A stretch of DNA of 64,000 bases, from positions 62,001 to 126,000 of the forward strand of contig NZ_JAGETW010000004.1 of NCBI RefSeq assembly GCF_017571475.1. Reading direction: 5' to 3'. A program made the translations under genes and the position numbers. Source of the stretch: Thiomicrorhabdus sp. 6S3-12. Lineage in GTDB: Bacteria > Pseudomonadota > Gammaproteobacteria > Thiomicrospirales > Thiomicrospiraceae. Within the stretch, counting starts at the first letter, position 1, and each line of letters opens with the position of its first letter. A model generated the notes under the pieces. That model saw nothing but the letters and a program-made list of their open reading frames with translations, ran no database searches and was not told the origin of the DNA. Below, in pieces: positions 1 through 64,000 of this stretch.

Positions 1-94
1 GTTCTATCCGCAAAACGAAAGCATACTTTTCAAACCGGTCAACCGCCAACCCACACAACACGCACCCTTCGAGCCCCAGAAACGGGTCTATTGA
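1..94 (+). CDS. sdhA: Succinate dehydrogenase flavoprotein subunit, C-terminal end (partial)
   Basis: The frame from base 2 reads 30 residues ending PFEPQKRVY and stops at 92-94. SdhA proteins of Proteobacteria end in a similar F-P-x-x-R-x-Y tail, and sdhB follows 18 bases later, so this is read as the last codons of sdhA. It would be the FAD-bearing subunit of complex II, oxidising succinate to fumarate. The rest lies outside the window, so the call rests on the tail and on gene order. Confidence 0.8.
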   Translation, partial: FYPQNESILFKPVNRQPTQHAPFEPQKRVY

Positions 95-112
95 AGCGCA
101 CAGGTACCGACT

Positions 113-823
113 ATGCAGATTCTAATCGATCGTTACAACCCGCAGAGCGATTCCGCTCCCTATACCCAGACTTACCATCTGAATGACGCAGAGGTCGGCG
201 AAGACACCATGCTGCTTGAATTGCTGCAGCAACTGCGCATCCAAGACCCGACACTCGGATTTCGTTCGAGCTGTCAGGAAGGTGTCTGCGGCTCGGACGG
301 AATGAATGTCAACGGCAACAACTGCTTGAGTTGCATCACACTGGTCAAACCGTTAGGCGATAAAATTCATATCCGCCCGCTTCCCAGCTTTCCGATTATT
401 AAAGATCTTATCGTCGATATGCAGTTGTTTTACGATCAGTATAAAAACGTCGAACCGTTCCTGAAAGGCGATGAGCACTTGTCTCGCGATCCGGAACACG
501 AAATACTGCAAACGCCGGAAGAACGCGAAAAACTCGATGGCAGCTATGAATGCATTCTATGCGCCTGCTGTTCCAGCAGCTGTCCCTCTTTCTGGTGGAA
601 CCCGGATCTGTTCCCCGGTCCTGCGGCATTGCTGGCGGCAAACCGTTTTGTCATCGATTCACGCGACATCACCACAATCGATCGACTTGAGTCCCTCGAT
701 AAGGCGGAAAAAGCATTCCGTTGCCGGCATATTCAGAACTGCACCGCAGCCTGTCCAAAAGGTCTGAATCCAAGCCGAGCGATTCAAGGCTTGAAACACG
801 CGATTGTCAAAAACCGCTCTTAG
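113..823 (+). CDS. sdhB: Succinate dehydrogenase iron-sulfur subunit SdhB
   Basis: This is the electron-transfer subunit of complex II, passing electrons from SdhA FAD to quinone at the inner membrane. At 236 residues it is nearly the same length as E. coli SdhB (238). The N-terminal ferredoxin domain has the [2Fe-2S] ligand pattern C54, C59, D62, C74. The C-terminal domain has CILCACCSSSC (C147, C150, C153, C157) and C204, C210, C214, which supply the [4Fe-4S] and [3Fe-4S] clusters. It lies between the sdhA tail and sdhE, as expected for an sdh operon. The sdhC and sdhD genes would be upstream, outside the window. Confidence 0.97.
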   Translation: MQILIDRYNPQSDSAPYTQTYHLNDAEVGEDTMLLELLQQLRIQDPTLGFRSSCQEGVCGSDGMNVNGNNCLSCITLVKPLGDKIHIRPLPSFPIIKDLIVDMQLFYDQYKNVEPFLKGDEHLSRDPEHEILQTPEEREKLDGSYECILCACCSSSCPSFWWNPDLFPGPAALLAANRFVIDSRDITTIDRLESLDKAEKAFRCRHIQNCTAACPKGLNPSRAIQGLKHAIVKNRS

Positions 824-825
824 AG

Positions 826-1119
826 ATGAACGATACCGATTTACAACAGAGTTTTGAACTCTGGAAAAAACAGATGCGTTTTGCCGCCAAACGCGGCAAT
901 CTGGAAACGGAGCTGCTGCTGGTGAATTTCATTAATCAGTTGCAATCCTATCCGCAGGAAGATCGTCAACGCCTGCAACAATTGCTGGCGCAAAATGATC
1001 AGGACCTGTTTTGCTGGTTGCTTCAGACTTCCGAGCACCCCAATCCTGCATGCGACGACTCGATTCCCGTTCACTTTCGTTCTCTGATCCAACAGATTAA
1101 GACAGTTTATTTGAGTTAA
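826..1119 (+). CDS. sdhE: FAD assembly factor SdhE (YgfY family)
   Basis: SdhE helps attach FAD covalently to SdhA. The ATG at 826, two bases after the sdhB stop, gives a 97-residue all-helical protein of the usual small size. The family motif RGxxE appears as K-R-G-N-L-E at about residues 23-28, followed by a leucine-rich helix. Its position directly behind sdhB fits the function. The longer upstream reading overlaps sdhB and is not needed. Confidence 0.85.
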
Positions 1120-1174
1120 AACGTTTTTTTTGTTAAAATCCCGCCCGATTTCAACTAAGGGTTATTTTAAAAAT

Positions 1175-1393
1175 ATGGCAAAACAAGACGTTATTGAATT
1201 TGATGGTGTTGTTATTGAAACACTTCCAAACACCATGTTCCGTGTAGAATTGGAAAACGGGCACCAGGTACTGGCGCACATTTCCGGCCGCATGCGTAAG
1301 AACTACATCCGTATTCTTGCAGGTGATTCCGTTAAAGTAGAACTGACGCCTTACGATCTGACTAAAGGTCGTATCACCTACCGCGGAAAATAA
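1175..1393 (+). CDS. infA: Translation initiation factor IF-1
   Basis: IF-1 binds the ribosomal A site and helps IF-2 and IF-3 select the initiator tRNA. The ATG at 1175 gives 72 residues, the standard IF-1 length, with the family start [11 protein letters not shown] and the S1/OB-fold core including [13 protein letters not shown]. In many gammaproteobacteria infA sits next to clpA, as here, with the two genes convergent. A terminator hairpin follows at 1441. Confidence 0.98.
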
Positions 1394-1440
1394 TCGGTCT
1401 CCCAGACCTTTTAGCAGATTCTAGCAAAACCCTTAGTAAA

Positions 1441-1474
1441 AAACCCCGAACAGAATTTCTGCTCGGGGTTTTTA
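1441..1474. terminator. Bidirectional Rho-independent terminator between infA and clpA
   Basis: Stem CCCCGA/TCGGGG continues, after one mismatch, into CAGAA/TTCTG. An A-run lies on the left and a T-run on the right, so it can stop transcripts from both convergent neighbours. Confidence 0.85.
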
Positions 1475-1566
1475 TTTTCGCGTACGCCTCTTCAATCAAG
1501 GCGATACCGATAAAAACTTCGGCGCTTGCGGACGCATCTCTACGCCCACTCTACACCTCAGTCAAG

Positions 1567-3810
1567 CTACAGTATTTCTATCTCCAGATCATCCTTTTGC
1601 GGATTGACGACTACTTTTGCGATACCGCCTTGCTGCAGGTCGCCGAACAATAACATTTCCGCCAGCGGCTGTTTGAGTTTATCCTGAATTAAACGCCCCA
1701 TCGGTCTCGCGCCCATCAACGGATCATAGCCGTGTTTCGCCAGCCAGGCACGCGCTTCATCGCTCAAGTTCAATTCCACTTTCTTCTCTTGGAGCGCATT
1801 TTCCAACTGATAGATGAACTTGTTGACCACCGACTCCATCGATTCCTGACTCAGACGATTAAACTGAATCACACCATCAAGACGGTTGCGGAATTCCGGC
1901 GTGAAAACCTTTTTCAGTTCCGAATCGAAGTCCAGTGTATGGTCCTGCTCGGTGAAACCGATACTGGCGCGGGACATCTGCTCGGCCCCGACATTCGATG
2001 TCATAATCAGCGTAATATTGCGAAAATCCGCCTTACGCCCGTTATTGTCGGTCAGGGTACCGTGATCCATAACCTGCAGCAGCAGATTAAAGACATCCGG
2101 ATGCGCCTTCTCAATCTCGTCAAGCAACACGATGGCGTGCGGATTCTTACTGACCGCTTCAGTCAGCAAACCGCCCTGATCGAAGCCGACATAGCCCGGA
2201 GGCGCCCCGATCAGTCGAGATACCGTATGCCGTTCCATGTATTCGGACATATCAAAGCGTAGCATCTCTACGCCCATCAGCTTCGCCAGCTGCTGGCTCA
2301 ACTCCGTCTTACCGACGCCTGTCGGGCCGGCAAACAGGAAAGAGGCCGTCGGCTTATTCGGCTCCCCGAGACCTGAACGCGCCAGCTTGATTGCCTTGGC
2401 AACCTGATCGATGGCGTGATCCTGGCCGAAAACCACCCTCTTCAGATTGGCTTCCAGATCTTTGAGCGTATCGCGTTCCTTCTGAGTAATCTGAGTCACT
2501 GGAATACGTGCGATTGATGCGACCACCTGCTGTACTTCATGAACGCCAATCTGCTTTCTACGCTTGGAAGGCGCAACCAGCGCCTGTTTTGCACCGGCTT
2601 CATCAATTACGTCGATCGCCTTATCCGGAAGATGACGGTCGGTTATGTAGCGAGCCGAAAGTGCTACCGCTTCCCTCAATGCCGGAAGCGTGTATTTGAC
2701 ATCATGATGCGCTTCGTACTTGTCTTTGAGCCCTTTTAGAATGGCAAAACTCTCTTCAACCGTCGGCTCTTTGATATCGACTTTCTGGAAACGACGCGCC
2801 AATGCACGATCTTTCTCGAAGATACCGCGGAATTCATCGTAGGTGGTTGCGCCGATACAACGTAAATTTCCCGAGGAAAGCGCCGGTTTCATCAGGTTCG
2901 AAGCATCCATGGCACCGCCCTGTACCGCTCCGGCACCGATAATGGTATGAATTTCATCGATAAACAGGATCGCATGATCCAACTCCTGCAAAGCTTTGAG
3001 AACTGCCTTGAAACGCTTTTCAAAATCCCCTCTGTAACGCGTTCCGGCGAGCAAGGCCCCCATATCGAGGCTGAAAACCACGGCGTCTTCCAGAATCTTT
3101 GGAACCTGTTGATGCACGATGCGATAAGCCAGCCCTTCGGCAACGGCCGTTTTACCGACTCCCGGCTCACCAACCAGCAACGGATTATTTTTTCTGCGCC
3201 GACTTAAAACCTCCATCGTACGACCGATTTCCCAGTCGCGACCGATGATCGGATCGATTTTGCCGTTTTCCGCCTGTTCGTTCAGATTGACCGCAAACGA
3301 TTTCAACGGCGAAGAGGAACTGTTTTCTTGTGCACTGTCATCCGCATTCTGCAAGTCCTCGCCCGACATCGGCATATCCTCGCCGTCGTGAACACTGACG
3401 CCATGCGACAGATAATTGGTGACATTAAGACGATCTACGCCGTGCGATTCCAGGACATAAACCGCCTGCGACTCCTGCTCACTCAGAATCGATGCCAGCA
3501 CGTGAGTCGGCAAGACTTCTGGATAGCCGTTACTCTGCACAAAATAGATTGCACGCTCAATGACGCGCTGAAAACTCATCGTCGGTTGCAGTTCATGCGC
3601 GTGCTCGACTTCGCCTTCCGACTCCAGATACTTTTCCAATTCGTCGATCAACTGATCAGGATGTGCACCGCACGCCAGTATGACTTCCTGAACCGACGGC
3701 GCTTCCAGAAGTTGAACCAGAAGGTGCTCTAAAGTGACAAATTCATGTCGGTACTCGTTGGCGACACCAAATGCGCCGCTGAGAATATGCTGTAATTCTT
3801 TACTTAACAT
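1567..3810 (-). CDS. clpA: ATP-dependent Clp protease ATP-binding subunit ClpA
   Basis: ClpA is the AAA+ unfoldase that feeds substrates, including N-end rule substrates from ClpS, into ClpP. The start is taken at the [10 protein letters not shown] methionine (3810), giving 747 residues (E. coli ClpA 758). A start seven codons earlier would run back into clpS. The order is an N-terminal Clp_N repeat domain, a first AAA+ module with Walker A GEPGVGKT, a second with GPTGVGKT, and a C-terminal D2-small domain. The clpS stop and clpA start share one base (TGATG), and a GGAGGTG ribosome site lies in the end of clpS. This indicates translational coupling. Confidence 0.97.
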
Positions 3811-4127
3811 CACGCCACCTCCATCTGGCATCTGAGCGGGAATTCGTGCTCACGGGCATAGGCGTTCACCTGACGCACCTTCATTTCGGCGACTTCCCGG
3901 CTATAAACGCCGCAAACACCTTTACCTTCATGATGCACCTTAAGCATCACGGCCTGTGCGCGTAATTCGTCCATACCGAAAAATCGCTGCAGAACTTCAA
4001 TAACGAATTCCATGGTCGTATAGTCGTCATTCAATAAGACAACCTGATAACGACGCGGTGGTTTGGTTTTGGGTTTTGCTCGATCCAGCAATAGATTGCC
4101 ATCATCATAATCGTGCGATTCAGACAT
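3810..4127 (-). CDS. clpS: ClpA adaptor protein ClpS
   Basis: ClpS recognises N-degron substrates and delivers them to ClpAP. The 105-residue protein has a flexible N-terminus followed by the conserved core [18 protein letters not shown], which forms the pocket for the N-terminal bulky residue, and [13 protein letters not shown] later. It is transcribed just ahead of clpA and overlaps it by one base, the usual arrangement. Confidence 0.97.
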
Positions 4128-4214
4128 TTAAATTCTCTTTAATATGTAATGCGTTATGCGTATGACTCATTTTATGGATGCAAAATTGAAAAATTCAAGC
4201 CGCCTTTAGCCTTT

Positions 4215-5123
4215 TCAAACCGGAATGACTTTTGCATACAGGTCGCCGGGCGGATTGACTTCGTCGGCGGGCAATCCCATACCGCGGAAGCGAATGTAAT
4301 CGCTGAAGTCCGCATCCGCCGGAATCGTCCATTCCACCCGGCCGCTCGGACTGTCGAGATACAGCGCTTTTCCGGGCTGCAAAAACAGCGTAGAAACCTC
4401 AAATTGCGCATAAATATCATCACCGTCGAGTCGGAAACGCTTTTCGTCAATTTGGATATTGAAACGGACCAGATAATCACCTGCTTTGCCGCCAAAAAGT
4501 CCTTTATAACCTTTGCCGCGCAAGCGAAAAGTTTTCCCTTCAAACGCCTGACGGGTAAATTTCATCTGCAGCTTAAGTCCCGGAATATAGAAACTGCCCA
4601 GACGCAACAAGCGTATCGCGTAGCGCAATGTCATCGGATAGACCACTTCGCGATGCTTGCCGTCTACAGGGCGCTGACCGTAACTATCGAAATGAAACCG
4701 GTACTCGTGCTTATCAGCTCGTTCGGAAGTGCGTTGCGAACTGTCGCTTTGACCGTCGCCGTATGCTTTACGCTTTTGCCGATAAACGAAATCCTCGCCA
4801 TCTCTGGAACCTTGCCCAGGTCGTGTTGAATCACAGGAGAAATCATGCGACCTATCCGGCCGAACGGACGCTCCCCACAAATCCGATTGCCGCCGGGTAT
4901 GCTGCTCGTAAGCGCGGCAATAGTCGTCACGATAACGGTCAAGCACTTCATAGGCTTCCGCAACCTGTTGGAAACGGGCTTGCGCATTGTGAATTTTTGA
5001 AACGTCAGGATGGAATCGCCGTGCCATTTTCCGATAAGCCTGCTTAACCGCTTTAGGGCAGGCACCGTAGTGCACGCCTAAAACAGCAAAATAATCGACA
5101 CTGGAATCAAAATGGTTAATCAA
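4215..5123 (-). CDS. DnaJ-class co-chaperone, CbpA-like
   Basis: This probable Hsp70 co-chaperone has 302 residues. The J domain occupies about residues 8-72 with the diagnostic HPD tripeptide (RRFHPDVSK). No zinc-finger CxxCxGxG repeats follow. A polar linker (about 75-150) leads to a DnaJ C-terminal substrate-binding region with LRGKGYKGLFGGKAGDYLV and RFRGMGLP. This is the CbpA layout rather than DnaJ. The linker and start of the C-terminal part diverge from E. coli CbpA, so only the class is called. A nucleoid role for it is not tested by the sequence. Confidence 0.8.
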   Translation of the reverse strand: MINHFDSSVDYFAVLGVHYGACPKAVKQAYRKMARRFHPDVSKIHNAQARFQQVAEAYEVLDRYRDDYCRAYEQHTRRQSDLWGASVRPDRSHDFSCDSTRPGQGSRDGEDFVYRQKRKAYGDGQSDSSQRTSERADKHEYRFHFDSYGQRPVDGKHREVVYPMTLRYAIRLLRLGSFYIPGLKLQMKFTRQAFEGKTFRLRGKGYKGLFGGKAGDYLVRFNIQIDEKRFRLDGDDIYAQFEVSTLFLQPGKALYLDSPSGRVEWTIPADADFSDYIRFRGMGLPADEVNPPGDLYAKVIPV

Positions 5124-5388
5124 AACGAAATCCGACCGTTGGAATAATTTGCGGAACGAGCCATAAACAAGCCATAGCTAAACCGTATTTTATAGCAAGA
5201 ATAAATTCTACACTCAGATTCTAAGTCGATTTTCTTTTTTAGCCAATCGACTTTGGCAACCGTACAAATACTTAAAAAACAGCTTAAATTCGCGGGAATA
5301 AACACATCCCGGTTTATTTAGCCTGCGGAAGTACCGTGAATTGTGCATAATATTGGCTTTATTTTTTGAGGTAAGTTGGAGAAAAATA

Positions 5389-5955
5389 ATGAGCATTGAA
5401 CAACAACTAATGCAGCGCAGCGAAGGGAAATGTGAACTTTGCGGCGCAACTGAAAATTTATCGGTCATGGCTGTTGAACCTTCAGACGGTTCGGCAGACG
5501 AGTCAATTCTGGTTTGCGGTACCTGTCGTAGCCAGGTTGAAAATCCGGATTCTGTCGACACCAACCACTGGCGCTGTTTAAACGATGCCATCTGGAACCC
5601 GAACCCTGCCGTTCAGGTCGTTGCCTACCGCATGCTGAATCAACTCGCTTCCGAAGGCTGGCCGCAGGAATTGATGGACATGATGTACATGGAAGACGCT
5701 ACCCGCGAATGGGCTCTTAAAGGCATAGTCGCGGCGGAAGATCAGATCAAAATCGTCGACAGCAACGGTAATCAGTTGAATGAAGGTGATGACGTAACCC
5801 TGATCAAAGATCTGGACGTTAAAGGTGCCGGCTTTACCGCAAAACGCGGAACTCTGGTCAAAAACATCCACCTTACCGACAATCCGAAGCACATCGAAGG
5901 AAAAATCAACGGCAGCCAGATCGTCATTGTCGCAGCCTTTACCAAAAAAGCTTAA
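5389..5955 (+). CDS. PhnA-type zinc-ribbon protein (YjdM family)
   Basis: The ATG at 5389 gives 188 residues. The N-terminus has a zinc-ribbon CELCGA...CGTCRS at about residues 16-45. The C-terminus has the conserved PhnA domain LIKDLDVKGAGFTAKRGTLV...HIEGKINGSQIVI. Despite the historical name, the family is not established as a phosphonate enzyme, and no phn genes are nearby. The start is preceded by GGTAAGTTGGAG, a good ribosome site. Exact function unknown. Confidence 0.85.
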   Translation: MSIEQQLMQRSEGKCELCGATENLSVMAVEPSDGSADESILVCGTCRSQVENPDSVDTNHWRCLNDAIWNPNPAVQVVAYRMLNQLASEGWPQELMDMMYMEDATREWALKGIVAAEDQIKIVDSNGNQLNEGDDVTLIKDLDVKGAGFTAKRGTLVKNIHLTDNPKHIEGKINGSQIVIVAAFTKKA

Positions 5956-6031
5956 GGCATAAAACGTCTTTCGTTTTATAACGCCGAACGTGTAAAATCT
6001 GCAGAATTCAAAAACTTCATCGGAGAACCCT

Positions 6032-6748
6032 ATGGGAAGAGCATATCAAAACCGCAAAGAGTCAATGGCCAAAACCTCGGACCAGAAAGCCAAGGTTTAC
6101 AGTAAATACTCGAAAGAGATTTATATGTGCGCCAAAAACGGCGGTGTCGAACCTGAAAGCAATCTTGCGCTTGCTGGTCTGATCGATCGCGCTAAAAAAG
6201 AACAGGTCCCGGCTCATGTTATCGACAAGGCGCTGGATAAAGCCAAAGGCGGCGGCGGTGAAGACTTTGCGGTAGCGCGCTATGAAGGTTACGGTCCGGC
6301 CAACACGATGGTGATTGTCGAATGTCTGACCGACAACCCGAACCGTACTTTCGGTGATGTTCGCGGCTGCTTTACCAAAGTCAAAGCCAAAATCGGTACT
6401 CAGGGATCGGTAAGCCATATGTTCGACCATTCGGCGATTCTTTCTTTTGCCGGTGAAGACGACGAAGCAGTTCTTGAAGCGCTGTTAATGGCCGATGTCG
6501 ATGTCAGCGACGTTGAAGCGGAAGATGGCAAGATCACTGTATTCGTCCCTCAAAACGAATACAACAACGCTAAAAAAGCGCTGATGGAAAACTTCGACGG
6601 CATCGAATTTGAAGTCGATGAAATTCAATTCATTCCGAAAATGACCAAACAGATCGACGGTGAAGACCTTGAATTGTTCGAGAAATTCATCGATCTTCTG
6701 GAAAATGTCGACGACGTTCAAAACATCTATTACGATGCCGAATTTTAA
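6032..6748 (+). CDS. yebC: YebC/PmpR family protein
   Basis: Members have been described as transcriptional regulators and, more recently for some, as ribosome factors that ease polyproline stalling. Which role applies here cannot be told from sequence. The 238-residue protein starts [26 protein letters not shown] and contains the family block [18 protein letters not shown] around residues 71-90 and [10 protein letters not shown]. It is followed by a strong terminator, so it ends a transcript. Confidence 0.93.
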
Positions 6749-6768
6749 AATTCGCAGACAGTAAAATA

Positions 6769-6792
6769 AAACCCGGTTATCCGGGTTTTTTT
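6769..6792 (+). terminator. Rho-independent terminator after yebC
   Basis: Perfect stem AACCCGG-TTAT-CCGGGTT followed by seven T residues. Confidence 0.9.
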
Positions 6793-7260
6793 ATTTCCGA
6801 ATTTCCCCTCCGCACCGCAATCAATTCAAAAAACAGTCCACTTCCGAAAAACTGTTGTAAGACCCGCATCCAAGCACCGCTAAAGCGTGCCCCCCCCTTT
6901 TCTCTAGCGGTAAGCTCTATGTAAATAGGAATAACTCAGGCTGCAAAGACTATCGGCAAACCGCTATCTCCTAACTTTCTCCGGTCTAATTAAGTTTATA
7001 TTTATTGGTAACTAACTATTCGGTTATAAAATATCAGCCTTTAAATTAGTGACCAGGATCAATGATATTTCCGTAATAGAAGGCAAAAACAAACCGATAT
7101 TAATAATTAAAAACGCTAATTAAATTGATTTAAATCACTTTTATTTTGTTTTAATTATTCGTTAGAATAAACTTCAATTTTTCGTACTGTAAAACGAAGA
7201 AAAAATAAAAATAAACAATAAATTTTGGAATAACAAATAAACCGTTTTGGGAGTAAACAA
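6793..7260 (+). promoter_or_regulatory. Long AT-rich upstream region of the H-NS-like gene
   Basis: These 468 bases hold no credible gene. The right half is very rich in A/T, with many short A and T tracts, as expected for a curved region that H-NS proteins bind. A TATAAA lies at about 7025 and a GGGAG ribosome site just before 7261. An eight-C run lies at 6890-6897. Autoregulation is inference from family behaviour. Confidence 0.45.
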
Positions 7261-7674
7261 ATGGATTCAAACGAATTTATCAAAATCGCCATGCATCGCA
7301 AACGCCTGCGTGCAGCGGTAAAAAACCTTGGATTGAATGATTTACAGAAACTGGCTAGCGACATCAATGAATTGCTTGCTGAGCGTGAACAGGAAATCGA
7401 ACAACAAAAAGCCGAACAACAGCAGAAAATAGCCAAAATCGAAGAGATGAAAAGCTTGCTCAGCGAACAGGGACTGTCGGTTGAAGACCTTTTGGATATG
7501 GATGCCGTCGAAACTACAGCGAAAAAGCCTGCTACACGCACCGTTGAACCGAAATATCGAATCCTTGATGAAAACGGACAGGAACATCTCTGGACTGGCC
7601 GTGGTCGTGCGCCAAAAGTATTCCAAAAATACTTTGACCAGGGAAATTCAAAAGAGAGTTGTCTGATTAAATAA
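7261..7674 (+). CDS. H-NS family nucleoid-associated protein
   Basis: This is a DNA-binding and silencing protein of the nucleoid. The 137 residues begin with a coiled-coil dimerisation region (about 20-75: DLQKLASDINELLAEREQE and on), then an acidic linker. The C-terminal DNA-binding domain carries TGRGRAPKVFQKYF at about 112-125. The TGRGRAP core corresponds to the AT-hook-like loop of H-NS (TGQGRTP). It has a single-gene transcript with its own promoter and terminator. Such proteins commonly silence acquired DNA, which is relevant to the accessory region later in the window. Confidence 0.85.
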   Translation: MDSNEFIKIAMHRKRLRAAVKNLGLNDLQKLASDINELLAEREQEIEQQKAEQQQKIAKIEEMKSLLSEQGLSVEDLLDMDAVETTAKKPATRTVEPKYRILDENGQEHLWTGRGRAPKVFQKYFDQGNSKESCLIK

Positions 7675-7707
7675 AAATGCGCTTAGCGCATTCAATCAAT
7701 GCAAACA

Positions 7708-7735
7708 AAGCCGGGATAATTCCCGGTTTTTTTGT
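7708..7735 (+). terminator. Terminator after the H-NS-like gene
   Basis: Stem CCGGGA/TCCCGG with a short loop followed by a T-run. A separate small hairpin, AATGCGC-TTA-GCGCATT, lies directly after the stop codon at about 7676-7692. Confidence 0.85.
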
Positions 7736-7828
7736 CTTCTGCATTGCCAATAGTTTTTTACATCGATACACCATCAACGTTTAACCGATAATTAATCAAT
7801 GGTTAATCGACAGCTAAAATATAGCGAC

Positions 7829-7854
7829 AAAAAAAGCGGCTCAAGGCCGCTTTA
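7829..7854 (-). terminator. Terminator after icd
   Basis: Stem AAAGCGGC-TCAAG-GCCGCTTT. On the minus strand it is followed by a run of T residues, 45 bases beyond the icd stop. Confidence 0.85.
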
Positions 7855-7898
7855 TTGTCCGAATTTCAGACATCACTCTGAAATATCACCGACAGGAA

Positions 7899-10244
<2,346 letters not shown>

Positions 10245-10375
10245 TCAAAGTCCCCATAAAATGCGTCTTTGCAGCGCCCCGTGGCAATATTTCATCTTAA
10301 AGAAATTTAAGCTTAATCCCCGGAAGCTTTATAATTTGTTTTCCAGTTTAATTTAACGTTCAAAATCCCCCGCTC

Positions 10376-11110
10376 ATGTCGATATCCATCCTGCTTTTTA
10401 ACAAGCCCTACAATGTTCTCTGCCAGTTTACCGATCACAGCGATCTGGCCGAGCAACGTCAGACTCTGGCAGAATTTATCGATCGGAAAGACTTTTATGC
10501 TGCCGGACGCCTCGACCGGGACTCCGAAGGTCTGCTACTCTTGACGGATAACGGCAAACTGCAACAGCGAATCGCCGACCCGGAATTTAAACTGCCCAAA
10601 ACCTATCTGGTACAGGTCGAAGGCGAGATCGACGCTCAGGCACTATCCCGCTTACAGTCAGGTGTTGTTTTAAAAGACGGTAAAACTCAGCCCGCACAAG
10701 CGCGAAAGGTCAATGAACCCAAATGGCTGTGGCCGAGAACCCCACCAATCAGAGAGCGTAAAAACATCCCGACTTCCTGGCTAGAATTGACCATCAGGGA
10801 AGGAAAGAACCGTCAGGTCAGACGAATGACCGCTGCGGTCGGCTTTCCGACCTTGCGTCTGATCCGTGTTGCTATAGGCCCGTGGAAACTGGGGAACCTT
10901 GAACCCGGCGCAACGCTCGCTCTGAGTCTTGATGAGGTTAAAAGCGCTCTGCCGGCAGGATTTCTCAGCGACAGCGAAAAAAAAGTTCCCGGTAACAGAA
11001 CGCCTCCTGGCCGTCGTTCCGATAAAAGACACTCGACAAAAAACGCACAACCGCGGCGTAAGCAGTCCGGAGACAGGGCTAACAATCAGCAGCGCCGTCG
11101 TAAGTCATAA
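10376..11110 (+). CDS. rluE: 23S rRNA pseudouridine synthase RluE
   Basis: It isomerises a uridine of 23S rRNA (position 2457 in E. coli) to pseudouridine. The catalytic loop [17 protein letters not shown] (about residues 44-60) carries the conserved aspartate, followed by KTYLVQVEG and [20 protein letters not shown]. As in RluE there is no N-terminal S4 domain, and the protein begins directly with [11 protein letters not shown]. Residues after about 205 form a basic, Arg/Lys/Gln-rich tail, likely disordered and RNA-binding. The other family option is RluB/RsuA, which normally have S4. Confidence 0.88.
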
Positions 11111-11215
11111 ATACGCCACTCATCCGGGAATTTTTTCAGCACAGTATTTTGCTGTTTGCCGCATCTGTTAAAATAAGCGCATTTTTATTAACTCTATCAG
11201 CAACAGGATCAAAAA

Positions 11216-12337
11216 ATGGATAACTCAGCAACAAAAGTCATTGTCGGATTATCGGGCGGCGTAGATTCGTCCGTTGCGGCACTGCTCCTCAAACAGCAGG
11301 GTTATCAGGTTGAAGGCCTGTTTATGAAAAACTGGGAAGGTGACGATACCGAAGACTACTGCCCGGCGGCAGAGGATCTTAAAGATGTACTGGCAATCGC
11401 TGAAAAACTGGATATTCCGGTGCATGTCGAAAACTTTTCCAAAGCCTACTGGGACAATGTCTTCGAACACTTTTTAAGCGAGTACGCTGCTGGACGCACG
11501 CCAAACCCGGATATTCTGTGCAACAAAGAAGTTAAGTTTAAAGCCTTTCTACAGCATGCCATGGAACTGGGCGCGGATTACATCGCCACCGGGCATTATG
11601 CGCGCATTGCCCGTGACGAAGACGGTCAGTGTCATATGCTTAAGGGACTTGACGATAATAAAGATCAGACCTACTTCTTATATACCCTGCAGCAACACCA
11701 GTTGCAAAAATCGCTATTCCCGGTCGGAGAACTGAATAAACCGGATGTTCGCCGTCTGGCGGAAGAAGCCGGGCTGATCACCCATGATAAAAAAGACAGC
11801 ACCGGAATCTGTTTTATCGGCGAACGTAAATTCAAAGACTTCCTGCAGCGTTTCCTTCCTGCACAGCCCGGAGACATCGTCGACGACCAGGGTAATGTAA
11901 TCGGTAAACACGACGGCCTGATGTACCATACGCTCGGCCAACGTAAGGGGTTGGGAATCGGTGGCGGTCATGGTCACGGCAACGATCCATGGTATGCCGC
12001 GGATAAAGATCTACAGAACAACCGATTGATAGCAGTACAGGGCAAAGAACACCCACTGCTTCAGCATCGCTATCTGGTCGCAGGAACACTTGACTGGGTC
12101 AGCGGTGAAACGCCAACGATCAACCACCCACTGAAGGCGAAAATCCGCTACCGTCAACCGGAACAGCCATGTCGCATCATCGAAGAAAAAGGCGGCCGTA
12201 TTCTGGTCGAATTCGACGAGGATCAAACAGCGATCGCACCGGGACAATCGGTGGTATTTTATAACGGCGATGAATGTCTCGGCGGCGGTGTAATCGAACA
12301 GCGACTGCATCAGGCGGATGCCGCCACGCTGGACTAA
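11216..12337 (+). CDS. mnmA: tRNA-uridine 2-sulfurtransferase MnmA
   Basis: MnmA thiolates uridine 34 of Lys, Glu and Gln tRNAs. The 373-residue protein has the PP-loop [10 protein letters not shown] at residues 11-20 that binds ATP. The two catalytic cysteines are C102 ([10 protein letters not shown]) and C199 ([12 protein letters not shown]), the same positions as in E. coli. The C-terminal beta domain ends the protein. hflD follows 56 bases later, the usual pairing. Confidence 0.97.
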
Positions 12338-12393
12338 AACGGCAAGATCCGCTATAAAACGAGCATGCATAAAAACACAGGCAAAGGAGACTT

Positions 12394-13092
12394 ATGAGCG
12401 ATTACAGCCAACAGGATCGGACTCTGGCATTAGTCGGAATCTATCAATGTGCCAAAATGGTTCACGATCTGGCAAGTACAGGAGAAACCGATGACAAAGC
12501 TTTTGCCGCCAGTATCCAATCGCTCTTTGTAGACAATCCAAGCAGTACCTTAAATGTTTTCGGAGACACGGCCGACAACCTTCAACTCGGTGTCGAAACC
12601 TTACTCGCTCAGATGAAGGCGGACATGGCCTCTGAAAACCGCAATCTGGTAATTACCCGTTATGTCTTGAATCTGATGATTCTGGCTAAGAAACTCAAAC
12701 AACAGGAAACTCCTTTGAACCAGATTGCCACAGTGCTGGATACTGCCAAAGCACAACAGGAACACTTCGGCGATCTGCATGAGAATATGATTGCCACCAT
12801 CGCCCGAGCCTATACGGAAAATGTCAGCAACCTTCAGCCAAGAATTATGGTCAACGGACATCATAATTACTTGGGCAATCAGCGCATCGCCAATAAGATT
12901 CGTGCCCTGCTGCTGGCGGGTATTCGCTCGACACTTTTATGGTATCAGGTCGGCGGCACGCGCTGGAACCTGATCTGGTCGCGCAAAAAGTATTTGCAGG
13001 ACGCCAAAATTTTGTATCGCCCTCAAACGAATACCTCATCCAGCGACAAAATTACCAACCTGTTCTCGGACCGGGAAGACGATCAACACTAA
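12394..13092 (+). CDS. hflD: High frequency lysogenisation protein HflD
   Basis: HflD is a helical, membrane-associated protein (DUF489) that in E. coli affects phage lambda CII stability; its cell role is unclear. The protein is 232 residues. The N-terminal half contains VGIYQCAKMVHDLA, and the C-terminal half has RIMVNGHHNYLGNQRIANKI and LWYQVGGTRWNLIWSRK, family-specific blocks. GGAGAC precedes the ATG. The mnmA-hflD order supports the call. Confidence 0.93.
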   Translation: MSDYSQQDRTLALVGIYQCAKMVHDLASTGETDDKAFAASIQSLFVDNPSSTLNVFGDTADNLQLGVETLLAQMKADMASENRNLVITRYVLNLMILAKKLKQQETPLNQIATVLDTAKAQQEHFGDLHENMIATIARAYTENVSNLQPRIMVNGHHNYLGNQRIANKIRALLLAGIRSTLLWYQVGGTRWNLIWSRKKYLQDAKILYRPQTNTSSSDKITNLFSDREDDQH

Positions 13093-13148
13093 TTATTGGG
13101 CGCGTTTACGGTACAACATAACCAAGTATTGAAAAAATAGGAACTTAT

Positions 13149-13433
13149 ATGCAAACCGATATGAAAATTGAAGTCGTCCACAACCCGGATCAAGAAACCC
13201 TGCAACAATTTGGCTGCGCAAACTGGCCGATATGGGAAAAAGAGGTCTCGCGCTTTCCCTGGACTTACGACGCCAAAGAAGTCTGCCTGATTCTGGAAGG
13301 CGAAGTCACCGTTACTCCGCAAAACGGCGATGCCGTACTCATCCGAGCCGGCGATCTGGTCACTTTTCCTGAAGGCATGTCCTGCGAATGGCATGTAACC
13401 AAGCCGATTCGCAAACACTATAACTTTTATTAA
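13149..13433 (+). CDS. Small cupin-domain protein (cupin_3/DUF861-like)
   Basis: A single 94-residue beta-barrel of the RmlC-like cupin type. ILEGEVTVTPQNGDAVLIRAGD and LVTFPEGMSCEWHV match the two halves of the cupin fold. The substrate is unknown. The second methionine (13161) is an alternative start. It is followed by a terminator shared with convergent ppiD. Confidence 0.8.
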   Translation: MQTDMKIEVVHNPDQETLQQFGCANWPIWEKEVSRFPWTYDAKEVCLILEGEVTVTPQNGDAVLIRAGDLVTFPEGMSCEWHVTKPIRKHYNFY

Positions 13434-13480
13434 TCGCTGTAAGGCTTTATCCTCGTTATATAACCCTGTTTTCAGAATAT

Positions 13481-13508
13481 AAAAAAACCCGCATCAGCGG
13501 GTTTTTTC
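13481..13508. terminator. Bidirectional terminator between the cupin gene and ppiD
   Basis: Stem ACCCGC-ATCA-GCGGGT with an A-run on the left and a T-run on the right. Confidence 0.88.
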
Positions 13509-13529
13509 GTTTTAGAACCTGAAACAAGC

Positions 13530-15431
13530 TTACTTCAGTGTCTGATAGACCTTCAGCTTCTCAATATCGGCACTCGCTTTAAGTGCGTTCAGACGCGCCG
13601 CCAACTCGGCATTACCGTTCAACTCCAGATAGGCGTTCTTAAGGTTATCACGCTGTTGAGCGGTTAATTCCTGAGATTTCACACCTTTGAGCTGAATCAG
13701 AACACTATCGCCGGTCTGTAGCTGATATTTATGCCATACCGACTCGCCGTTCTGCGGCTTCTTGATTTTGAAAACTTCAGCCAGCATCTGCGGCAAAATG
13801 TTTTTCGAATCACGTCCAACCCAGCCGACGGTATGCCATTCGATACCGTTATTCATCAATGATTCGGGAGACTCGCCCTGCTGTACTTTCGTCAGTAGAG
13901 AATCCGCCAGTTTAGACGATTCGGCAACCGCCGCCTCACGCACCAGCTGCTGTTTGATTTCGTCAGCTACTTCGGACAGAGCCTTTTGACGCTCTTCCTG
14001 ATAAGTATTGACACGAAGTACCACCGCGCGGTTATTACCCAACTCAATTGCTGTAGAATTCAGTTTGGATTTCAGAACATCGTTCGAAAACGCCGCCTGA
14101 GATACTTTCGGATTGGACGTCAGCTCATCCACTCCACCATGACGACCGAAGAATTCACTGCTCTGAACCTTAAGACCCAAGGCTTCTGCAGCCGGCTGTA
14201 AAGTATCAGGCTGTTCATAAACCATCGTATTCATCTTATCGAGAAGATCGTAGTATTGCTTTTCCGCTTCCTGGTTACGATATTCGGCCACAACCTGATC
14301 TCGGATATCAGCTAACGGTTTAACCGATTGAGGCTGAACTTTCTCCAACTTAATTAGGTGGTAACCGAACTCGGTTTTAATCGGTTCAGAAATCGTACCG
14401 ACCTGCATCGAGAAGACTGCCTGATCGAACTCCGGAACCATCATTCCCTGCTCGAAACTGCCCAATTCACCACCGGATAAAGCCGAGCCAGGGTCTTCGG
14501 AATAGGTTTTTGCCAGCTCGGCAAAATCTTCGCCTGCATCCAGCTTGGTCTTGATCTCATTAATCTTTTCCAACGCTTTCTGCTCGGATTCTTCACCTTC
14601 CTGAGTACGAATCAGAATATGACTGGCCTGACGTTTTTCAGGTGTGGTAAACAGTGATTTGTTCTGATTGTAGAACGCTTCAATCGCATCGTCGGTGACT
14701 GCAATATTTTTGGCGATCTGCTGCTGGGAAAGGTCAATGTAATCAACTTTAACCTTCTCAGATTCGATGTAATCGGCTTTATGGGCTTCGAAATACTCAG
14801 CGACCTGCTGTTCACTGACAGTCACTTGATCCATAAACGGACGCTGATCAACACGAATGTAATTAATTTCACGCTGTTGCGCTTGTAATTCAGCAAGCTG
14901 AGACACTTCCGCATCGGTTGCAAAACTTGAGCTCATCAGCAGATTATTGAACTGGTTTTCCAGAAGGAACTGACGCTGTTCATGTTCGAAACGCGCGACG
15001 CTGAAACCGTTGCGACTCAAAATTTCCTTATAAACCTTATCGGAAAACTTGCCTTCTTCCTGAAACACCGGAGCGGACTGAATTGCTGCCGCAAGCTGAG
15101 GATCGGAAATGACCATCTTTTGGGAATCGGCCCACTGCTCGATCAACTTCGATTCGATCAACGCATCCAGTACCTGGTTACGCAGGTCTTCATCCTTAAC
15201 GACGGTGTCGTACATATCACCGAACTGCTGTTGAAGGCGCTGTTTTTGCGCATTGTATAGCGTCAGAAACTCACCACTACCGATACTTTCTCCGTTGACT
15301 TCGGCGACATCGACACTTTTGTCTCCCTGAGCGTATTGTTCAATACCAAATAGAGCAAAAACCAAGATAATAATTCCGATAATCACCCAAGCGATCCAGC
15401 CTTGGGCACGATCTCGAATTGCTTGTAACAT
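13530..15431 (-). CDS. ppiD: Peptidyl-prolyl cis-trans isomerase / periplasmic chaperone PpiD
   Basis: This chaperone is anchored in the inner membrane next to the Sec translocon and helps outer-membrane and periplasmic proteins fold. The start is taken at [12 protein letters not shown] (15431), with GGAAAG upstream. The longer reading adds 55 residues with no family match. The protein has 633 residues. One transmembrane helix, about 12-32, is followed by a SurA-N-like chaperone domain, a parvulin PpiC domain at about 265-360 ([24 protein letters not shown]) and a C-terminal helical domain. Confidence 0.92.
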
Positions 15432-15594
15432 GCGCTTTCCTTCGTTAGCAAAATACACAAAATAAAGTCCTGCTATGATACCAATCTCAGCGCGGCGTTT
15501 CATTATATTTACGCCAAACGGAGCGGCTTTCTGCGCAAAAGAGTACAGATAAAATGACTTTGCCGAAATCCATATAAAAATTACGGCCAAAAAC

Positions 15595-15624
15595 AAAAAA
15601 CCCAGGCATAAACCTGGGTTTTTG
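15595..15624 (-). terminator. Terminator after purA
   Basis: Stem AACCCAGG-CATAAA-CCTGGGTT. The minus-strand transcript reaches a T-run after the stem, 27 bases past the purA stop. Confidence 0.88.
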
Positions 15625-15650
15625 AGATCGAAAATCTGTTGGGATTTGAA

Positions 15651-17039
<1,389 letters not shown>

Positions 17040-17092
17040 TCAAATTCTGTTGCAAGGCTGCTTTACAGCGGTAGCATTAATTACCTGAAACC

Positions 17093-18259
17093 TTACTTCA
17101 CCGTCCAGGCATCATTCTCTTTGACAAGTTGCTGGCTTCCGGCCGGTACTTGTCCGGCATCATAAGATTTGATTACTTTGATGCCCTGCTGTTTCAACTG
17201 ACGGATGGCGACTTGCAGATCAACATCCGAATCGCAAGGAGCATAGACGGTTTGTGTAGCCGTTTCATCCGTGTCTTCCAACAGATCCAGCGCCCCGCGC
17301 AAATCCAGACTGAAACCGGTCGCCGGCAGGGCCAGGCCGAAATCGGCACCGATATCATCATATCGACCGCCCTTGGCAATCGGCTGCAGGAAACCGCAGG
17401 CGCTGTAGGCCGCAAAAATAATTCCGGTGTGATACTGGTAACCGCGAATGTCGGCCAGATCCAAATGAATATCAACGGAATGCATCTTGCCCAGGTGATC
17501 GATCATGCCCTGCAAGTGATTCAGATAATCATCCATTGCCGACGAAAGACCGGCAAAACCTGCATTAGCCTTACCGATCACATCCTGTGCGTTGCCGCAG
17601 TACGCCAATAGCTGATTGAAACGCTGCGCCCATTCGCTGTCACTCAAATGCTCTGCGACAAAAGCGTTGAATTCCGGAATCGCTTTGCGCTCAAGAATAT
17701 CAATCAAATCTTTGGACTGGTTAGCATTCAGACCCGCCAACGCAATCAATTCATCCACAATGCCTACATGCCCCAGACTCAACTTGATATCCAGTTTCAT
17801 GCGACTCATACTTTCCAGCATCAACTCGACAATTTCGATATCACTGTCCAGGCCACTGTGACCGAAAATTTCCGCACCGACCTGAATCGGGCTGCGTGAA
17901 CCTTTGGCTTTATTATTGCGGGTTTTCAGAACCTCACCGACATAGCACAGGCGTGAAATTTCTCCCTGCGCCTTCAGACGGTTGGAAACAATACGCGCAA
18001 CCTGAGGAGTCATATCCGCACGAACCCCCATCATACGACCGCTTTCCTGATCGGTGAAACGGCACGTATCAATCGCCATATGGCGAGCCGTACCGGTCAA
18101 TAGAGAATCGGTAAATTCCGCTAGCGGAGGCAACACCAGATCATAACCGGACAGGTGAAAGCCATCGATTAACTGGCGGCGGTAAAATTCAAGCTTTTGT
18201 GCTTGAGGCGGTAACAGGTCTTCCAGGCCTTCAGGCGTGAACCACGTCGATTGTTGCAT
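17093..18259 (-). CDS. hisZ: ATP phosphoribosyltransferase regulatory subunit HisZ
   Basis: HisZ is a histidyl-tRNA-synthetase-like protein that partners with short-form HisG in the first step of histidine synthesis and carries feedback control. The 388 residues resemble the class II synthetase catalytic core (GVRADMTPQVARIVSNR, GRYDDIGADFG) but end without the anticodon-binding domain. The hisG gene is not in the window. Position between DUF2065 and purA matches many gammaproteobacteria. Confidence 0.93.
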   Translation of the reverse strand: MQQSTWFTPEGLEDLLPPQAQKLEFYRRQLIDGFHLSGYDLVLPPLAEFTDSLLTGTARHMAIDTCRFTDQESGRMMGVRADMTPQVARIVSNRLKAQGEISRLCYVGEVLKTRNNKAKGSRSPIQVGAEIFGHSGLDSDIEIVELMLESMSRMKLDIKLSLGHVGIVDELIALAGLNANQSKDLIDILERKAIPEFNAFVAEHLSDSEWAQRFNQLLAYCGNAQDVIGKANAGFAGLSSAMDDYLNHLQGMIDHLGKMHSVDIHLDLADIRGYQYHTGIIFAAYSACGFLQPIAKGGRYDDIGADFGLALPATGFSLDLRGALDLLEDTDETATQTVYAPCDSDVDLQVAIRQLKQQGIKVIKSYDAGQVPAGSQQLVKENDAWTVK

Positions 18260-18324
18260 TGTGAACTTCTTTTAAATCTCTTAAATTTGTCTGAGCCGAC
18301 GTATTGTAAAACAATTTCGTCCGC

Positions 18325-18510
18325 TTAACTAAAAATTAGTAGCAGAATCATGCCGATGGCAATGGAGATCAAACCCATTATCCGCAAGACATTTTCAGGC
18401 TGCATAACCGCTTCACTCATAACCTTTTTCCAGAAATGCGGAAAGGCAAACGGCATCAGGCCTTCCAGAATGAAGACCAGAGCAATGGCGGCCAGTAACG
18501 TCTCTAACAT
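18325..18510 (-). CDS. DUF2065 (YjeT-like) small membrane protein
   Basis: 61 residues with two hydrophobic helices, about 4-24 and 42-60, separated by FPHFWKKVMSEAV. The size, the FLEG/GLMPF-type start and the place between hflC and hisZ are typical of YjeT. Function is unknown. A hairpin separates it from hflC. Confidence 0.85.
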   Translation of the reverse strand: MLETLLAAIALVFILEGLMPFAFPHFWKKVMSEAVMQPENVLRIMGLISIAIGMILLLIFS

Positions 18511-18522
18511 GATTCCATAAAA

Positions 18523-18542
18523 AAGGTGGGTTACCCCACCTT
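18523..18542 (-). terminator. Terminator/attenuator hairpin between hflC and DUF2065
   Basis: Stem AAGGTGG-GTTA-CCCACCTT. On the minus strand it is followed by six T residues. It begins within ten bases of the hflC stop and may end part of the hfl transcript. Confidence 0.75.
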
Positions 18543-18549
18543 CTCGATA

Positions 18550-19419
18550 TTACTCAGCGGATGGCTGGGCACGGTTATTAAAGTATTTGAAGAAATCCGA
18601 GTTCGGATCAACCACCATCACATCTGACTTATCCTTAAACGACTTCTGATAAGCATTGATGCTGTGATAGAAAGAGTAGAACTCAGGATCTAGGTTATAC
18701 GCCTTGGCGTAAATATCCGCGGCTTGAGCATCCCCCTCACCTCGAATAATCTCAGCCTGGGAATATGCTTCGGCAAGAATAACCGATCGCTGACGATCCG
18801 CATCGGCGCGAATTTTTTCCGCTGCCTCGGCACCTTTGGAACGCAAATCCTTAGCAACACGCTTACGCTCGGCTTCCATACGACGGTAAACCGACTCGGA
18901 AATATCCTGCGCCAGATCGATACGTTTAATACGAACGTCTTCGATCTCGATCCCGAAAGACTCAGCGGTTTTCGCGGTAGCGGTTTTGATCTTCTGAGCA
19001 ATCTCGACACGCTCTCCGGAAATCACTTCCTTAACGGTACGGTTACCAAACTCGGCACGCAAGCCGTCTTTAACGATCTGTCCAAGACGCATACCCGCCA
19101 GACGGAAATCTCCGTTCATAGTGGTATAGAACTTGGCAACATCCTGGATCTTCCAACGTACGAAAGAATCCACCTCAAGGTTTTTCTTCTCGCTGGTCAG
19201 GAAACGTTCAGGCGCAGAATCCAGTGTCTGCAAACGCGAATCGAAGCGGCGAACGTTGTTGACGAATGGCATTTTGAAATGCAGACCAGGTTTAACATCC
19301 GCTTTGACAATTTCACCCAGACGTAGAACGACTGCGGTTTCCCATTGATTAACGATATAAACGGAACTACTGCCGATAAACAACACTACGGCAACTAAAA
19401 TCGATAAGACTGCTTTCAT
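18550..19419 (-). CDS. hflC: FtsH protease modulator HflC
   Basis: HflC is a band-7/SPFH protein that forms, with HflK, the large periplasmic cage around FtsH. The 289 residues carry one N-terminal transmembrane segment (about 4-22) and an SPFH domain (about 24-190), followed by a helical tail with RKRVAKDLRSKGAEAAEKIR. Its start and the hflK stop overlap, so the pair is coupled. Confidence 0.96.
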   Translation of the reverse strand: MKAVLSILVAVVLFIGSSSVYIVNQWETAVVLRLGEIVKADVKPGLHFKMPFVNNVRRFDSRLQTLDSAPERFLTSEKKNLEVDSFVRWKIQDVAKFYTTMNGDFRLAGMRLGQIVKDGLRAEFGNRTVKEVISGERVEIAQKIKTATAKTAESFGIEIEDVRIKRIDLAQDISESVYRRMEAERKRVAKDLRSKGAEAAEKIRADADRQRSVILAEAYSQAEIIRGEGDAQAADIYAKAYNLDPEFYSFYHSINAYQKSFKDKSDVMVVDPNSDFFKYFNNRAQPSAE

Positions 19420-20624
19420 TAACGTAGCTCCCTATTTCTTAGGTAATCGCGTATATTCGAAGTCGGTTTGCTGGTTGTATTCGTACTGGTGCTGTTCGAA
19501 CTCTGAGTTTGTGCAGCAGTGGTATCCATATTCGGCTGAATTCTCATCTGCTGGGAGCCAACCATTTTATCCAGCGGAAGATAAAGCAGATTGTTGGCAT
19601 CCGAAGAACCGACATAAATCTTCGAAGTCGAGCCCAGTACGTTTGATACCGCATCAATATACAAGCGGTTACGGGTAACTTCCGGAGCTTTCTTATATTC
19701 GCTGACAATGCTGGTAAAGCGTGATGATTCACCTTTTGCCTGTGCAATCACCTGATCGTGATACGCGCTGGCTTCTTCCAGCTGACGTGCCGCCTTACCG
19801 CGGGCAATCGGCAAAATTTCGTTAGAGTAGGCTTCAGCTTCGTTAATCAGACGTTCACGGTCCTCACGCGCCTTGACCACATCGGCAAATGCCGCCTGAA
19901 CCTGTTCCGGTGGCTGTGCATCCTGCAGGTTGACCGAGGTAATCAGCAACCCGGTAGTATAGGCATCCAATCGCTCTTGCGCCAATTCCTGTACACGAGC
20001 AACCACTTCGTTACGCCCTTCGGTCAAGACAAAGTCCATACGGCTTTGACCGACCACTTCACGCAAGGCACTTTCGACAACCATACGCAGTGTTGGATCC
20101 GGATCAGCTGTTTCGAAAAGATATTGGTTGGCACTGCGTACCTGATACTGCACGGCGATCTTAAGATCGACAATATTTTCGTCTTTTGTCAGCATCAAAG
20201 ACTCATTCGGAACATTGCCGGCGCGGTTACGGACATCGGAACGGTAACCGATTTCAGCGGTACGGATCTGATCCACGTTGACAATAGTCACGTTCTCAAT
20301 CGGATACGGCAGATGCCAGTGCGGCCCCGCTTTGGTTTCATCAACATAAGCACCGAAGCGTGTGACAACACCGCGTTCAGCAGGATCGACAATGTAAATA
20401 CCGGAAAGCAACCAGACAACAACAATAACTGCGAAAATAGCTGTTCCGCCGATTCCGCCGATTCCACCTGAAGAGCCGCCGCCGTTCAGTTTCTCCGCCG
20501 CCTTTTTCAGCAGCTTTGTCAGATCGTCGTCTCCGCCACGATTCGGTTTACGGTTACCGCCGCCATTATTTCCTGAATTACCCCAGGGATCTTGTCCTGG
20601 TTTACCTGGTTCATTCCAAGCCAT
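19419..20624 (-). CDS. hflK: FtsH protease modulator HflK
   Basis: Partner of HflC in the membrane complex that restrains FtsH. 401 residues. The cytosolic N-terminus is Gly/Asn-rich (about 1-60), then a transmembrane helix (about 61-83, AIFAVIVVVWLLSGIYIV), an SPFH domain, and a Ser/Thr/Asn-rich tail. It begins MAWNEPGKPGQDPWG, the usual HflK opening. It overlaps hflC. Confidence 0.96.
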   Translation of the reverse strand: MAWNEPGKPGQDPWGNSGNNGGGNRKPNRGGDDDLTKLLKKAAEKLNGGGSSGGIGGIGGTAIFAVIVVVWLLSGIYIVDPAERGVVTRFGAYVDETKAGPHWHLPYPIENVTIVNVDQIRTAEIGYRSDVRNRAGNVPNESLMLTKDENIVDLKIAVQYQVRSANQYLFETADPDPTLRMVVESALREVVGQSRMDFVLTEGRNEVVARVQELAQERLDAYTTGLLITSVNLQDAQPPEQVQAAFADVVKAREDRERLINEAEAYSNEILPIARGKAARQLEEASAYHDQVIAQAKGESSRFTSIVSEYKKAPEVTRNRLYIDAVSNVLGSTSKIYVGSSDANNLLYLPLDKMVGSQQMRIQPNMDTTAAQTQSSNSTSTNTTSKPTSNIRDYLRNRELR

Positions 20625-20783
20625 TCAACCTTCTCCATGCGTTAGCATTTAAATCGTTTGCCCTTCTGCTCACGACTTATCATTAAGTACTTTTGAGCAA
20701 ATTTCGACAAGAGTTCGACTATTGTAGATAGTCTAAAAGCAAAAGTCATCTATTAAGGAATTTTATTAAGACTCACAACCTCC

Positions 20784-22124
20784 TTATAAGGCCGTTAACT
20801 CAAGGTTACCCTCCGATGACTCCTGCTCCTCAAGGACCTCAGCTTTTATAAACTGCGGCCACTCTTTAATAGTATTCCATTCCTGCTCTGTCAGGCTCAT
20901 TTTAAACAGACTGTTCCCCTGCTCATCAAAACCTTCTTCAAGAATAGTGCCCAGCTGGTACAACTGAGCACGCTGCTTACCGGCCGTTACATCCAGCACC
21001 AGTTCTACCGTATAGAAGCGCCCCTTGAAAAAAGAGGCAACCGCGTCCATCATCAGCTCGATTCCCTGCCCCTCTTTGGCGGAAATCCAAACCCTTTTCG
21101 GTGTATAGCCGTCTTCGTCGTAATCGACCTTTGGTTCCATAGACGGCTCAAGTGCATCAATCTTATTAAAGATCATCAGCTGCGGTACATCCTGCGCACC
21201 GACCTCGGCGATTACCTCGACGACATCGGCAATTTTCTCTTCGCGATGTGGATCTGCTGCATCAATCAGATGAATCAACAGACTGGCTTCACGGGCTTCT
21301 TCGAGCGTCGACCGAAAAGCAGTGACCAGATCGTGCGGGATATGGCGGATAAAACCAACCGTGTCGGCAAAAATCACTTCACCGGCACCCGGCAGACGAA
21401 CTTTACGCAAAGTCGAATCCAGCGTCGCAAACAGACGGTCTTCCGCATAGACGCCGGCCGACGTCAGATAATTGAAGAGCGTTGATTTACCGGCATTGGT
21501 ATAACCGACAATCGTGACCGTCGGTAATTCCGAACGTTTACGTGAGCGACGCCCAAGATCTCGCTGTTTACGAACTTTTTCGATTTTCGCTTCGAGCTGC
21601 TTGATTCGCCCCTGAACCAGACGGCGGTCTGTTTCCAGCTGAGTTTCCCCCGGACCTCGCGCGCCGATACCGCCCTGACGGTCCAAGTGACTCCAACCAC
21701 GTACAAGACGTGTAGCCATGCGTTTCAGCTGTGCCAGCTCGACCTGCAACTTCCCTTCATGCGAACGCGCTCTTTGCGCAAAGATATCCAGAATCAGGCC
21801 GATACGATCCAACACCTGACATTCGAGATAGTCGCTGAGATTACGTTCCTGAGCCGGGGTCAAGGCATGATTGACGATGACGACATCGGCATCAAAAAGC
21901 TCGACAGCATCCTTAATCTCTTCGGCCTTACCTTTACCGATAAAATACTTAGGGTCGGGGTGACTGCGTTTGGTTGTCACCAGAGTACAGATTTCCGCAC
22001 CGGCAGATTCGACTAACTCGTAGAGTTCATCGACTTCTTCTCGGTCGGCTTCATTGTGGAAGTCAACGTGAACCAGAACCGCTCGTTCCAGTTCACGTCT
22101 TTCTAGACGATCAAATAATTCCAT
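20784..22124 (-). CDS. hflX: Ribosome-associated GTPase HflX
   Basis: HflX splits stalled or stress-arrested ribosomes. 446 residues. The N-terminal HflX domain (RSHPDPKYFIGKGKAEEI) is followed by a coiled linker and a G domain with G1 GYTNAGKSTLF, G3 DTVGF and G4 NKID. The C-terminal extension ends with a Glu-rich tail. It sits between hfq and hflK in the standard cluster. The 159-base gap before hflK holds a small hairpin (GACTAT/ATAGTC, 20717-20733). Confidence 0.96.
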   Translation of the reverse strand: MELFDRLERRELERAVLVHVDFHNEADREEVDELYELVESAGAEICTLVTTKRSHPDPKYFIGKGKAEEIKDAVELFDADVVIVNHALTPAQERNLSDYLECQVLDRIGLILDIFAQRARSHEGKLQVELAQLKRMATRLVRGWSHLDRQGGIGARGPGETQLETDRRLVQGRIKQLEAKIEKVRKQRDLGRRSRKRSELPTVTIVGYTNAGKSTLFNYLTSAGVYAEDRLFATLDSTLRKVRLPGAGEVIFADTVGFIRHIPHDLVTAFRSTLEEAREASLLIHLIDAADPHREEKIADVVEVIAEVGAQDVPQLMIFNKIDALEPSMEPKVDYDEDGYTPKRVWISAKEGQGIELMMDAVASFFKGRFYTVELVLDVTAGKQRAQLYQLGTILEEGFDEQGNSLFKMSLTEQEWNTIKEWPQFIKAEVLEEQESSEGNLELTAL

Positions 22125-22235
22125 TAAGTTTCCGTTGCTGGCTGAATCCTAGCCTTTAGAGGGCGGCTATTATAAAGCAACAGAAACTTGTTGAACACTC
22201 GGAGAATTAAGGGAATCAAATCGCGCGGGATCGGC

Positions 22236-22508
22236 TTATTCGCCTTCAGAGTTATTGGCGTTCTGCTCGTGACCGAACTCATAAGGTTTCGGATCACGCA
22301 TTGGCACAATCGTAGAGATGGCATGCTTGTATACCATCTGAGTAACATTAGATCGAAGAAGCACTACAAACTGGTCGAACGAATCCACTTTACCCTGAAG
22401 TTTGACACCATTTACCAAATAGATCGAAACATTGATACGCTCTTTACGAAGCGCGTTTAGATAAGGGTCCTGAATCGGCAGTGCCTTAGTCACTTTTTTA
22501 TTCTCCAT
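22236..22508 (-). CDS. hfq: RNA chaperone Hfq
   Basis: Hexameric Sm-like protein that pairs small RNAs with mRNAs. 90 residues. The Sm1 motif is [22 protein letters not shown] and the Sm2 motif [10 protein letters not shown] is intact. Proximal-site Q and D and the YKH triad are present. A short acidic tail follows residue 73. The 323 bases upstream have no gene and are the likely promoter region. Confidence 0.98.
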
Positions 22509-22831
22509 CCTGATTCCTATTATTGTTATTTTTTATTGTTTTTTTTCAGTCACATTTTCACTGAAAGAACGCCGTCACGAATCCATTCTTCGCAACCCGG
22601 GTCTAGTTTAACCTGTAAAAACCGAAAACTGACTGTTTTTTAAGGATTTAACCCTGCAAAAAACCGTAGTTAAGGTGTTTTCGCGATATTTTTACGTATT
22701 AAACAGCAAGAGGATAACATACGCTATTAAAAATTTTATTAATAAAACTGATACCCCTACCAGTTAAGGGTTGCGACACCTTCTGACAGACTGTAAAAAT
22801 CCGTCCGCCGACATGCACATTGACAAATCCA
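22509..22831 (-). promoter_or_regulatory. Gene-free region between miaA and hfq
   Basis: 323 bases without a credible gene, AT-rich between about 22520 and 22760. It probably carries the hfq promoter(s), as this intergenic region does in E. coli. No single -10/-35 pair stands out enough to assign. Confidence 0.4.
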
Positions 22832-23830
22832 TCACTGGCCTAAAAGTCGGCAAACACTGTCTAAACGCTGTTGCAATGTCGTCGCAAACGGATCGATTAC
22901 CAGCATACCCTCTTCCTTGCGCAGCCAAGTCAACTGACGCTTCGCTAACTGGCGCGTCGCCACCACCCCTTTATGCACAAACGTTTCGTAGTCGTACTCA
23001 CCCTCGAGATAACTCCAGGCCTGGCGATAACCGACGCAACGTATTGAAGGCAACTCTTCATGCAGTTCAGGGCTTGTACGCAGAGCTTCAACTTCTTTGA
23101 TAAAGCCTGCATCCAGCATCTGCATAAAGCGCGTTTCTATCTGCCGGTGCAGTTGCGCACGGTTTTCAGGAATCAACCCCACTTTTAGTAACGTGAATGC
23201 GCTTAAGGCTTTTTTGGTCGGCTCGGCGCGCAGTTCGGTCAACGTCTTACCGGAAGCTCGATAAACTTCCAGAGCGCGAATCAGGCGCTGCGGATCGTTC
23301 GGATGAATGCGCTGAGCAGAAACCGGATCGATCTCTGCCAATTGAACATGCAGACTCTGCGGATCTTCCCGCCACTGCCGCTGCAAATCTTCGCGAATCG
23401 CCGGATCCGCCTGAGGCAATTCATTCATACCCTGCTGCAAACTGTTGAAATACATCATAGTTCCACCAACCATGACTGGCAAACGACCTCGACTGAATAT
23501 TTCTGCAACAAGGCGATGAACATCTTCGACAAATTCCGATGCGGAATAAGAGTCGGCCGGATCGACAATATCGATCAGATGATGCGGAACCGCTTCAAGC
23601 TCTTCGACTGAAGGTTTTGCTGAACCGATATCCATTCCCCGATAAATCAGCGCCGAATCGACACTGATAATTTCAATTTCCAGACAATGCGCCAGCGCCA
23701 TCGACAACTGACTCTTACCGGAAGCCGTCGGCCCCATTAAGGCCAAGACTTTTTTCTCGGCAATCAAGCGAGACAGCAACTCTTGAGAATCACTGCAATA
23801 ACTACAATCTAACTCTTTGAATTCATTCAC
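22832..23830 (-). CDS. miaA: tRNA dimethylallyltransferase MiaA
   Basis: Adds the dimethylallyl group to A37 of tRNAs reading U-starting codons. 332 residues. P-loop GPTASGKSQLS is at about residues 33-43, then DSALIYRGMDIGSAKP (substrate aspartate) and VGGTMMYFNSL. The N-terminus is about 20 residues longer than many MiaA, with two cysteines in SYCSD and CSYC. It lies 14 bases after mutL in the same operon. Confidence 0.96.
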   Translation of the reverse strand: MNEFKELDCSYCSDSQELLSRLIAEKKVLALMGPTASGKSQLSMALAHCLEIEIISVDSALIYRGMDIGSAKPSVEELEAVPHHLIDIVDPADSYSASEFVEDVHRLVAEIFSRGRLPVMVGGTMMYFNSLQQGMNELPQADPAIREDLQRQWREDPQSLHVQLAEIDPVSAQRIHPNDPQRLIRALEVYRASGKTLTELRAEPTKKALSAFTLLKVGLIPENRAQLHRQIETRFMQMLDAGFIKEVEALRTSPELHEELPSIRCVGYRQAWSYLEGEYDYETFVHKGVVATRQLAKRQLTWLRKEEGMLVIDPFATTLQQRLDSVCRLLGQ

Positions 23831-23844
23831 CTTAAGCCACCAAG

Positions 23845-25785
23845 CTATTGTCCGCGCATAAACAGTTTATCGAGTTGTTCCATAGACAACTGAACCCAGG
23901 TCGGACGTCCGTGATTACATTGATCGATCTTGTCGGTCTGTTCCATCTGGCGTAGCAACTCGTTCATTTCCGGTACCGTCAATTTGCGATTGGCACGCAC
24001 AGAGCCGTGACAAGCCATGGTAGAGAGAATACTGTCGATACGTTCTTCGACAACACTCGACTCACCGAATTCGGCAAAATCCGCCAGCATATCCTTAAGC
24101 AGACGAACCACATCCGACTTGGCCAACAGAGCAGGTACCGCCGTAACTTTCAGCTGTTCGGGCCCCATTGCCTCAAGCTCAAATCCCAGGTCACTAAATG
24201 TCTTTTCAAACTCTTCCCAAACCAGAACCTGCGAAACATCCAGCGTGACCGCCATCGGAACCAACAGCGGCTGGCTTTGTAATCTGAGCTGCCTCCACTG
24301 CTGTTTAAAACGTTCATAAACCACTCTTTCATGTGCCGCATGCATGTCGACCAAAACCAGTCCATGCCTATTTTCCGACAAGATAAACACACCGTGCAGC
24401 TGCGCCTTGGCAAAGCCCAATGGCGGCACCGGACTTTCCTCGTCACCGGCTGACTCGCTATGATAAACCGCAGCTTCGGCTTCCTGGACCTGATTTTCTC
24501 CATAGAAACGCCGCTCTTCGATCAGCCTGGAAAGATCCCGCGCCTGTTCGCTACGCGCCCCAAAAGAGGAAACAAGCGGCTGTTGAAACTGCCTGGCCGC
24601 TTCAAGTTCGTCCGCTGAAGCGCTGTCATACCTTTGCGTAAAATTCAAATGCATCGGCTTGGCTTCGGGTTTAAGGTTCAAATCCTGCGCAGTTCCCAGT
24701 GATTTCCCGCTGCCGGGCTGAAGACTTTCCGAAGCCGCCAAAGGCTTGCCGACCGCATCGCGTACCGAACGTCGTAAAAAGTCATACACTTCCCGGTTAC
24801 GGGCAAAACGTACTTCGTGCTTGGCCGGATGTACATTGACATCAAGCTGTTCCGGCGGCACATTCAGGAACAGTACATAAGCGGCATGACGCCCGTGATA
24901 CAGGACATCGGCATACGCCTGCTTCAGTGCAAAAGAGAGATTGCGATCCTTGACGACGCGTCCGTTAACGAAAAGGTACTGCATATCGGTCTGCGAGCGG
25001 TTGAAAGTTGGCAGACCGACCCAACCGGTCAAATGCCAGTCATCGGTATTGAATTCGATTTCCAGAGAATGCTCGACGAACTCTTGTCCCAAAAGATTCT
25101 TCAAACGGTTCTGCAAGCTTAACTCATCCTGACAGGCGGGAAGATGACGTACCATCTTTCCGTTGTGAACCAGCTTGAAACCGACTTGCGGATGACTGAG
25201 GATAATGCGTTTCACCAACTGCTCAATCTGCAGAAACTCGGTGCGCGGGGCTCTGAGAAACTTTTTTCGCGCCGGGGTATTAAAAAACAGGTTGTTTACC
25301 TTTACCGACGTCCCCTGCTGACCGGCCGATGGCTCCGGACCATGCCAGTTGCCGTCACCGCGCGCACTGATCTGCCAGGCGCTTTTATCGTGCACCGTAC
25401 GACTGCGCAGAGTAAAGTCCGAAACCGAACTGATACTGGCCAGCGCCTCGCCGCGAAAACCGAGCGATCTAACCGCAACCAGCTCCTGCATCGAATAGAT
25501 CTTACTGGTTGCATGCCGACTCACCGCCAGCAACAGCTCTTCCTTTGGAATCCCCCGGCCGTTATCAATTACTTCGATCGACTGATTCCCTCCTTCCTGA
25601 AGGTGTATTTCAATCTGATCCGCGCCAGAATCCAATGCATTTTCCAGCAATTCCTTGACCGCAGATGCCGGTCGCTCCACCACCTCTCCGGCGGCGATCT
25701 GGTCAGCGAGATTCCCCGGCAGGGTTTCAATCGCACGGATCGGTGCATGGGTCTGATATTCTGCCAACCAGGCTAATAAACTCAT
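23845..25785 (-). CDS. mutL: DNA mismatch repair protein MutL
   Basis: MutL couples MutS recognition to strand removal. The start at MSLLAWLAEYQT (25785) gives 646 residues. A start 19 codons earlier is possible. The GHKL ATPase motifs are AAGEVVERPASAVKELLENA, DNGRGI, TSKI and GFRGEAL. The C-terminal domain contains D-M-H-A-x2-E-x4-E, a Q-to-M variant of the DQHA(x)2E(x)4E nicking-endonuclease motif, plus ACHGSVRA and CNHGRP. Those features mark the endonuclease-type MutL found in bacteria that lack MutH. Confidence 0.95.
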   Translation of the reverse strand: MSLLAWLAEYQTHAPIRAIETLPGNLADQIAAGEVVERPASAVKELLENALDSGADQIEIHLQEGGNQSIEVIDNGRGIPKEELLLAVSRHATSKIYSMQELVAVRSLGFRGEALASISSVSDFTLRSRTVHDKSAWQISARGDGNWHGPEPSAGQQGTSVKVNNLFFNTPARKKFLRAPRTEFLQIEQLVKRIILSHPQVGFKLVHNGKMVRHLPACQDELSLQNRLKNLLGQEFVEHSLEIEFNTDDWHLTGWVGLPTFNRSQTDMQYLFVNGRVVKDRNLSFALKQAYADVLYHGRHAAYVLFLNVPPEQLDVNVHPAKHEVRFARNREVYDFLRRSVRDAVGKPLAASESLQPGSGKSLGTAQDLNLKPEAKPMHLNFTQRYDSASADELEAARQFQQPLVSSFGARSEQARDLSRLIEERRFYGENQVQEAEAAVYHSESAGDEESPVPPLGFAKAQLHGVFILSENRHGLVLVDMHAAHERVVYERFKQQWRQLRLQSQPLLVPMAVTLDVSQVLVWEEFEKTFSDLGFELEAMGPEQLKVTAVPALLAKSDVVRLLKDMLADFAEFGESSVVEERIDSILSTMACHGSVRANRKLTVPEMNELLRQMEQTDKIDQCNHGRPTWVQLSMEQLDKLFMRGQ

Positions 25786-26014
25786 ATATCCACTCTCAAA
25801 AACTTTGCCGCTGATTCTTCTCGAAAGATTTTCTATTTTCAAAGCGGCTTATTATAACGTCCTTTTCCCGGGAGAAAGCGTCACATCCCATAGAATGCAT
25901 AAAGCATTCGTTGCCGGAAACTGTTAAAATACGCAGTTTTTTAATCGACCGATATTTTAGGTATTTCAGTCAGCGGACAAACGCTTAGACGCTGGGTAAC
26001 AAAAGGATACAGAC

Positions 26015-27145
26015 ATGGGATTTTTAGGCAAACTGTTTGGCGGCGCATCCAAAATCAGCGAAGAACTCCAGGAAGCGATCGAGGCGCAGATCAAAACCTA
26101 TAATCTGCCGCACACCGAGCAGAACCTGATCGAGTTGAAAGCCCTTAAAGCCATGCACCTCAAAGGCGATGAAATCACGCTCGAAATCAGCCTGCCTTAT
26201 CCGTGCAAGAGTTTGTGGCCTTCCATCGAACAGAACCTGAGTCACTGTCTGAAACAACTGGACGACATTTCGACGGTGAGCATCGAATTCAAAACCGAAA
26301 TCGTTGCCCACGATGTTCAGAAAGGCACTACGCCAATGCCGAACGTCAAAAACATTATCGCGGTCGCCTCCGGTAAAGGCGGTGTCGGCAAATCGACAAC
26401 GGCAGTCAATCTCGCTCTGGCCCTGCAACAGGAAGGCGCACAGGTCGGTATTCTGGATGCCGATATCTACGGCCCGAGTATCCCGACCATGCTCAACATC
26501 AAGGATAAACCGCAGACCAAAGACGGCAAAAGCATGCAACCGCTGGAAGCTTACGGACTGCAGGCGATGTCGATCGGCGCGTTGATCGACGAAGATTCCC
26601 CGATGATCTGGCGCGGCCCGATCGTCACCCAGACACTGACTCAACTGCTCAAAGAAACCAACTGGGACGAGCTTGATTATCTGGTTATTGACCTGCCTCC
26701 TGGGACCGGTGATGTTCAATTGACGCTGGCGCAGCAGATTCCGGTTACCGGTGCGGTGATCGTCACTACTCCGCAACAGATCTCGCTGATCGACGCCAAA
26801 AAAGGCCTGAAGATGTTCCAGAAGGTTGAAATTCCGATTCTCGGCATTATCGAAAACATGAGTACACATATCTGTTCGCAATGTGGCCACGAAGAAGCGA
26901 TCTTCGGTTCGAACGGCGGCGAAGAGATGGCTAAAAAATATCATGTCGATTTCCTCGGCGCCTTGCCTCTGGATAAACGCATCCGCGAAGAAGCCGATCA
27001 AGGGGCTCCAACGGTCACAGCCGAACCGGGGAGCGAAATTGCCGGTAAATACCGTAATATCGCACACCAGATCGGCGCGCAGATCGGGGTCAAAAAACGC
27101 AACTACGCCGGCGTATTCCCGGAAATCGTGATCCAAAACACCTGA
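26015..27145 (+). CDS. apbC: Iron-sulfur cluster carrier protein ApbC/Mrp
   Basis: A P-loop NTPase of the Mrp/NBP35 class that carries Fe-S clusters to target proteins. 376 residues. A divergent N-terminal region (about 1-100) replaces the usual DUF59 domain. A deviant Walker A GKGGVGKST is at residues 120-128 and DLPPGTGD later. The cluster-holding CxxC is CSQCGHEEAIFG. It lies next to metG, a frequent pairing. The following rnf operon encodes several Fe-S proteins. Confidence 0.93.
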   Translation: MGFLGKLFGGASKISEELQEAIEAQIKTYNLPHTEQNLIELKALKAMHLKGDEITLEISLPYPCKSLWPSIEQNLSHCLKQLDDISTVSIEFKTEIVAHDVQKGTTPMPNVKNIIAVASGKGGVGKSTTAVNLALALQQEGAQVGILDADIYGPSIPTMLNIKDKPQTKDGKSMQPLEAYGLQAMSIGALIDEDSPMIWRGPIVTQTLTQLLKETNWDELDYLVIDLPPGTGDVQLTLAQQIPVTGAVIVTTPQQISLIDAKKGLKMFQKVEIPILGIIENMSTHICSQCGHEEAIFGSNGGEEMAKKYHVDFLGALPLDKRIREEADQGAPTVTAEPGSEIAGKYRNIAHQIGAQIGVKKRNYAGVFPEIVIQNT

Positions 27146-27357
27146 TCGACGCCCGCCTCTTTTGCACCGCTTTAGAGGCGGACAAACTCCAGCAAAAATC
27201 TGAAAAAGCCATTACAATACACGGCTATTTTGCGCTAAACCGACCGCATCAATTCACGTTCGTCGGACCGCCCTTTCCAAGCATCTGGATTCGGCGACGT
27301 ATTAGCGTTTAAACGTTTTCACGCACAGCAAATAATTAATAAGGACTGCAGCAGACT

Positions 27358-29466
27358 ATGGCAACGCCTCCACATCCTCGCAAAATCTTGATTACCAGTG
27401 CCCTTCCGTATGCCAATGGACCGATCCATCTTGGGCATATGGTTGAATATATCCAAACCGATATCTGGTCACGTTTTCAGAAAATGCGCGGTCATGACTG
27501 CGTCTATGTCTGTGCCGACGATGCGCACGGGACTCCGATTATGTTGCGTGCCGAAGCCGAAGGCATTACCCCGGAAGCCTTAATTGCCAAATCATCCGAA
27601 GAGCACCAGGCCGATTTTGCCGGATTTAACGTCGCATTCGACCATTATCACAGCACCAACTCTCCGGAAAACAAATATTACGCCGAGTTGATCTATAACC
27701 GTCTTAAAGAGAAAGGTTATATTGCACGCAAATCGATCTCGCAGTTCTATGATCCGGAAAAATCCATGTTCCTTCCGGACCGTTTCGTCAAGGGAACCTG
27801 TCCGAAGTGCGGGGCCGAGGATCAGTATGGCGATAACTGTGAAGCCTGTGGCGCAACCTATGCACCGACCGATCTGGTCAATCCGAAATCCGCGGTTTCC
27901 GGTGCTACGCCGATTGAAAAAGACTCCGACCACCTGTTCTTCGAACTGGATCAGTTTGCCGACATGCTGAAAAGCTGGACCCGCGAAGGTCACCTGCAGA
28001 CTCAGATCGCCAACAAAATTGATGAATGGCTGGATAGCGGTCTGCGCGGCTGGGATATCTCCCGCGACGCACCTTACTTCGGTTTTGAAATTCCGGGCGA
28101 GAAAGATAAATACTTCTATGTCTGGCTGGATGCGCCGATCGGCTATATGTCGAGCTTCAAAGCCTATTGCGAAAAATCCGGATTAGATTTTGACGAATAT
28201 TGGGCTAAAGACTCCAAGGCCGAGTTGTATCACTTCATCGGTAAGGACATTATTAACTTCCACGCCCTTTTCTGGCCGGCAATGCTTTCCGGAGCCGATT
28301 TCCGTACCCCGGATGCGGTCTGGGCGCACGGCTTCCTGACCGTTGACGGTCAGAAAATGTCCAAGTCGCGCGGTACCTTCATTATGGCCAAGACGTATCT
28401 GGAACATCTGAATCCGGAATATCTGCGTTATTACTTCGCAGCCAAGCTGACCAGCCGTATCGACGATATCGACCTTAACCTGGAAGATTTTGCCCAGCGC
28501 GTGAACTCGGATCTAGTCGGTAAAGTCATCAATATCGCCAGTCGTTGCGCCGGTTTCGTCAAGAAAAAATTCAACGGCAAACTGGCCGAAAGCTGGTCGG
28601 ATTCTGCTAACGAACTGTACCTGCAGTTCGCTAATGCTTCCGAAGAGATCGCAGGTCTGTACGAAAAACGCGAGTACGGACACGCCATGCGCGAAATTAT
28701 GGCGCTGGCCGATCGCGCCAATGAATATATTGCCGAAACCGCCCCTTGGGTTCTGGCTAAAGAAGAAGGGAAAGAAGCCGAGTTGCACGAATCGGTTTCG
28801 GTCGGGATCAACCTTTTCCGTGTTCTGATGAGCTATCTGGCGCCGGTTATTCCGGCAACAGCGGAAAAATCACTGGCATTCCTCAACCTGGAATCCTGGG
28901 AATGGGAAGCAGTGCATCAGCCGTTAATGGGTCATGAAATCAACAAATTCAAAGCTTTGATGACGCGTCTGGAAATGCCGGCTATCGAGAAAATGGTTGA
29001 AGCCTCAGCCCAATCTCTGACGGCTAAATCAGTTCCGGACGGCAAAAAAGACGACAGTAAACCGAAGAAACAATCCCAAGAGAAAAAGATGAGCGAAAAC
29101 AAGCAAACGGCCGAAACCGGCGAATTCGACCCACTGGCGGAAACCATCACTATTGACGACTTTGCTAAAATCGATCTGCGCATTGCCAAAATTGTCAACG
29201 CCGAAGCGGTTCCGGAAGCAGACAAACTGATCAAACTGACTCTGGATATCGGTTTTGAACAGCGTCAGGTATTTGCCGGCATCAAGGCCGCCTACAATCC
29301 GGAAGACCTGATCGGTAAACTGACGGTCATGGTCGCCAATCTGGCGCCACGCAAAATGCGTTTCGGGCTGTCCGAAGGAATGGTTCTGGCCGCCGGCCCG
29401 GGCGGATCGGATCTTTATATTCTGAACCCGGATGACGGCGCTAAACCGGGTATGCGTGTCAAATAA
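27358..29466 (+). CDS. metG: Methionyl-tRNA synthetase
   Basis: Charges tRNA-Met. 702 residues. The HIGH-type HLGH motif is at 24-27 and KMSKS is in [13 protein letters not shown] zinc knuckle CPKCG...CEACG sits in the connective domain. After an anticodon-binding helical domain and a Lys/Ser-rich linker, a C-terminal EMAP/Trbp-type tRNA-binding domain (about 600-702) begins at [19 protein letters not shown]. This is the long dimeric form. Confidence 0.98.
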
Positions 29467-29488
29467 TGTTTCATTACGGATGTTAAGC

Positions 29489-29520
29489 GCTGAATGATCC
29501 TTGCCGATCAGACATTCAGC
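29489..29520 (+). other. Hairpin upstream of rnfA
   Basis: Arms GCTGAATG and CATTCAGC with an inner TGATC/GATCA pairing, between metG and rnfA. No T-run follows, so it is not a clear terminator. It could be an mRNA processing or regulatory element of the rnf transcript. Confidence 0.45.
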
Positions 29521-29551
29521 CTCGAACATTCAAAACACTTTAGGGATACAG

Positions 29552-30127
29552 ATGCAGGATTACGCAATCATTTTGATTAGTACCGTTTTGGTCAATAACT
29601 TTGTATTGGTCAAATTCCTCGGTCTGTGTCCCTTTATGGGAGTTTCCAAAAAAACCGATGCCGCTCTGGGCATGGGTCTGGCGACAACCTTCGTACTGAC
29701 GCTGTCGTCTGTTCTCAGTTACATTATCTACACCTATCTTCTACAGCCTTTCGGGCTTGAATACCTGCAAACAATTGCCTTTATACTGGCCATCGCGGCG
29801 GTCGTCGGCTTTACCGAAATGGCGATTCACAAGACTTCGCCGGTACTGTATCAGGTGCTGGGTATTTATCTACCGCTGATTACCACCAACTGCGCCGTTC
29901 TCGGGGTTGCTTTGTTGAATGTCGGAGAACAGAACGACTTTATCGAATCGGCTTTTTACGGTATGGGCGCGGCGATTGGCTTTACCCTGGTCATGGTTCT
30001 GTTCGCCTCTATCCGTGAACGTCTTGAAGTAGCGGATATCCCCGGCCCTTTTAAAGGGGCTCCGATTGCCTTGATTACCGCCGGCTTAATGTCGATGGCC
30101 TTTATGGGCTTCGGAGGTCTGGTCTGA
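29552..30127 (+). CDS. rnfA: Ion-translocating electron transport complex subunit RnfA
   Basis: Integral membrane subunit of the Rnf (Rsx) complex, which moves electrons between ferredoxin and NADH coupled to Na+ or H+ transport. The start at [11 protein letters not shown] (29552, with TAGGGA upstream) gives 191 residues and six hydrophobic helices. GLCPFMG and TTNCAVLG hold the two cysteines that share the inner [2Fe-2S] cluster with RnfE. It overlaps rnfB by one base. Confidence 0.96.
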
Positions 30128-30735
30128 TGGATTGGATTCACGGGCTTGAAGCGCTGGGAATTTTTCTTGCGCTGGCACTGCTGTTTGGACTGGCACTTGG
30201 CTATGCGGCTGTGCGCTTCAAAGTCGAAGGCAACCCGATGGCCGATCAGATCGACAAGGAACTGCCGCAAACGCAATGCGGCCAGTGCGGTTTTCCGGGC
30301 TGCCGTCCATATGCAGAGGCGTTGGCCAACGGTGAATCCGAGGTCAATCTGTGCGTTCCCGGCGGGACCGAAGTCATGATCAAAATTTCCGAAATCACTG
30401 GACGCGAGCAGAAAGCGATGGAAGACACCTCGGCGGATGAAAAAGCGAAGGAAACCGCCTTTATCGACGAGGATCTTTGTATCGGTTGCGTGCTATGCAT
30501 TAAAGAGTGTCCGGTCGATGCGATTCTCGGGGCCACGAAAATGATGCATACCGTGATCCAGCAGGAGTGCACCGGCTGTGAACTGTGCGTCCCGGTTTGT
30601 CCGGTGGATTGCATCGAAATGCGTCCGCAGGAAGTCAATCTGAAAAACTGGCAATGGCCGGCACCGAACGAACCTAAAAGCGCACTGCCGAACGACTCCA
30701 AGCCTCTGGCAAATCTGTTGCAGGAGAATTCGTAA
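30127..30735 (+). CDS. rnfB: Rnf complex ferredoxin subunit RnfB
   Basis: 202 residues. One N-terminal membrane anchor (about 8-30) is followed by the Fe-S domain [11 protein letters not shown] and then two [4Fe-4S] ferredoxin motifs, [14 protein letters not shown] and [14 protein letters not shown]. Start TGATG overlaps the rnfA stop. The tail after about 180 is Pro/Ser/Asn-rich. Confidence 0.97.
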
Positions 30736-33243
30736 ATGAGTCTGCTGCAATCACTGGCGAACACCCTGGCACCGATCTATCCGATGGCAAAACGCTTGCT
30801 GTACCGTTTTCATGGCGGCGTATTTCCGCAATACCATAAATCGCTCAGTGCACGTAATCCGGTTCATGCCCGCTTCATTCCGCAGGAGTTGATTCTTCCG
30901 CTGGCCCAGCCGGTCGGTGAAGAAGCGAAACCCCTGGTCGAAGTCGGCGAACAAATCCGTAAAAACCAGTTGATCGCCCGTGCCGACAGCAGCGCCGACA
31001 AGAAATTGGTGGTTCCGGTGCATGCCCCGACATCCGGAGTGATCGCCGCCATCGAACCGCGCACTCTGCCGCACGCGTCCGGATTGCGATCGCTGTGTAT
31101 CGTAATCAAGCCTGATGGTCGCGATGACACCATCGACAACGCTTTGAACAGCAACGGCGAATGGCCGGCAGAACCTCAGCCGTTGAAAGATATCCTCGCC
31201 GATTCCGGTATTATCGGTATGGGCGGCGCCGGCTTCCCGACTTACGCCAAACTGCCGCGGGAAAAAGGCAAAATCCGTACGCTGATTATCAACGGCGCCG
31301 AATGCGAACCTTTTATCAGCTGTGACGACCTGTTGATGCAAACCCATGCCGAGGAAATTTTGCTCGGCGCGCAGATCACGGCTCATGCTCTCGGGATCGA
31401 CGAAATCGTTTGCGGTATCGAAAACAATAAACCGCAAGCGATTCATCAGATGCAAACGGCCATCGAACAGCTCTCCGGCTCGCAACCAACTCCGGTTGCC
31501 AGCCGCATCCACGAAGTCGCTACCGTTTATCCGATGGGTGGACAGAAGCAACTGGTATACGAAATTACCGGAGTGGAACTGGCCGCGCGCGGCCATGCGA
31601 TTGACCAGGGCATTCTAATGATGAACGTCGCGACCCTGCGCGCCCTGTACCGCGCCGTCGCCTTCGGAGAACCTCTGACTTCGCGTCTGGTGACGGTCAG
31701 TGGCCAGGGATTGCACAAAGGATTTAATATTGATGCGTTGATCGGAACCCCTTTCAACGCTCTGGCCGAACTTGCCGAGCCGAAATCGACGCTTGATTAC
31801 CCGCTGATTATGGGTGGCCCGATGATGGGGGTACAGATGCCTGATAACGCGGTACCTGTAATAAAAACCACCAACTGTATTCTTGCCAACCCGCCTGAAC
31901 CGAGAGAAATGCAGATGCCGTGCATCCGTTGCGGCGAATGTATGGACGCCTGCCCGGTCAATCTGCTGCCGCAACAGATGTATTGGCACGCTCAGGGGCA
32001 TGAATATGAAAAGGTTGAAAAACTGAATGTGTTCGACTGTATCGAATGCGGCTGTTGCAGCTATGTCTGTCCGAGCCATATTCCGCTGGTACAGTACTAC
32101 CGTCACGCCAAAGCCGAGATCAAACTGCTCAATGCCGAGAAAGAAGCGGCGGAAGTGGCCAAAAAACGCCATGAATTCAAACTGGCGCGTATCGAACGTG
32201 AAAAAGCCGAACGCGAAGCGCGACTGAAAGCGAAAAAAGAAGCTGTCAAAAAGCAAACTGCCGATAAACCGCAAGCCGACTCGGAAACTTCCGCCAAATC
32301 CGCAGCTGCCGCCCGTGCCGCCGCAGCGAAAGCAGCAGCCTCTAAAAAAGCGTCTGCTGACTCGGGCGACAAGCCGTTAAGCGCCCGCGAAAAAGCGATA
32401 CTGGCGGCACAAAAAGCCGCCGCCAACAAACAGGGACAGACCGACAAAGACAAGAAAGTCAAAGGCCAGAGCCTAACGACCGGCAAAGACAAGGAAGCAC
32501 AGGCAGAAGCGGCTAAAAAACGCGCCATGGCAGCGGCCAAAGCAGCCGCCGCTAAAAAGCAGACAGCGGAAAAAGACGCATCGCAGGAAAACAAGCCTTT
32601 AAGTGCTCGCGACAAGGCGATTGCTGCTGCCAAAGCGGCCGCTGCTAAGAAAGCCGCACAAAAGCGTGGCGAAGAAAACGTAGCTGCGGCAGTAACCGAA
32701 ACTGATACCGCTCAGAATTCCGATCAAAAATCTGATCACAGTAAAACACACAAAAGCAGCGCTCGCGACAAGGCAATTGCTACAGCCAAGGCGGCAGCGG
32801 CCAGAAAGAAAGCGCAAAAAAATGAAACAGATTCTTCCGAAGCAGCTGACACCCAAACAACCGATTTAACTGCGGATACCCAGGAGACTTCGCCAGCACT
32901 GGAAAAAGAGCAGGCGCGCCGCGCCGCTATCGAAAAAGCCAAAGCGGCTGCTCAGTCGCGCAAACTGACGCAAAGAAAACAGGAACAACATAGCGATAAA
33001 TCCGAAAACGTCGTAAGCGAAAAAACGTCATCAAAGACAGGCGATACGGAAGACGCTGAACAGATTTCTGCGCAGCAGAGTGATCACGAAAAGACAAAAG
33101 ACGATGCCAAGTCGGCGGCCAAAAAAGCCGCTATGGCCGCCGCAAAACGTGCGGCTGAAAAACGCGCTCAACAGCGTGCTGAACAAAAACTGGCCGAGAG
33201 CAAAGCCGGCGACGGAAAAGAACAAGAAGAGGAAACGCATTGA
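30736..33243 (+). CDS. rnfC: Rnf complex NADH-binding subunit RnfC, with a long Ala/Lys-rich tail
   Basis: Cytoplasmic subunit carrying FMN, NADH site and two [4Fe-4S] clusters. 835 residues. The conserved core (about 1-450) has GMGGAGFPTYAKLP and the cluster motifs CIRCGECMDACPV and CIECGCCSYVCPS. From about 460 to the end the protein is a low-complexity, charged helix-rich tail. Units of the form SAR(D/E)KAI-x-AAKAAA recur at about 549, 617 and 675, with related AIEKAKAAA and AAMAAAKRAA copies. Tails like this are known in gammaproteobacterial RnfC (E. coli RsxC 740 residues). Confidence 0.96.
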   Translation: MSLLQSLANTLAPIYPMAKRLLYRFHGGVFPQYHKSLSARNPVHARFIPQELILPLAQPVGEEAKPLVEVGEQIRKNQLIARADSSADKKLVVPVHAPTSGVIAAIEPRTLPHASGLRSLCIVIKPDGRDDTIDNALNSNGEWPAEPQPLKDILADSGIIGMGGAGFPTYAKLPREKGKIRTLIINGAECEPFISCDDLLMQTHAEEILLGAQITAHALGIDEIVCGIENNKPQAIHQMQTAIEQLSGSQPTPVASRIHEVATVYPMGGQKQLVYEITGVELAARGHAIDQGILMMNVATLRALYRAVAFGEPLTSRLVTVSGQGLHKGFNIDALIGTPFNALAELAEPKSTLDYPLIMGGPMMGVQMPDNAVPVIKTTNCILANPPEPREMQMPCIRCGECMDACPVNLLPQQMYWHAQGHEYEKVEKLNVFDCIECGCCSYVCPSHIPLVQYYRHAKAEIKLLNAEKEAAEVAKKRHEFKLARIEREKAEREARLKAKKEAVKKQTADKPQADSETSAKSAAAARAAAAKAAASKKASADSGDKPLSAREKAILAAQKAAANKQGQTDKDKKVKGQSLTTGKDKEAQAEAAKKRAMAAAKAAAAKKQTAEKDASQENKPLSARDKAIAAAKAAAAKKAAQKRGEENVAAAVTETDTAQNSDQKSDHSKTHKSSARDKAIATAKAAAARKKAQKNETDSSEAADTQTTDLTADTQETSPALEKEQARRAAIEKAKAAAQSRKLTQRKQEQHSDKSENVVSEKTSSKTGDTEDAEQISAQQSDHEKTKDDAKSAAKKAAMAAAKRAAEKRAQQRAEQKLAESKAGDGKEQEEETH

Positions 33244-34301
33244 TGAATCCGGCAAGCATGCCTATCCCCCCTTCCTCGCCTTATGCGCACAACGATCAGA
33301 CCGTGCGCAAGGTGATGCTGCAGGTTCAGCTCGCTGCCATGCCGGCACTGCTGATGCACATTTACCTGTTCGGTTTCGGTATTGTCGTTCAATGGCTGCT
33401 GGCGGTCGTTACCTACCTGATCGTTGAATACAGTATGCTCAAGCTGCGCGGCCGTCCGGTAATTCCTTTTCTGACCGATCTCAGCGCGCTGATTACCGTC
33501 ACCGGTCTGGTGTTCTGTATTCCGCCGACGGCTCCCTGGTGGGTGGTTGTCACCGGCTCGGCCTTTGCGCTGATCTTCGGAAAGCATATCTACGGAGGTC
33601 TGGGTTACAACCCTTTCAACCCAGCGATGCTTGGTTACGCTTTCTTGATTATCTCTTTCCCGGTACAGATGACCACTTGGATTATGCCGTCGGAAATCAA
33701 CGGCCACTATCTTGGTTTTATGGACGCGATTGAGGTCATTTTCACTGGCGCTTTAACTTCCGCCGACTTTGATATGCTCACCGGCGCAACGCCTCTGAAC
33801 GAGATGCGTATCGGCATCGCTCAAGGAGTCACCGTTGCCGAAACGCTGGCTCCGATCGCCGGTCATACCAGCCAGACGCATTACTGGCTCGGTCTGAACA
33901 GCTGGGCATGGATCAATATCGCCTTTCTGGTCGGCGGTATTTATCTGCTGTATAAGCGTACGATCCGCTGGCAGTTTCCGGTCGGTTTTTTAGGTTCCCT
34001 GTTTCTGATGGCGTGGATTTTCCACGGCTATAATCCGGAAATGTACCCGCCGGCAAGCTTTGTTCTGTTGAGCGGCGGAACCATGCTGGCCGCGTTTTTC
34101 ATCATTACCGATCCGGTCTCCGCCAGCACAACCCCTGTCGGGCGTTTCATCTACGCCTGCGGTATCGGGGTTCTGGTGTATGTAATCCGTTCCTGGGGAA
34201 CTTTCCCCGACGGATTGGCTTTTGCCATACTGCTGATGAATATCGCTGTTCCTCTAATCGACCAGTACACCCAACCGCGCGTGTTCGGGCATAAGCGATA
34301 G
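33243..34301 (+). CDS. rnfD: Rnf complex subunit RnfD
   Basis: Membrane subunit with about nine helices and a covalently bound FMN. The flavinylation motif TGATPLNEMR holds the acceptor threonine. 352 residues from the ATG at 33243, whose A is the last base of the rnfC TGA stop. The preceding TTG (33240) is not needed. Confidence 0.96.
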   Translation: MNPASMPIPPSSPYAHNDQTVRKVMLQVQLAAMPALLMHIYLFGFGIVVQWLLAVVTYLIVEYSMLKLRGRPVIPFLTDLSALITVTGLVFCIPPTAPWWVVVTGSAFALIFGKHIYGGLGYNPFNPAMLGYAFLIISFPVQMTTWIMPSEINGHYLGFMDAIEVIFTGALTSADFDMLTGATPLNEMRIGIAQGVTVAETLAPIAGHTSQTHYWLGLNSWAWINIAFLVGGIYLLYKRTIRWQFPVGFLGSLFLMAWIFHGYNPEMYPPASFVLLSGGTMLAAFFIITDPVSASTTPVGRFIYACGIGVLVYVIRSWGTFPDGLAFAILLMNIAVPLIDQYTQPRVFGHKR

Positions 34302-34310
34302 GAGAGAGTT

Positions 34311-34967
34311 GTGAGCCAAAAATCGCAAAAACCGATGTTCAATTCCGCTCTGTTTCGCGCCATGGGCAACTCGGCCGGAAAACTCAGCGCCTTTGTGGTG
34401 ATCTGCATTATTCTGCTGCTTGGCGTTCGCGCCCTGACCGGACCAAAAATCGATGCCGCCGAACGGCAGAATCTACTGGATCGCTTCAATGAAGTTTTGC
34501 CGGCGGAATACTATGATAACGATCCTCTGGCAGATACTAAATTGCTCAAAGACCCTAAAATTCTGGCTCGTCTCGGCGCCAAAGATCCGGTAACGGTCTA
34601 TCGGGCACGCAAGGGAATTGAACCGACCGGTGCGATTTTTCAAGCCATTGCGCCAAATGGTTACAGTGGTAACATTTATATTCTGATTGGCGTCTTTCCT
34701 GATGGTCAGGTTTCCGGCGTACGTGTTCTCAAACATGCGGAAACCCCCGGACTCGGCGATAAAATCGAATTGCAGAAACATGATTGGATTCTCTCTTTCG
34801 ACCGCCGCATCCTGACCCCCGGCAACCAGTATGATTGGGCAGTGAAGAAAGACGGCGGTGATTTCGATCAGTTCACCGGTGCGACCATTACGCCGCGCGC
34901 TGTCGTCGGAGCCGTTAAACATGCGCTTGAAGTGGTCAACGAGTTAGGAGATAAGCTGTATGACTGA
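34311..34967 (+). CDS. rnfG: Rnf complex subunit RnfG
   Basis: 218 residues with one N-terminal membrane anchor (about 20-43, [14 protein letters not shown]) and a periplasmic FMN-binding domain. The S/TGAT flavin acceptor motif is [17 protein letters not shown]. The start is GTG at 34311 with GGAGAG five bases before it. Its 3' end overlaps rnfE by eight bases. Confidence 0.95.
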
Positions 34968-35724
34968 TACCAATACTCTGGCGGATACTCCGAATTCAAC
35001 CGCCGCAGATGCCATTGAAACAACGCCGAACGTCTGGCAGGCAAAAAAAGCCGAATACAAAAAGATTATGCTCAACGGCCTGTGGCAGAACAACCAGGCC
35101 ATGGTCGCCCTGCTGGGCCTGTGTCCGCTGCTGGCAGTATCCAACAACGCCGTTAACGGTTTGGGGCTCGGACTGGCAACGCTGGCGGTATTACTGGTTT
35201 CCAATACGCTGGTTTCCCTGATTCGCAGTCACGTCTCCGATGAAATCCGTATTCCGGTGTATATCGCCATTATCGCGACGGCCGTCACCATGATCGACCT
35301 GCTGATGAACGCCTATTTCCATACCTTACACGGCATACTGGGCATCTTTATCCCGCTGATCGTGACCAACTGTGCGATTCTCGGCCGCGCCGAAGCCTAT
35401 GCCTCAAAAAACAGCGTCGATAAAGCCATCGTTGACGGTTTCTTTATGGGACTGGGCTTTTTGGTGGTACTGGTTCTGCTGGGCGCCTTGCGCGAGATTA
35501 TCGGTTCTGGAACGCTGTTTGACCAAGCGCATCTGATGTTCGGCGAAACGGCGCGCAACTGGACCATCACCTTCAGCGACGACTATCAAGGTGTTCTGCT
35601 GGCAATTCTGCCGCCGGGAGCTTTTATCGGTTTGGGTCTGCTGATCGCGGCCAAAAACTATATCGACCAGAAAAAAGCCGCCAAACTGCAGAACGACCTC
35701 GGCATTAAAATCGCTATCAAATAG
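34960..35724 (+). CDS. rnfE: Rnf complex subunit RnfE
   Basis: 254 residues with about six membrane helices. [11 protein letters not shown] and [11 protein letters not shown] carry the cysteines of the membrane [2Fe-2S] cluster shared with RnfA. The N-terminal 40 residues are longer than in many RnfE. It is the last rnf gene, and its stop is one base from the stop of the convergent sialidase-like gene. In many gammaproteobacteria nth is next; here one gene intervenes. Confidence 0.95.
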
Positions 35725-35725
35725 T

Positions 35726-36814
35726 TTATGATCCAGTCTGTTGCAGCAGCCAATCTTCGTAAAACTCAAGACGTAATTCGGACTGCATGGTCGTCAGCCA
35801 GATTTTGCCCGGCGAGACTTCAAACAAATAGGGATAAGCCAGCCAGGCCCCTTTGCATTGCGCCACAATCAACGGATCACTCCAGCTCTCTCCGTCATCT
35901 TCAGAATAACACACTGCCAACTCCTCGCGGTGCCATGAAGCAGCCACTTCCGAGAACTGCCCGCCGCGTCGCGGAAACTCCGTTTCACCCTGAGGATAGA
36001 GCGTGTTATAGACCATTAACAGACGCCCGCTTGCCAGACGTTTCAACATCGCCGGCGAACTGCTCGCCTCGATCCCCGGATGAATCTGCGTCCAACTGCG
36101 CCCGTCATCATAGGAATAGGCGTGCCAGAAGTAATCCTGATTGGTTCTAATGCAATACCAAACCCTGTCAGGCAATTCAACCAGCGTCCCTTCATAGCAG
36201 CCACCGTGATGGCCGCGTCCGCCGATATCAAGTTTGTTGCTCGCATGCCAACTCAAACCGTCATCGTCGGAACGGAAACTCAAACTGTAATGGCGCGCCT
36301 GCTGATAATCCAGGTTCTGCGCCGACAGCACGATCGCCCCGGATTCAAGCTGAATCATGGTCGAACTGACCGCCGCATAACCGGTCTGAATTCGTATCGG
36401 TTCCTGCCAACTCCGTCCTCCGTCTTCACTGCGAACAACATAGTGATATAAACGGGAATTCTTTGTCGGCGCATTGCGCTTTTTAACCCAGTTGAAATGG
36501 TACTCCTCGGCATTCAGGAAAGAGAGAATAACGGTACCATCCCGAGTACAAAGCAGGCTGTGCGCATCGGTCGCTTTGAATGGCATCTGCTCGGAAAATA
36601 GCTCAAATGCCTGCCAATCTTTGCCGTCGTTCGCGGACAGATAAGCGGTTTTCCCGTGGATACAGAGCAGATCCCCGTCGCAGTTGCGGATAAAAGGCCC
36701 GTTATGCTCGATGCTCAACGGACGAATACCCTCCGCCAAGAAAACCGGCGCATCGGTTTTCGGCGCTTTGGAAAAATTCAGTTTTATCTGCGGGTACTCG
36801 ATCATTTTCTGCAT
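35726..36814 (-). CDS. Sialidase-fold (BNR/Asp-box) protein, cytoplasmic
   Basis: 362 residues forming a probable six-bladed beta-propeller. Five Asp-box motifs (S-x-D-x-G-x-x-W) can be seen: SANDGKDW (60), SEDGGRSW, SDDDGLSW, SYDDGRSW and SEDDGESW. RPLSIEHNGPFIR and a YNTLYPQGETEFPRRGG segment could supply substrate-binding residues. No signal peptide or membrane segment is seen, so it should be cytoplasmic. Closest general family is exo-alpha-sialidase-like glycosidases, but a true sialidase arginine triad cannot be assigned by eye. It lies between rnfE and nth on the opposite strand and looks like an insertion into a conserved order. Confidence 0.75.
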   Translation of the reverse strand: MQKMIEYPQIKLNFSKAPKTDAPVFLAEGIRPLSIEHNGPFIRNCDGDLLCIHGKTAYLSANDGKDWQAFELFSEQMPFKATDAHSLLCTRDGTVILSFLNAEEYHFNWVKKRNAPTKNSRLYHYVVRSEDGGRSWQEPIRIQTGYAAVSSTMIQLESGAIVLSAQNLDYQQARHYSLSFRSDDDGLSWHASNKLDIGGRGHHGGCYEGTLVELPDRVWYCIRTNQDYFWHAYSYDDGRSWTQIHPGIEASSSPAMLKRLASGRLLMVYNTLYPQGETEFPRRGGQFSEVAASWHREELAVCYSEDDGESWSDPLIVAQCKGAWLAYPYLFEVSPGKIWLTTMQSELRLEFYEDWLLQQTGS

Positions 36815-37079
36815 TCGTATGTCTCTTGCTGTCGTCGCCCTAGGCTGTGATAGGTTGCTGCAATAGGTTGTAAAAGGCTTCGATAAATTCTTATCTCACT
36901 TATGTATGAATTATGGCGCATCCGTATCCTGACGTTCAATCATCGCAAAAGAATTTCCGGCCAGACAAGCAAGTGCGTCAAACAGGAAATTTATCAAGAT
37001 AATTTGGACTCGACCGACAAATCCGCTATGATTCTGCCACCGAGCTACGATTGATAAAATTCCGTGAAAACACCGTCTT

Positions 37080-37712
37080 ATGAATAAACAGAAACGATTA
37101 GAAATATTCCAACGCCTCAGCGAAGCGATTCCGGAACCGGAAACCGAGCTGGAGTATTCCAGTACTTTTGAGCTGCTGATCGCGGTGATTCTTTCCGCCC
37201 AGGCAACCGACAAAGGCGTCAATATCGCCACCCGCAAGCTGTTTCCGGTAGCCAATACGCCGGAAGCGATCTATGCCTTGGGCGTAGACGGTCTTAAAGA
37301 GTACATCAAAACCATCGGTCTGTTTAACTCCAAAGCGGAAAACATTATCAAAGCCTGCAAAATGCTGGTAGAACTGCACGGCTCGGTGGTTCCGGACAAT
37401 CGTAAAGATCTTGAAGCCCTGCCGGGTGTCGGCCGCAAGACGGCGAATGTCGTTCTCAATACCGCTTTCGGTCAGCCAACCATGGCAGTCGATACACATA
37501 TCTTTCGCGTCTCCAACCGCACTAAACTGGCGCCGGGTAAAACCGTGCTTGAAGTGGAAAAGAAACTGCTCAAAAATGTACCGAAAGAGTATCTGATCCC
37601 GGCACATCACCTGCTGATTCTGCACGGCCGTTATACCTGCACCGCTCGTAAACCGCGCTGCGGCGCCTGCTGTATCTACGATTTGTGCGAATACAAAGAA
37701 AAAACCGAGTAA
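37080..37712 (+). CDS. nth: Endonuclease III
   Basis: Base-excision repair DNA glycosylase/AP lyase for oxidised pyrimidines. 210 residues. Helix-hairpin-helix LPGVGRKTANVV has the catalytic lysine K120, and D138 lies in VDTHIFR, at E. coli numbering. The [4Fe-4S] loop has C187, C194, C197 and C203, plus an additional C198. It follows the rnf operon, a common linkage. Confidence 0.97.
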   Translation: MNKQKRLEIFQRLSEAIPEPETELEYSSTFELLIAVILSAQATDKGVNIATRKLFPVANTPEAIYALGVDGLKEYIKTIGLFNSKAENIIKACKMLVELHGSVVPDNRKDLEALPGVGRKTANVVLNTAFGQPTMAVDTHIFRVSNRTKLAPGKTVLEVEKKLLKNVPKEYLIPAHHLLILHGRYTCTARKPRCGACCIYDLCEYKEKTE

Positions 37713-37727
37713 TAACCGGATAATCTC

Positions 37728-38159
37728 ATGCTATATACATCCGAAAGAGACAAATTACGCCTGTTCTATGTCGAATGCTGGAAAAAGGCACGCAACGGCC
37801 TGCCGATGGACCCGATGGAGCAGATGGTCGCGCGCGTGATCGAAATGCACCCGGAATATCACGCCATGCTGGAAAACGAAAAACTCGGCAACGAGTACAA
37901 GCCGGAAGACGGCGAAACCAATCCGTTTCTGCACATGGGCATGCACCTCGGCCTGCAGGAACAGGTGGTTATGGATCGTCCGGCCGGCATCAAAGCGGTC
38001 TATCAGCAACTGGGGGAAAAGCTCGGCGATGTGATGCAGACCGAACACGCCATGATGGACTGTCTCGGCGAAATGATGTGGCAGGCGCAACGCTCGCAGT
38101 CCGAGCCGGACGAAATGGCCTACCTCAAGTGCCTGCAAGAACTGCTGGTCAAATATTAA
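37728..38159 (+). CDS. DUF1841 family protein
   Basis: 143 residues, fully helical, with family blocks LRLFYVECWKKARNG, NPFLHMGMHLGLQEQV and DCLGEMMWQAQRS. The many histidines and methionines are characteristic of the family. Function unknown. It is 15 bases behind nth and ahead of the RNase H gene, probably one transcript. Confidence 0.85.
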   Translation: MLYTSERDKLRLFYVECWKKARNGLPMDPMEQMVARVIEMHPEYHAMLENEKLGNEYKPEDGETNPFLHMGMHLGLQEQVVMDRPAGIKAVYQQLGEKLGDVMQTEHAMMDCLGEMMWQAQRSQSEPDEMAYLKCLQELLVKY

Positions 38160-38169
38160 GGCGCATTTC

Positions 38170-38673
38170 TTGGATTTCCGGCAGCACACCCCTTATGCTT
38201 TGCGCGAGCTGCAATCCGAATATGAATTTCAACTTTATAGCGACGGAGCCTACTTCAAGCAATGCCAGCTTGGCGGCTGGGGTCTCGCCATCTATAACAA
38301 AACCGGACAGCTCATCGACAGCCTTTCTGGCGTACAGATTTCCCATTCCAGTCTGGAAATGGAACTGATCGCAGCGATTAAGGCATTACAGTGGCAACTA
38401 CAGCAACACCCCGGCAGCCCGATCGCCCTTTTCACCGACGCACAGATTCTGCTGGAAGGCCTGTTTGATAAATACCCGAAATGGCAGGAAAACAACTGGC
38501 ATTCGGCCAACGGCAACCCGGTCGTTTATGCCGAACTCTGGCAACAACTCTACTCTCTGGCACAAAGCGCCCCCGTCGATTTTTACTGGATTAAAGGCCA
38601 TACCACCAACAAACAAAACCAGCTTGCCGATCAGCTCGCCAGAGAAAAAATCCTCCAATCACAGCAATCCTGA
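38170..38673 (+). CDS. RNase HI-like protein
   Basis: 167 residues from a TTG start at 38170 preceded by AAGG. No earlier or nearby ATG fits, and the next in-frame methionine lies after the first active-site residue. The RNase H fold residues are D25 (YSDGAY), E65 (EMELIAA), D90 (FTDAQ), H144 (KGHTTN) and D154 (LADQLA), so the enzyme should be catalytically competent against RNA/DNA hybrids. A degraded copy of its last 25 codons lies at 40555-40632. Confidence 0.87.
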   Translation: MDFRQHTPYALRELQSEYEFQLYSDGAYFKQCQLGGWGLAIYNKTGQLIDSLSGVQISHSSLEMELIAAIKALQWQLQQHPGSPIALFTDAQILLEGLFDKYPKWQENNWHSANGNPVVYAELWQQLYSLAQSAPVDFYWIKGHTTNKQNQLADQLAREKILQSQQS

Positions 38674-38824
38674 ATAAACTGCACAAGAACGGATATATAC
38701 AACTAAAAACTGCAAAAGAGCGTCTTAAAAAGATCGTTATTGCAAAGTCTATCAAATTTGTTTCCAATAGCTTTTAACAAGGTAATATGGCTTAGACAGA
38801 ATCTTCTAACGAAAAGGAAACAAT
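38674..38824 (+). promoter_or_regulatory. Upstream region of the NYN-LOTUS gene
   Basis: 151 AT-rich bases with no gene. GAAAAGGAAAC just before 38825 is a good ribosome site. The base composition drops here compared with the nth-RNase H block, marking the left edge of the accessory segment. Confidence 0.35.
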
Positions 38825-39553
38825 ATGGCTAAGAGAAGCCGTATAGCTCTGCTTATTGATTGCGACAACGTCAGCTACAATTCAATTGAAGGTGTGCTTG
38901 AGGAACTCGCCAAATATGGAACCGTGAATGTCCGCCATGCCCATGGAGACTGGAATAATCAAAGCCTTTCCGGCTGGCGCGACAAACTGCATCCGAATGC
39001 GATAAGACCGATGCAGCAATTCGCTTATACCAAAGGAAAAAATGCCACCGATTCGGCCATGATTATTGATGCCATGGATTTACTTTACAGTGGCAATGTC
39101 GATGCTTTCGCCTTAATGACCAGTGACAGTGACTTTACCCCGTTGGTTCTGAGAATGCTTGAAAGCGGTCTGCCGGTATACGGCTTTGGTGAAAAGAAAA
39201 CCCCGCAGCCGTTTGTTGATGCCTGCTCCACATTTATCTACACAGAGAACCTGGATTTGGAGAAAGACGAACAATCAAACTCACCGATCCACCAAACCAA
39301 GCGAAGCAAGAATGAATTGCGCGGAGACACCGCTCTTGTACGATTGTTGCGGACCGCGGTAGAACAGACTTCGGACGACGATGGTTGGGCACACATGAGT
39401 AAAGTCGGACACTATATCTCCAATAACAGTTCATTTTCACCGGTCAATTACGGATTTAAAAAAGTGAGTGATCTGATCAGAGCCAGCGAGCTTTTCGATA
39501 TTGAGATGCGCAACGACGGTTCTGCAATGTATATAAGAGACGCGCGCCAATAA
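38825..39553 (+). CDS. NYN-domain (LabA-like) protein with C-terminal LOTUS/OST-HTH domain
   Basis: 242 residues. The N-terminal NYN/PIN-like nuclease domain (about 5-145) shows acidic positions ALLIDCDNVS, NATDSAMIIDAMDLL and MTSDSDFTPLVLRM, the expected metal-binding carboxylates. The C-terminal domain (about 165-242, ALVRLLRTAVEQTSDDDGWAHMSKVG to the end) is an OST-HTH/LOTUS RNA-binding module. Such proteins are putative RNases; the target is unknown. It lies in the accessory segment between the RNase H gene and the scar at 40485. Confidence 0.85.
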   Translation: MAKRSRIALLIDCDNVSYNSIEGVLEELAKYGTVNVRHAHGDWNNQSLSGWRDKLHPNAIRPMQQFAYTKGKNATDSAMIIDAMDLLYSGNVDAFALMTSDSDFTPLVLRMLESGLPVYGFGEKKTPQPFVDACSTFIYTENLDLEKDEQSNSPIHQTKRSKNELRGDTALVRLLRTAVEQTSDDDGWAHMSKVGHYISNNSSFSPVNYGFKKVSDLIRASELFDIEMRNDGSAMYIRDARQ

Positions 39554-39677
39554 GGTTGTAGGAAGAGAATTTAACAGCCCTGTTTTCACCTCAAAGCAAT
39601 TACTTTCCAACCGAGCCATGCAGTTTTATTGCCGGTTAGTATCCATCAACAAATACACACTGCAGGATAGAAACTTA

Positions 39678-40004
39678 ATGAATAACGCGACACCGATAAT
39701 CAGGTTATTTTTTGCCAAGATGAAGCCCGAATTTTTTCAGTTATCCGAGGATGAGCAAAAACAGTTCATGGCTCGAGACAGGGCAAACCTTGACGCTCTG
39801 GGAATGAAAGCTGTTTCAATGATCGACTGCACTGCACATGACCCACAATGGGACTACATTGGTGTAGAAAGCTGGCCATCATTGCAAGCGGTCGAGGAAC
39901 GGGAAAAATTCGAGAATGAAGAACTGCAGATTTCTCGCTATGTCGACTATAAAGTTCATTTGGGCGTTGAGCAATCCTTTGATGATTATGGTCAAAGCCA
40001 ATAA
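39678..40004 (+). CDS. Unrecognised small protein
   Basis: 108 residues from the ATG at 39678, preceded by AGGATAG. I do not recognise the family. It is charged and soluble, and begins with a beta-strand-like IIRLFFAKM. A pattern such as WDYIGVESWPSLQAVEER resembles small alpha/beta-barrel or monooxygenase-like single-domain proteins, but this is only an impression. The reading could extend back to 39618 without a clear ribosome site. It is followed 45 bases later by the DUF4260 gene. Confidence 0.6.
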   Translation: MNNATPIIRLFFAKMKPEFFQLSEDEQKQFMARDRANLDALGMKAVSMIDCTAHDPQWDYIGVESWPSLQAVEEREKFENEELQISRYVDYKVHLGVEQSFDDYGQSQ

Positions 40005-40048
40005 ACAACGACCTCTACCCTCTAAAACGTTGTAAACAAGAGAACTCT

Positions 40049-40432
40049 ATGTCATTTGTAACAGGACAAGTAAAAACGGTTTTGCGGCTTGAAGGCTTAT
40101 CGATTATGTTGCTCTCGGCACTGGTTTTCCATCAGTACAGCGCAGACTGGATACTGTTTGCCTGGCTGTTTCTAGTGCCGGATCTAGCGTTTTTAGGCTA
40201 TATATTCAATTCCAAATTCGGAGCAATCTTATACAACACAACCCACTCGATGATTGGACCGGCCCTGTTACTGGCCTTAGGACTGCTTAGCGATACCGAT
40301 TTAGCCATTTCCGTGGCCCTTGTCTGGTTTGCGCACATCGGTTTTGACCGCGCCTTAGGTTATGGTTTGAAATACGGCAGTGGTTTTACCGACACCCATT
40401 TGGGAAAAATCGGTTCCGAAAGAAATACCTGA
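40049..40432 (+). CDS. DUF4260 family membrane protein
   Basis: 127 residues with about four hydrophobic segments (MLLSALVFHQYSADWILFAW, LVPDLAFLGYIF, MIGPALLLALGLL, AISVALVWFAHIG). The ends RALGYGLKYGSGFTDTHLG and PDLAFLGY are family marks of DUF4260. Function unknown. It is the last intact gene before the duplicated-end scar and the cassette array. Confidence 0.8.
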   Translation: MSFVTGQVKTVLRLEGLSIMLLSALVFHQYSADWILFAWLFLVPDLAFLGYIFNSKFGAILYNTTHSMIGPALLLALGLLSDTDLAISVALVWFAHIGFDRALGYGLKYGSGFTDTHLGKIGSERNT

Positions 40433-40484
40433 TCAACAGGCGCAACCCCCTTTTGTAAAAAGCGTTGATGCCCTTCTATCCAGT

Positions 40485-40556
40485 TCAATGTCGAAATGTC
40501 CAAGACGCAAACGCAAGGGTAAAGAGCGCAATCAGCATCATCGGGCAGATTTGCGG
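40485..40556 (-). pseudogene. Remnant of an ABC-2 permease 3' end
   Basis: The minus strand reads PQICPMMLIALFTL then AFASWTFRH and a TGA stop. It matches the last residues of the intact permease at 43489-43557 (PQIWPMMLIALFTLSSAAW...FRH) at 18 of 23 positions. Nothing permease-like continues upstream, because the sequence switches at 40556 to an RNase H remnant. This is a truncated copy with its original stop codon. Confidence 0.8.
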
Positions 40557-40632
40557 TCATACCGCCAACATACAAAACCAGCTTGCCGATCAACTGGCTC
40601 GTGAAACCATTGTAAATGCGCATTCAGCCTAA
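40555..40632 (+). pseudogene. Remnant of an RNase HI-like 3' end
   Basis: The plus strand reads GHTANIQNQLADQLARE then TIVNAHSA and a TAA stop. The intact gene at 38170 reads GHTTNKQNQLADQLARE then KILQSQQS; 16 of the first 19 residues agree. The 5' part is absent, replaced by the permease remnant. The two remnants abut at the GG(T/C)CAT shared by both genes. Confidence 0.8.
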
Positions 40633-40780
40633 CTAAAGAACCCATTAAGTACTGGATTTAATCCACTTAAAAAACTATTATGGATGCAGTTTACAGATTT
40701 ACGGCAATGCTATTTAGGTCAAATAAAATCGCACCTAAATCCCATAACCCGTTAAAAAACAAAGAATTTTCAAAGTAAAC

Positions 40781-40853
40781 ACATCCTAAATACTGATATA
40801 AAACGGCAGTTTTATTACTGCTTCAAATACACTTCTTACAAGTATTAGGATGT
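40781..40853. repeat. Nested inverted repeat left of the cassette array
   Basis: Left arm ACATCCTAAATACT (40781-40794) pairs with AGTATTAGGATGT (40841-40853), leaving one unpaired A. Inside it GCAGT/ACTGC (40806-40821) forms a second stem. It ends ten bases before the array's first core GTTATGC. It may be a degenerate recombination site, an attI-like region, or simply a leader hairpin for the TIR gene. Confidence 0.5.
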
Positions 40854-40890
40854 CTAATAATAGTTATGCACAATCAAAGGAAACTGAACT

Positions 40891-41262
40891 ATGGCAAGTA
40901 AGAAAACTATCTTTGTTGCTTTTGCAATCGAAGACGAAAAAATTCGGAACATGATTAAGGGGCAATCCTTAAATACGGATTCTCCTTTCGAGTACATAGA
41001 TATGTCTGTTAAAGAGGCATACGACGAAGAATGGAAGAAAAAAGTTCGAACTCGGATACTCCGGTCTGATGGTGTTTTAGCAATAGTTAGCGAAAATTCA
41101 TTAAAATCAAGTGGACAGAAGTGGGAAATTAAGTGCGCGAAAGACGAGAAAGTAAAAGTTCGCGGAATTTGGGCATACAAAGGTGATCGTACCAATATCG
41201 AAGGTTTGAATACGATGGTTTGGACGTGGGACAACATTGCTAACTGGATTGATAGCCTCTAA
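40891..41262 (+). CDS. Short TIR protein (ThsB/DUF1863-like), candidate Thoeris sensor
   Basis: 123 residues, a single TIR-like Rossmann domain. It opens with a strand [19 protein letters not shown], has a middle strand [11 protein letters not shown], and then W78-E79 in [13 protein letters not shown], where the ThsB family places its catalytic glutamate. No other domain is attached. In Thoeris systems such proteins detect phage infection and make a cyclic ADP-ribose-type signal from NAD+. The ribosome site is AAAGGA about ten bases before the ATG. The stop TAA shares a base with the start of the next gene (TAATG), indicating coupled translation. Family recognition is by eye. Confidence 0.82.
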
Positions 41263-42248
41263 TGCGAAAAGCTCTTATTGTTGGAATCGACTATTATACA
41301 AACGTCAGCCCCCTTTTTGGCTGTGTTAACGATTCATTTTCGGTCAAAGCTATGTTGGACCGTCATGCAGACGGTTCCGTAAATTTCGGAGTGAAGCACC
41401 TCGTATCGACTGGTCCCAACGATACATGTGACCGCGAAGAGCTGCGTAGTGCAATCCAAGAATTGTTTTCCGGCGATGGCGAAGTTGCTGTTTTGTATTT
41501 TGCTGGCCATGGACATATCGAGGCTACCGGTGGTTACCTTTGTTCTTCCGATATTAAAACAGGAAATGATGGTGTTCCGTTAGCAGAGATAATGGTTATG
41601 GCTAACCAGTCTAGAATACAGAACAGGGTAATAGTTCTAGACAGTTGTCATAGTGGTGTTGCAGGGGGAAGTGCTTTACAGCAAAAAGTCGCAGAGATAA
41701 GTGACGGTGTAACAATTTTAACCGCCTCAACAGCGGAGCAATATGCAACAGAAGAAAACGGTGCAGGTGTTTTTACTAGCCTTTTAGTTGATGCTTTAGG
41801 AGGGGCTGCCGGAAACCTTGTCGGCGATGTAACTCCTGGTGGTGTTTACGCACATGTAGATCAGTCGCTTGGCCCTTGGGCTCAACGGCCGGTATTCAAA
41901 ACTAATGTAAACCGTTTTGTATCTCTACGAAAAGTCCAACCTCCATTGGCAATTACTGAACTCCGTCGTATTTCTGAATTTTTCCCTTCTTCGGGCTTCC
42001 AGTTTCAGCTTGATCCAACATATGAACCTGAACGCCACGAATCATGGGAAAAAGATCCTCAAGGTATTCCACCTCCTGATCCAGAACACAATGCAATTTT
42101 TGAGATATTACAAAAGTACAATCGTGTTGGCTTAGTCGTTCCAGAAGGTGCACCACATATGTGGCACGCAGCCATGGAGAGTAAGTCCGTTCGTCTAACA
42201 GTTCTTGGGGAACACTACCGCAGCTTGGCTCATAAAGGACTAATATAG
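41262..42248 (+). CDS. Caspase-like protease, candidate type IV Thoeris effector
   Basis: 328 residues. The N-terminal caspase (peptidase C14) fold, about 1-225, starts [20 protein letters not shown]. It has the catalytic histidine H83 in YFAGHGH and the cysteine C129 in VLDSCHSG. The C-terminal region (about 228-328) is a separate domain ending [18 protein letters not shown] and is a candidate ligand-binding or regulatory part. In type IV Thoeris, a TIR-made N7-cADPR signal activates a caspase-like protease that degrades cell proteins and aborts infection. The overlapping TIR gene fits this. Activation and ligand are inferred. Confidence 0.85.
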
Positions 42249-42276
42249 TTTTTTTCGTGTGTTTCTGCAAAAAAAT

Positions 42277-42348
42277 GCATAACAAAGCGCTGCTGCTGGA
42301 CAAATTTTCCGCTGCGCTCCAAATTTGCCGCAGAGCGCGGCGTTAGCC
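42277..42348 (+). other. attC recombination site 1
   Basis: 72 bases. R'' is GCATAAC (42277-42283) and R' is GTTAGCC (42342-42348). The inner arms GCGCTGCTGC (42287-42296) and GCAGAGCGC (42330-42338) pair with one extrahelical G, the classic attC asymmetry that sets orientation. CAAATTT/AAATTTG adds a central stem. Confidence 0.9.
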
Positions 42349-43004
42349 AAATAGGATCATTGATGCCACAACCCGTAATGAAATTAAAAATAGCCCCGGT
42401 AAAGAGCGCAGTTCGTGACCTTCGCAGCAATATGCGTTGGATTATCGTCATCGCTACTGTTTGGGTGCTTTATACACTTGCCAGTTCTGCTGTAATCCGT
42501 ATATGGGAGGATTGGGGGTATTGGCACTCGTGCTATTTCACTCTGATCAATATGACTACCGTTGGCTTCGGTGATGTCGTTCCTATAACGCAGCAAGGAA
42601 AGGTAGTGGCGGGGGTGAATTCCGTCGTTGGCTTGACGCTTTTTGGTGTCTTCGTAGCATCGATAACGATGGCGCTTCAGCCATCTTCGTTCGATGGCAC
42701 AGCAGAGTTGAAAGATGTTGCAGTGCCTGGAAGCAAGAGTGTTGAAGATGATGGGACAAATGAAGAGAAAGTAGGTCGCTTTCTTGAGGCTGTGAACGGA
42801 CTTGTTTCACTTAGTGACGAGGCGGGTGATGGTCGTCACCGGGACTATCCGAAGATCGTTGACATTCTTGTTGATGTGGATGGTGATACCGATAGAAGCA
42901 AGTACATACATCTACACGTCAGGATCAGAAATGGCTAACAAAGCCATTAAATTCGCTCCCTGCGGTCGCCGGACGCTCGTTCCTCGCGCCGTTTATGGCG
43001 GGCG
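42343..43004 (+). mobile_element. Integron-type gene cassette 2 (K+-channel-like gene)
   Basis: 662 bases from the G^TTAGCC crossover to G^TTATAA. R'' of its attC is GGCTAAC, the exact reverse complement of its left core GTTAGCC. It carries a single gene whose stop lies inside the attC. Confidence 0.87.
42363..42938 (+). CDS. Two-transmembrane potassium-channel-like protein
   Basis: 191 residues from the ATG at 42363. Topology is TM1 (about 25-46), pore helix and selectivity filter TTVGFGD (65-71), and TM2 (about 81-105), i.e. an Ion_trans_2/KcsA-like pore. Residues 110-191 form a hydrophilic cytosolic domain (GTAELKDVAVPGSKSVEDD onward, ending DGDTDRSKYIHLHVRIRNG). The TAA stop overlaps the R'' core of attC2. 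Channels of this type occur in some cassette arrays; an immune role is possible but unproven. Confidence 0.82.
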   Translation: MPQPVMKLKIAPVKSAVRDLRSNMRWIIVIATVWVLYTLASSAVIRIWEDWGYWHSCYFTLINMTTVGFGDVVPITQQGKVVAGVNSVVGLTLFGVFVASITMALQPSSFDGTAELKDVAVPGSKSVEDDGTNEEKVGRFLEAVNGLVSLSDEAGDGRHRDYPKIVDILVDVDGDTDRSKYIHLHVRIRNG

Positions 43005-43010
43005 TTATAA
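42933..43010 (+). other. attC recombination site 2
   Basis: 78 bases. R'' is GGCTAAC (42933-42939) and R' is GTTATAA (43004-43010). GCCATTAAATTCGC on the left pairs imperfectly with GCGCCGTTTATGGC on the right, giving the long palindrome expected of an attC. Confidence 0.85.
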
Positions 43011-43476
43011 CGCTCAAGGTAGATCGTGACAGGCAAGAGAATTACAAACAACCATAGCTTTGATTGTGAAGTTTTAGCTAATAATACAGTTGAATATTTC
43101 TCGGCTTTTTATACGGATGAGAGTAGAAACGACGTTTTAATGCTCGTTTTAAAGCTTAAGGAAATCGCACTCTATCAGCGCTTCTTTCTTGATGCGGCAC
43201 TTGGCTTTTGGGAAGAATGGGACGAGGAAGACACCTTCTACGATTTAGAGGATTTAGAGCATGTCGATCTTGCAAATGAGCTAAATCTTCTAGGAAAGAA
43301 AGTGTTGTCAATTACTTGTAAAGGCTCCTTTGAAGAATTCTCCTCAATAGAATTTGTATTCGAGGGAGTGAATTTATTATTAAAATTCAGTGATCATAAT
43401 GACATTGAGTCAGATATTGTGCTGGAAAGGTTATAACAAGCGCCTGCAATTTGCCCTCCTGCAGTTGAGGCGGACG
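43005..43476 (+). mobile_element. Integron-type gene cassette 3 (unknown protein)
   Basis: 472 bases. The left core GTTATAA is exactly complementary to R'' TTATAAC of attC3 at 43431. Its right end is the G of G^CTAGGC at 43476, next to the permease stop codon. Confidence 0.85.
43026..43436 (+). CDS. Unrecognised acidic cassette protein
   Basis: 136 residues from a GTG at 43026. The protein is acidic, with a central stretch FLDAALGFWEEWDEEDTFYDLEDLEH rich in Asp, Glu and aromatics (given here in part), and predicted alpha/beta. No family recognised. It fills the cassette, ends inside the R'' core of attC3 (stop 43434-43436), and starts 16 bases after the previous attC, as is normal for cassette genes. 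Confidence 0.65.
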   Translation: MTGKRITNNHSFDCEVLANNTVEYFSAFYTDESRNDVLMLVLKLKEIALYQRFFLDAALGFWEEWDEEDTFYDLEDLEHVDLANELNLLGKKVLSITCKGSFEEFSSIEFVFEGVNLLLKFSDHNDIESDIVLERL

Positions 43477-43482
43477 CTAGGC
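43431..43482 (+). other. attC recombination site 3, terminal
   Basis: 52 bases. R'' is TTATAAC (43431-43437). The R' position holds GCTAGGC (43476-43482) in place of a GTTRRRY core. CTGCA/TGCAG and GCCT/AGGC stems are visible. The altered last core fits insertion next to a non-attI secondary site, or later mutation. Confidence 0.75.
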
Positions 43483-44598
43483 ATTACGGTGTCTGAATAA
43501 CCATGCGGCAGAGGAAAGCGTAAACAGTGCTATCAGCATCATCGGCCAGATTTGCGGCCAAAGGGTTTCCAGGCTTAGATCCTGCAGGAAAACGCCACGC
43601 ACCACGACCAGAAAATAGCGCAGTGGATCGACATAGGTCAGCCACTGGATGACATCAGGCATATTGTCGATCGGCGTTGCAAAGCCGGATAGAATCACCG
43701 CCGGCACCATAAACATAAAGGCCCCCAGTAGCGCTTGCTGCTGCGTAGTGGAGAGCGCCGAAATCATCAGCCCTACTCCAATCGCGGACAAAAGAAAGAA
43801 GATCAACGCGAATTGCAGCAGGAAGTATTCTCCGCGAAAAGGCACGTCAAACCAGAACACCGCTATCAGAATAATAATATTACTTTCCAGCAGGCCGATC
43901 ATCAGCCCCGGCAGGGATTTTCCGATCAGAATTTCCAACGGCACAGCCGGTGTGACCAGAAGTTGATCAAAAGTCCCCTCTTCGCGCTCACGCGCTACCG
44001 ACAAAGCGGTGACGAGCAGCGAAACAACCAGCACAATCAAAGCGACGATTCCGGGTACAAAAAACCAGTTACTTTTCAGGTTTTCATTAAACCAGTTACG
44101 TTGAACCAAACTAACCGGCGCCTGATTCAACTGGTGGGCTTGAGCCCATTGCTCGTTAAAAGTCTTAATGACCTGCATGATATCGTTTTGCGCCAGCAAG
44201 GCGGTATTGGAATTGCGCCCATCGACAATGACTTGCAACTGGGTTGTCCCGGTCTCTTGCAAGCGGGATGAAAAGTCGCTGGGAAAATTCAATATTATCA
44301 ACGCCTTTTTATTATCAATCAAAGGCGCAACCTCTCTTTGATGGTGCAACTGTGCGACGATTTCAAAGGTGTCGGAACCGGCCAGATGGCCGATAATCTC
44401 CTGCGAAATAATTCCCTGATCCTGATTAAAGATTGCCACCGGCGCTTGCTTAAGATCAAAGGTGGCGGCATAACCGAAAACAAACAGCTGAATTATTGGC
44501 GGCCCGATAACCACAAAACGTGCGCGTTTATCTTGCAGCAAAACACGAAACTCTTTGATTGTCAGCGCCCAGATACGCGCCCAGGATAACCAAGCCAT
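43477..44598 (-). CDS. ABC-2 type permease (YbhR-like)
   Basis: 373 residues. An N-terminal membrane helix is followed by a large periplasmic loop (about 50-175) and five more helices, with the ABC2 signature EREEGTFDQLLVTPA. It is one of two permeases of an exporter with the downstream-encoded ATPase and HlyD partners. Its last codons differ from the remnant copy: after FRH it continues R-N-A and stops at TAG (43477-43479), which lies in the attC3 R' core, so cassette insertion reshaped the 3' end. The native end was probably FRH-stop. Overlaps the next permease gene. Confidence 0.9.
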   Translation of the reverse strand: MAWLSWARIWALTIKEFRVLLQDKRARFVVIGPPIIQLFVFGYAATFDLKQAPVAIFNQDQGIISQEIIGHLAGSDTFEIVAQLHHQREVAPLIDNKKALIILNFPSDFSSRLQETGTTQLQVIVDGRNSNTALLAQNDIMQVIKTFNEQWAQAHQLNQAPVSLVQRNWFNENLKSNWFFVPGIVALIVLVVSLLVTALSVAREREEGTFDQLLVTPAVPLEILIGKSLPGLMIGLLESNIIILIAVFWFDVPFRGEYFLLQFALIFFLLSAIGVGLMISALSTTQQQALLGAFMFMVPAVILSGFATPIDNMPDVIQWLTYVDPLRYFLVVVRGVFLQDLSLETLWPQIWPMMLIALFTLSSAAWLFRHRNA

Positions 44599-45728
44599 TA
44601 ATCCAGCCTCTTATGCGATTTTTTCAGAACAATCAGGGTAAGAATGATGCCCATGACGAACAATGCCAGCAGGTTCGGTACCAGCACCCAGAGTATATCC
44701 CCGGCCAGAAATTCGGTTTGCAGCAAGGCAACAAAATAGCGCGCCGGAACGATATGCGTTACCGCCTGAATAAACAGTGGCGTACTGCCGATATCAAAAA
44801 TAAAACCGGATAGCAGAAACGCCGGCAAAAAGGTGACGATAATCGCGATCTGTCCGGCGACAAACTGCGTTTTGCCGACGGTGGAAATCAAGATACCCAT
44901 CGACAAAGCCACCCACAGAAAGAGTGCCGAGCTGAGAAAAAGAAGCCACAGCGAGCCGCGCAGCGGTACATCAAACAGAAAGAGCGCCATAACCAGACTT
45001 AACAGCATGCCGCCCATTCCTAAAATAAAGTACGGAATAACCTTGCTCAACAGCAGTTCCTGAATGGAAATCGGCGTTACCAGCAACGCTTCCATCGTTC
45101 CCCTCTCCCATTCGCGGGCCACCACCAGAGAAGTCAGCAAAGCCCCGATCAGCGTCATAATGATGGCAATCAATCCCGGAACCAGAAAGTAGCGGCTATT
45201 GACCTGCGCATTAAACCAGATACGGTTAACCGTCTCGACCGGCTGCAGCACCCGAATACCCCGTTCTGCGCCGTAGGCGATCAGCCAGGTCTGCCAGGTG
45301 CCCTGCACATAACCGTTAATCAAATTGGCGGTATTGGAGTCCACTCCGTTGACGAGCAGCTGAACCGGTGCCGTACCGGGTTGATGAAAATCGGCGGCGA
45401 AATTGCTTTGCAAAATCAGCAGAGCCTTGATTTTTCCGGTTTGCATGGCCTGCTTACCCTGAGCCAAGTTCTCGAAAGTCTGAGGTGTAAAGTAATCGTT
45501 TTGATGAAAATGGCTGACGAAATCCTGAGATTCGGCCGAAGGCTGCTGTTGGACAATTCCGATCTTGATATGTTTGGCATCCAGGTTAACGCCGTAACCG
45601 AAAATCAACAATAGAATAACCGGCAGTATAAAAGCGATGCTGATACTGCTTGGATCGCGAATAATCTGCAGAAACTCTTTATGGATCAACCCGCGTATGC
45701 GCATCCATTTTAAAGACATTCCGCTCAT
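44598..45728 (-). CDS. ABC-2 type permease (YbhS-like)
   Basis: 376 residues with the same layout as its neighbour: first helix about 30-48, periplasmic domain to about 180, then five helices, with the motif REWERGTMEALLVTPISIQELL. In YbhGFSR-like exporters the two permeases form a heterodimer in the inner membrane. Its start ATGA overlaps the stop of the ATPase gene by four bases. Confidence 0.9.
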   Translation of the reverse strand: MSGMSLKWMRIRGLIHKEFLQIIRDPSSISIAFILPVILLLIFGYGVNLDAKHIKIGIVQQQPSAESQDFVSHFHQNDYFTPQTFENLAQGKQAMQTGKIKALLILQSNFAADFHQPGTAPVQLLVNGVDSNTANLINGYVQGTWQTWLIAYGAERGIRVLQPVETVNRIWFNAQVNSRYFLVPGLIAIIMTLIGALLTSLVVAREWERGTMEALLVTPISIQELLLSKVIPYFILGMGGMLLSLVMALFLFDVPLRGSLWLLFLSSALFLWVALSMGILISTVGKTQFVAGQIAIIVTFLPAFLLSGFIFDIGSTPLFIQAVTHIVPARYFVALLQTEFLAGDILWVLVPNLLALFVMGIILTLIVLKKSHKRLD

Positions 45729-47506
45729 GGCTTCGTCTCCGCGGCCTTATCCGCTTCGATAATACGGATAAACGCTTCTTCCATAACGCTGTGCCCGGCT
45801 TCCTGTTTAATTTCTGCCGGCGTGCCGAGCGCCATAATCCGACCGTTGGCCATAATCGCCATACGGTCGCAATATTCGGCCTCTTCCATAAAGTGCGTGG
45901 TTACCATAATGGTCACTCCCGCTTCGGCCAGCGCATTGATTTTATTCCAGAAATCCCGTCTTCCCATAGGATCGACGCCGGAAGTCGGTTCATCCAGAAA
46001 CAGGATATCCGGCTCATGCATTAACGCGCAGGCCATCGCCAAACGCTGCTTAAAGCCGAGCGGAAGATCCCGGCTCGGCTGCTTAAGAAGATGCTGCAGT
46101 TCAAAAGTCTCAATCGCCCATTCCATGCGCTGTTGACGCTTTTTTCCTTTCAATCCGTAAACCTTGCTGTAAAAAGCGAGGTTTTGTGCCACCGACATAA
46201 CGCCGTACAGAGAAAATTTCTGCGACATATACCCCAATTTAGCACGCGCCTGAGCTCGAGCATGACGCAGATTAAGCCCGGCGACCTGCAAGTGTCCTTC
46301 CGTGGCTGGAAGCAGTCCGCACAGCATGCGGAAAGTGGTGGTTTTTCCGGCGCCGTTGGCACCGAGCAAACCGAAAATTTCACCGCGCTGAACCTTGAAA
46401 GACAAATGATCCACGGCGACAAAGTCACCGAATCGACAGACCAGTTGATCAACTTCTATGGCGGGCCGATCATCAAATTCGCTCGCAATGATTTCCGGCG
46501 TATCAAGCGTTGGCGGATCGGATTGCGGCGCCGATTCAGTCTGCTGATTAAGCAGGTCGACAAAGGCATCTTCAAAGCGGGCTTCGACCGCTTCGATTTT
46601 CAGATCATGCAGCTTCGATTGACCGGCTACTGTGTTGTGATGCAAAAATTCATTCGGTGTTTGCAGTGCTTCTCGGGTCAGTATGCGAATATCATCGCCG
46701 AGAATCAGCGCATCCTGAACCCAAGGTTGCGCCGCCATTTGGTTTTTCAACTGGCGTTTGCCGCCTGGTGCGCGAGAAGAAACCAGAAAAGTTCGATTGT
46801 TCAATGGCCGGGTAAAATGCTGCGGCGGCCCCTGCGCCAGCAAACGCCCTTCATGCAAAAGCTTGATGTCATGACAGCGTTCCGCTTCGTCCAGATAGGC
46901 GGTGCTGAGCAGAACGCTCATGCCTTGTTCTTCAACCGCCTGATAGACGATCTGCCACAATTCACGGCGCGAAACCGGATCGACTCCGACGGTCGGTTCG
47001 TCCAGCAACAGCAAATCGGGGGATTTCAACAGCGTACAAGCCAGACCGAGCTTTTGTTTCATACCACCGGAAAGGTTGCCGGCCAGACGATTGCCGAAAG
47101 GCGCCAGTCCGCTCATTGCCAGCAGCTTCTCGAAACGCTCCGGTCGTTGTGCTTGCGCCAGCCCCTGCAGATCGGCATACAGGCGAAGATTCTCCAGCAC
47201 TGTCAAATCCTGATACAGACCGAACTGTTGAGGCATATAACCGATAACCGACTGAATTCCCAGCGGCGCTTCGGCAACCTCCATCCCCAGAACATTAATG
47301 CTGCCTTTATCCAGTGTCAGCAGACCGGCAATCAGACGCATCAGCGTGGTTTTACCGGCCGCATCGGCACCGATCAGCCCGGTTACCTGTCCGGGCCGAA
47401 TATCGAAGCTGACATCGGACAGCGCATCAATGACCCGCCCCGGCAAAGTGAACTGTTTGCTGACGCCCTTGATGATAAGCGGCGATGACGAGGTCATCAC
47501 AGTCAT
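45725..47506 (-). CDS. ABC transporter ATPase with two nucleotide-binding domains (YbhF-like)
   Basis: 593 residues. NBD1 has Walker A IGADAAGKTTL, signature NLSGGMKQKLG and Walker B LLLLDEPTVGVDP. NBD2 starts at about 350 with GANGAGKTTTF and FLDEPTSGVDP. Its signature is degenerate (LPLGFKQR), so hydrolysis may be asymmetric. E. coli YbhF (578 residues) has the same plan. Substrate of such systems is not certain; drugs and cations have been reported for relatives. Confidence 0.92.
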   Translation of the reverse strand: MTVMTSSSPLIIKGVSKQFTLPGRVIDALSDVSFDIRPGQVTGLIGADAAGKTTLMRLIAGLLTLDKGSINVLGMEVAEAPLGIQSVIGYMPQQFGLYQDLTVLENLRLYADLQGLAQAQRPERFEKLLAMSGLAPFGNRLAGNLSGGMKQKLGLACTLLKSPDLLLLDEPTVGVDPVSRRELWQIVYQAVEEQGMSVLLSTAYLDEAERCHDIKLLHEGRLLAQGPPQHFTRPLNNRTFLVSSRAPGGKRQLKNQMAAQPWVQDALILGDDIRILTREALQTPNEFLHHNTVAGQSKLHDLKIEAVEARFEDAFVDLLNQQTESAPQSDPPTLDTPEIIASEFDDRPAIEVDQLVCRFGDFVAVDHLSFKVQRGEIFGLLGANGAGKTTTFRMLCGLLPATEGHLQVAGLNLRHARAQARAKLGYMSQKFSLYGVMSVAQNLAFYSKVYGLKGKKRQQRMEWAIETFELQHLLKQPSRDLPLGFKQRLAMACALMHEPDILFLDEPTSGVDPMGRRDFWNKINALAEAGVTIMVTTHFMEEAEYCDRMAIMANGRIMALGTPAEIKQEAGHSVMEEAFIRIIEADKAAETKP

Positions 47507-47522
47507 GCGTTATTTGCTCCGT

Positions 47523-48572
47523 TCATTGCGGGAGCACTTGGCCCGAAGATTGAGACACATCGCAATCCGGTGCAGACTCAGGAAGCTTTTGCAGATCGAT
47601 TGTGACCGTCGCCGGCATCCCCAGTCTTAATTCATGCGAAGGATCACAACTGTATATGCGGGCTTGATAAACCAGCTGGGTTCGAAGTTCTTCGGTTTGC
47701 ACGCTTTTCGGCGTAAACTCGGCTACCGGAGAGATATAACCGACCCAGCCGCGATAGGTTTTACCGGGATAGCTGTCCGTTAAAATCTCGGCTGGCATGC
47801 CCAGTTTTATTTTTCCCAGATCATTTTCGGCGATATAAGCCCGAACCCACTTGGGGTTTTGCACGGCGAGCGTCATGACCACTTGCTGTGGCTGTGCCAG
47901 GTCACCGCGCTCCAGAACACGATCGCGGACTATGCCGCCTATCGGCGAGCGCAAAACGGTATCGTCGAAATCTTTTTGCGCCAGCGCTACCTGAGCCTGA
48001 GCCTGTGCGATCTGGGCACGTACCCGAACAAGATCTTCATCGCGCGCACCCAATTCGGCAACCTTCCAGGCGTCATAAGCAGCAATCTCCTGATGGTGCA
48101 AGGCTTTGGCTTTAGCTTTGGCATTGTCGACTGCGTCCTGAGAAGCCAATTTTTTCGGCAGCAATGATTTCAAACGCTCATAACTGCTTTGCGCCTGCTG
48201 CGCTTCCGTCCGGGTCGCGAGATAGGTATTTTTGGCTTGTGCAATCTCTTCGGCGCGATTGCCGGAGAGCAACTTATCGAGTTCGGCCTGTAAAGCGCTG
48301 ACATTGGCTTTAGCCGAATCCAGTTTTGCCTGATAGCGGGTTGAATCGATAGCCGCCAGTTCCTGACCGGGCTTGACTTCGGATCCCTCGGTAACCAGCA
48401 TTTCCCGAATTTGGCCGCTAACCTGAAAAGCCAGATTCACTTGACGCAAATCGACGTTGCCGTAAAGCGTAAGCTGGTTGGGCTGCGGTTCAACGGTTTT
48501 ATGCAGGTAATGCCAGACAAAGTACGCGGAGACGACCAACAGGACAAGCCCCAATAGAAAACGTTTTTTCAT
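47523..48572 (-). CDS. HlyD-family membrane fusion protein (YbhG-like)
   Basis: 349 residues. An N-terminal membrane anchor (LLGLVLLVVSAYFVW, about 5-22) is followed by a lipoyl/barrel domain with GSEVKPGQELAAID. A long coiled-coil hairpin (about 75-200) comes next, then the second half of the barrel. It is the periplasmic adaptor of the exporter, probably connecting to a TolC-like outer-membrane channel encoded elsewhere. First gene of the four-gene minus-strand operon. Confidence 0.9.
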   Translation of the reverse strand: MKKRFLLGLVLLVVSAYFVWHYLHKTVEPQPNQLTLYGNVDLRQVNLAFQVSGQIREMLVTEGSEVKPGQELAAIDSTRYQAKLDSAKANVSALQAELDKLLSGNRAEEIAQAKNTYLATRTEAQQAQSSYERLKSLLPKKLASQDAVDNAKAKAKALHHQEIAAYDAWKVAELGARDEDLVRVRAQIAQAQAQVALAQKDFDDTVLRSPIGGIVRDRVLERGDLAQPQQVVMTLAVQNPKWVRAYIAENDLGKIKLGMPAEILTDSYPGKTYRGWVGYISPVAEFTPKSVQTEELRTQLVYQARIYSCDPSHELRLGMPATVTIDLQKLPESAPDCDVSQSSGQVLPQ

Positions 48573-48809
48573 TAAAACTCCGAAACGTCGATAGATCGTG
48601 TGTTGATGTGTATCGTTAAATTAACACAAAGCACTGAAACCCGGAAAGGTAAAAGGGACGCTCTTTGTTAATGGAGTTAGCCGCAAATAATTCATCGTAA
48701 CAAAGGAGCGAAAAGAGGCACGTAAAACGTTTCGCCATCAAAATGACCATCAAAACGAATTATCTACTAAAATATGCGCATTCTCATTTCAATAACTGAA
48801 GACCACTCT

Positions 48810-49289
48810 ATGAGCGAGAAAAAGTGCATTATTTCCTGGGATCGTCTGCATCGCGATTGTCGCGAGCTGTCGCTACGAATTAACGAAATGGATCGCAAAT
48901 GGGATGGCATTATTGCCATTACCCGCGGCGGAATGATTCCGGCGGCAATACTGGCTAGAGAACTCGGTATTCGCGTCGTGGACAGCATTTCAGTTAGAAC
49001 TTACAGTCATCAGCAGATTGAAGAACCGGTTATCCTGAATGATGTTAATGCCACCGAAGACGGGGAAAATTTTCTGCTAATCGACGACCTGGTCGATACC
49101 GGTGTAACCGCCGAATTTGTCCGAAAACGTTTACCTAAAGCGTATTTCGCGACCGTGTATGCAAAACCCGAAGGCCGCCCTTTAGTCGATACCTTTATTA
49201 CCGAAGTTCCGCAAGACACCTGGATCTATTTTCCTTGGGATTTGCACTTGGATTACGTTAAGCCAATCGCCAAAGAAGCCGACGAATAA
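48810..49289 (+). CDS. gpt: Xanthine-guanine phosphoribosyltransferase
   Basis: Salvages guanine and xanthine to GMP and XMP with PRPP. The ATG at 48810 gives 159 residues aligned from the start with E. coli Gpt (MSEK...W). The PRPP-binding motif is LLIDDLVDTGVTA, and AKPEGRPLVDTFITEVPQDTW is a family block. The reading upstream to 48774 has no family match. Single-gene unit. Confidence 0.95.
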   Translation: MSEKKCIISWDRLHRDCRELSLRINEMDRKWDGIIAITRGGMIPAAILARELGIRVVDSISVRTYSHQQIEEPVILNDVNATEDGENFLLIDDLVDTGVTAEFVRKRLPKAYFATVYAKPEGRPLVDTFITEVPQDTWIYFPWDLHLDYVKPIAKEADE

Positions 49290-49404
49290 CGACAGACGCT
49301 TTCAATTCCGCCGTAAGGAATTCGCAATTTCCGGCGATATCGAATTTGAATGCTTGAATGTTATACTGCCTTGAATCCAAAACCATCAGATTTAGGGGGG
49401 GCGA

Positions 49405-50550
49405 ATGGCTTTTTTTGAAAACTTTTTAAATCTGGCTCTGGAATCTGCACCGTGGCTGGTGCTCGGTCTGATTCTGGGCGGTTTGATTAAAAACCTGCTC
49501 CCGCTGGAATTTCTGCACAAGCACCTGAGCCAGAGTTCACTCTCTTCCGTCGGTAAAGCAACGCTTTTGGGCGCGCCTCTGCCACTGTGTTCCTGCGGTG
49601 TGGTTCCGGCTGCGGTCGGACTCCGTCAGGCCGGCGCGTCACGCCCGGCAACCGTCTCATTTCTGATTTCCACACCGGAAACCGGCGTCGATTCGCTGAG
49701 CGTTACCTATGCACTGCTCGGTCCGGTCATGCTGGTCGCGCGTTTTATCAGCGCCCTTTTTTCCGCGCTGTTTTCCGGCTGGCTGGTCTGGTGGTTTGAA
49801 AAGCGCCAGTGGATTGAAACTGATCCCGGCCATCCGCAAGAAAAAAGCGAATCAGGCGATTGCTCCAGTTCTTGTTGCAGCTCCGAGAGTGCCCATCAAA
49901 CAACAAGTTCCTGCTGCAGTTCACAGAGTAACGCCGCAGAACAGAGTTGTTGCGGCAGCTCTTGCAGTAGTGAAAGCAAACAAGCAGAGGACACATCGAT
50001 CTGGCGTAAAACCTGTAAAGGACTGAGTTATGCCTTCGGTTCGATGCTGGATGATATTATTTTCTGGCTGCTGCTCGGACTGGGGTTTGCCGCGCTGGTG
50101 CAGACGTTTGTTCCGACAGACTTTCTGGCACAATGGGGTAGCGGCCTTGCGGCGATGCTGATGATGCTGTTGATCGGTATTCCGATGTATGTCTGCGCCA
50201 CCGCCTCGACACCGATTGCGGTTGGACTGATTCTGGCCGGAATCTCGCCCGGTGTCGCGCTGGTTTTCCTGCTGTCCGGTCCGGCGACCAATATCGGTAC
50301 CCTCGGTATTATCGCCAAAATCCTCGGCAAAAAAACCATGCTGCTGTATCTATCCGGAACTGTCTCCGCAGCTTTAGCCGCAGGTATTATATTGGATCTT
50401 ATACTGGTGCAAAGCGGGATGAATGTTGTGACCGCCAGCCATCTGGACGAGCACAGTATTTCGATTTGGATTCAGGCTACGGCGCTCTTTATTCTGACAC
50501 TGGCGGCATTGAATAATCTCAAAAATAAATTCCGCATCGCAAAGCACTGA
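49405..50550 (+). CDS. SO_0444-type Cu/Zn efflux permease with Cys-rich loop
   Basis: 381 residues, DUF318/ArsP-like permease with two four-helix halves. GAPLPLCSCGVVPAAVGLRQAG and TPETGVDS in the first half and CATASTPIAVG and SGPATNIGTLG in the second are family marks. The central loop (about 150-192) has 11 cysteines in Ser/Cys clusters, including CSSSCCSS and SCCGSSCSS, a likely soft-metal binding stretch. Seven G residues (49395-49401) lie immediately before the ATG and act as the ribosome site. Confidence 0.85.
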   Translation: MAFFENFLNLALESAPWLVLGLILGGLIKNLLPLEFLHKHLSQSSLSSVGKATLLGAPLPLCSCGVVPAAVGLRQAGASRPATVSFLISTPETGVDSLSVTYALLGPVMLVARFISALFSALFSGWLVWWFEKRQWIETDPGHPQEKSESGDCSSSCCSSESAHQTTSSCCSSQSNAAEQSCCGSSCSSESKQAEDTSIWRKTCKGLSYAFGSMLDDIIFWLLLGLGFAALVQTFVPTDFLAQWGSGLAAMLMMLLIGIPMYVCATASTPIAVGLILAGISPGVALVFLLSGPATNIGTLGIIAKILGKKTMLLYLSGTVSAALAAGIILDLILVQSGMNVVTASHLDEHSISIWIQATALFILTLAALNNLKNKFRIAKH

Positions 50551-51040
<490 letters not shown>

Positions 51041-51066
51041 TCTTTGCAGATAGATCGAATACCTCG

Positions 51067-51098
51067 AAAAGGCAGGCGTTAAAACCTGCCTTTTTTAT
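51067..51098 (+). terminator. Terminator after the cold-shock gene
   Basis: Stem AAAGGCAGG/CCTGCCTTT with an eight-base loop, then a T-run. Confidence 0.9.
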
Positions 51099-51201
51099 TG
51101 CCTGCCGTTTTTCATCCCCATCTTTCACTGCTCCATGCTCCGCCATCAAAAATCATAAATTAAGCTGATACAGGCATAATCCGATTCATGCCGTAAAAGT
51201 G

Positions 51202-51243
51202 TTGACGTTTTGATTCATACAGATAAACTAACAAACGTTAGTT
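51202..51243 (+). promoter_or_regulatory. Promoter with an overlapping operator-like palindrome
   Basis: A -35-like TTGACG (51202-51207) lies 16 bases from TAAACT (51224-51229). The perfect inverted repeat AACTAAC-AAAC-GTTAGTT (51226-51243) starts inside the -10. This is the layout of a repressor-controlled promoter of TetR style. The regulator is not encoded in the window in an obvious place. Confidence 0.55.
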
Positions 51244-51274
51244 AGATAACTGTAAATAATTAATGGAAGTAAAT

Positions 51275-51676
51275 ATGAATAGAATTTTGAACAAAGTATG
51301 GGGCTATTGGTTGATTACCGATCTTTTACTGATTCTTGAGGTAACGGTTTGGCAAGGTTACGGTTTGATGGCCGCAGCCGCATTGACGCTATTGCAGACT
51401 CTGCACTTTTTTACGGAAAATCCGAGAATTTCGGCGTTTCCGGTTCAGGTTCGTATCGCCTATCTGCTTTTATTGGTTATCGCTTTCTGGCCGCCGTTGT
51501 ACTGGCTACTGTATCCGGTAATCCTCGGGACAACCGCAATGGTACTGTTTGATTACTGCTTCCTGGCGCGCTTTATGTCTCTCATGCCCTGGAATCATAA
51601 TCAACGTTTCTCATGGTCGATGATCTATCAGACGTTTTTCAGCAAGCCTGTCGAAGGCTCTGTAATGAAGAATTGA
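51275..51676 (+). CDS. Small membrane protein, unrecognised
   Basis: 133 residues from the ATG at 51275 (the reading can extend to 51263). Four hydrophobic helices: about 8-26, 31-47, 66-82 and 86-105. It is rich in Trp and Leu (FWPPLYWLLYPVILGTTAMVLF). I do not recognise the family. It lies behind the operator-like promoter, so it is probably induced by something. Confidence 0.65.
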   Translation: MNRILNKVWGYWLITDLLLILEVTVWQGYGLMAAAALTLLQTLHFFTENPRISAFPVQVRIAYLLLLVIAFWPPLYWLLYPVILGTTAMVLFDYCFLARFMSLMPWNHNQRFSWSMIYQTFFSKPVEGSVMKN

Positions 51677-51774
51677 GATTTGATCTTCCGACTGGAGATC
51701 AGAAAGAATCCGTAATCAACTAACAGCAAAATCAGTCTTATTGATTTGAATCTGACTCTTATGAGTTCCTTTTT

Positions 51775-51806
51775 CCGCCGCAAATGCCAACTTGCGGCGG
51801 CTTTTT
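51775..51806 (+). terminator. Terminator after the small membrane protein gene
   Basis: Nine-pair stem CCGCCGCAA/TTGCGGCGG with an eight-base loop, then CTTTTTA. Confidence 0.85.
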
Positions 51807-51875
51807 ATAAGCAGAAAAATTTCGGCAGTTTGCCAAATCTGTCCCGCTTTTTCCTGCACAATCCTCTCTTAAGGG

Positions 51876-52493
51876 CTAAAAAGCGTTGACAGCCAATCCG
51901 ACAGCACTGATCAGCATAATCACTCCGGCAAAACGGTTCAGACTTCGCTCCAGAGCGTGACTCTGCAGCCAGCGCCTAGCCTGTGTCGCCAGTAAGGCGT
52001 AAAACGCCATTACCGCTGCTATCACACCGATAATGATCGAAGTTGCCAGAACCCCATCCTGCAAAGCAATCTGCTCGACGGAGAGAAACGTCTGTAAAAA
52101 ACCGATATAAAACAGTATCACTTTCGGGTCGGCAAAGATGGTCATGAACCCACACGCAAAACGAGCGCCCGCTGCAGAGATTTCGGCTTCGGAAACTTTG
52201 TCGGCACGGGGTTTTCTCGACCAGTAGCGCCATCCGAGCCAGCACAAATAGAAAACACCGAAAAGTTGAATTCCTTTGAAGACGAATGGAAACGCTTCAA
52301 ACACGGCGCTCATGCCGAACAGTGCCAACAATACAAACAGCAGATCGCCGCTGATGATCCCGAGAATAATCGGAACAGCGCTCCGGAAACCGGAGGCAAG
52401 TGATTGGGAAACCGTCAACAGAACACCCGGCCCGGGCGTGACGGCCAGAAAAAACATCGCAATCGCCAGAGCAACGGCACTGTATAAGGTCAT
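51876..52493 (-). CDS. LysE/RhtB-family exporter
   Basis: 205-residue inner-membrane protein with about six helices. The amino-terminal MFFLAVTPGPGVLLTVSQSLASG motif (TPGPG) is diagnostic, as is GDLLFVLLALFG. Members export amino acids such as lysine, threonine or homoserine lactone; the substrate here is not deducible. Confidence 0.9.
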   Translation of the reverse strand: MTLYSAVALAIAMFFLAVTPGPGVLLTVSQSLASGFRSAVPIILGIISGDLLFVLLALFGMSAVFEAFPFVFKGIQLFGVFYLCWLGWRYWSRKPRADKVSEAEISAAGARFACGFMTIFADPKVILFYIGFLQTFLSVEQIALQDGVLATSIIIGVIAAVMAFYALLATQARRWLQSHALERSLNRFAGVIMLISAVGLAVNAF

Positions 52494-52542
52494 AAATTTA
52501 CCGTAAATTTAAACCGGGCAAACAACAACGGCCTGCCGACCC

Positions 52543-53262
52543 TTAATCGGATAAATAATAGGTGACGGTTGAAACCACGCGTACTTTTTTGATATAGGGC
52601 GTATTCTTGTCGCGGGGGATAATGCTGAACTGCCCCTGAGAGGCGGATTTGATCTTGCCGAGAACGCTCGATGAATCTTTGGCGAATTTATTGGCCACTT
52701 CACGCGCATTGCGTGTTGCCTCTTCAACCATCTCAGGTTTAACCTCATTCAAGCGGGTAAACAGATATTCTGTTCTCGACTCGTAATTATTGCCGGAAAG
52801 AACCACGCCCTGCTTACCCAGCTCCGAAAGGCGACTCTGCAAGGCTCTGACCCGTTCAATATTATGGGAATAGACCGTGACCGTCTGCGAAGCGGTATAA
52901 CGGAATTCAGCGCGCCCCTGACCGCCGAACTGCTGAGCGAGTTTGTCGGTGATTCCCGGTGCGGAAAAAGAAATTTCCGATGTTTCCACACCACCCGTTT
53001 GCAGGAAAGCGCTGACTTTGCGGCTATTATCTTCCAACGTCTGATAAACCTTGGTCAGGTCGTTATCCGCAGCGGAGAACTTGATCGGCCAGATGACCAC
53101 ATCAGCAGGAAACTCTTTCTCAGCCAGACCTTTGACCGTTACCACCCGCTCATAGGACTTGTATTCGATTGCCGCTTTACCCAGCAGCCATCCCAGCAAC
53201 CCCAAAGCGATTACCAGACTGAAACCTAAAATCAGTGCACTCGATTTCGAATTCGCGGTCAT
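52543..53262 (-). CDS. SIMPL-domain (DUF541) protein
   Basis: 239 residues. One N-terminal membrane anchor or signal helix (LILGFSLVIALGLLGWLLG, about 8-28) leads to a periplasmic SIMPL/BP26-type domain with VVTVKGLAEKEFPADVVIW. Relatives are periplasmic oligomers of poorly known function, sometimes linked to oxidative stress. Confidence 0.82.
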   Translation of the reverse strand: MTANSKSSALILGFSLVIALGLLGWLLGKAAIEYKSYERVVTVKGLAEKEFPADVVIWPIKFSAADNDLTKVYQTLEDNSRKVSAFLQTGGVETSEISFSAPGITDKLAQQFGGQGRAEFRYTASQTVTVYSHNIERVRALQSRLSELGKQGVVLSGNNYESRTEYLFTRLNEVKPEMVEEATRNAREVANKFAKDSSSVLGKIKSASQGQFSIIPRDKNTPYIKKVRVVSTVTYYLSD

Positions 53263-53290
53263 ACGGCCTCCTGTTTTATGGACGCAAAAC

Positions 53291-53788
53291 TTATTCTACT
53301 TCCGTTTCACGTCGCTCTTTGCGTTTTTGAATTTCCAGCAGACGGGCCGCTTCGACCTGACCGTCCGGATCCGACAAGTAGGCGTAAGCGATTTCGAAAG
53401 CCCCCTGCTGGAATTTTTTCAGACCGGTTTCGGCAAACGCAACCGTCATCGGGTATTTTTTAAAAATCGCTTTCTGCTCGGTGGTATTCATCAGGCGAAC
53501 TTCGCAACAATCAATCAACTGAATCACCGCCTCTAGTTTAAAACCATTCGCACCACCGGCAAACTTGCCTTTTTTCATACGCTCGCGTACGACGATACGG
53601 TCGATTTTGTAATCTTCCACTAGTTTGACCAGACTCTTTTGAAAGTAGCGCAGATCGCCGGCGTTATCCGGATTGCGACATTCAATCCGGCGCGCGCGGC
53701 ACTCCGGCAGATAAAACATTCCGGTACTGTATTCCACTAAAGCGACAATCGCGTCATTACCGCTCAGTTCGACTCCTAAAACTCGCAT
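53291..53788 (-). CDS. DUF3010 family protein
   Basis: 165 residues from the second methionine (MRVLGVELSGNDAIVALVEY). The alternative start is two codons earlier. The RuvC/RNase H-like beginning GVELSGNDA and the later blocks KIDRIVVRERMKKGKFAGGA and FEIAYAYLSDP are typical of DUF3010. Function unknown. The C-terminus is a charged helix (LLEIQKRKERRETEVE). Confidence 0.78.
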   Translation of the reverse strand: MRVLGVELSGNDAIVALVEYSTGMFYLPECRARRIECRNPDNAGDLRYFQKSLVKLVEDYKIDRIVVRERMKKGKFAGGANGFKLEAVIQLIDCCEVRLMNTTEQKAIFKKYPMTVAFAETGLKKFQQGAFEIAYAYLSDPDGQVEAARLLEIQKRKERRETEVE

Positions 53789-53878
53789 TTGCATTTTCCT
53801 TATCTCTTTTTACCACTCTCGGCCCCTGCATGCGTTCGATATATTCTTTCGAACGGCCGGAGCATGTCGCGGTAAAAC

Positions 53879-53902
53879 AAAAAAGGCGACCGAAGCCGCC
53901 TT
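53879..53902 (-). terminator. Terminator after glnS
   Basis: Stem AAGGCG/CGCCTT. The minus-strand reading continues into a T-run. Confidence 0.8.
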
Positions 53903-53908
53903 AACGAT

Positions 53909-55588
53909 TTATTTGTTCTGTGACCAGGTATCTCTCAGAGCCACAGTTCGGTTGAAGACCAGACGGTCGGTGATTTTATTGTCACGACAGAAGTAGCCTT
54001 CGCGCTCACACTGATATGCCTGCTCGACCGGCGCATCCGCCATACCCGGCTCGACAAATCCGTTCTTGGTAATCAGTGAACCCGGATTCAATACCGCTTC
54101 AAAATCTGTTTCCTTGGCCGGGTTCGGTACAGTGAACAGACGGTCGTAAACGCGGAACTCGGCCGGCAGAGCCTTAGTCGCTTCGACAAAGTGAATTACG
54201 CCTTTTACCTTGCGTCCGTCCGCCGGATTCTTGCCTCGGGTATCCGGGTCATAAGAACAGTAAACGGTCGTAATATTGCCATCGGCATCGGTTTCATAGC
54301 GCTCGGCCTTGATAATATAGGCGTTGCGCAGACGCACTTCCTTGTCGATCGCAAGACGCATAAACTTGCGGTTCGGCGCTTCCGGCTCGAAATCTGCGCG
54401 ATCGATATACAGCTCACGGCCAAAGAAGATTTCACGCTTTCCCATCGCTTCATTCTGCGGGTGAACCGGAGCTTGAATGGATTCGACTTCCCCTTCAGGA
54501 TAGTTTTCGACCACCAGTTTGATCGGATCCATCACCGCCATAGTTCGCGGTGCAACCACATTCAAGTCGTCGCGGATCGCCGCTTCAAGAATGCCCATTT
54601 CGGTCATGCTGTCCACTTTGGAAATACCGATACGCTCTGCAAAATCGCGCAGGGAAGCCGGTGTATAACCGCGGCGGCGCATACCGGAAATTGTCGGCAT
54701 TCGCGGATCGTCCCAGCCATCAACCAGCTTGTCGTTAACCAGTTGGTGCAGCATACGCTTGGACATCACGGTATATTCCAGATTCAAACGCGAAAACTCG
54801 TACTGAAACGGGCGATCCGGACGGGAAAAATCATCCAGATGATCCAGAAGCCAGTCGTAGATTCGACGGTTATCCTGGAATTCCAGAGTACATAAAGAGT
54901 GCGTCACGCCTTCAATGCCGTCGGAAATACAGTGTGCGAAATCGTACATCGGATAAATGCACCACTTGTCGCCGGTCTGATGATGGGTTTCAAAACGCAC
55001 ACGATACAAAGTTGGATCGCGCATACACATGAATGAAGAGGCCATATCGATCTTGGCACGCAGAACACACTCACCCTCTTTAAAACCGCCGGCGCGCATT
55101 TTTTCGAACAGCGCCAGGTTTTCTTCCGGCGAAGTATCGCGATACGGACTGTTTTTACCAGGTTCTTTCAGACTTCCTCGGTATTCGCGCGTCTCTTCGG
55201 CATTTAGGAAACAGACATACGCCAGTCCCTTATTAATCAATTCGACCGCGTACTGGTAGAACTTCTCGAAATAGTTCGATGAGTATTTGATGTCACCGGC
55301 CCACTTGAAGCCCAGCCACTGCACATCACGTTTAATCGATTCAACATACTCCATATCCTCTTTGGCCGGATTGGTATCGTCGAAACGCAGGTTGCATTCT
55401 CCCTGGTAATCTTCCGCCAGTCCGAAATTCAGACAGATTGATTTGGCGTGCCCGATATGCAGATAGCCGTTCGGTTCAGGCGGGAAACGGGTTCTGACCG
55501 ATTGGTATTTATTTTTCGCTAAATCGTCATTAATGATATTACGGATAAAATTAACAGGACGTTCGATCGCTTCCGGCTTATTACTCAT
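53909..55588 (-). CDS. glnS: Glutaminyl-tRNA synthetase
   Basis: Charges tRNA-Gln. The start at [15 protein letters not shown] (55588) gives 559 residues (E. coli 554). Class I signature motifs are [12 protein letters not shown] and the KMSKS equivalent [15 protein letters not shown] and [15 protein letters not shown] are specific to GlnRS/GluRS. The two beta-barrel anticodon domains follow. The longer reading adds 16 unrelated residues. Confidence 0.97.
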
Positions 55589-55745
55589 GGAAATATCTAA
55601 CCTATAAACAAACTCATCAAGAAAAACGGGCCGCAAAACGGCCCTCTCATTATTGCGCGTGATTATAGCATAGGGCTTATAACGAGTGCGTTTTAAGGTA
55701 AGGCATTTTTATCGACAATAAGGTTTGCAATGCACCGTAAAACTG

Positions 55746-56063
55746 TTATTCGACAAGATAAGCCATCAGATGAATATGCAGCTTTTCGAGAACGTGAATA
55801 TTTTCCCGACACTTCTCATGATCGTACAGGGGATCCTCGAGTGCGGCTTTGTTGAGTTTCCACAGATGACGGCAGGTATGAATCGTGACGCGAAGTTCGT
55901 AAGCGGACGGATTGCCGACCTCTTCCCAGTCACATGGAAGCATCAGCTCCTCTTTACCGCGAAAAGGAACCACTTTGCGTTCGTCGGAACCGATATTACG
56001 CTCGGCTCGGGATTCTGTTTTTTCAGGTAAAGTCGCAGGGGTCAGTACAGATATGCTTGCCAT
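55746..56063 (-). CDS. Small unrecognised protein
   Basis: 105 residues from the ATG at 56063, with an AAGGAGA-type ribosome site. A polar N-terminus (1-40) leads to a helical half with LRVTIHTCRHLWKLNKA and HVLEKLHIHLMAYLVE. Several His and Cys residues suggest metal or heme handling but no motif is clear. Transcribed alone. Confidence 0.6.
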   Translation of the reverse strand: MASISVLTPATLPEKTESRAERNIGSDERKVVPFRGKEELMLPCDWEEVGNPSAYELRVTIHTCRHLWKLNKAALEDPLYDHEKCRENIHVLEKLHIHLMAYLVE

Positions 56064-56598
56064 AGAAAGCTCTCCTTCTACTAAATGCTTTTATTGCTTT
56101 TAATGCTATAAATTTTTAATGACCTTACCTCTGGCTCCAGTATAAAAACCGCTAGCCTTCACAGAAATAACTTTTTGTAATCACTCTCTTTTAAAAAATT
56201 AATATTAAATCCCGAAATCGAATCTCTGACCTGAGGTCAGAAAACAAGAAACCAAAGCAGGGAAACGCTCTACAGACGCATCCACCCGGCTCATTTGGAA
56301 CCTGCACCGGTATTCAAAGCAAAAGCCGCACCAGCCGCAATTGAATCGCACTCAACAGGTTTAATCGGCGTGAGGAAATACCGGTACAAGGAGCTATAAG
56401 CCGTAACCAACCTGCGAAAGCGGATTCTCACGCATTCAAACAGTCAGGATAATAGGAAAATAAACAGTATAGAAAACGGACCCCCCCTTACCGCAGCGTA
56501 AGAGAGCTGAAAAGAGGCTAAGTAGATGATCTAGCGAAGAAAGGCGGCGGGTAATGTGGGTAAAGAGGCTAAGCTAAGCTAAGCCAATCCGAGCCAAG
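56064..56598. other. Gene-free region with palindrome and short repeats
   Basis: 535 bases without a credible gene. It contains the perfect palindrome TCTGACCT-G-AGGTCAGA (56225-56241), a seven-C run (56481-56487), a direct repeat AAAGAGGCTAAG (56511-56522 and 56562-56573), and a tandem AAGCT-type run right after the second copy. The palindrome may be an operator for the small gene at 55746 but lies about 160 bases upstream of its start. Confidence 0.5.
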
Positions 56599-57396
56599 CT
56601 ACGCTTGCTGAGCCTGGAAGTCGATCTTAAACTGCTTGGCGACCCTGCCACTGCGTCCGCCCCGTAATGAAGCAAAGCGAATCGCCAAACGGTGCAACTC
56701 TGCGCGATCGCCGCAATAATCGGCAAACAGAGCGTCGATCATCTGCAGGTACAGATCCTGTGCCGGCGCATAGAAAGAGAGACTGAGCCCGAAACGATCT
56801 GCTAAAGACAATCCCTCTTCGATCGCATCGCCGTAATGAAGCTCGCCGTTAGCGGCGACTGTAACCGACTGGTTATCTTGCTGTGTTTCCGGAATTAGAT
56901 GACGCCGATTGGACGTTGCCATCATCAGAATATTCTCCGGCGGCAGCTCAATCGAACCTTCCATCAGCACTTTCAAATAGCGATAGCGCTTATCGCCGGC
57001 CTCAAAACTTAGGTCGTCGCAATACAAAATGAACTTCCAAGGCAACTCGCGCAGTTGCGCGCTAATCTCCGGAAGGTCATGAATATCGTCCTTTTCCAGC
57101 TCGACGACACGCAAACCTTGAGCACCGTAGGCGTTAAGCGCGGCCTTGATCAATGAGGATTTCCCAGTGCCCCGAGCGCCCCAGAGCAGAACATGATTGG
57201 CGGGAAGGCCGTTTAAAAACGCCTGAATATTACGATTGAAACGGCGTTTCTGTTCTTCGATTCCGAGCAGCTCATGCATGTCGATCGGGTCAAGTGCTCT
57301 GACGCCGCGTAACGTTTGCTTGCGGCCGGACCATACCGCTGCCAGCGTCTTGTTCCAATCAACCTGTTCAGCCGTTCCCGGCATAGATTCAGGCAT
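56599..57396 (-). CDS. DUF815-family AAA+ ATPase
   Basis: 265 residues. Walker A is GARGTGKSSLI (about 74-84), Walker B is FILYCDDLSFE, followed by ATSNRRHLIPE (sensor 1 region) and DRFGLSLSFY. The family (DUF815, YjeE/IraD unrelated) is conserved but uncharacterised. It starts six bases after the transporter gene, so the two are co-transcribed. Confidence 0.85.
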   Translation of the reverse strand: MPESMPGTAEQVDWNKTLAAVWSGRKQTLRGVRALDPIDMHELLGIEEQKRRFNRNIQAFLNGLPANHVLLWGARGTGKSSLIKAALNAYGAQGLRVVELEKDDIHDLPEISAQLRELPWKFILYCDDLSFEAGDKRYRYLKVLMEGSIELPPENILMMATSNRRHLIPETQQDNQSVTVAANGELHYGDAIEEGLSLADRFGLSLSFYAPAQDLYLQMIDALFADYCGDRAELHRLAIRFASLRGGRSGRVAKQFKIDFQAQQA

Positions 57397-57401
57397 ATTA
57401 A

Positions 57402-58388
57402 TTAACTCCCTGAAAGTGAGTGTGGATCCGGATGATTGTCGATCAGGTGCGTTTCAAACTCACGCAGACGTTTGATCACCGAGAGGAATTTGGTGATATC
57501 GGTCCAACGGTCGATAAAGAAGCTGAAACCTTCGTTCACTTTACCGAAAGCGTTACCGGTCTGAGTGACAACCCCAAGCGTAATAATCCCGCCGAACAGA
57601 GACGGTGCCATCATCAGATACGGCAGCACAATCATCAGCTGGCCGTAAATATTCGACCAAAGATTGAAATAGGTGTAATGGTTGAACAGACGGAAGTAAT
57701 TCGGGCGCAGTCCCAGAAATAACTCCGCCAGTGTCGGCAAACTGGCATAGCTTTTATCGTCTTCGGAATACACCAGGTGTTTGCGGTAATGCGCTTCGAC
57801 ACGCTGATTATTGTATTCCAGCCCCGGCAATTTGATTCCGACCAGAAAAGAGATCAGAACCGCTCCGAGCGAAGTCAGAAAAGCGATCCATACCAGCACG
57901 CCGGGAATTTCGGACAGCCATGGAATATTAATCTGTTCGGAAAGCGCCCAAAGAATCGGGATAAAGGCGATCAGGGTCAGCAATGAGCGGAAAAAGCCCA
58001 AACCAAGGGATTCCAGCGCATTGGCAAACTGATAGGTATCTTCCTGAATACGCTGCGACGCCCCTTCGATATTCCCAGGATGCGAGCTCCAGTAAGGCAA
58101 GTAATAGAAAGTGATCGCCTGACGCCAGCGGAAAGCATAATGGCGTGCAAAATAGCTGGAGACGATAGCGGCAAAAATATACGGGATGGCGATATACAGA
58201 AACTGCACCATCTTTTCCCAGAAAGCATCGATATCATTTGCTGCCTGAAGAATATCGTAAAACTCTTTATACCACTGGTTGAGCTGGACGGTCATCTCGA
58301 CTTGAAAAACCACCAGAGCGAGAAGAAACAACAATCCGCCCCATGCCCAGAGTGCCCATTCTCGGGTTCCGAAAAAACTCTTTAACAT
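57402..58388 (-). CDS. SbmA/BacA-family peptide transporter
   Basis: 328 residues, shorter than E. coli SbmA (406) mainly at the N-terminus. Multiple helices and the blocks HYAFRWRQAITFYYLPYW, IEGASQRIQEDTYQFA, GIKLPGLEYNNQRVEAHYRK, LVYSEDD and FRLFNHYTYFN align well with SbmA. The homodimeric inner-membrane protein takes up peptides and peptide antibiotics using the proton gradient. Confidence 0.88.
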   Translation of the reverse strand: MLKSFFGTREWALWAWGGLLFLLALVVFQVEMTVQLNQWYKEFYDILQAANDIDAFWEKMVQFLYIAIPYIFAAIVSSYFARHYAFRWRQAITFYYLPYWSSHPGNIEGASQRIQEDTYQFANALESLGLGFFRSLLTLIAFIPILWALSEQINIPWLSEIPGVLVWIAFLTSLGAVLISFLVGIKLPGLEYNNQRVEAHYRKHLVYSEDDKSYASLPTLAELFLGLRPNYFRLFNHYTYFNLWSNIYGQLMIVLPYLMMAPSLFGGIITLGVVTQTGNAFGKVNEGFSFFIDRWTDITKFLSVIKRLREFETHLIDNHPDPHSLSGS

Positions 58389-58521
58389 AGCCTTGCAATA
58401 GCCCTTTTATTGTTTAAACGACAATCCTGTCGCAACTGATTCGGATACTTGCGAACAATACAATCTTAAGCATTTGCTGCATGTAAAGAATGGCGAAAAG
58501 CTTAAAAAGCCTTGTTCGCTT

Positions 58522-59088
58522 TTAATGCTGTTGAGGTTCCGAATAATGAAGTTTCAGCAGCTTGACTACCTTATCGCCGCCCTTCTCGCGAAAACGGTAG
58601 AAAGTCGGTTCTTCGCCGATACGGTCATAGTTCTCTTCCATATAGTGCATGCGGTCGTCGTGATACTGACGCAGAATCGACTGATCCGCCGTCCAACCTT
58701 TCGGGAAAGCCGCTTTTTGCGCCGCAGCCGACCCCTTCAAAGAGGCCATACAGACCAGCAGATCATCCTTGGTTTTCTGAAAAGTAACGGTCAACCAGGG
58801 GCACAGCACTTCCAGCTCACCATACTGGGTCAGCATCACCATATCGCCCGCCTGCTCTTCGCCGTCGACCTCGATACGCTCTTTCATACCAGCCTGTACC
58901 AACTGCTTCCAAAGCGCCTGCATTTCATCCAGCTTCAGAAAACCGATCCGCAGAAGATCCTGATCCGCACAAACCGCCCCCGGATACAGTTCTGCTCCGA
59001 CACTTTGCAAAGCCTCCTGCGCCTGCGCATTCCGCAAAGCCTCTTGCTTATTAATGATAATTGAATAACCTTCAACCAAAACTGCCAT
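58522..59088 (-). CDS. Unrecognised soluble protein
   Basis: 188 residues, mainly alpha/beta, no signal peptide. It begins MAVLVEGYSIIINKQEAL and contains CPWLTVTFQKTKDDLLVCMASL and EPTFYRFREKGGDKV near the end. Family not recognised. Single-gene unit; terminator not obvious. Confidence 0.65.
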   Translation of the reverse strand: MAVLVEGYSIIINKQEALRNAQAQEALQSVGAELYPGAVCADQDLLRIGFLKLDEMQALWKQLVQAGMKERIEVDGEEQAGDMVMLTQYGELEVLCPWLTVTFQKTKDDLLVCMASLKGSAAAQKAAFPKGWTADQSILRQYHDDRMHYMEENYDRIGEEPTFYRFREKGGDKVVKLLKLHYSEPQQH

Positions 59089-59205
59089 GGAAAACTCCTG
59101 TTTTACGGATTTATCAAGTGTTCAGCCCGCATCCCCCGACAGTGCGAAACTTTTCAAAAAAGGGAATAATAAAACGATTCGTCGCAGAGATAAACCTTAA
59201 GACAC

Positions 59206-60378
59206 CTATCGGCACTCTCGCGCGGAAAGAACATTCGGCAAAGCCCGCAACGCATCCAGCAGCGATTCATCGATATCGGCACGCAGATCAATCAGCGTAT
59301 AGGCAATTTCCCCACGGGATTTGTTAAGCATATCTTCGATGTTAAGTTCCCTGCGACCAAGCGTTTCGGTAATCTCGGCGAGAATCCCAGCCTGATTGCG
59401 GTTAACGATTGCCAGACGGCGAATACCGTCACCTTTCGGTTCGATTGAGACATCCGGCAGATTCACCGAATTCTGAACGCTGCCCTGTTCCAAATAGCTC
59501 TTTAAGTTACGGATAACCTGAATGGCCGAAAGTTCCTCCGCTTCAAGCGTCGAGGCTCCCAAGTGCGGGAAGCTGAGAACATTCGGCAGACCCAGCAGTT
59601 CCTCATTCGGAAAGTCGCTGACGTAGGCATGCAGATAGTGATTGTTCAGGTGCGTTTTGAGCGCCTGTTCATCGACAATTTCGCCACGCGAGAAATTGAG
59701 CAGAATTGCGCCTTTCGGCAGGAGCGCAAGACGGCTGGCATTCAGCATCCCCTTGGTTGAATCCAGTAGAGGGACATGAATAGTCACCACATCGCTGGCC
59801 TGCAAGAGACTTTCCAAGCGTTCGCACTGATGAACTGCGGAGTTCAAGTGCCAGGCGTGATGAACCGAAATCACCGGATCATAACCATACACTTCCATCC
59901 CCATTCCGATCGCGGCATTGGCAACCTTGACACCAATGGCGCCAAGACCGATTACGCCGAGCTTGCGCCCGGCCAGTTCAAAGCCGGAAAAACGTTTTTT
60001 ACCGCTTTCGACCTGGGCCGCGAGATCGCCTGCGGATGAATCCAGATGTTTTGCATAATCGGCCGCGGTATAGAGATTTCGCGCCGCCATCAGCATCGCC
60101 GCCATCACCAGTTCTTTAACCGCATTGGCATTGGCCCCGGGCGCGTTAAAAACCGCAATACCGGCTTCGCTCAGACTTTGTACCGGAATATTATTGACCC
60201 CGACACCGGCTCTGGCGACCGCTTGAAGATGGGATCCCGTTTGCAGTGCATGCATATCCGCCGAACGGACGATAATCGCTTCGGCGTCCTCGCTCTGTTC
60301 CGTCAAGCGGTACGACGGTTCGTTGAGTAACGCCAGCCCCTTTTCTGAAATTTGGTTTAATACTCGAATCTTTTTCAT
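59206..60378 (-). CDS. serA: D-3-phosphoglycerate dehydrogenase (SerA-like)
   Basis: First step of serine synthesis, 3-phosphoglycerate to 3-phosphohydroxypyruvate with NAD+. 390 residues. The Rossmann GxGxxG is LGVIGLGAIG (about 148-157), followed by the R-E-H-type catalytic area (NFSRGEIVDEQAL; FPHLGAST). A C-terminal ACT domain (RLAIVNRNQAGILAEITETLG) gives serine feedback. It is slightly shorter than E. coli SerA (410). Confidence 0.92.
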   Translation of the reverse strand: MKKIRVLNQISEKGLALLNEPSYRLTEQSEDAEAIIVRSADMHALQTGSHLQAVARAGVGVNNIPVQSLSEAGIAVFNAPGANANAVKELVMAAMLMAARNLYTAADYAKHLDSSAGDLAAQVESGKKRFSGFELAGRKLGVIGLGAIGVKVANAAIGMGMEVYGYDPVISVHHAWHLNSAVHQCERLESLLQASDVVTIHVPLLDSTKGMLNASRLALLPKGAILLNFSRGEIVDEQALKTHLNNHYLHAYVSDFPNEELLGLPNVLSFPHLGASTLEAEELSAIQVIRNLKSYLEQGSVQNSVNLPDVSIEPKGDGIRRLAIVNRNQAGILAEITETLGRRELNIEDMLNKSRGEIAYTLIDLRADIDESLLDALRALPNVLSARECR

Positions 60379-60653
60379 GCCGACTCCGGACCCCGCTCCG
60401 TTTATTCTTAGTAATCCAATAGGCTTCTGTAGAGTTTAATCGCAATTGCTTCCGAAACCAGCAGAAAAGCGCTAATTACGGCAAATTCGACCAGCAGCGC
60501 CGATTACGATGTCCGCCTGTTCATCAGCGGCAAAACGAAATAAAAGACTAACAAAAAGGATGCCACCGGCATAAAACAGAGTAAAATGCTTTAGCTTCAA
60601 AACCTTGCCGCGAACTTTCAGGCAATTTGACTCTTTTTCTACAGGTTTTCGTT

Positions 60654-61490
60654 ATGCTGAGTTACCTTCACTCCTTCCATGCAGGCAATTTTGCCGATGT
60701 TCTCAAACACCTTGTCAGTACTCAAATCCTTCAGTACCTGACGCAAAAGCCCAAACCCCTTTACTATCTGGACACCCATTCAAGCAGCGGCGCTTTTCAG
60801 CTGGAACATCGTGAAGCTCAGAAAAACCAGGAATACCTCAACGGCATTGCAAAACTCTGGTCCATGTCAACACCTCCTGCCGCGCTTGAAAGTTACCTTA
60901 AATTGGTCAAAGAGTTTAACGGAGGAGCGGAGCTGAAACGTTATCCGGGCTCGCCCTGGTTTGCACAGGCGCTGCTGCGGGAAACGGATCGTGCGCACCT
61001 GTTCGAACTGCATCCGCGCGAATACAAGCTGTGCAAAAACAACTTCGCCGATGATCGCCGCTTCAAGGTGTTCAACAGCGACGGATTTCACGCCTGCCTG
61101 TCGCAGTTACCGCCGAAAGAAAAACGCGGTTTTATTTTGATGGATCCACCCTATGAAGTTAAACAGGACTACGACACCGCCGTGGATGCGCTGACCAAGG
61201 CGCACAAGAAATTTGCGACCGGAACTTACGCCCTCTGGTATCCGGTGGTCGAACGCAAACGCATTGATCGTATCGAAAAGCGTTTTCGCGATAGCGGGAT
61301 TCGCAACATTCAACTGTTTGAACTGGGCATCGCCGACGACCGAGAAATCGGTATGACAGCCAGCGGCATGATTGTCATTAATCCGCCATGGATACTCAAA
61401 TCCGAACTGGACACAGTGTTACCTCTATTGGCCAAAACACTCGGCGGTAACAAGGGGTTCTATCGCAGCGAGCAACTGGTCGAAGAATAG
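60654..61490 (+). CDS. rlmJ: 23S rRNA (adenine-2030-N6)-methyltransferase RlmJ
   Basis: The start at MLSYLHSFHAGNFADVLKH (60654) gives 278 residues. The class I methyltransferase core includes LDTHSSSGAFQL and the catalytic D-P-P-Y motif in ILMDPPYEVKQDY. The N-terminal FHAGNFADVLKH block is specific to RlmJ. Confidence 0.94.
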   Translation: MLSYLHSFHAGNFADVLKHLVSTQILQYLTQKPKPLYYLDTHSSSGAFQLEHREAQKNQEYLNGIAKLWSMSTPPAALESYLKLVKEFNGGAELKRYPGSPWFAQALLRETDRAHLFELHPREYKLCKNNFADDRRFKVFNSDGFHACLSQLPPKEKRGFILMDPPYEVKQDYDTAVDALTKAHKKFATGTYALWYPVVERKRIDRIEKRFRDSGIRNIQLFELGIADDREIGMTASGMIVINPPWILKSELDTVLPLLAKTLGGNKGFYRSEQLVEE

Positions 61491-61532
61491 TCTGTTCGCA
61501 TAGCGTTTTTTTTAACGCACCGGACCCAGTTT

Positions 61533-61853
61533 CTAGAACCAGATTAATAAATCGCCGAAACCCCACACCAGCGTACCGACAACGACCGTCAGGTGCGCGG
61601 CCCAAACCTTCTTGCGCTGCCATTTGCTGGGCGACAGATCAGGGATGTCCTCACCGACATCCAGCTTATCCAGTTTACGGTACAACACATCAAATTCGCC
61701 GTGCAAAAGCGCATATTCACTCATTACGGCAAACAAAACCACCAGACTTCCGAAACGGGCAAACCACATCGGTTCCAGGAACACGCCCAACAGCATTCCT
61801 ATAATGCCAAAAACCCACGCCAACAGTAAAAACAGGCTCGCCCGACGATGCAT
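61533..61853 (-). CDS. Small membrane protein, unrecognised
   Basis: 106 residues with three hydrophobic segments: about 6-25, 30-48 and 86-106. The sequence between reads LYRKLDKLDVGEDIPDLSP and is cytosolic or periplasmic. No family recognised. Convergent with rlmJ. Confidence 0.6.
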   Translation of the reverse strand: MHRRASLFLLLAWVFGIIGMLLGVFLEPMWFARFGSLVVLFAVMSEYALLHGEFDVLYRKLDKLDVGEDIPDLSPSKWQRKKVWAAHLTVVVGTLVWGFGDLLIWF

Positions 61854-62004
61854 AACTTCTCCTTATTCTGCGAGAATTATTGTAATCTTTTGTCTCCATC
61901 GAAAGAGAACTAAAATAAGTGACGCGCATTGTTGTTGCGCTAAGGCATTTTAAACTCTAAAATCCCCCACTTTCAGGTGCACCCTTACTTAACATCCCTG
62001 ACAT

Positions 62005-62176
62005 AAGGGCGTTAAACGGGAAGATTGGTGCGAAATTCGTTTTCAATTCCAACGCTGCCCCCGCAACGGTAATAGAGAAAACTTTGATGGGTTTGTCCCA
62101 ACCACTGGCTAAATCGGTGCAAGCTGTTTAGCCGGGAAGGTCAAAGAAACCGCTCTTAAGCCCGGATACCGGCCTG
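62005..62176 (+). promoter_or_regulatory. Cobalamin (AdoCbl) riboswitch
   Basis: The B12-box core GCTGCCCCCGCAACGGT is at 62054-62070. The closing element AGCCCGGATACCGGCC is at 62159-62174, with the 5' pairing GGGAAGATTGGTGCGAAA upstream. This is the standard cobalamin riboswitch arrangement in front of a TonB-type receptor gene. Hairpin CTTGTC/GACAAG (62188-62203) and a GC-rich pairing at about 62211-62232 may be the expression platform. Confidence 0.95.
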
Positions 62177-62359
62177 AAATCCGACCTTGTCCGTACGACA
62201 AGCTCTCAACCGATTGCGGTGGGCAATGCGGAAGAAATAGGTTTATTGGTTCTCGCTCGCTGACCGCGACGGGACAATACGATTTATTCTTTATTCGGAC
62301 TATCAGCCGGATAAACCGTTTTGCCTTCGTTCATAATTTATGAAATGAAGGAAATCCAA

Positions 62360-64000
62360 TTGAAATTCTCCAAACGTTCCTCAGCACTCTTGATCGCTCT
62401 ATTCAGCAATACAGCGGTTGCTGAACAGAAATCCTCTTTGCTTGAGACTATTTTCGTCTCCGAAACGCCGGTTATATCCGACAATCTGCAAACAGCCTAT
62501 TCCGTCGAATCCTATGACGCCAAATCCATTCAAGAGAGTGGTTCGCGTTCATTGAGCGATTTTCTGAATCAGAAAACGACGCTGTCGGTTCAACCGAGCT
62601 ACGGCAACCCGCTTGCACCGAGACTGGATATGAATGGTTTTGGTACCAACGGCGGCGAGAATATTCAGGTTATTATCGATGGCGTCTCCATCAATAATAT
62701 CGACCTGGTTCCTCAACAACTGAGCAGTATTCCGCTGAATGCCATCCAAGAGATTCAAATTCTCCGCGGTTCAGGATCCGTTCTCTATGGTAACGGCGCG
62801 GTTGCCGGAGCGATTATTATCAATACCAATCAGGCCTTCAATAGCCAAGATGCACTCAGCGCCACGGTCTCTTACGGCGCCAACAATACAGTAACCAAGT
62901 CGTTTCAAGCGACAAAAACAGAAACGCATAAGGGTTATAAACTTCTCGGGAATATGAACTTCGAGACCCTTAAGAGCGACGGTTCGAAAGAAATTAAATC
63001 GGACGGCACCCGAAACAGTATTGAAAATACGAATTTCTCGACTAATCTCGGTATTGAAAAAGCGGGAACCCGTCTGATTCTCGGCATTGCTAAAAACGAT
63101 TCAACCGTAAACTATGCCGGCGCCATGAGCATTGATGAGTTTGAGCAGAACCCGGATGCGAATCTGACTTCGGGTTCTACCGAACAGACTTACGATGTCA
63201 TCAGCAAAAAACTTCTGTTTTCTAGCGAACTATCGGACAACTCGATTCTCGAGTACACATTCAACAGACGAAACAAAAATTCAGCCTACATCACCTACTC
63301 GAGCGAGACGGATTACGAGATTACCGATCACAAACTCGACCTAAAAACCATCCTGAATTCGGCCCTCATCCGCTATGGCGTAAGTAAGAACACATCAGAG
63401 GTCGAAGGGACATACGGCGATAAATCCAGAGAAGATCAGGCGGCATACGTCTCCGCCAGTATTGACCTCAATGACAAAACAGTCGTTAATGCAGGCTATC
63501 GAAAACAGCAGTTCGAATATGCCGACAAAAATGAGGGCGACGATGATTTAAACGCTTATGAAGTTGGTGTCAACTATCTGCTTAACGTCCAGTCAGCACT
63601 GTACGCCACCTATAATCACGCGTTTCTAGTTCCGAACTTTGACCGGCTGTTTGAAGGCGGCAGCTTCAATGACAATATCGAACCTCAGGAAAGTGACACC
63701 TATACGCTCGGTTACAAGTTAAATCAGCAGGCGTTCAACCTTAAAGCCGAGCTGTTTTATATCGATTTGAGTAATGAAATCTACTACAACTCGGCGCTTC
63801 CGTGGGGCAGCCGCAACACCAATATCGACGAGAGCCATAAACAAGGCGTAAACCTGTCCCTATCGCGTAGCGACGATGCTTTCTCCTACGGAGTAGCCTA
63901 CAACTATGTCGATGCCGTTATCGATCGGGAAGCGGGACAGGACTACAGTGGAAATACTCTGCCGTCTGCACCGGCGCATACGATCAAGCTTGATGCCCGT
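62360..64000 (+). CDS. btuB: TonB-dependent outer-membrane receptor, probable BtuB (partial)
   Basis: The open frame runs to the window edge (547 codons seen). TTG at 62360 is chosen because GAAGGA lies seven bases before it and it gives a clean signal peptide (L-KFSKRSSALLIALFSNTAVA). An in-frame ATG at 62345 lacks a ribosome site. A TonB-box-like ETIFVSETP and a plug domain (LRGSGSVLYGNGAVAGAI) precede the beta-barrel. A cobalamin riboswitch directly upstream makes B12 or a corrinoid the likely cargo. The C-terminal barrel end lies outside the window. Confidence 0.88.
   Translation, partial: MKFSKRSSALLIALFSNTAVAEQKSSLLETIFVSETPVISDNLQTAYSVESYDAKSIQESGSRSLSDFLNQKTTLSVQPSYGNPLAPRLDMNGFGTNGGENIQVIIDGVSINNIDLVPQQLSSIPLNAIQEIQILRGSGSVLYGNGAVAGAIIINTNQAFNSQDALSATVSYGANNTVTKSFQATKTETHKGYKLLGNMNFETLKSDGSKEIKSDGTRNSIENTNFSTNLGIEKAGTRLILGIAKNDSTVNYAGAMSIDEFEQNPDANLTSGSTEQTYDVISKKLLFSSELSDNSILEYTFNRRNKNSAYITYSSETDYEITDHKLDLKTILNSALIRYGVSKNTSEVEGTYGDKSREDQAAYVSASIDLNDKTVVNAGYRKQQFEYADKNEGDDDLNAYEVGVNYLLNVQSALYATYNHAFLVPNFDRLFEGGSFNDNIEPQESDTYTLGYKLNQQAFNLKAELFYIDLSNEIYYNSALPWGSRNTNIDESHKQGVNLSLSRSDDAFSYGVAYNYVDAVIDREAGQDYSGNTLPSAPAHTIKLDAR

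Follow-up and report, generated by a model that had tools for sequence, protein, structure and literature searches.

A sialidase-fold protein without a signal peptide in Thiomicrorhabdus and its co-occurrence with a legionaminic acid-type synthase: a candidate activity on the cell's own sugar

Bacterial sialidases have been studied mostly as exported tools acting on host or food glycans. The 64,000-nucleotide stretch of Thiomicrorhabdus sp. 6S3-12 analysed here (the window) encodes, at positions 35726..36814 of the reverse strand, a sialidase-like protein that seems to remain inside the cell, and this raises the question of what it could act on there. A reading made from the sequence alone (the sequence-only reading) had pointed to internal nonulosonic acids or another sugar.

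The open reading frame is intact and encodes 362 amino acids. As that reading had stated, its stop lies one base from that of the convergent rnfE gene (34960..35724, forward strand; named from operon order): 35724 is the last base of the rnfE stop codon, and the stop of the sialidase-like ORF begins at 35726 on the opposite strand. The neighbour on the other side (37080..37712, forward strand) is presumably nth, an endonuclease III-like gene named from its sequence. A chance ORF is ruled out by orthologues with 54–68% identity over approximately the full length, plus one at 99%. The gene is present in a single copy in its genome. In Pfam, the protein matched BNR_2 (E=2.5e-25), with BNR also above the cut-off and no family more specific, and its scores against the NCBIfam models were not near any cut-off. 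Reading the sequence for the pattern S-x-D-x-G-x-x-W located five Asp boxes, the number previously claimed, although only four are strict: box 1 (residues 60–67, SANDGKDW; 36614..36637) is degenerate, with Asn replacing Asp, and boxes 2 (residues 129–136; 36407..36430), 3 (residues 182–189; 36248..36271), 4 (residues 234–241; 36092..36115) and 5 (residues 304–311; 35882..35905) follow the pattern strictly, all on the reverse strand.

An AlphaFold2 model built from 11 family sequences reached a mean pLDDT of 88.4 and a pTM of 0.89. Sialidases headed the list when the model was compared with the PDB by Foldseek, and the best chain in VIA-align was human cytosolic Neu2 (2f0z; Z 28.5, 298 aligned residues, 2.9 A), with the Micromonospora viridifaciens sialidase (1eur) at Z 28.2. 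According to the Pfam, Foldseek and VIA-align results, the protein has the six-bladed, Asp-box-bearing propeller typical of GH33 sialidases and has its whole fold in common with these two GH33 enzymes, which agrees with the sialidase fold originally proposed. By sequence, the closest PDB protein is the GH181 sialidase AmGH181 (Amuc_1547) of Akkermansia muciniphila.

No hydrophobic N-terminal stretch was found in the window protein (top 11-residue mean hydropathy 0.95), and none of the 21 family proteins examined had a strong one in the first 45 residues (top 11-residue mean 1.53). Signal-like stretches with 11-residue means of 2.27–2.96 were present in eight of nine distant relatives examined; the ninth reached 1.38, in an ORF possibly over-extended upstream by the ORF finder. 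The absence of a signal peptide was thus confirmed by comparison (0.95 versus 2.27–2.96 in 8/9). A cytoplasmic sialidase had been considered unusual; the predicted location holds, but there is a precedent, the best fold match, Neu2, being itself titled cytosolic.

Conservation of the active site was scored in an alignment of 32 relatives, down to 38% identity; outside it stand L002 (99% identical to the window protein), L009 (with an in-frame TGA), L076 (with a stop) and L079 (partial). Glu208, Arg223, Arg296, Tyr327, His202, His203 and Arg174 are invariant in all 32 rows. Tyr327 (35834..35836) is the candidate nucleophile and Glu208 (36191..36193) its putative partner, as in the Tyr/Glu pair of GH33, an assignment that comes from alignment with GH181 and not from structure superposition. 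Arg223 (36146..36148) and Arg296 (35927..35929) would be the second and third Arg of the carboxylate-binding triad (these codons, too, lie on the reverse strand). In phmmer and profile alignments, Glu208, Arg223 and Arg296 pair with E218, R234 and R305 of AmGH181, numbered as in excerpts of PMC10067855 and PMC12018670; going by the same excerpts, GH181 has His349-Gln350 where the window protein has Tyr327, and the GH181 Asp345 has no conserved counterpart in the 32-row alignment. The pairs Tyr327–Gln350 and Gln344–Gln367 were obtained by aligning the GH181 segment Gln350–Gln367 by eye without gaps, and HMMER placed this segment elsewhere with a negative score. On this pairing, which is our own reading, Gln344 (35783..35785, reverse strand) would match the Gln that replaces the third Arg in GH181 and serve as the stand-in for the missing Arg; it is kept in 28 of the 30 sequences reaching the position, with His in L078 and L093 (L080 and L081 end earlier).

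GH33 sialidases carry an N-terminal Arg motif of the triad. In the window family, this first Arg was not found, and its site, placed by eye, is occupied by a conserved Gly-Pro-Phe (residues 39–41), so that two of the three carboxylate-binding Arg are present. The acid/base Asp that precedes the first full Asp box in GH33 was sought through HMMER alignments of sub-profiles; the C-terminal sub-profile gave no information on Tyr327, whose placement comes from the GH181 segment aligned by eye. The acid/base residue of the Porphyromonas gingivalis sialidase, Asp219 (mutated in 8t26), falls opposite Thr117, and the family lacks any conserved Asp or Glu across residues 100–122, a loop aligned with moderate certainty. 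In some of the exported relatives, an Asp occurs two positions after Thr117. The domain architecture also differs: GH181 is extracellular, with linker and C-terminal CBM-like domains, whereas the window protein is a single, putatively cytosolic propeller that stops where the propeller ends. The family therefore appears to combine a GH33-type Tyr with a GH181-type Gln apparently replacing one Arg. Judged by its residues, the protein is a distinct, predicted cytosolic variant of the sialidase superfamily and not a proven member of GH33 or GH181, because it lacks the first Arg and a canonical acid/base Asp. The Arg/Tyr/Asp set named in the sequence-only reading is accordingly present in part: Glu208, Arg223, Arg296 and Tyr327 are invariant, and neither the first Arg nor the acid/base Asp was found.

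The genomic position offers little guidance to function. The insertion between rnfE and nth had been thought worthy of attention, and we rejected a functional meaning for it: in most of the relatives where this could be measured, rnfE sits next to nth (usually 9–104 bases apart, further in a few), and only the window's strain and two relatives (G020 and G025) have the gene between the two. More commonly, it follows a hemJ-like gene (identified by eye), which stands directly upstream in 15 of the 21 carriers searched, on the same strand and ending 13–156 bases from the match, and recurring in the genera g1, g6 and g28. A recent plasmid transfer was rejected as well, as tblastn of a plasmid collection returned no match. 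No sialic-acid catabolic neighbours were seen by eye in 20 carrier contexts. This, together with the absent first Arg and acid/base Asp, argues against a standard GH33 enzyme that acts on imported sialosides and lacks a signal peptide by chance; the fold and the BNR_2 match would suit such an enzyme, which we nevertheless consider very improbable. Overall, the gene seems to have been in the family for a long time and to have moved in some lineages, and in others it was apparently lost along with the Leg synthase described below.

A NeuB search of the same genome returned two genes, both on contig C16, where they belong to a cluster situated amid flagellar genes. The cluster comprises LegB (TIGR04180), LegC (TIGR04181), a NeuD-type acyltransferase, a NeuB-type synthase and a NeuC-type epimerase, all five above curated cut-offs, as well as a cytidylyltransferase (a PseF match below the cut-off), a second NeuB-like protein, a kinase-like protein (by eye) and a CBS-nucleotidyltransferase, for which no model scored above its cut-off; these are followed by flagellins and a Maf-like protein (PF01973). 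The synthase scores above the cut-off of the NeuB model (named N-acetylneuraminate synthase) and below that of PseI, and the equivalent gene of a non-carrier genome (G015) passes PseI. From LegB and LegC, by model names and knowledge of these families, we infer that the nonulosonic acid of this genome is legionaminic acid (Leg). The search for neu or leg genes that the sequence-only reading had suggested was therefore positive. That reading had treated the lack of both the active-site residues and any sialic acid-type pathway as decisive against it; the pathway is present and the residue set is incomplete. The second NeuB-like protein is a divergent synthase with an SAF domain (C16, L045 18384-19421) that reaches neither the NeuB nor the PseI cut-off, and similar genes occur in approximately half of the carriers' flagellar clusters.

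The sialidase-like protein and the Leg-type synthase were then searched for in 62 genomes of the family, a genome being counted as Leg-positive on a synthase match of 380 bits or more, or on one of 55–67% identity that was shorter or split (G060, G072 and G019). Both were found in 23 genomes, the protein alone in one, the synthase alone in nine and neither in 29; in other words, the synthase was present in 23/24 carriers and absent from 29/38 non-carriers. Within the window's genus, the corresponding counts were 11, 0, 1 and 20 (synthase in 11/11 carriers versus 1/21 non-carriers), and in the sister genus g6 they were 9, 0, 0 and 2. The single protein-only genome (G074) is 84% complete. Of the synthase-only genomes (G019, G034, G060, G075 and G078–G082), six belong to one genus and one to the window's genus. 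The Leg pathway can hence do without the sialidase-like protein, since nine Leg-positive genomes lack it. The two genes are unlinked, lying from 74 kb apart (G003, the nearest pair compared) to on separate contigs, as in the window's genome. In a search of 58 genomes, the 12 family carriers were without any NeuB match at 286–307 bits, the range of the PseI-type genes in many non-carriers; in the 62-genome set, one carrier (G062) has an additional synthase-like gene with 32% identity. G019 has split copies of metG and of the Leg-type synthase (L192, L221), and these breaks may be assembly errors.

Shared ancestry was taken into account by means of independent contrasts. With metG alone, the tree covered 59 of the 62 genomes (G073, G074 and G079 had no usable metG), and 4.9 of six contrasts on average went in the same direction and none in the opposite one (median p 0.0625). 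On a tree of joined metG, rnf genes and nth, 5.8 of seven contrasts agreed, again with none opposite (median p 0.031). When genomes less than about 95% complete were dropped, the remaining 45 tree genomes were distributed as 21/0/7/17 (both, protein only, synthase only, neither) and gave 4.8 of six contrasts with a median p of 0.0625. A patchily distributed ABC permease of the window (9/62 genomes above 400 bits), used as a comparator, showed a raw association with p 0.027, but only 1.0 of four contrasts. A second comparator, the caspase-like gene at 41262-42248 of the window (named by eye), occurs in only two of the 62 genomes, the window's own and G075, and was too rare to inform. This suggests that the sialidase-like gene and the Leg synthase change together on the species tree, in a consistent direction and through few independent events.

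The same data bear on the possibility that the protein acts on another sugar or glycoside and that it matches Leg as a side effect of common descent and of the exchange of many genes in lineages changing from Leg to pseudaminic acid. The nine Leg-positive genomes without the gene, its place beside hemJ outside the Leg cluster, the borderline significance of the contrast test and the raw association of the comparator are all in keeping with this explanation. However, no opposite contrast appeared in either tree and the comparator's association vanished on the tree, and we regard this alternative as somewhat unlikely.

We tentatively favour a cytosolic sialidase-fold enzyme that acts on the cell's own Leg rather than on host or food glycans, a candidate activity. 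Its link to an internal nonulosonic acid, as originally suggested, gains from a pathway that is present and co-inherited, although the expected active-site set was only partly found. Maf-dependent flagellin glycosylation has been described as cytoplasmic and preceding export in Aeromonas (PMC4065374). By the same route, Maf would attach Leg to flagellin in the cytoplasm of the window's strain, prior to export, and an enzyme trimming or removing flagellin-bound Leg would then have to be cytosolic, because Leg is added there. In the proposed mechanism, the propeller would hold the carboxylate of Leg by Arg223, Arg296 and Gln344, and Glu208 would assist Tyr327 in its attack on the anomeric carbon. 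Since the acid/base Asp is absent, either the leaving group would be protonated by another residue (His106, His202 and His203 are candidates) or the substrate would have a good leaving group. Leg might thereby be released from mis-glycosylated or unexported flagellin, or passed to another acceptor. Against such an enzyme stand the nine Leg-positive genomes without the gene and the 84%-complete carrier without a synthase; the weakening of the contrast to p 0.0625 with genomes at least 95% complete or with metG alone; the first Arg and acid/base Asp that were not found; a usual neighbour that is hemJ-like and not a Leg gene; and exported distant relatives without a tie to Leg.

The substrate with a good leaving group could also be the activated sugar itself, the protein being a CMP-Leg hydrolase or a CMP-Leg-using transferase in the sialidase fold. 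The cytosolic place and the tie to a pathway that makes CMP-Leg would fit, as would a kept Tyr/Glu pair with no conserved Asp or Glu in the acid/base loop: CMP departs without general-acid help, and the lost Asp would therefore be expected. Nevertheless, the same Tyr/Glu pair and both Arg also occur in the exported distant relatives, and extracellular CMP-sugars are not expected; we know of no propeller of the sialidase kind that uses CMP-sugars, and consider this alternative distinctly unlikely. The two missing classical catalytic features, with the carboxylate-binding Args invariant, might instead indicate a non-catalytic Leg-binding propeller, such as a sensor, a chaperone or a quality-control lectin for Leg-flagellin. 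Such a role seems unlikely, as Tyr327 and Glu208, which answer to catalytic rather than binding needs, are invariant in 32/32 sequences down to 38% identity.

Returning to the favoured enzyme acting on the cell's own Leg, a bolder form of it would be a dedicated cytosolic nonulosonidase (or a CMP-Leg-using propeller) that edits the cell's own flagellin sugar before export and belongs to a new branch, intermediate between GH33 and GH181, with Tyr and Glu kept and the acid/base Asp lost. We put this forward with still more reserve. The sialidase-like gene is co-inherited with the pathway of Leg flagellin glycosylation (leg/ptm genes with Maf), which this genome has in its flagellar locus. To our knowledge, no sialidase-fold protein forms part of this pathway, and none turned up in the literature searched. 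Searches of the literature found no work joining Thiomicrorhabdus with sialidase or Hydrogenovibrio with legionaminic acid, and nothing on an intracellular bacterial sialidase with CMP-sialic acid turnover. No sialidase-like protein tied to a self-made nonulosonic acid turned up in the literature searched, which included part of PMC11416241.

For cytoplasmic flagellin glycosylation, we know only of writers (Maf). If the favoured reading is true, the protein would be an eraser or editor of this modification, a sialidase turned inward. Enzymes for legionaminic acid are scarce, and the family would also be a source of them. As a separate observation, Leg-type and PseI-type synthases alternate inside the window's genus, a candidate case of flagellar sugar switching.

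Named relatives in the species collection belong to Thiomicrorhabdus, Hydrogenovibrio and Thiomicrospira. Other gammaproteobacterial BNR proteins were rejected as kin: a profile search of 369 genomes of the class gave eight matches outside the family, all much weaker, and the six inspected were different proteins or out-of-frame picks of the ORF finder. Another gammaproteobacterium encodes a different 353-aa BNR protein (L237 9043-10658), next to a phosphatase that by eye resembles KdsC. Six of the 12 distant-relative loci were read (Verrucomicrobiota, Planctomycetes, Omnitrophota and Hydrogenedentota) and encode exported proteins whose surroundings vary. Of the 13 genomes searched (that of L064 and the 12 distant ones), 7 had NeuB-type genes above 200 bits, which says little, and the neighbourhoods of the distant relatives were rejected as a functional clue. 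An N-terminal extension of approximately 300 aa is common to the exported relatives L072 8120-10198, L075 8864-10996, L073 8915-10999 and L074 8975-11041, whose hosts are Omnitrophota, Hydrogenedentota and one other bacterium; those of L072 and L075 adjoin genes resembling BlaI/BlaR1-type regulators (by eye).

Follow-up and report, generated by a model that had tools for sequence, protein, structure and literature searches.

Fused ends of an RNase H gene and an ABC permease gene form a scar beside an attI-like site in Thiomicrorhabdus

Within the 64,000-nt stretch of the Thiomicrorhabdus sp. 6S3-12 genome analysed here (the window), about 160 bases of dead sequence consist of two broken gene ends fused together, copied from two neighbours, an RNase H gene and an ABC-2 permease gene, whose intact versions face each other convergently across 4.8 kb of other genes. 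This scar is real, well defined and accounted for by ordinary recombination, and it is ordinary in kind. It very probably arose through a single illegitimate recombination in the ancestor that the window genome shares with its closest sequenced relative (G020), a level of confidence that covers the joining event and neither of the two main routes to it; among the routes that we infer, tandem duplication in place is preferred and capture from a relative is a close second. The scar records a single micro-homology join, which shared sequence changes place in time, in what later became a cargo-exchange hotspot, and the locus shows the gap between two convergent genes becoming a double insertion site. 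Of wider value is the adjoining orphan attI-like site, which belongs to a family of such sites dispersed within the genus that mostly have no intI alongside.

The scar and its join

An earlier note on this DNA had placed the scar at 40485-40632, between intact and convergent RNase H and permease genes, and had counted 18 of 23 codons identical to the permease end and 16 of the first 19 codons identical to the RNase H end. Both counts were reproduced (78.3% for the permease part), and the intact genes do flank the scar in the orientation described (Table 1). The right limit also held, whereas the left limit proved about 9 nt short of the start at 40476, the left half matching the permease gene over its final 84 nt. 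Stop codons are present in the permease copy of the window scar. In the right half, identity is counted from GGCCA to the stop codon, and the ungapped repeat of the RNase H-like part extends to 40637.

Table 1. Features of the RNase H-permease locus, in window coordinates.
Feature	Position	Strand	Details
Intact RNase H gene, source of right scar half	38170-38673	+	PF00075, E = 9.5e-27; orthologue 95% aa in G020
NYN/OST-HTH gene, left-interval cargo	38825-39553	+	Absent at G020 locus
ORF128, left-interval cargo	39618-40004	+	Absent at G020 locus
DUF4260 gene	40049-40432	+	PF14079, E = 9.6e-41; 90% aa in G020
Scar left half, copy of permease 3' end	40476-40559	-	62/84 nt vs 43477-43560
Join pentamer	40555-40559		GGTCA in window; GGCCA in G020 scar and both parent genes
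Scar right half, copy of RNase H 3' end including stop	40555-40632	+	56/78 nt vs RNase H end
Spacer after scar	40633-40747		1 difference in 115 nt, window vs G020
attI/Pc-like site	40768-40868	+	Gene insertion point in GTTATGC core, ~40863-40869
Cassette-like genes (TIR, caspase-like, ion channel, 136-aa gene)	40891-43436	+	
Intact ABC-2 permease gene, source of left scar half	43477-44598	-	PF12698, E = 9.9e-40; 98% aa in G020

The two gene copies overlap by exactly five bases at the join. The G020 scar reads CAGATTTGCGGCCATACCGCCAACA, i.e., permease up to GGCCA and RNase H from GGCCA onward, and this pentamer is common to the permease (GCGGCCAGAG) and RNase H (AAAGGCCATACC) genes. The probability of at least five shared bases at a random join is ~0.005, assuming equal base frequencies. 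The later change of GGCCA to GGTCA in the window also converts a permease Trp codon to a stop.

In whole-genome DNA searches, the scar region matched the RNase H and permease ends of its own genome with E = 2.1e-9 and 7.3e-9, and those of G020 with E = 3.6e-16 and 5.0e-11, respectively. Chance similarity as the origin of the scar was ruled out by the E-values to both parent genes together with the presence of the scar in G020, and an assembly artefact was ruled out by the presence of the same junction in G020, whose genome is a single contig of 2.59 Mb. A third candidate, an RNase H end foreign to the group, was rejected on the finding that the scar ends are nearest to the window and G020 genes of all the RNase H ends compared. 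No mobile element with its own integrase and no tRNA target was seen at the locus, and in the relatives the scar sequences turned up neither within full-length genes nor in an unrelated element, which the earlier note had named as the findings that would speak against a duplication.

Age and later divergence

Among the 63 genomes of the order that were searched, the scar was found in the window genome and G020 only. Informative sites were drawn from four sequences, i.e., the genes and the scars of these two genomes, and gene-versus-scar grouping was observed at all 15 of them (11 in the permease tail, 4 in the RNase H tail). Since the two genes group together at every informative site, and so do the two scars, a single joining event preceded the split between the window genome and G020, which bears out the view in the earlier note that the event is old. 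No informative site joins the window gene with the window scar against G020, and a recent duplication or gene conversion in one genome was ruled out on this ground. An upper limit on age comes from genome G014: the four RNase H ends are all equidistant from it (43-45/60 identical), so the joining event followed the split from G014. RNase H and the permease lie side by side only in the window genome and G020; the remaining genus genomes have no permease beside RNase H, the closest permease outside the pair is 56% identical and located elsewhere, in G022, and a genome-contig search with the RNase H protein returned only a distant Leptolinea match.

The changes within single scars number ~5 synonymous to 10 non-synonymous, as in unconstrained DNA, compared with ~10 synonymous to 5 non-synonymous among the gene-versus-scar changes that predate the split (both counted by eye; P = 0.14 for earlier versus later changes). 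The synonymous excess before the split gives at most a hint that the copies may have first diverged as working genes.

At four-fold sites, the divergence between the window and G020 is 2% in nth, 13% in RNase H, 27% in DUF4260 and 22% in the permease, and it reaches 41-48% from perm2 to HlyD (region examined, 37000-55636). Because it jumps along the locus in this manner, DNA from relatives appears to have been exchanged here, and the stepwise pattern points to a mosaic that arose through recombination between lineages. The divergence climbs inside RNase H and reflects exchange later than the split of the two genomes. The scar diverges less (15/157) than the four-fold sites of DUF4260 (15/56) and the permease (39/179), with P ~0.003 for each comparison. 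The spacer that follows differs from G020 at a single site while its flanks differ by 8-11%; it contains short inverted repeats (ATTTAGGT..ACCTAAAT) and has no Rfam match. The low divergence of the scar and of this 115-bp segment could reflect either a later segment exchange or some constraint near attI.

The scar might instead have a function, e.g., as a terminator or a small gene (frame 40465-40632) beside attI, and both the divergence below that of neighbouring four-fold sites and the near-identity of the spacer would fit such a role. However, no Rfam family matched 40400-40950, where a single sub-threshold microRNA match is noise, the changes within single scars look unconstrained, a later segment exchange would likewise lower divergence, and the permease end is in any case largely open in its antisense frame. 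A functional scar is therefore very improbable, and with no firm sign of function the scar is regarded as a non-functional relic.

Routes to the join and contents of the two intervals

That the 3' ends of a permease and an RNase H gene became linked at their common GGCCA is read directly in the sequence. In the proposed mechanism, this happened in the window/G020 ancestor and created two RNase H-to-permease intervals in head-to-tail arrangement, with the order of intact RNase H upstream, chimeric scar in the middle and intact permease downstream. The scar later decayed, and both intervals went on changing their contents, with turnover on the left of the genes that lie between RNase H and DUF4260 and on the right of the cassettes at the attI-like site. 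Against a single-event account stand the absence of the predicted ancestral layout from all genomes searched, the lack of shared sequence between the intervals and the low divergence of the scar.

The route proposed in the earlier note is tandem duplication in place, in which a stretch from the interior of RNase H to the interior of the permease would have been doubled between sister chromosomes at GGCCA, its contents being replaced later. It is the preferred route, with a probability just short of even. The observed order, orientation and micro-homology all follow from one step, in which the junction runs from the downstream end of the unit into its upstream end in the same orientation, and content turnover is known in both intervals. 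In bacteria, spontaneous duplications whose joins carry short repeats arise commonly (PMC3411829), but most of the joins verified in that work had longer repeats, and cut-offs of 8-12 bp were deduced. While order, orientation and the 5-nt overlap are as the duplication predicts, doubling beyond the two gene tails was not seen, i.e., Smith-Waterman alignment against shuffles, blastn and tblastx detected no homology between the two intervals from stop codon to stop codon. Because the intervals share nothing detectable there, duplication of anything past the two gene tails is not demonstrated; the interior of the unit is thus not found in both copies, which lowers this reading and does not eliminate it, as later replacement could hide the interior. 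The ancestor envisaged in the earlier note, with RNase H directly facing the permease and no inserts, had no counterpart among the 63 genomes of the order. In addition, the attI region, which is present in G014 and in the right copy, must have disappeared from the left one. Short identical tandem copies also usually collapse again.

No later replacement is needed to explain the differing contents of the intervals if a fragment of a diverged relative, RNase H-X-DUF4260-permease, was captured through a homologous crossover in RNase H and an illegitimate one at GGCCA, or if this fragment circularised at GGCCA and was inserted by one crossover. In either form, the recipient's own RNase H end would have been displaced together with its attI neighbour, and the product would be indistinguishable from the observed junction. 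The resulting RNase H-attI layout is that of G014, in which the attI-like site lies ~246 bp past the RNase H stop, compared with ~234 bp past the stop of the RNase H copy in the window. Since RNase H followed by attI is also found in G014, the broken RNase H end probably keeps its ancestral neighbour and the intact RNase H now faces newer DNA. Capture is further favoured by the jumps in four-fold divergence, which show DNA exchange at the locus, by the 3-10 bp micro-homologies that homology-facilitated illegitimate recombination leaves and the partial gene duplications that result from circle insertion (PMC3240628), and by the synonymous excess before the split, as if the copies had diverged while working. 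However, this excess is not significant and lies partly on the gene branch, and a donor would be needed with the same rare RNase H-permease neighbourhood, which is seen in two genomes only. We regard capture as a credible route that stands somewhat below an even chance.

The same product would also result from a larger duplication of the complete RNase H and permease genes, followed by a deletion that ran from the first permease into the second RNase H and closed at GGCCA. Micro-homology deletions are common (PMC3411829), but this sequence of two events, as opposed to one, is improbable, and the region shows no trace of further duplicated genes.

The earlier note had assigned the NYN and DUF4260 genes together to one copy of the duplicated unit. 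This applies to DUF4260, which is present in G020 and hence ancestral (it occurs in 3 of 32 genus genomes), and not to the NYN gene, which, like ORF128, is replaced by other genes in G020. The DUF4260 gene and its downstream spacer are the only parts of the left interval common to both genomes, and the G020 slot between RNase H and DUF4260 holds putative S8-type peptidase and lipoprotein genes, named from protein sequence. At its very end (38640-38673), the intact RNase H gene is markedly unlike that of G020 (40/60 in the final block, 57-60/60 before it), so the newer cargo seems to have replaced the RNase H tail in one lineage.

The attI-like site and related systems

In the right interval, the attI assignment was made by sequence alone, the same motif being found beside intI in G009 (C1:1132483) and beside a broken intI in G046 (C5:171998), the two cases in which intI was seen next to it. 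For the integron integrase, nothing in the window genome or G020 exceeded the TIGR02249 family cut-off, and an intI remnant adjoining the window attI had no blastx support. An ungapped attC scan overlooked true sites, and the gapped scan used instead gave a single clear attC in the window, at 42277-42348, by arm match. The window hairpins do not fold significantly better than shuffles, whereas one G020 site does. The 136-aa gene adjoining the permease is 96% identical in G020 and the two genomes have different genes on the attI side, the pattern expected from entry of new cassettes at attI. At 40891-42248, a TIR gene (ThsB-like, a weak match with E about 1e-4) precedes a caspase-like gene, and one attC lies downstream of the two. 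Type IV Thoeris combines TIR with a caspase-like protease (PMC12847820), and the two genes are laid out like such a defence pair, which would be borne as a cassette.

Across the genus, the ~100-bp attI/Pc-like motif (core TTTAGGATGTCTAATAATAGTTA) has 28 matches in 13 of 32 genomes, several of them with a promoter-like TTGACA upstream. A crude scan for attC near the dispersed sites gave a weak downstream signal (5/15 loci, vs 2/15 upstream). These sites are possible orphan attI platforms served in trans. Upstream of most other intI genes in the genus lies a site of another type (core GCCTTATACTAAATGTTA; loci L068-L076), and thus two attI types coexist. The dispersed orphan sites are more interesting than the scar and merit separate work. 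A broader reading, which we consider rather doubtful, is that of a two-compartment exchange site, in which the scar would part a homologous-exchange interval (RNase H to DUF4260) from an orphan-attI cassette interval that uses an outside integrase, the genus having scattered such sites as stand-alone cassette platforms.

Among known systems, spontaneous tandem duplications (e.g., in Salmonella, PMC3411829) resemble the scar in their head-to-tail order and the short shared sequence at the join, but here only 5 nt are shared and no duplication can be recognised inside the copies. Homology-facilitated illegitimate recombination and circle insertion (PMC3240628) likewise leave micro-homology of 3-10 bp at one end, a range that includes the 5-nt GGCCA, with a partly duplicated gene alongside; here, however, the recipient genes carry no visible deletion, and the donor and homologous crossover are putative. 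The right interval is similar to integrase-less cassette clusters (CALIN) and to integrons that lost intI in its attI-like site, cassette-like genes and one clear attC, and in its variable attI-side genes with a distal gene shared between the two genomes. The locus differs from these in that the attI-like site is kept and its copies are scattered over the genomes of the genus.
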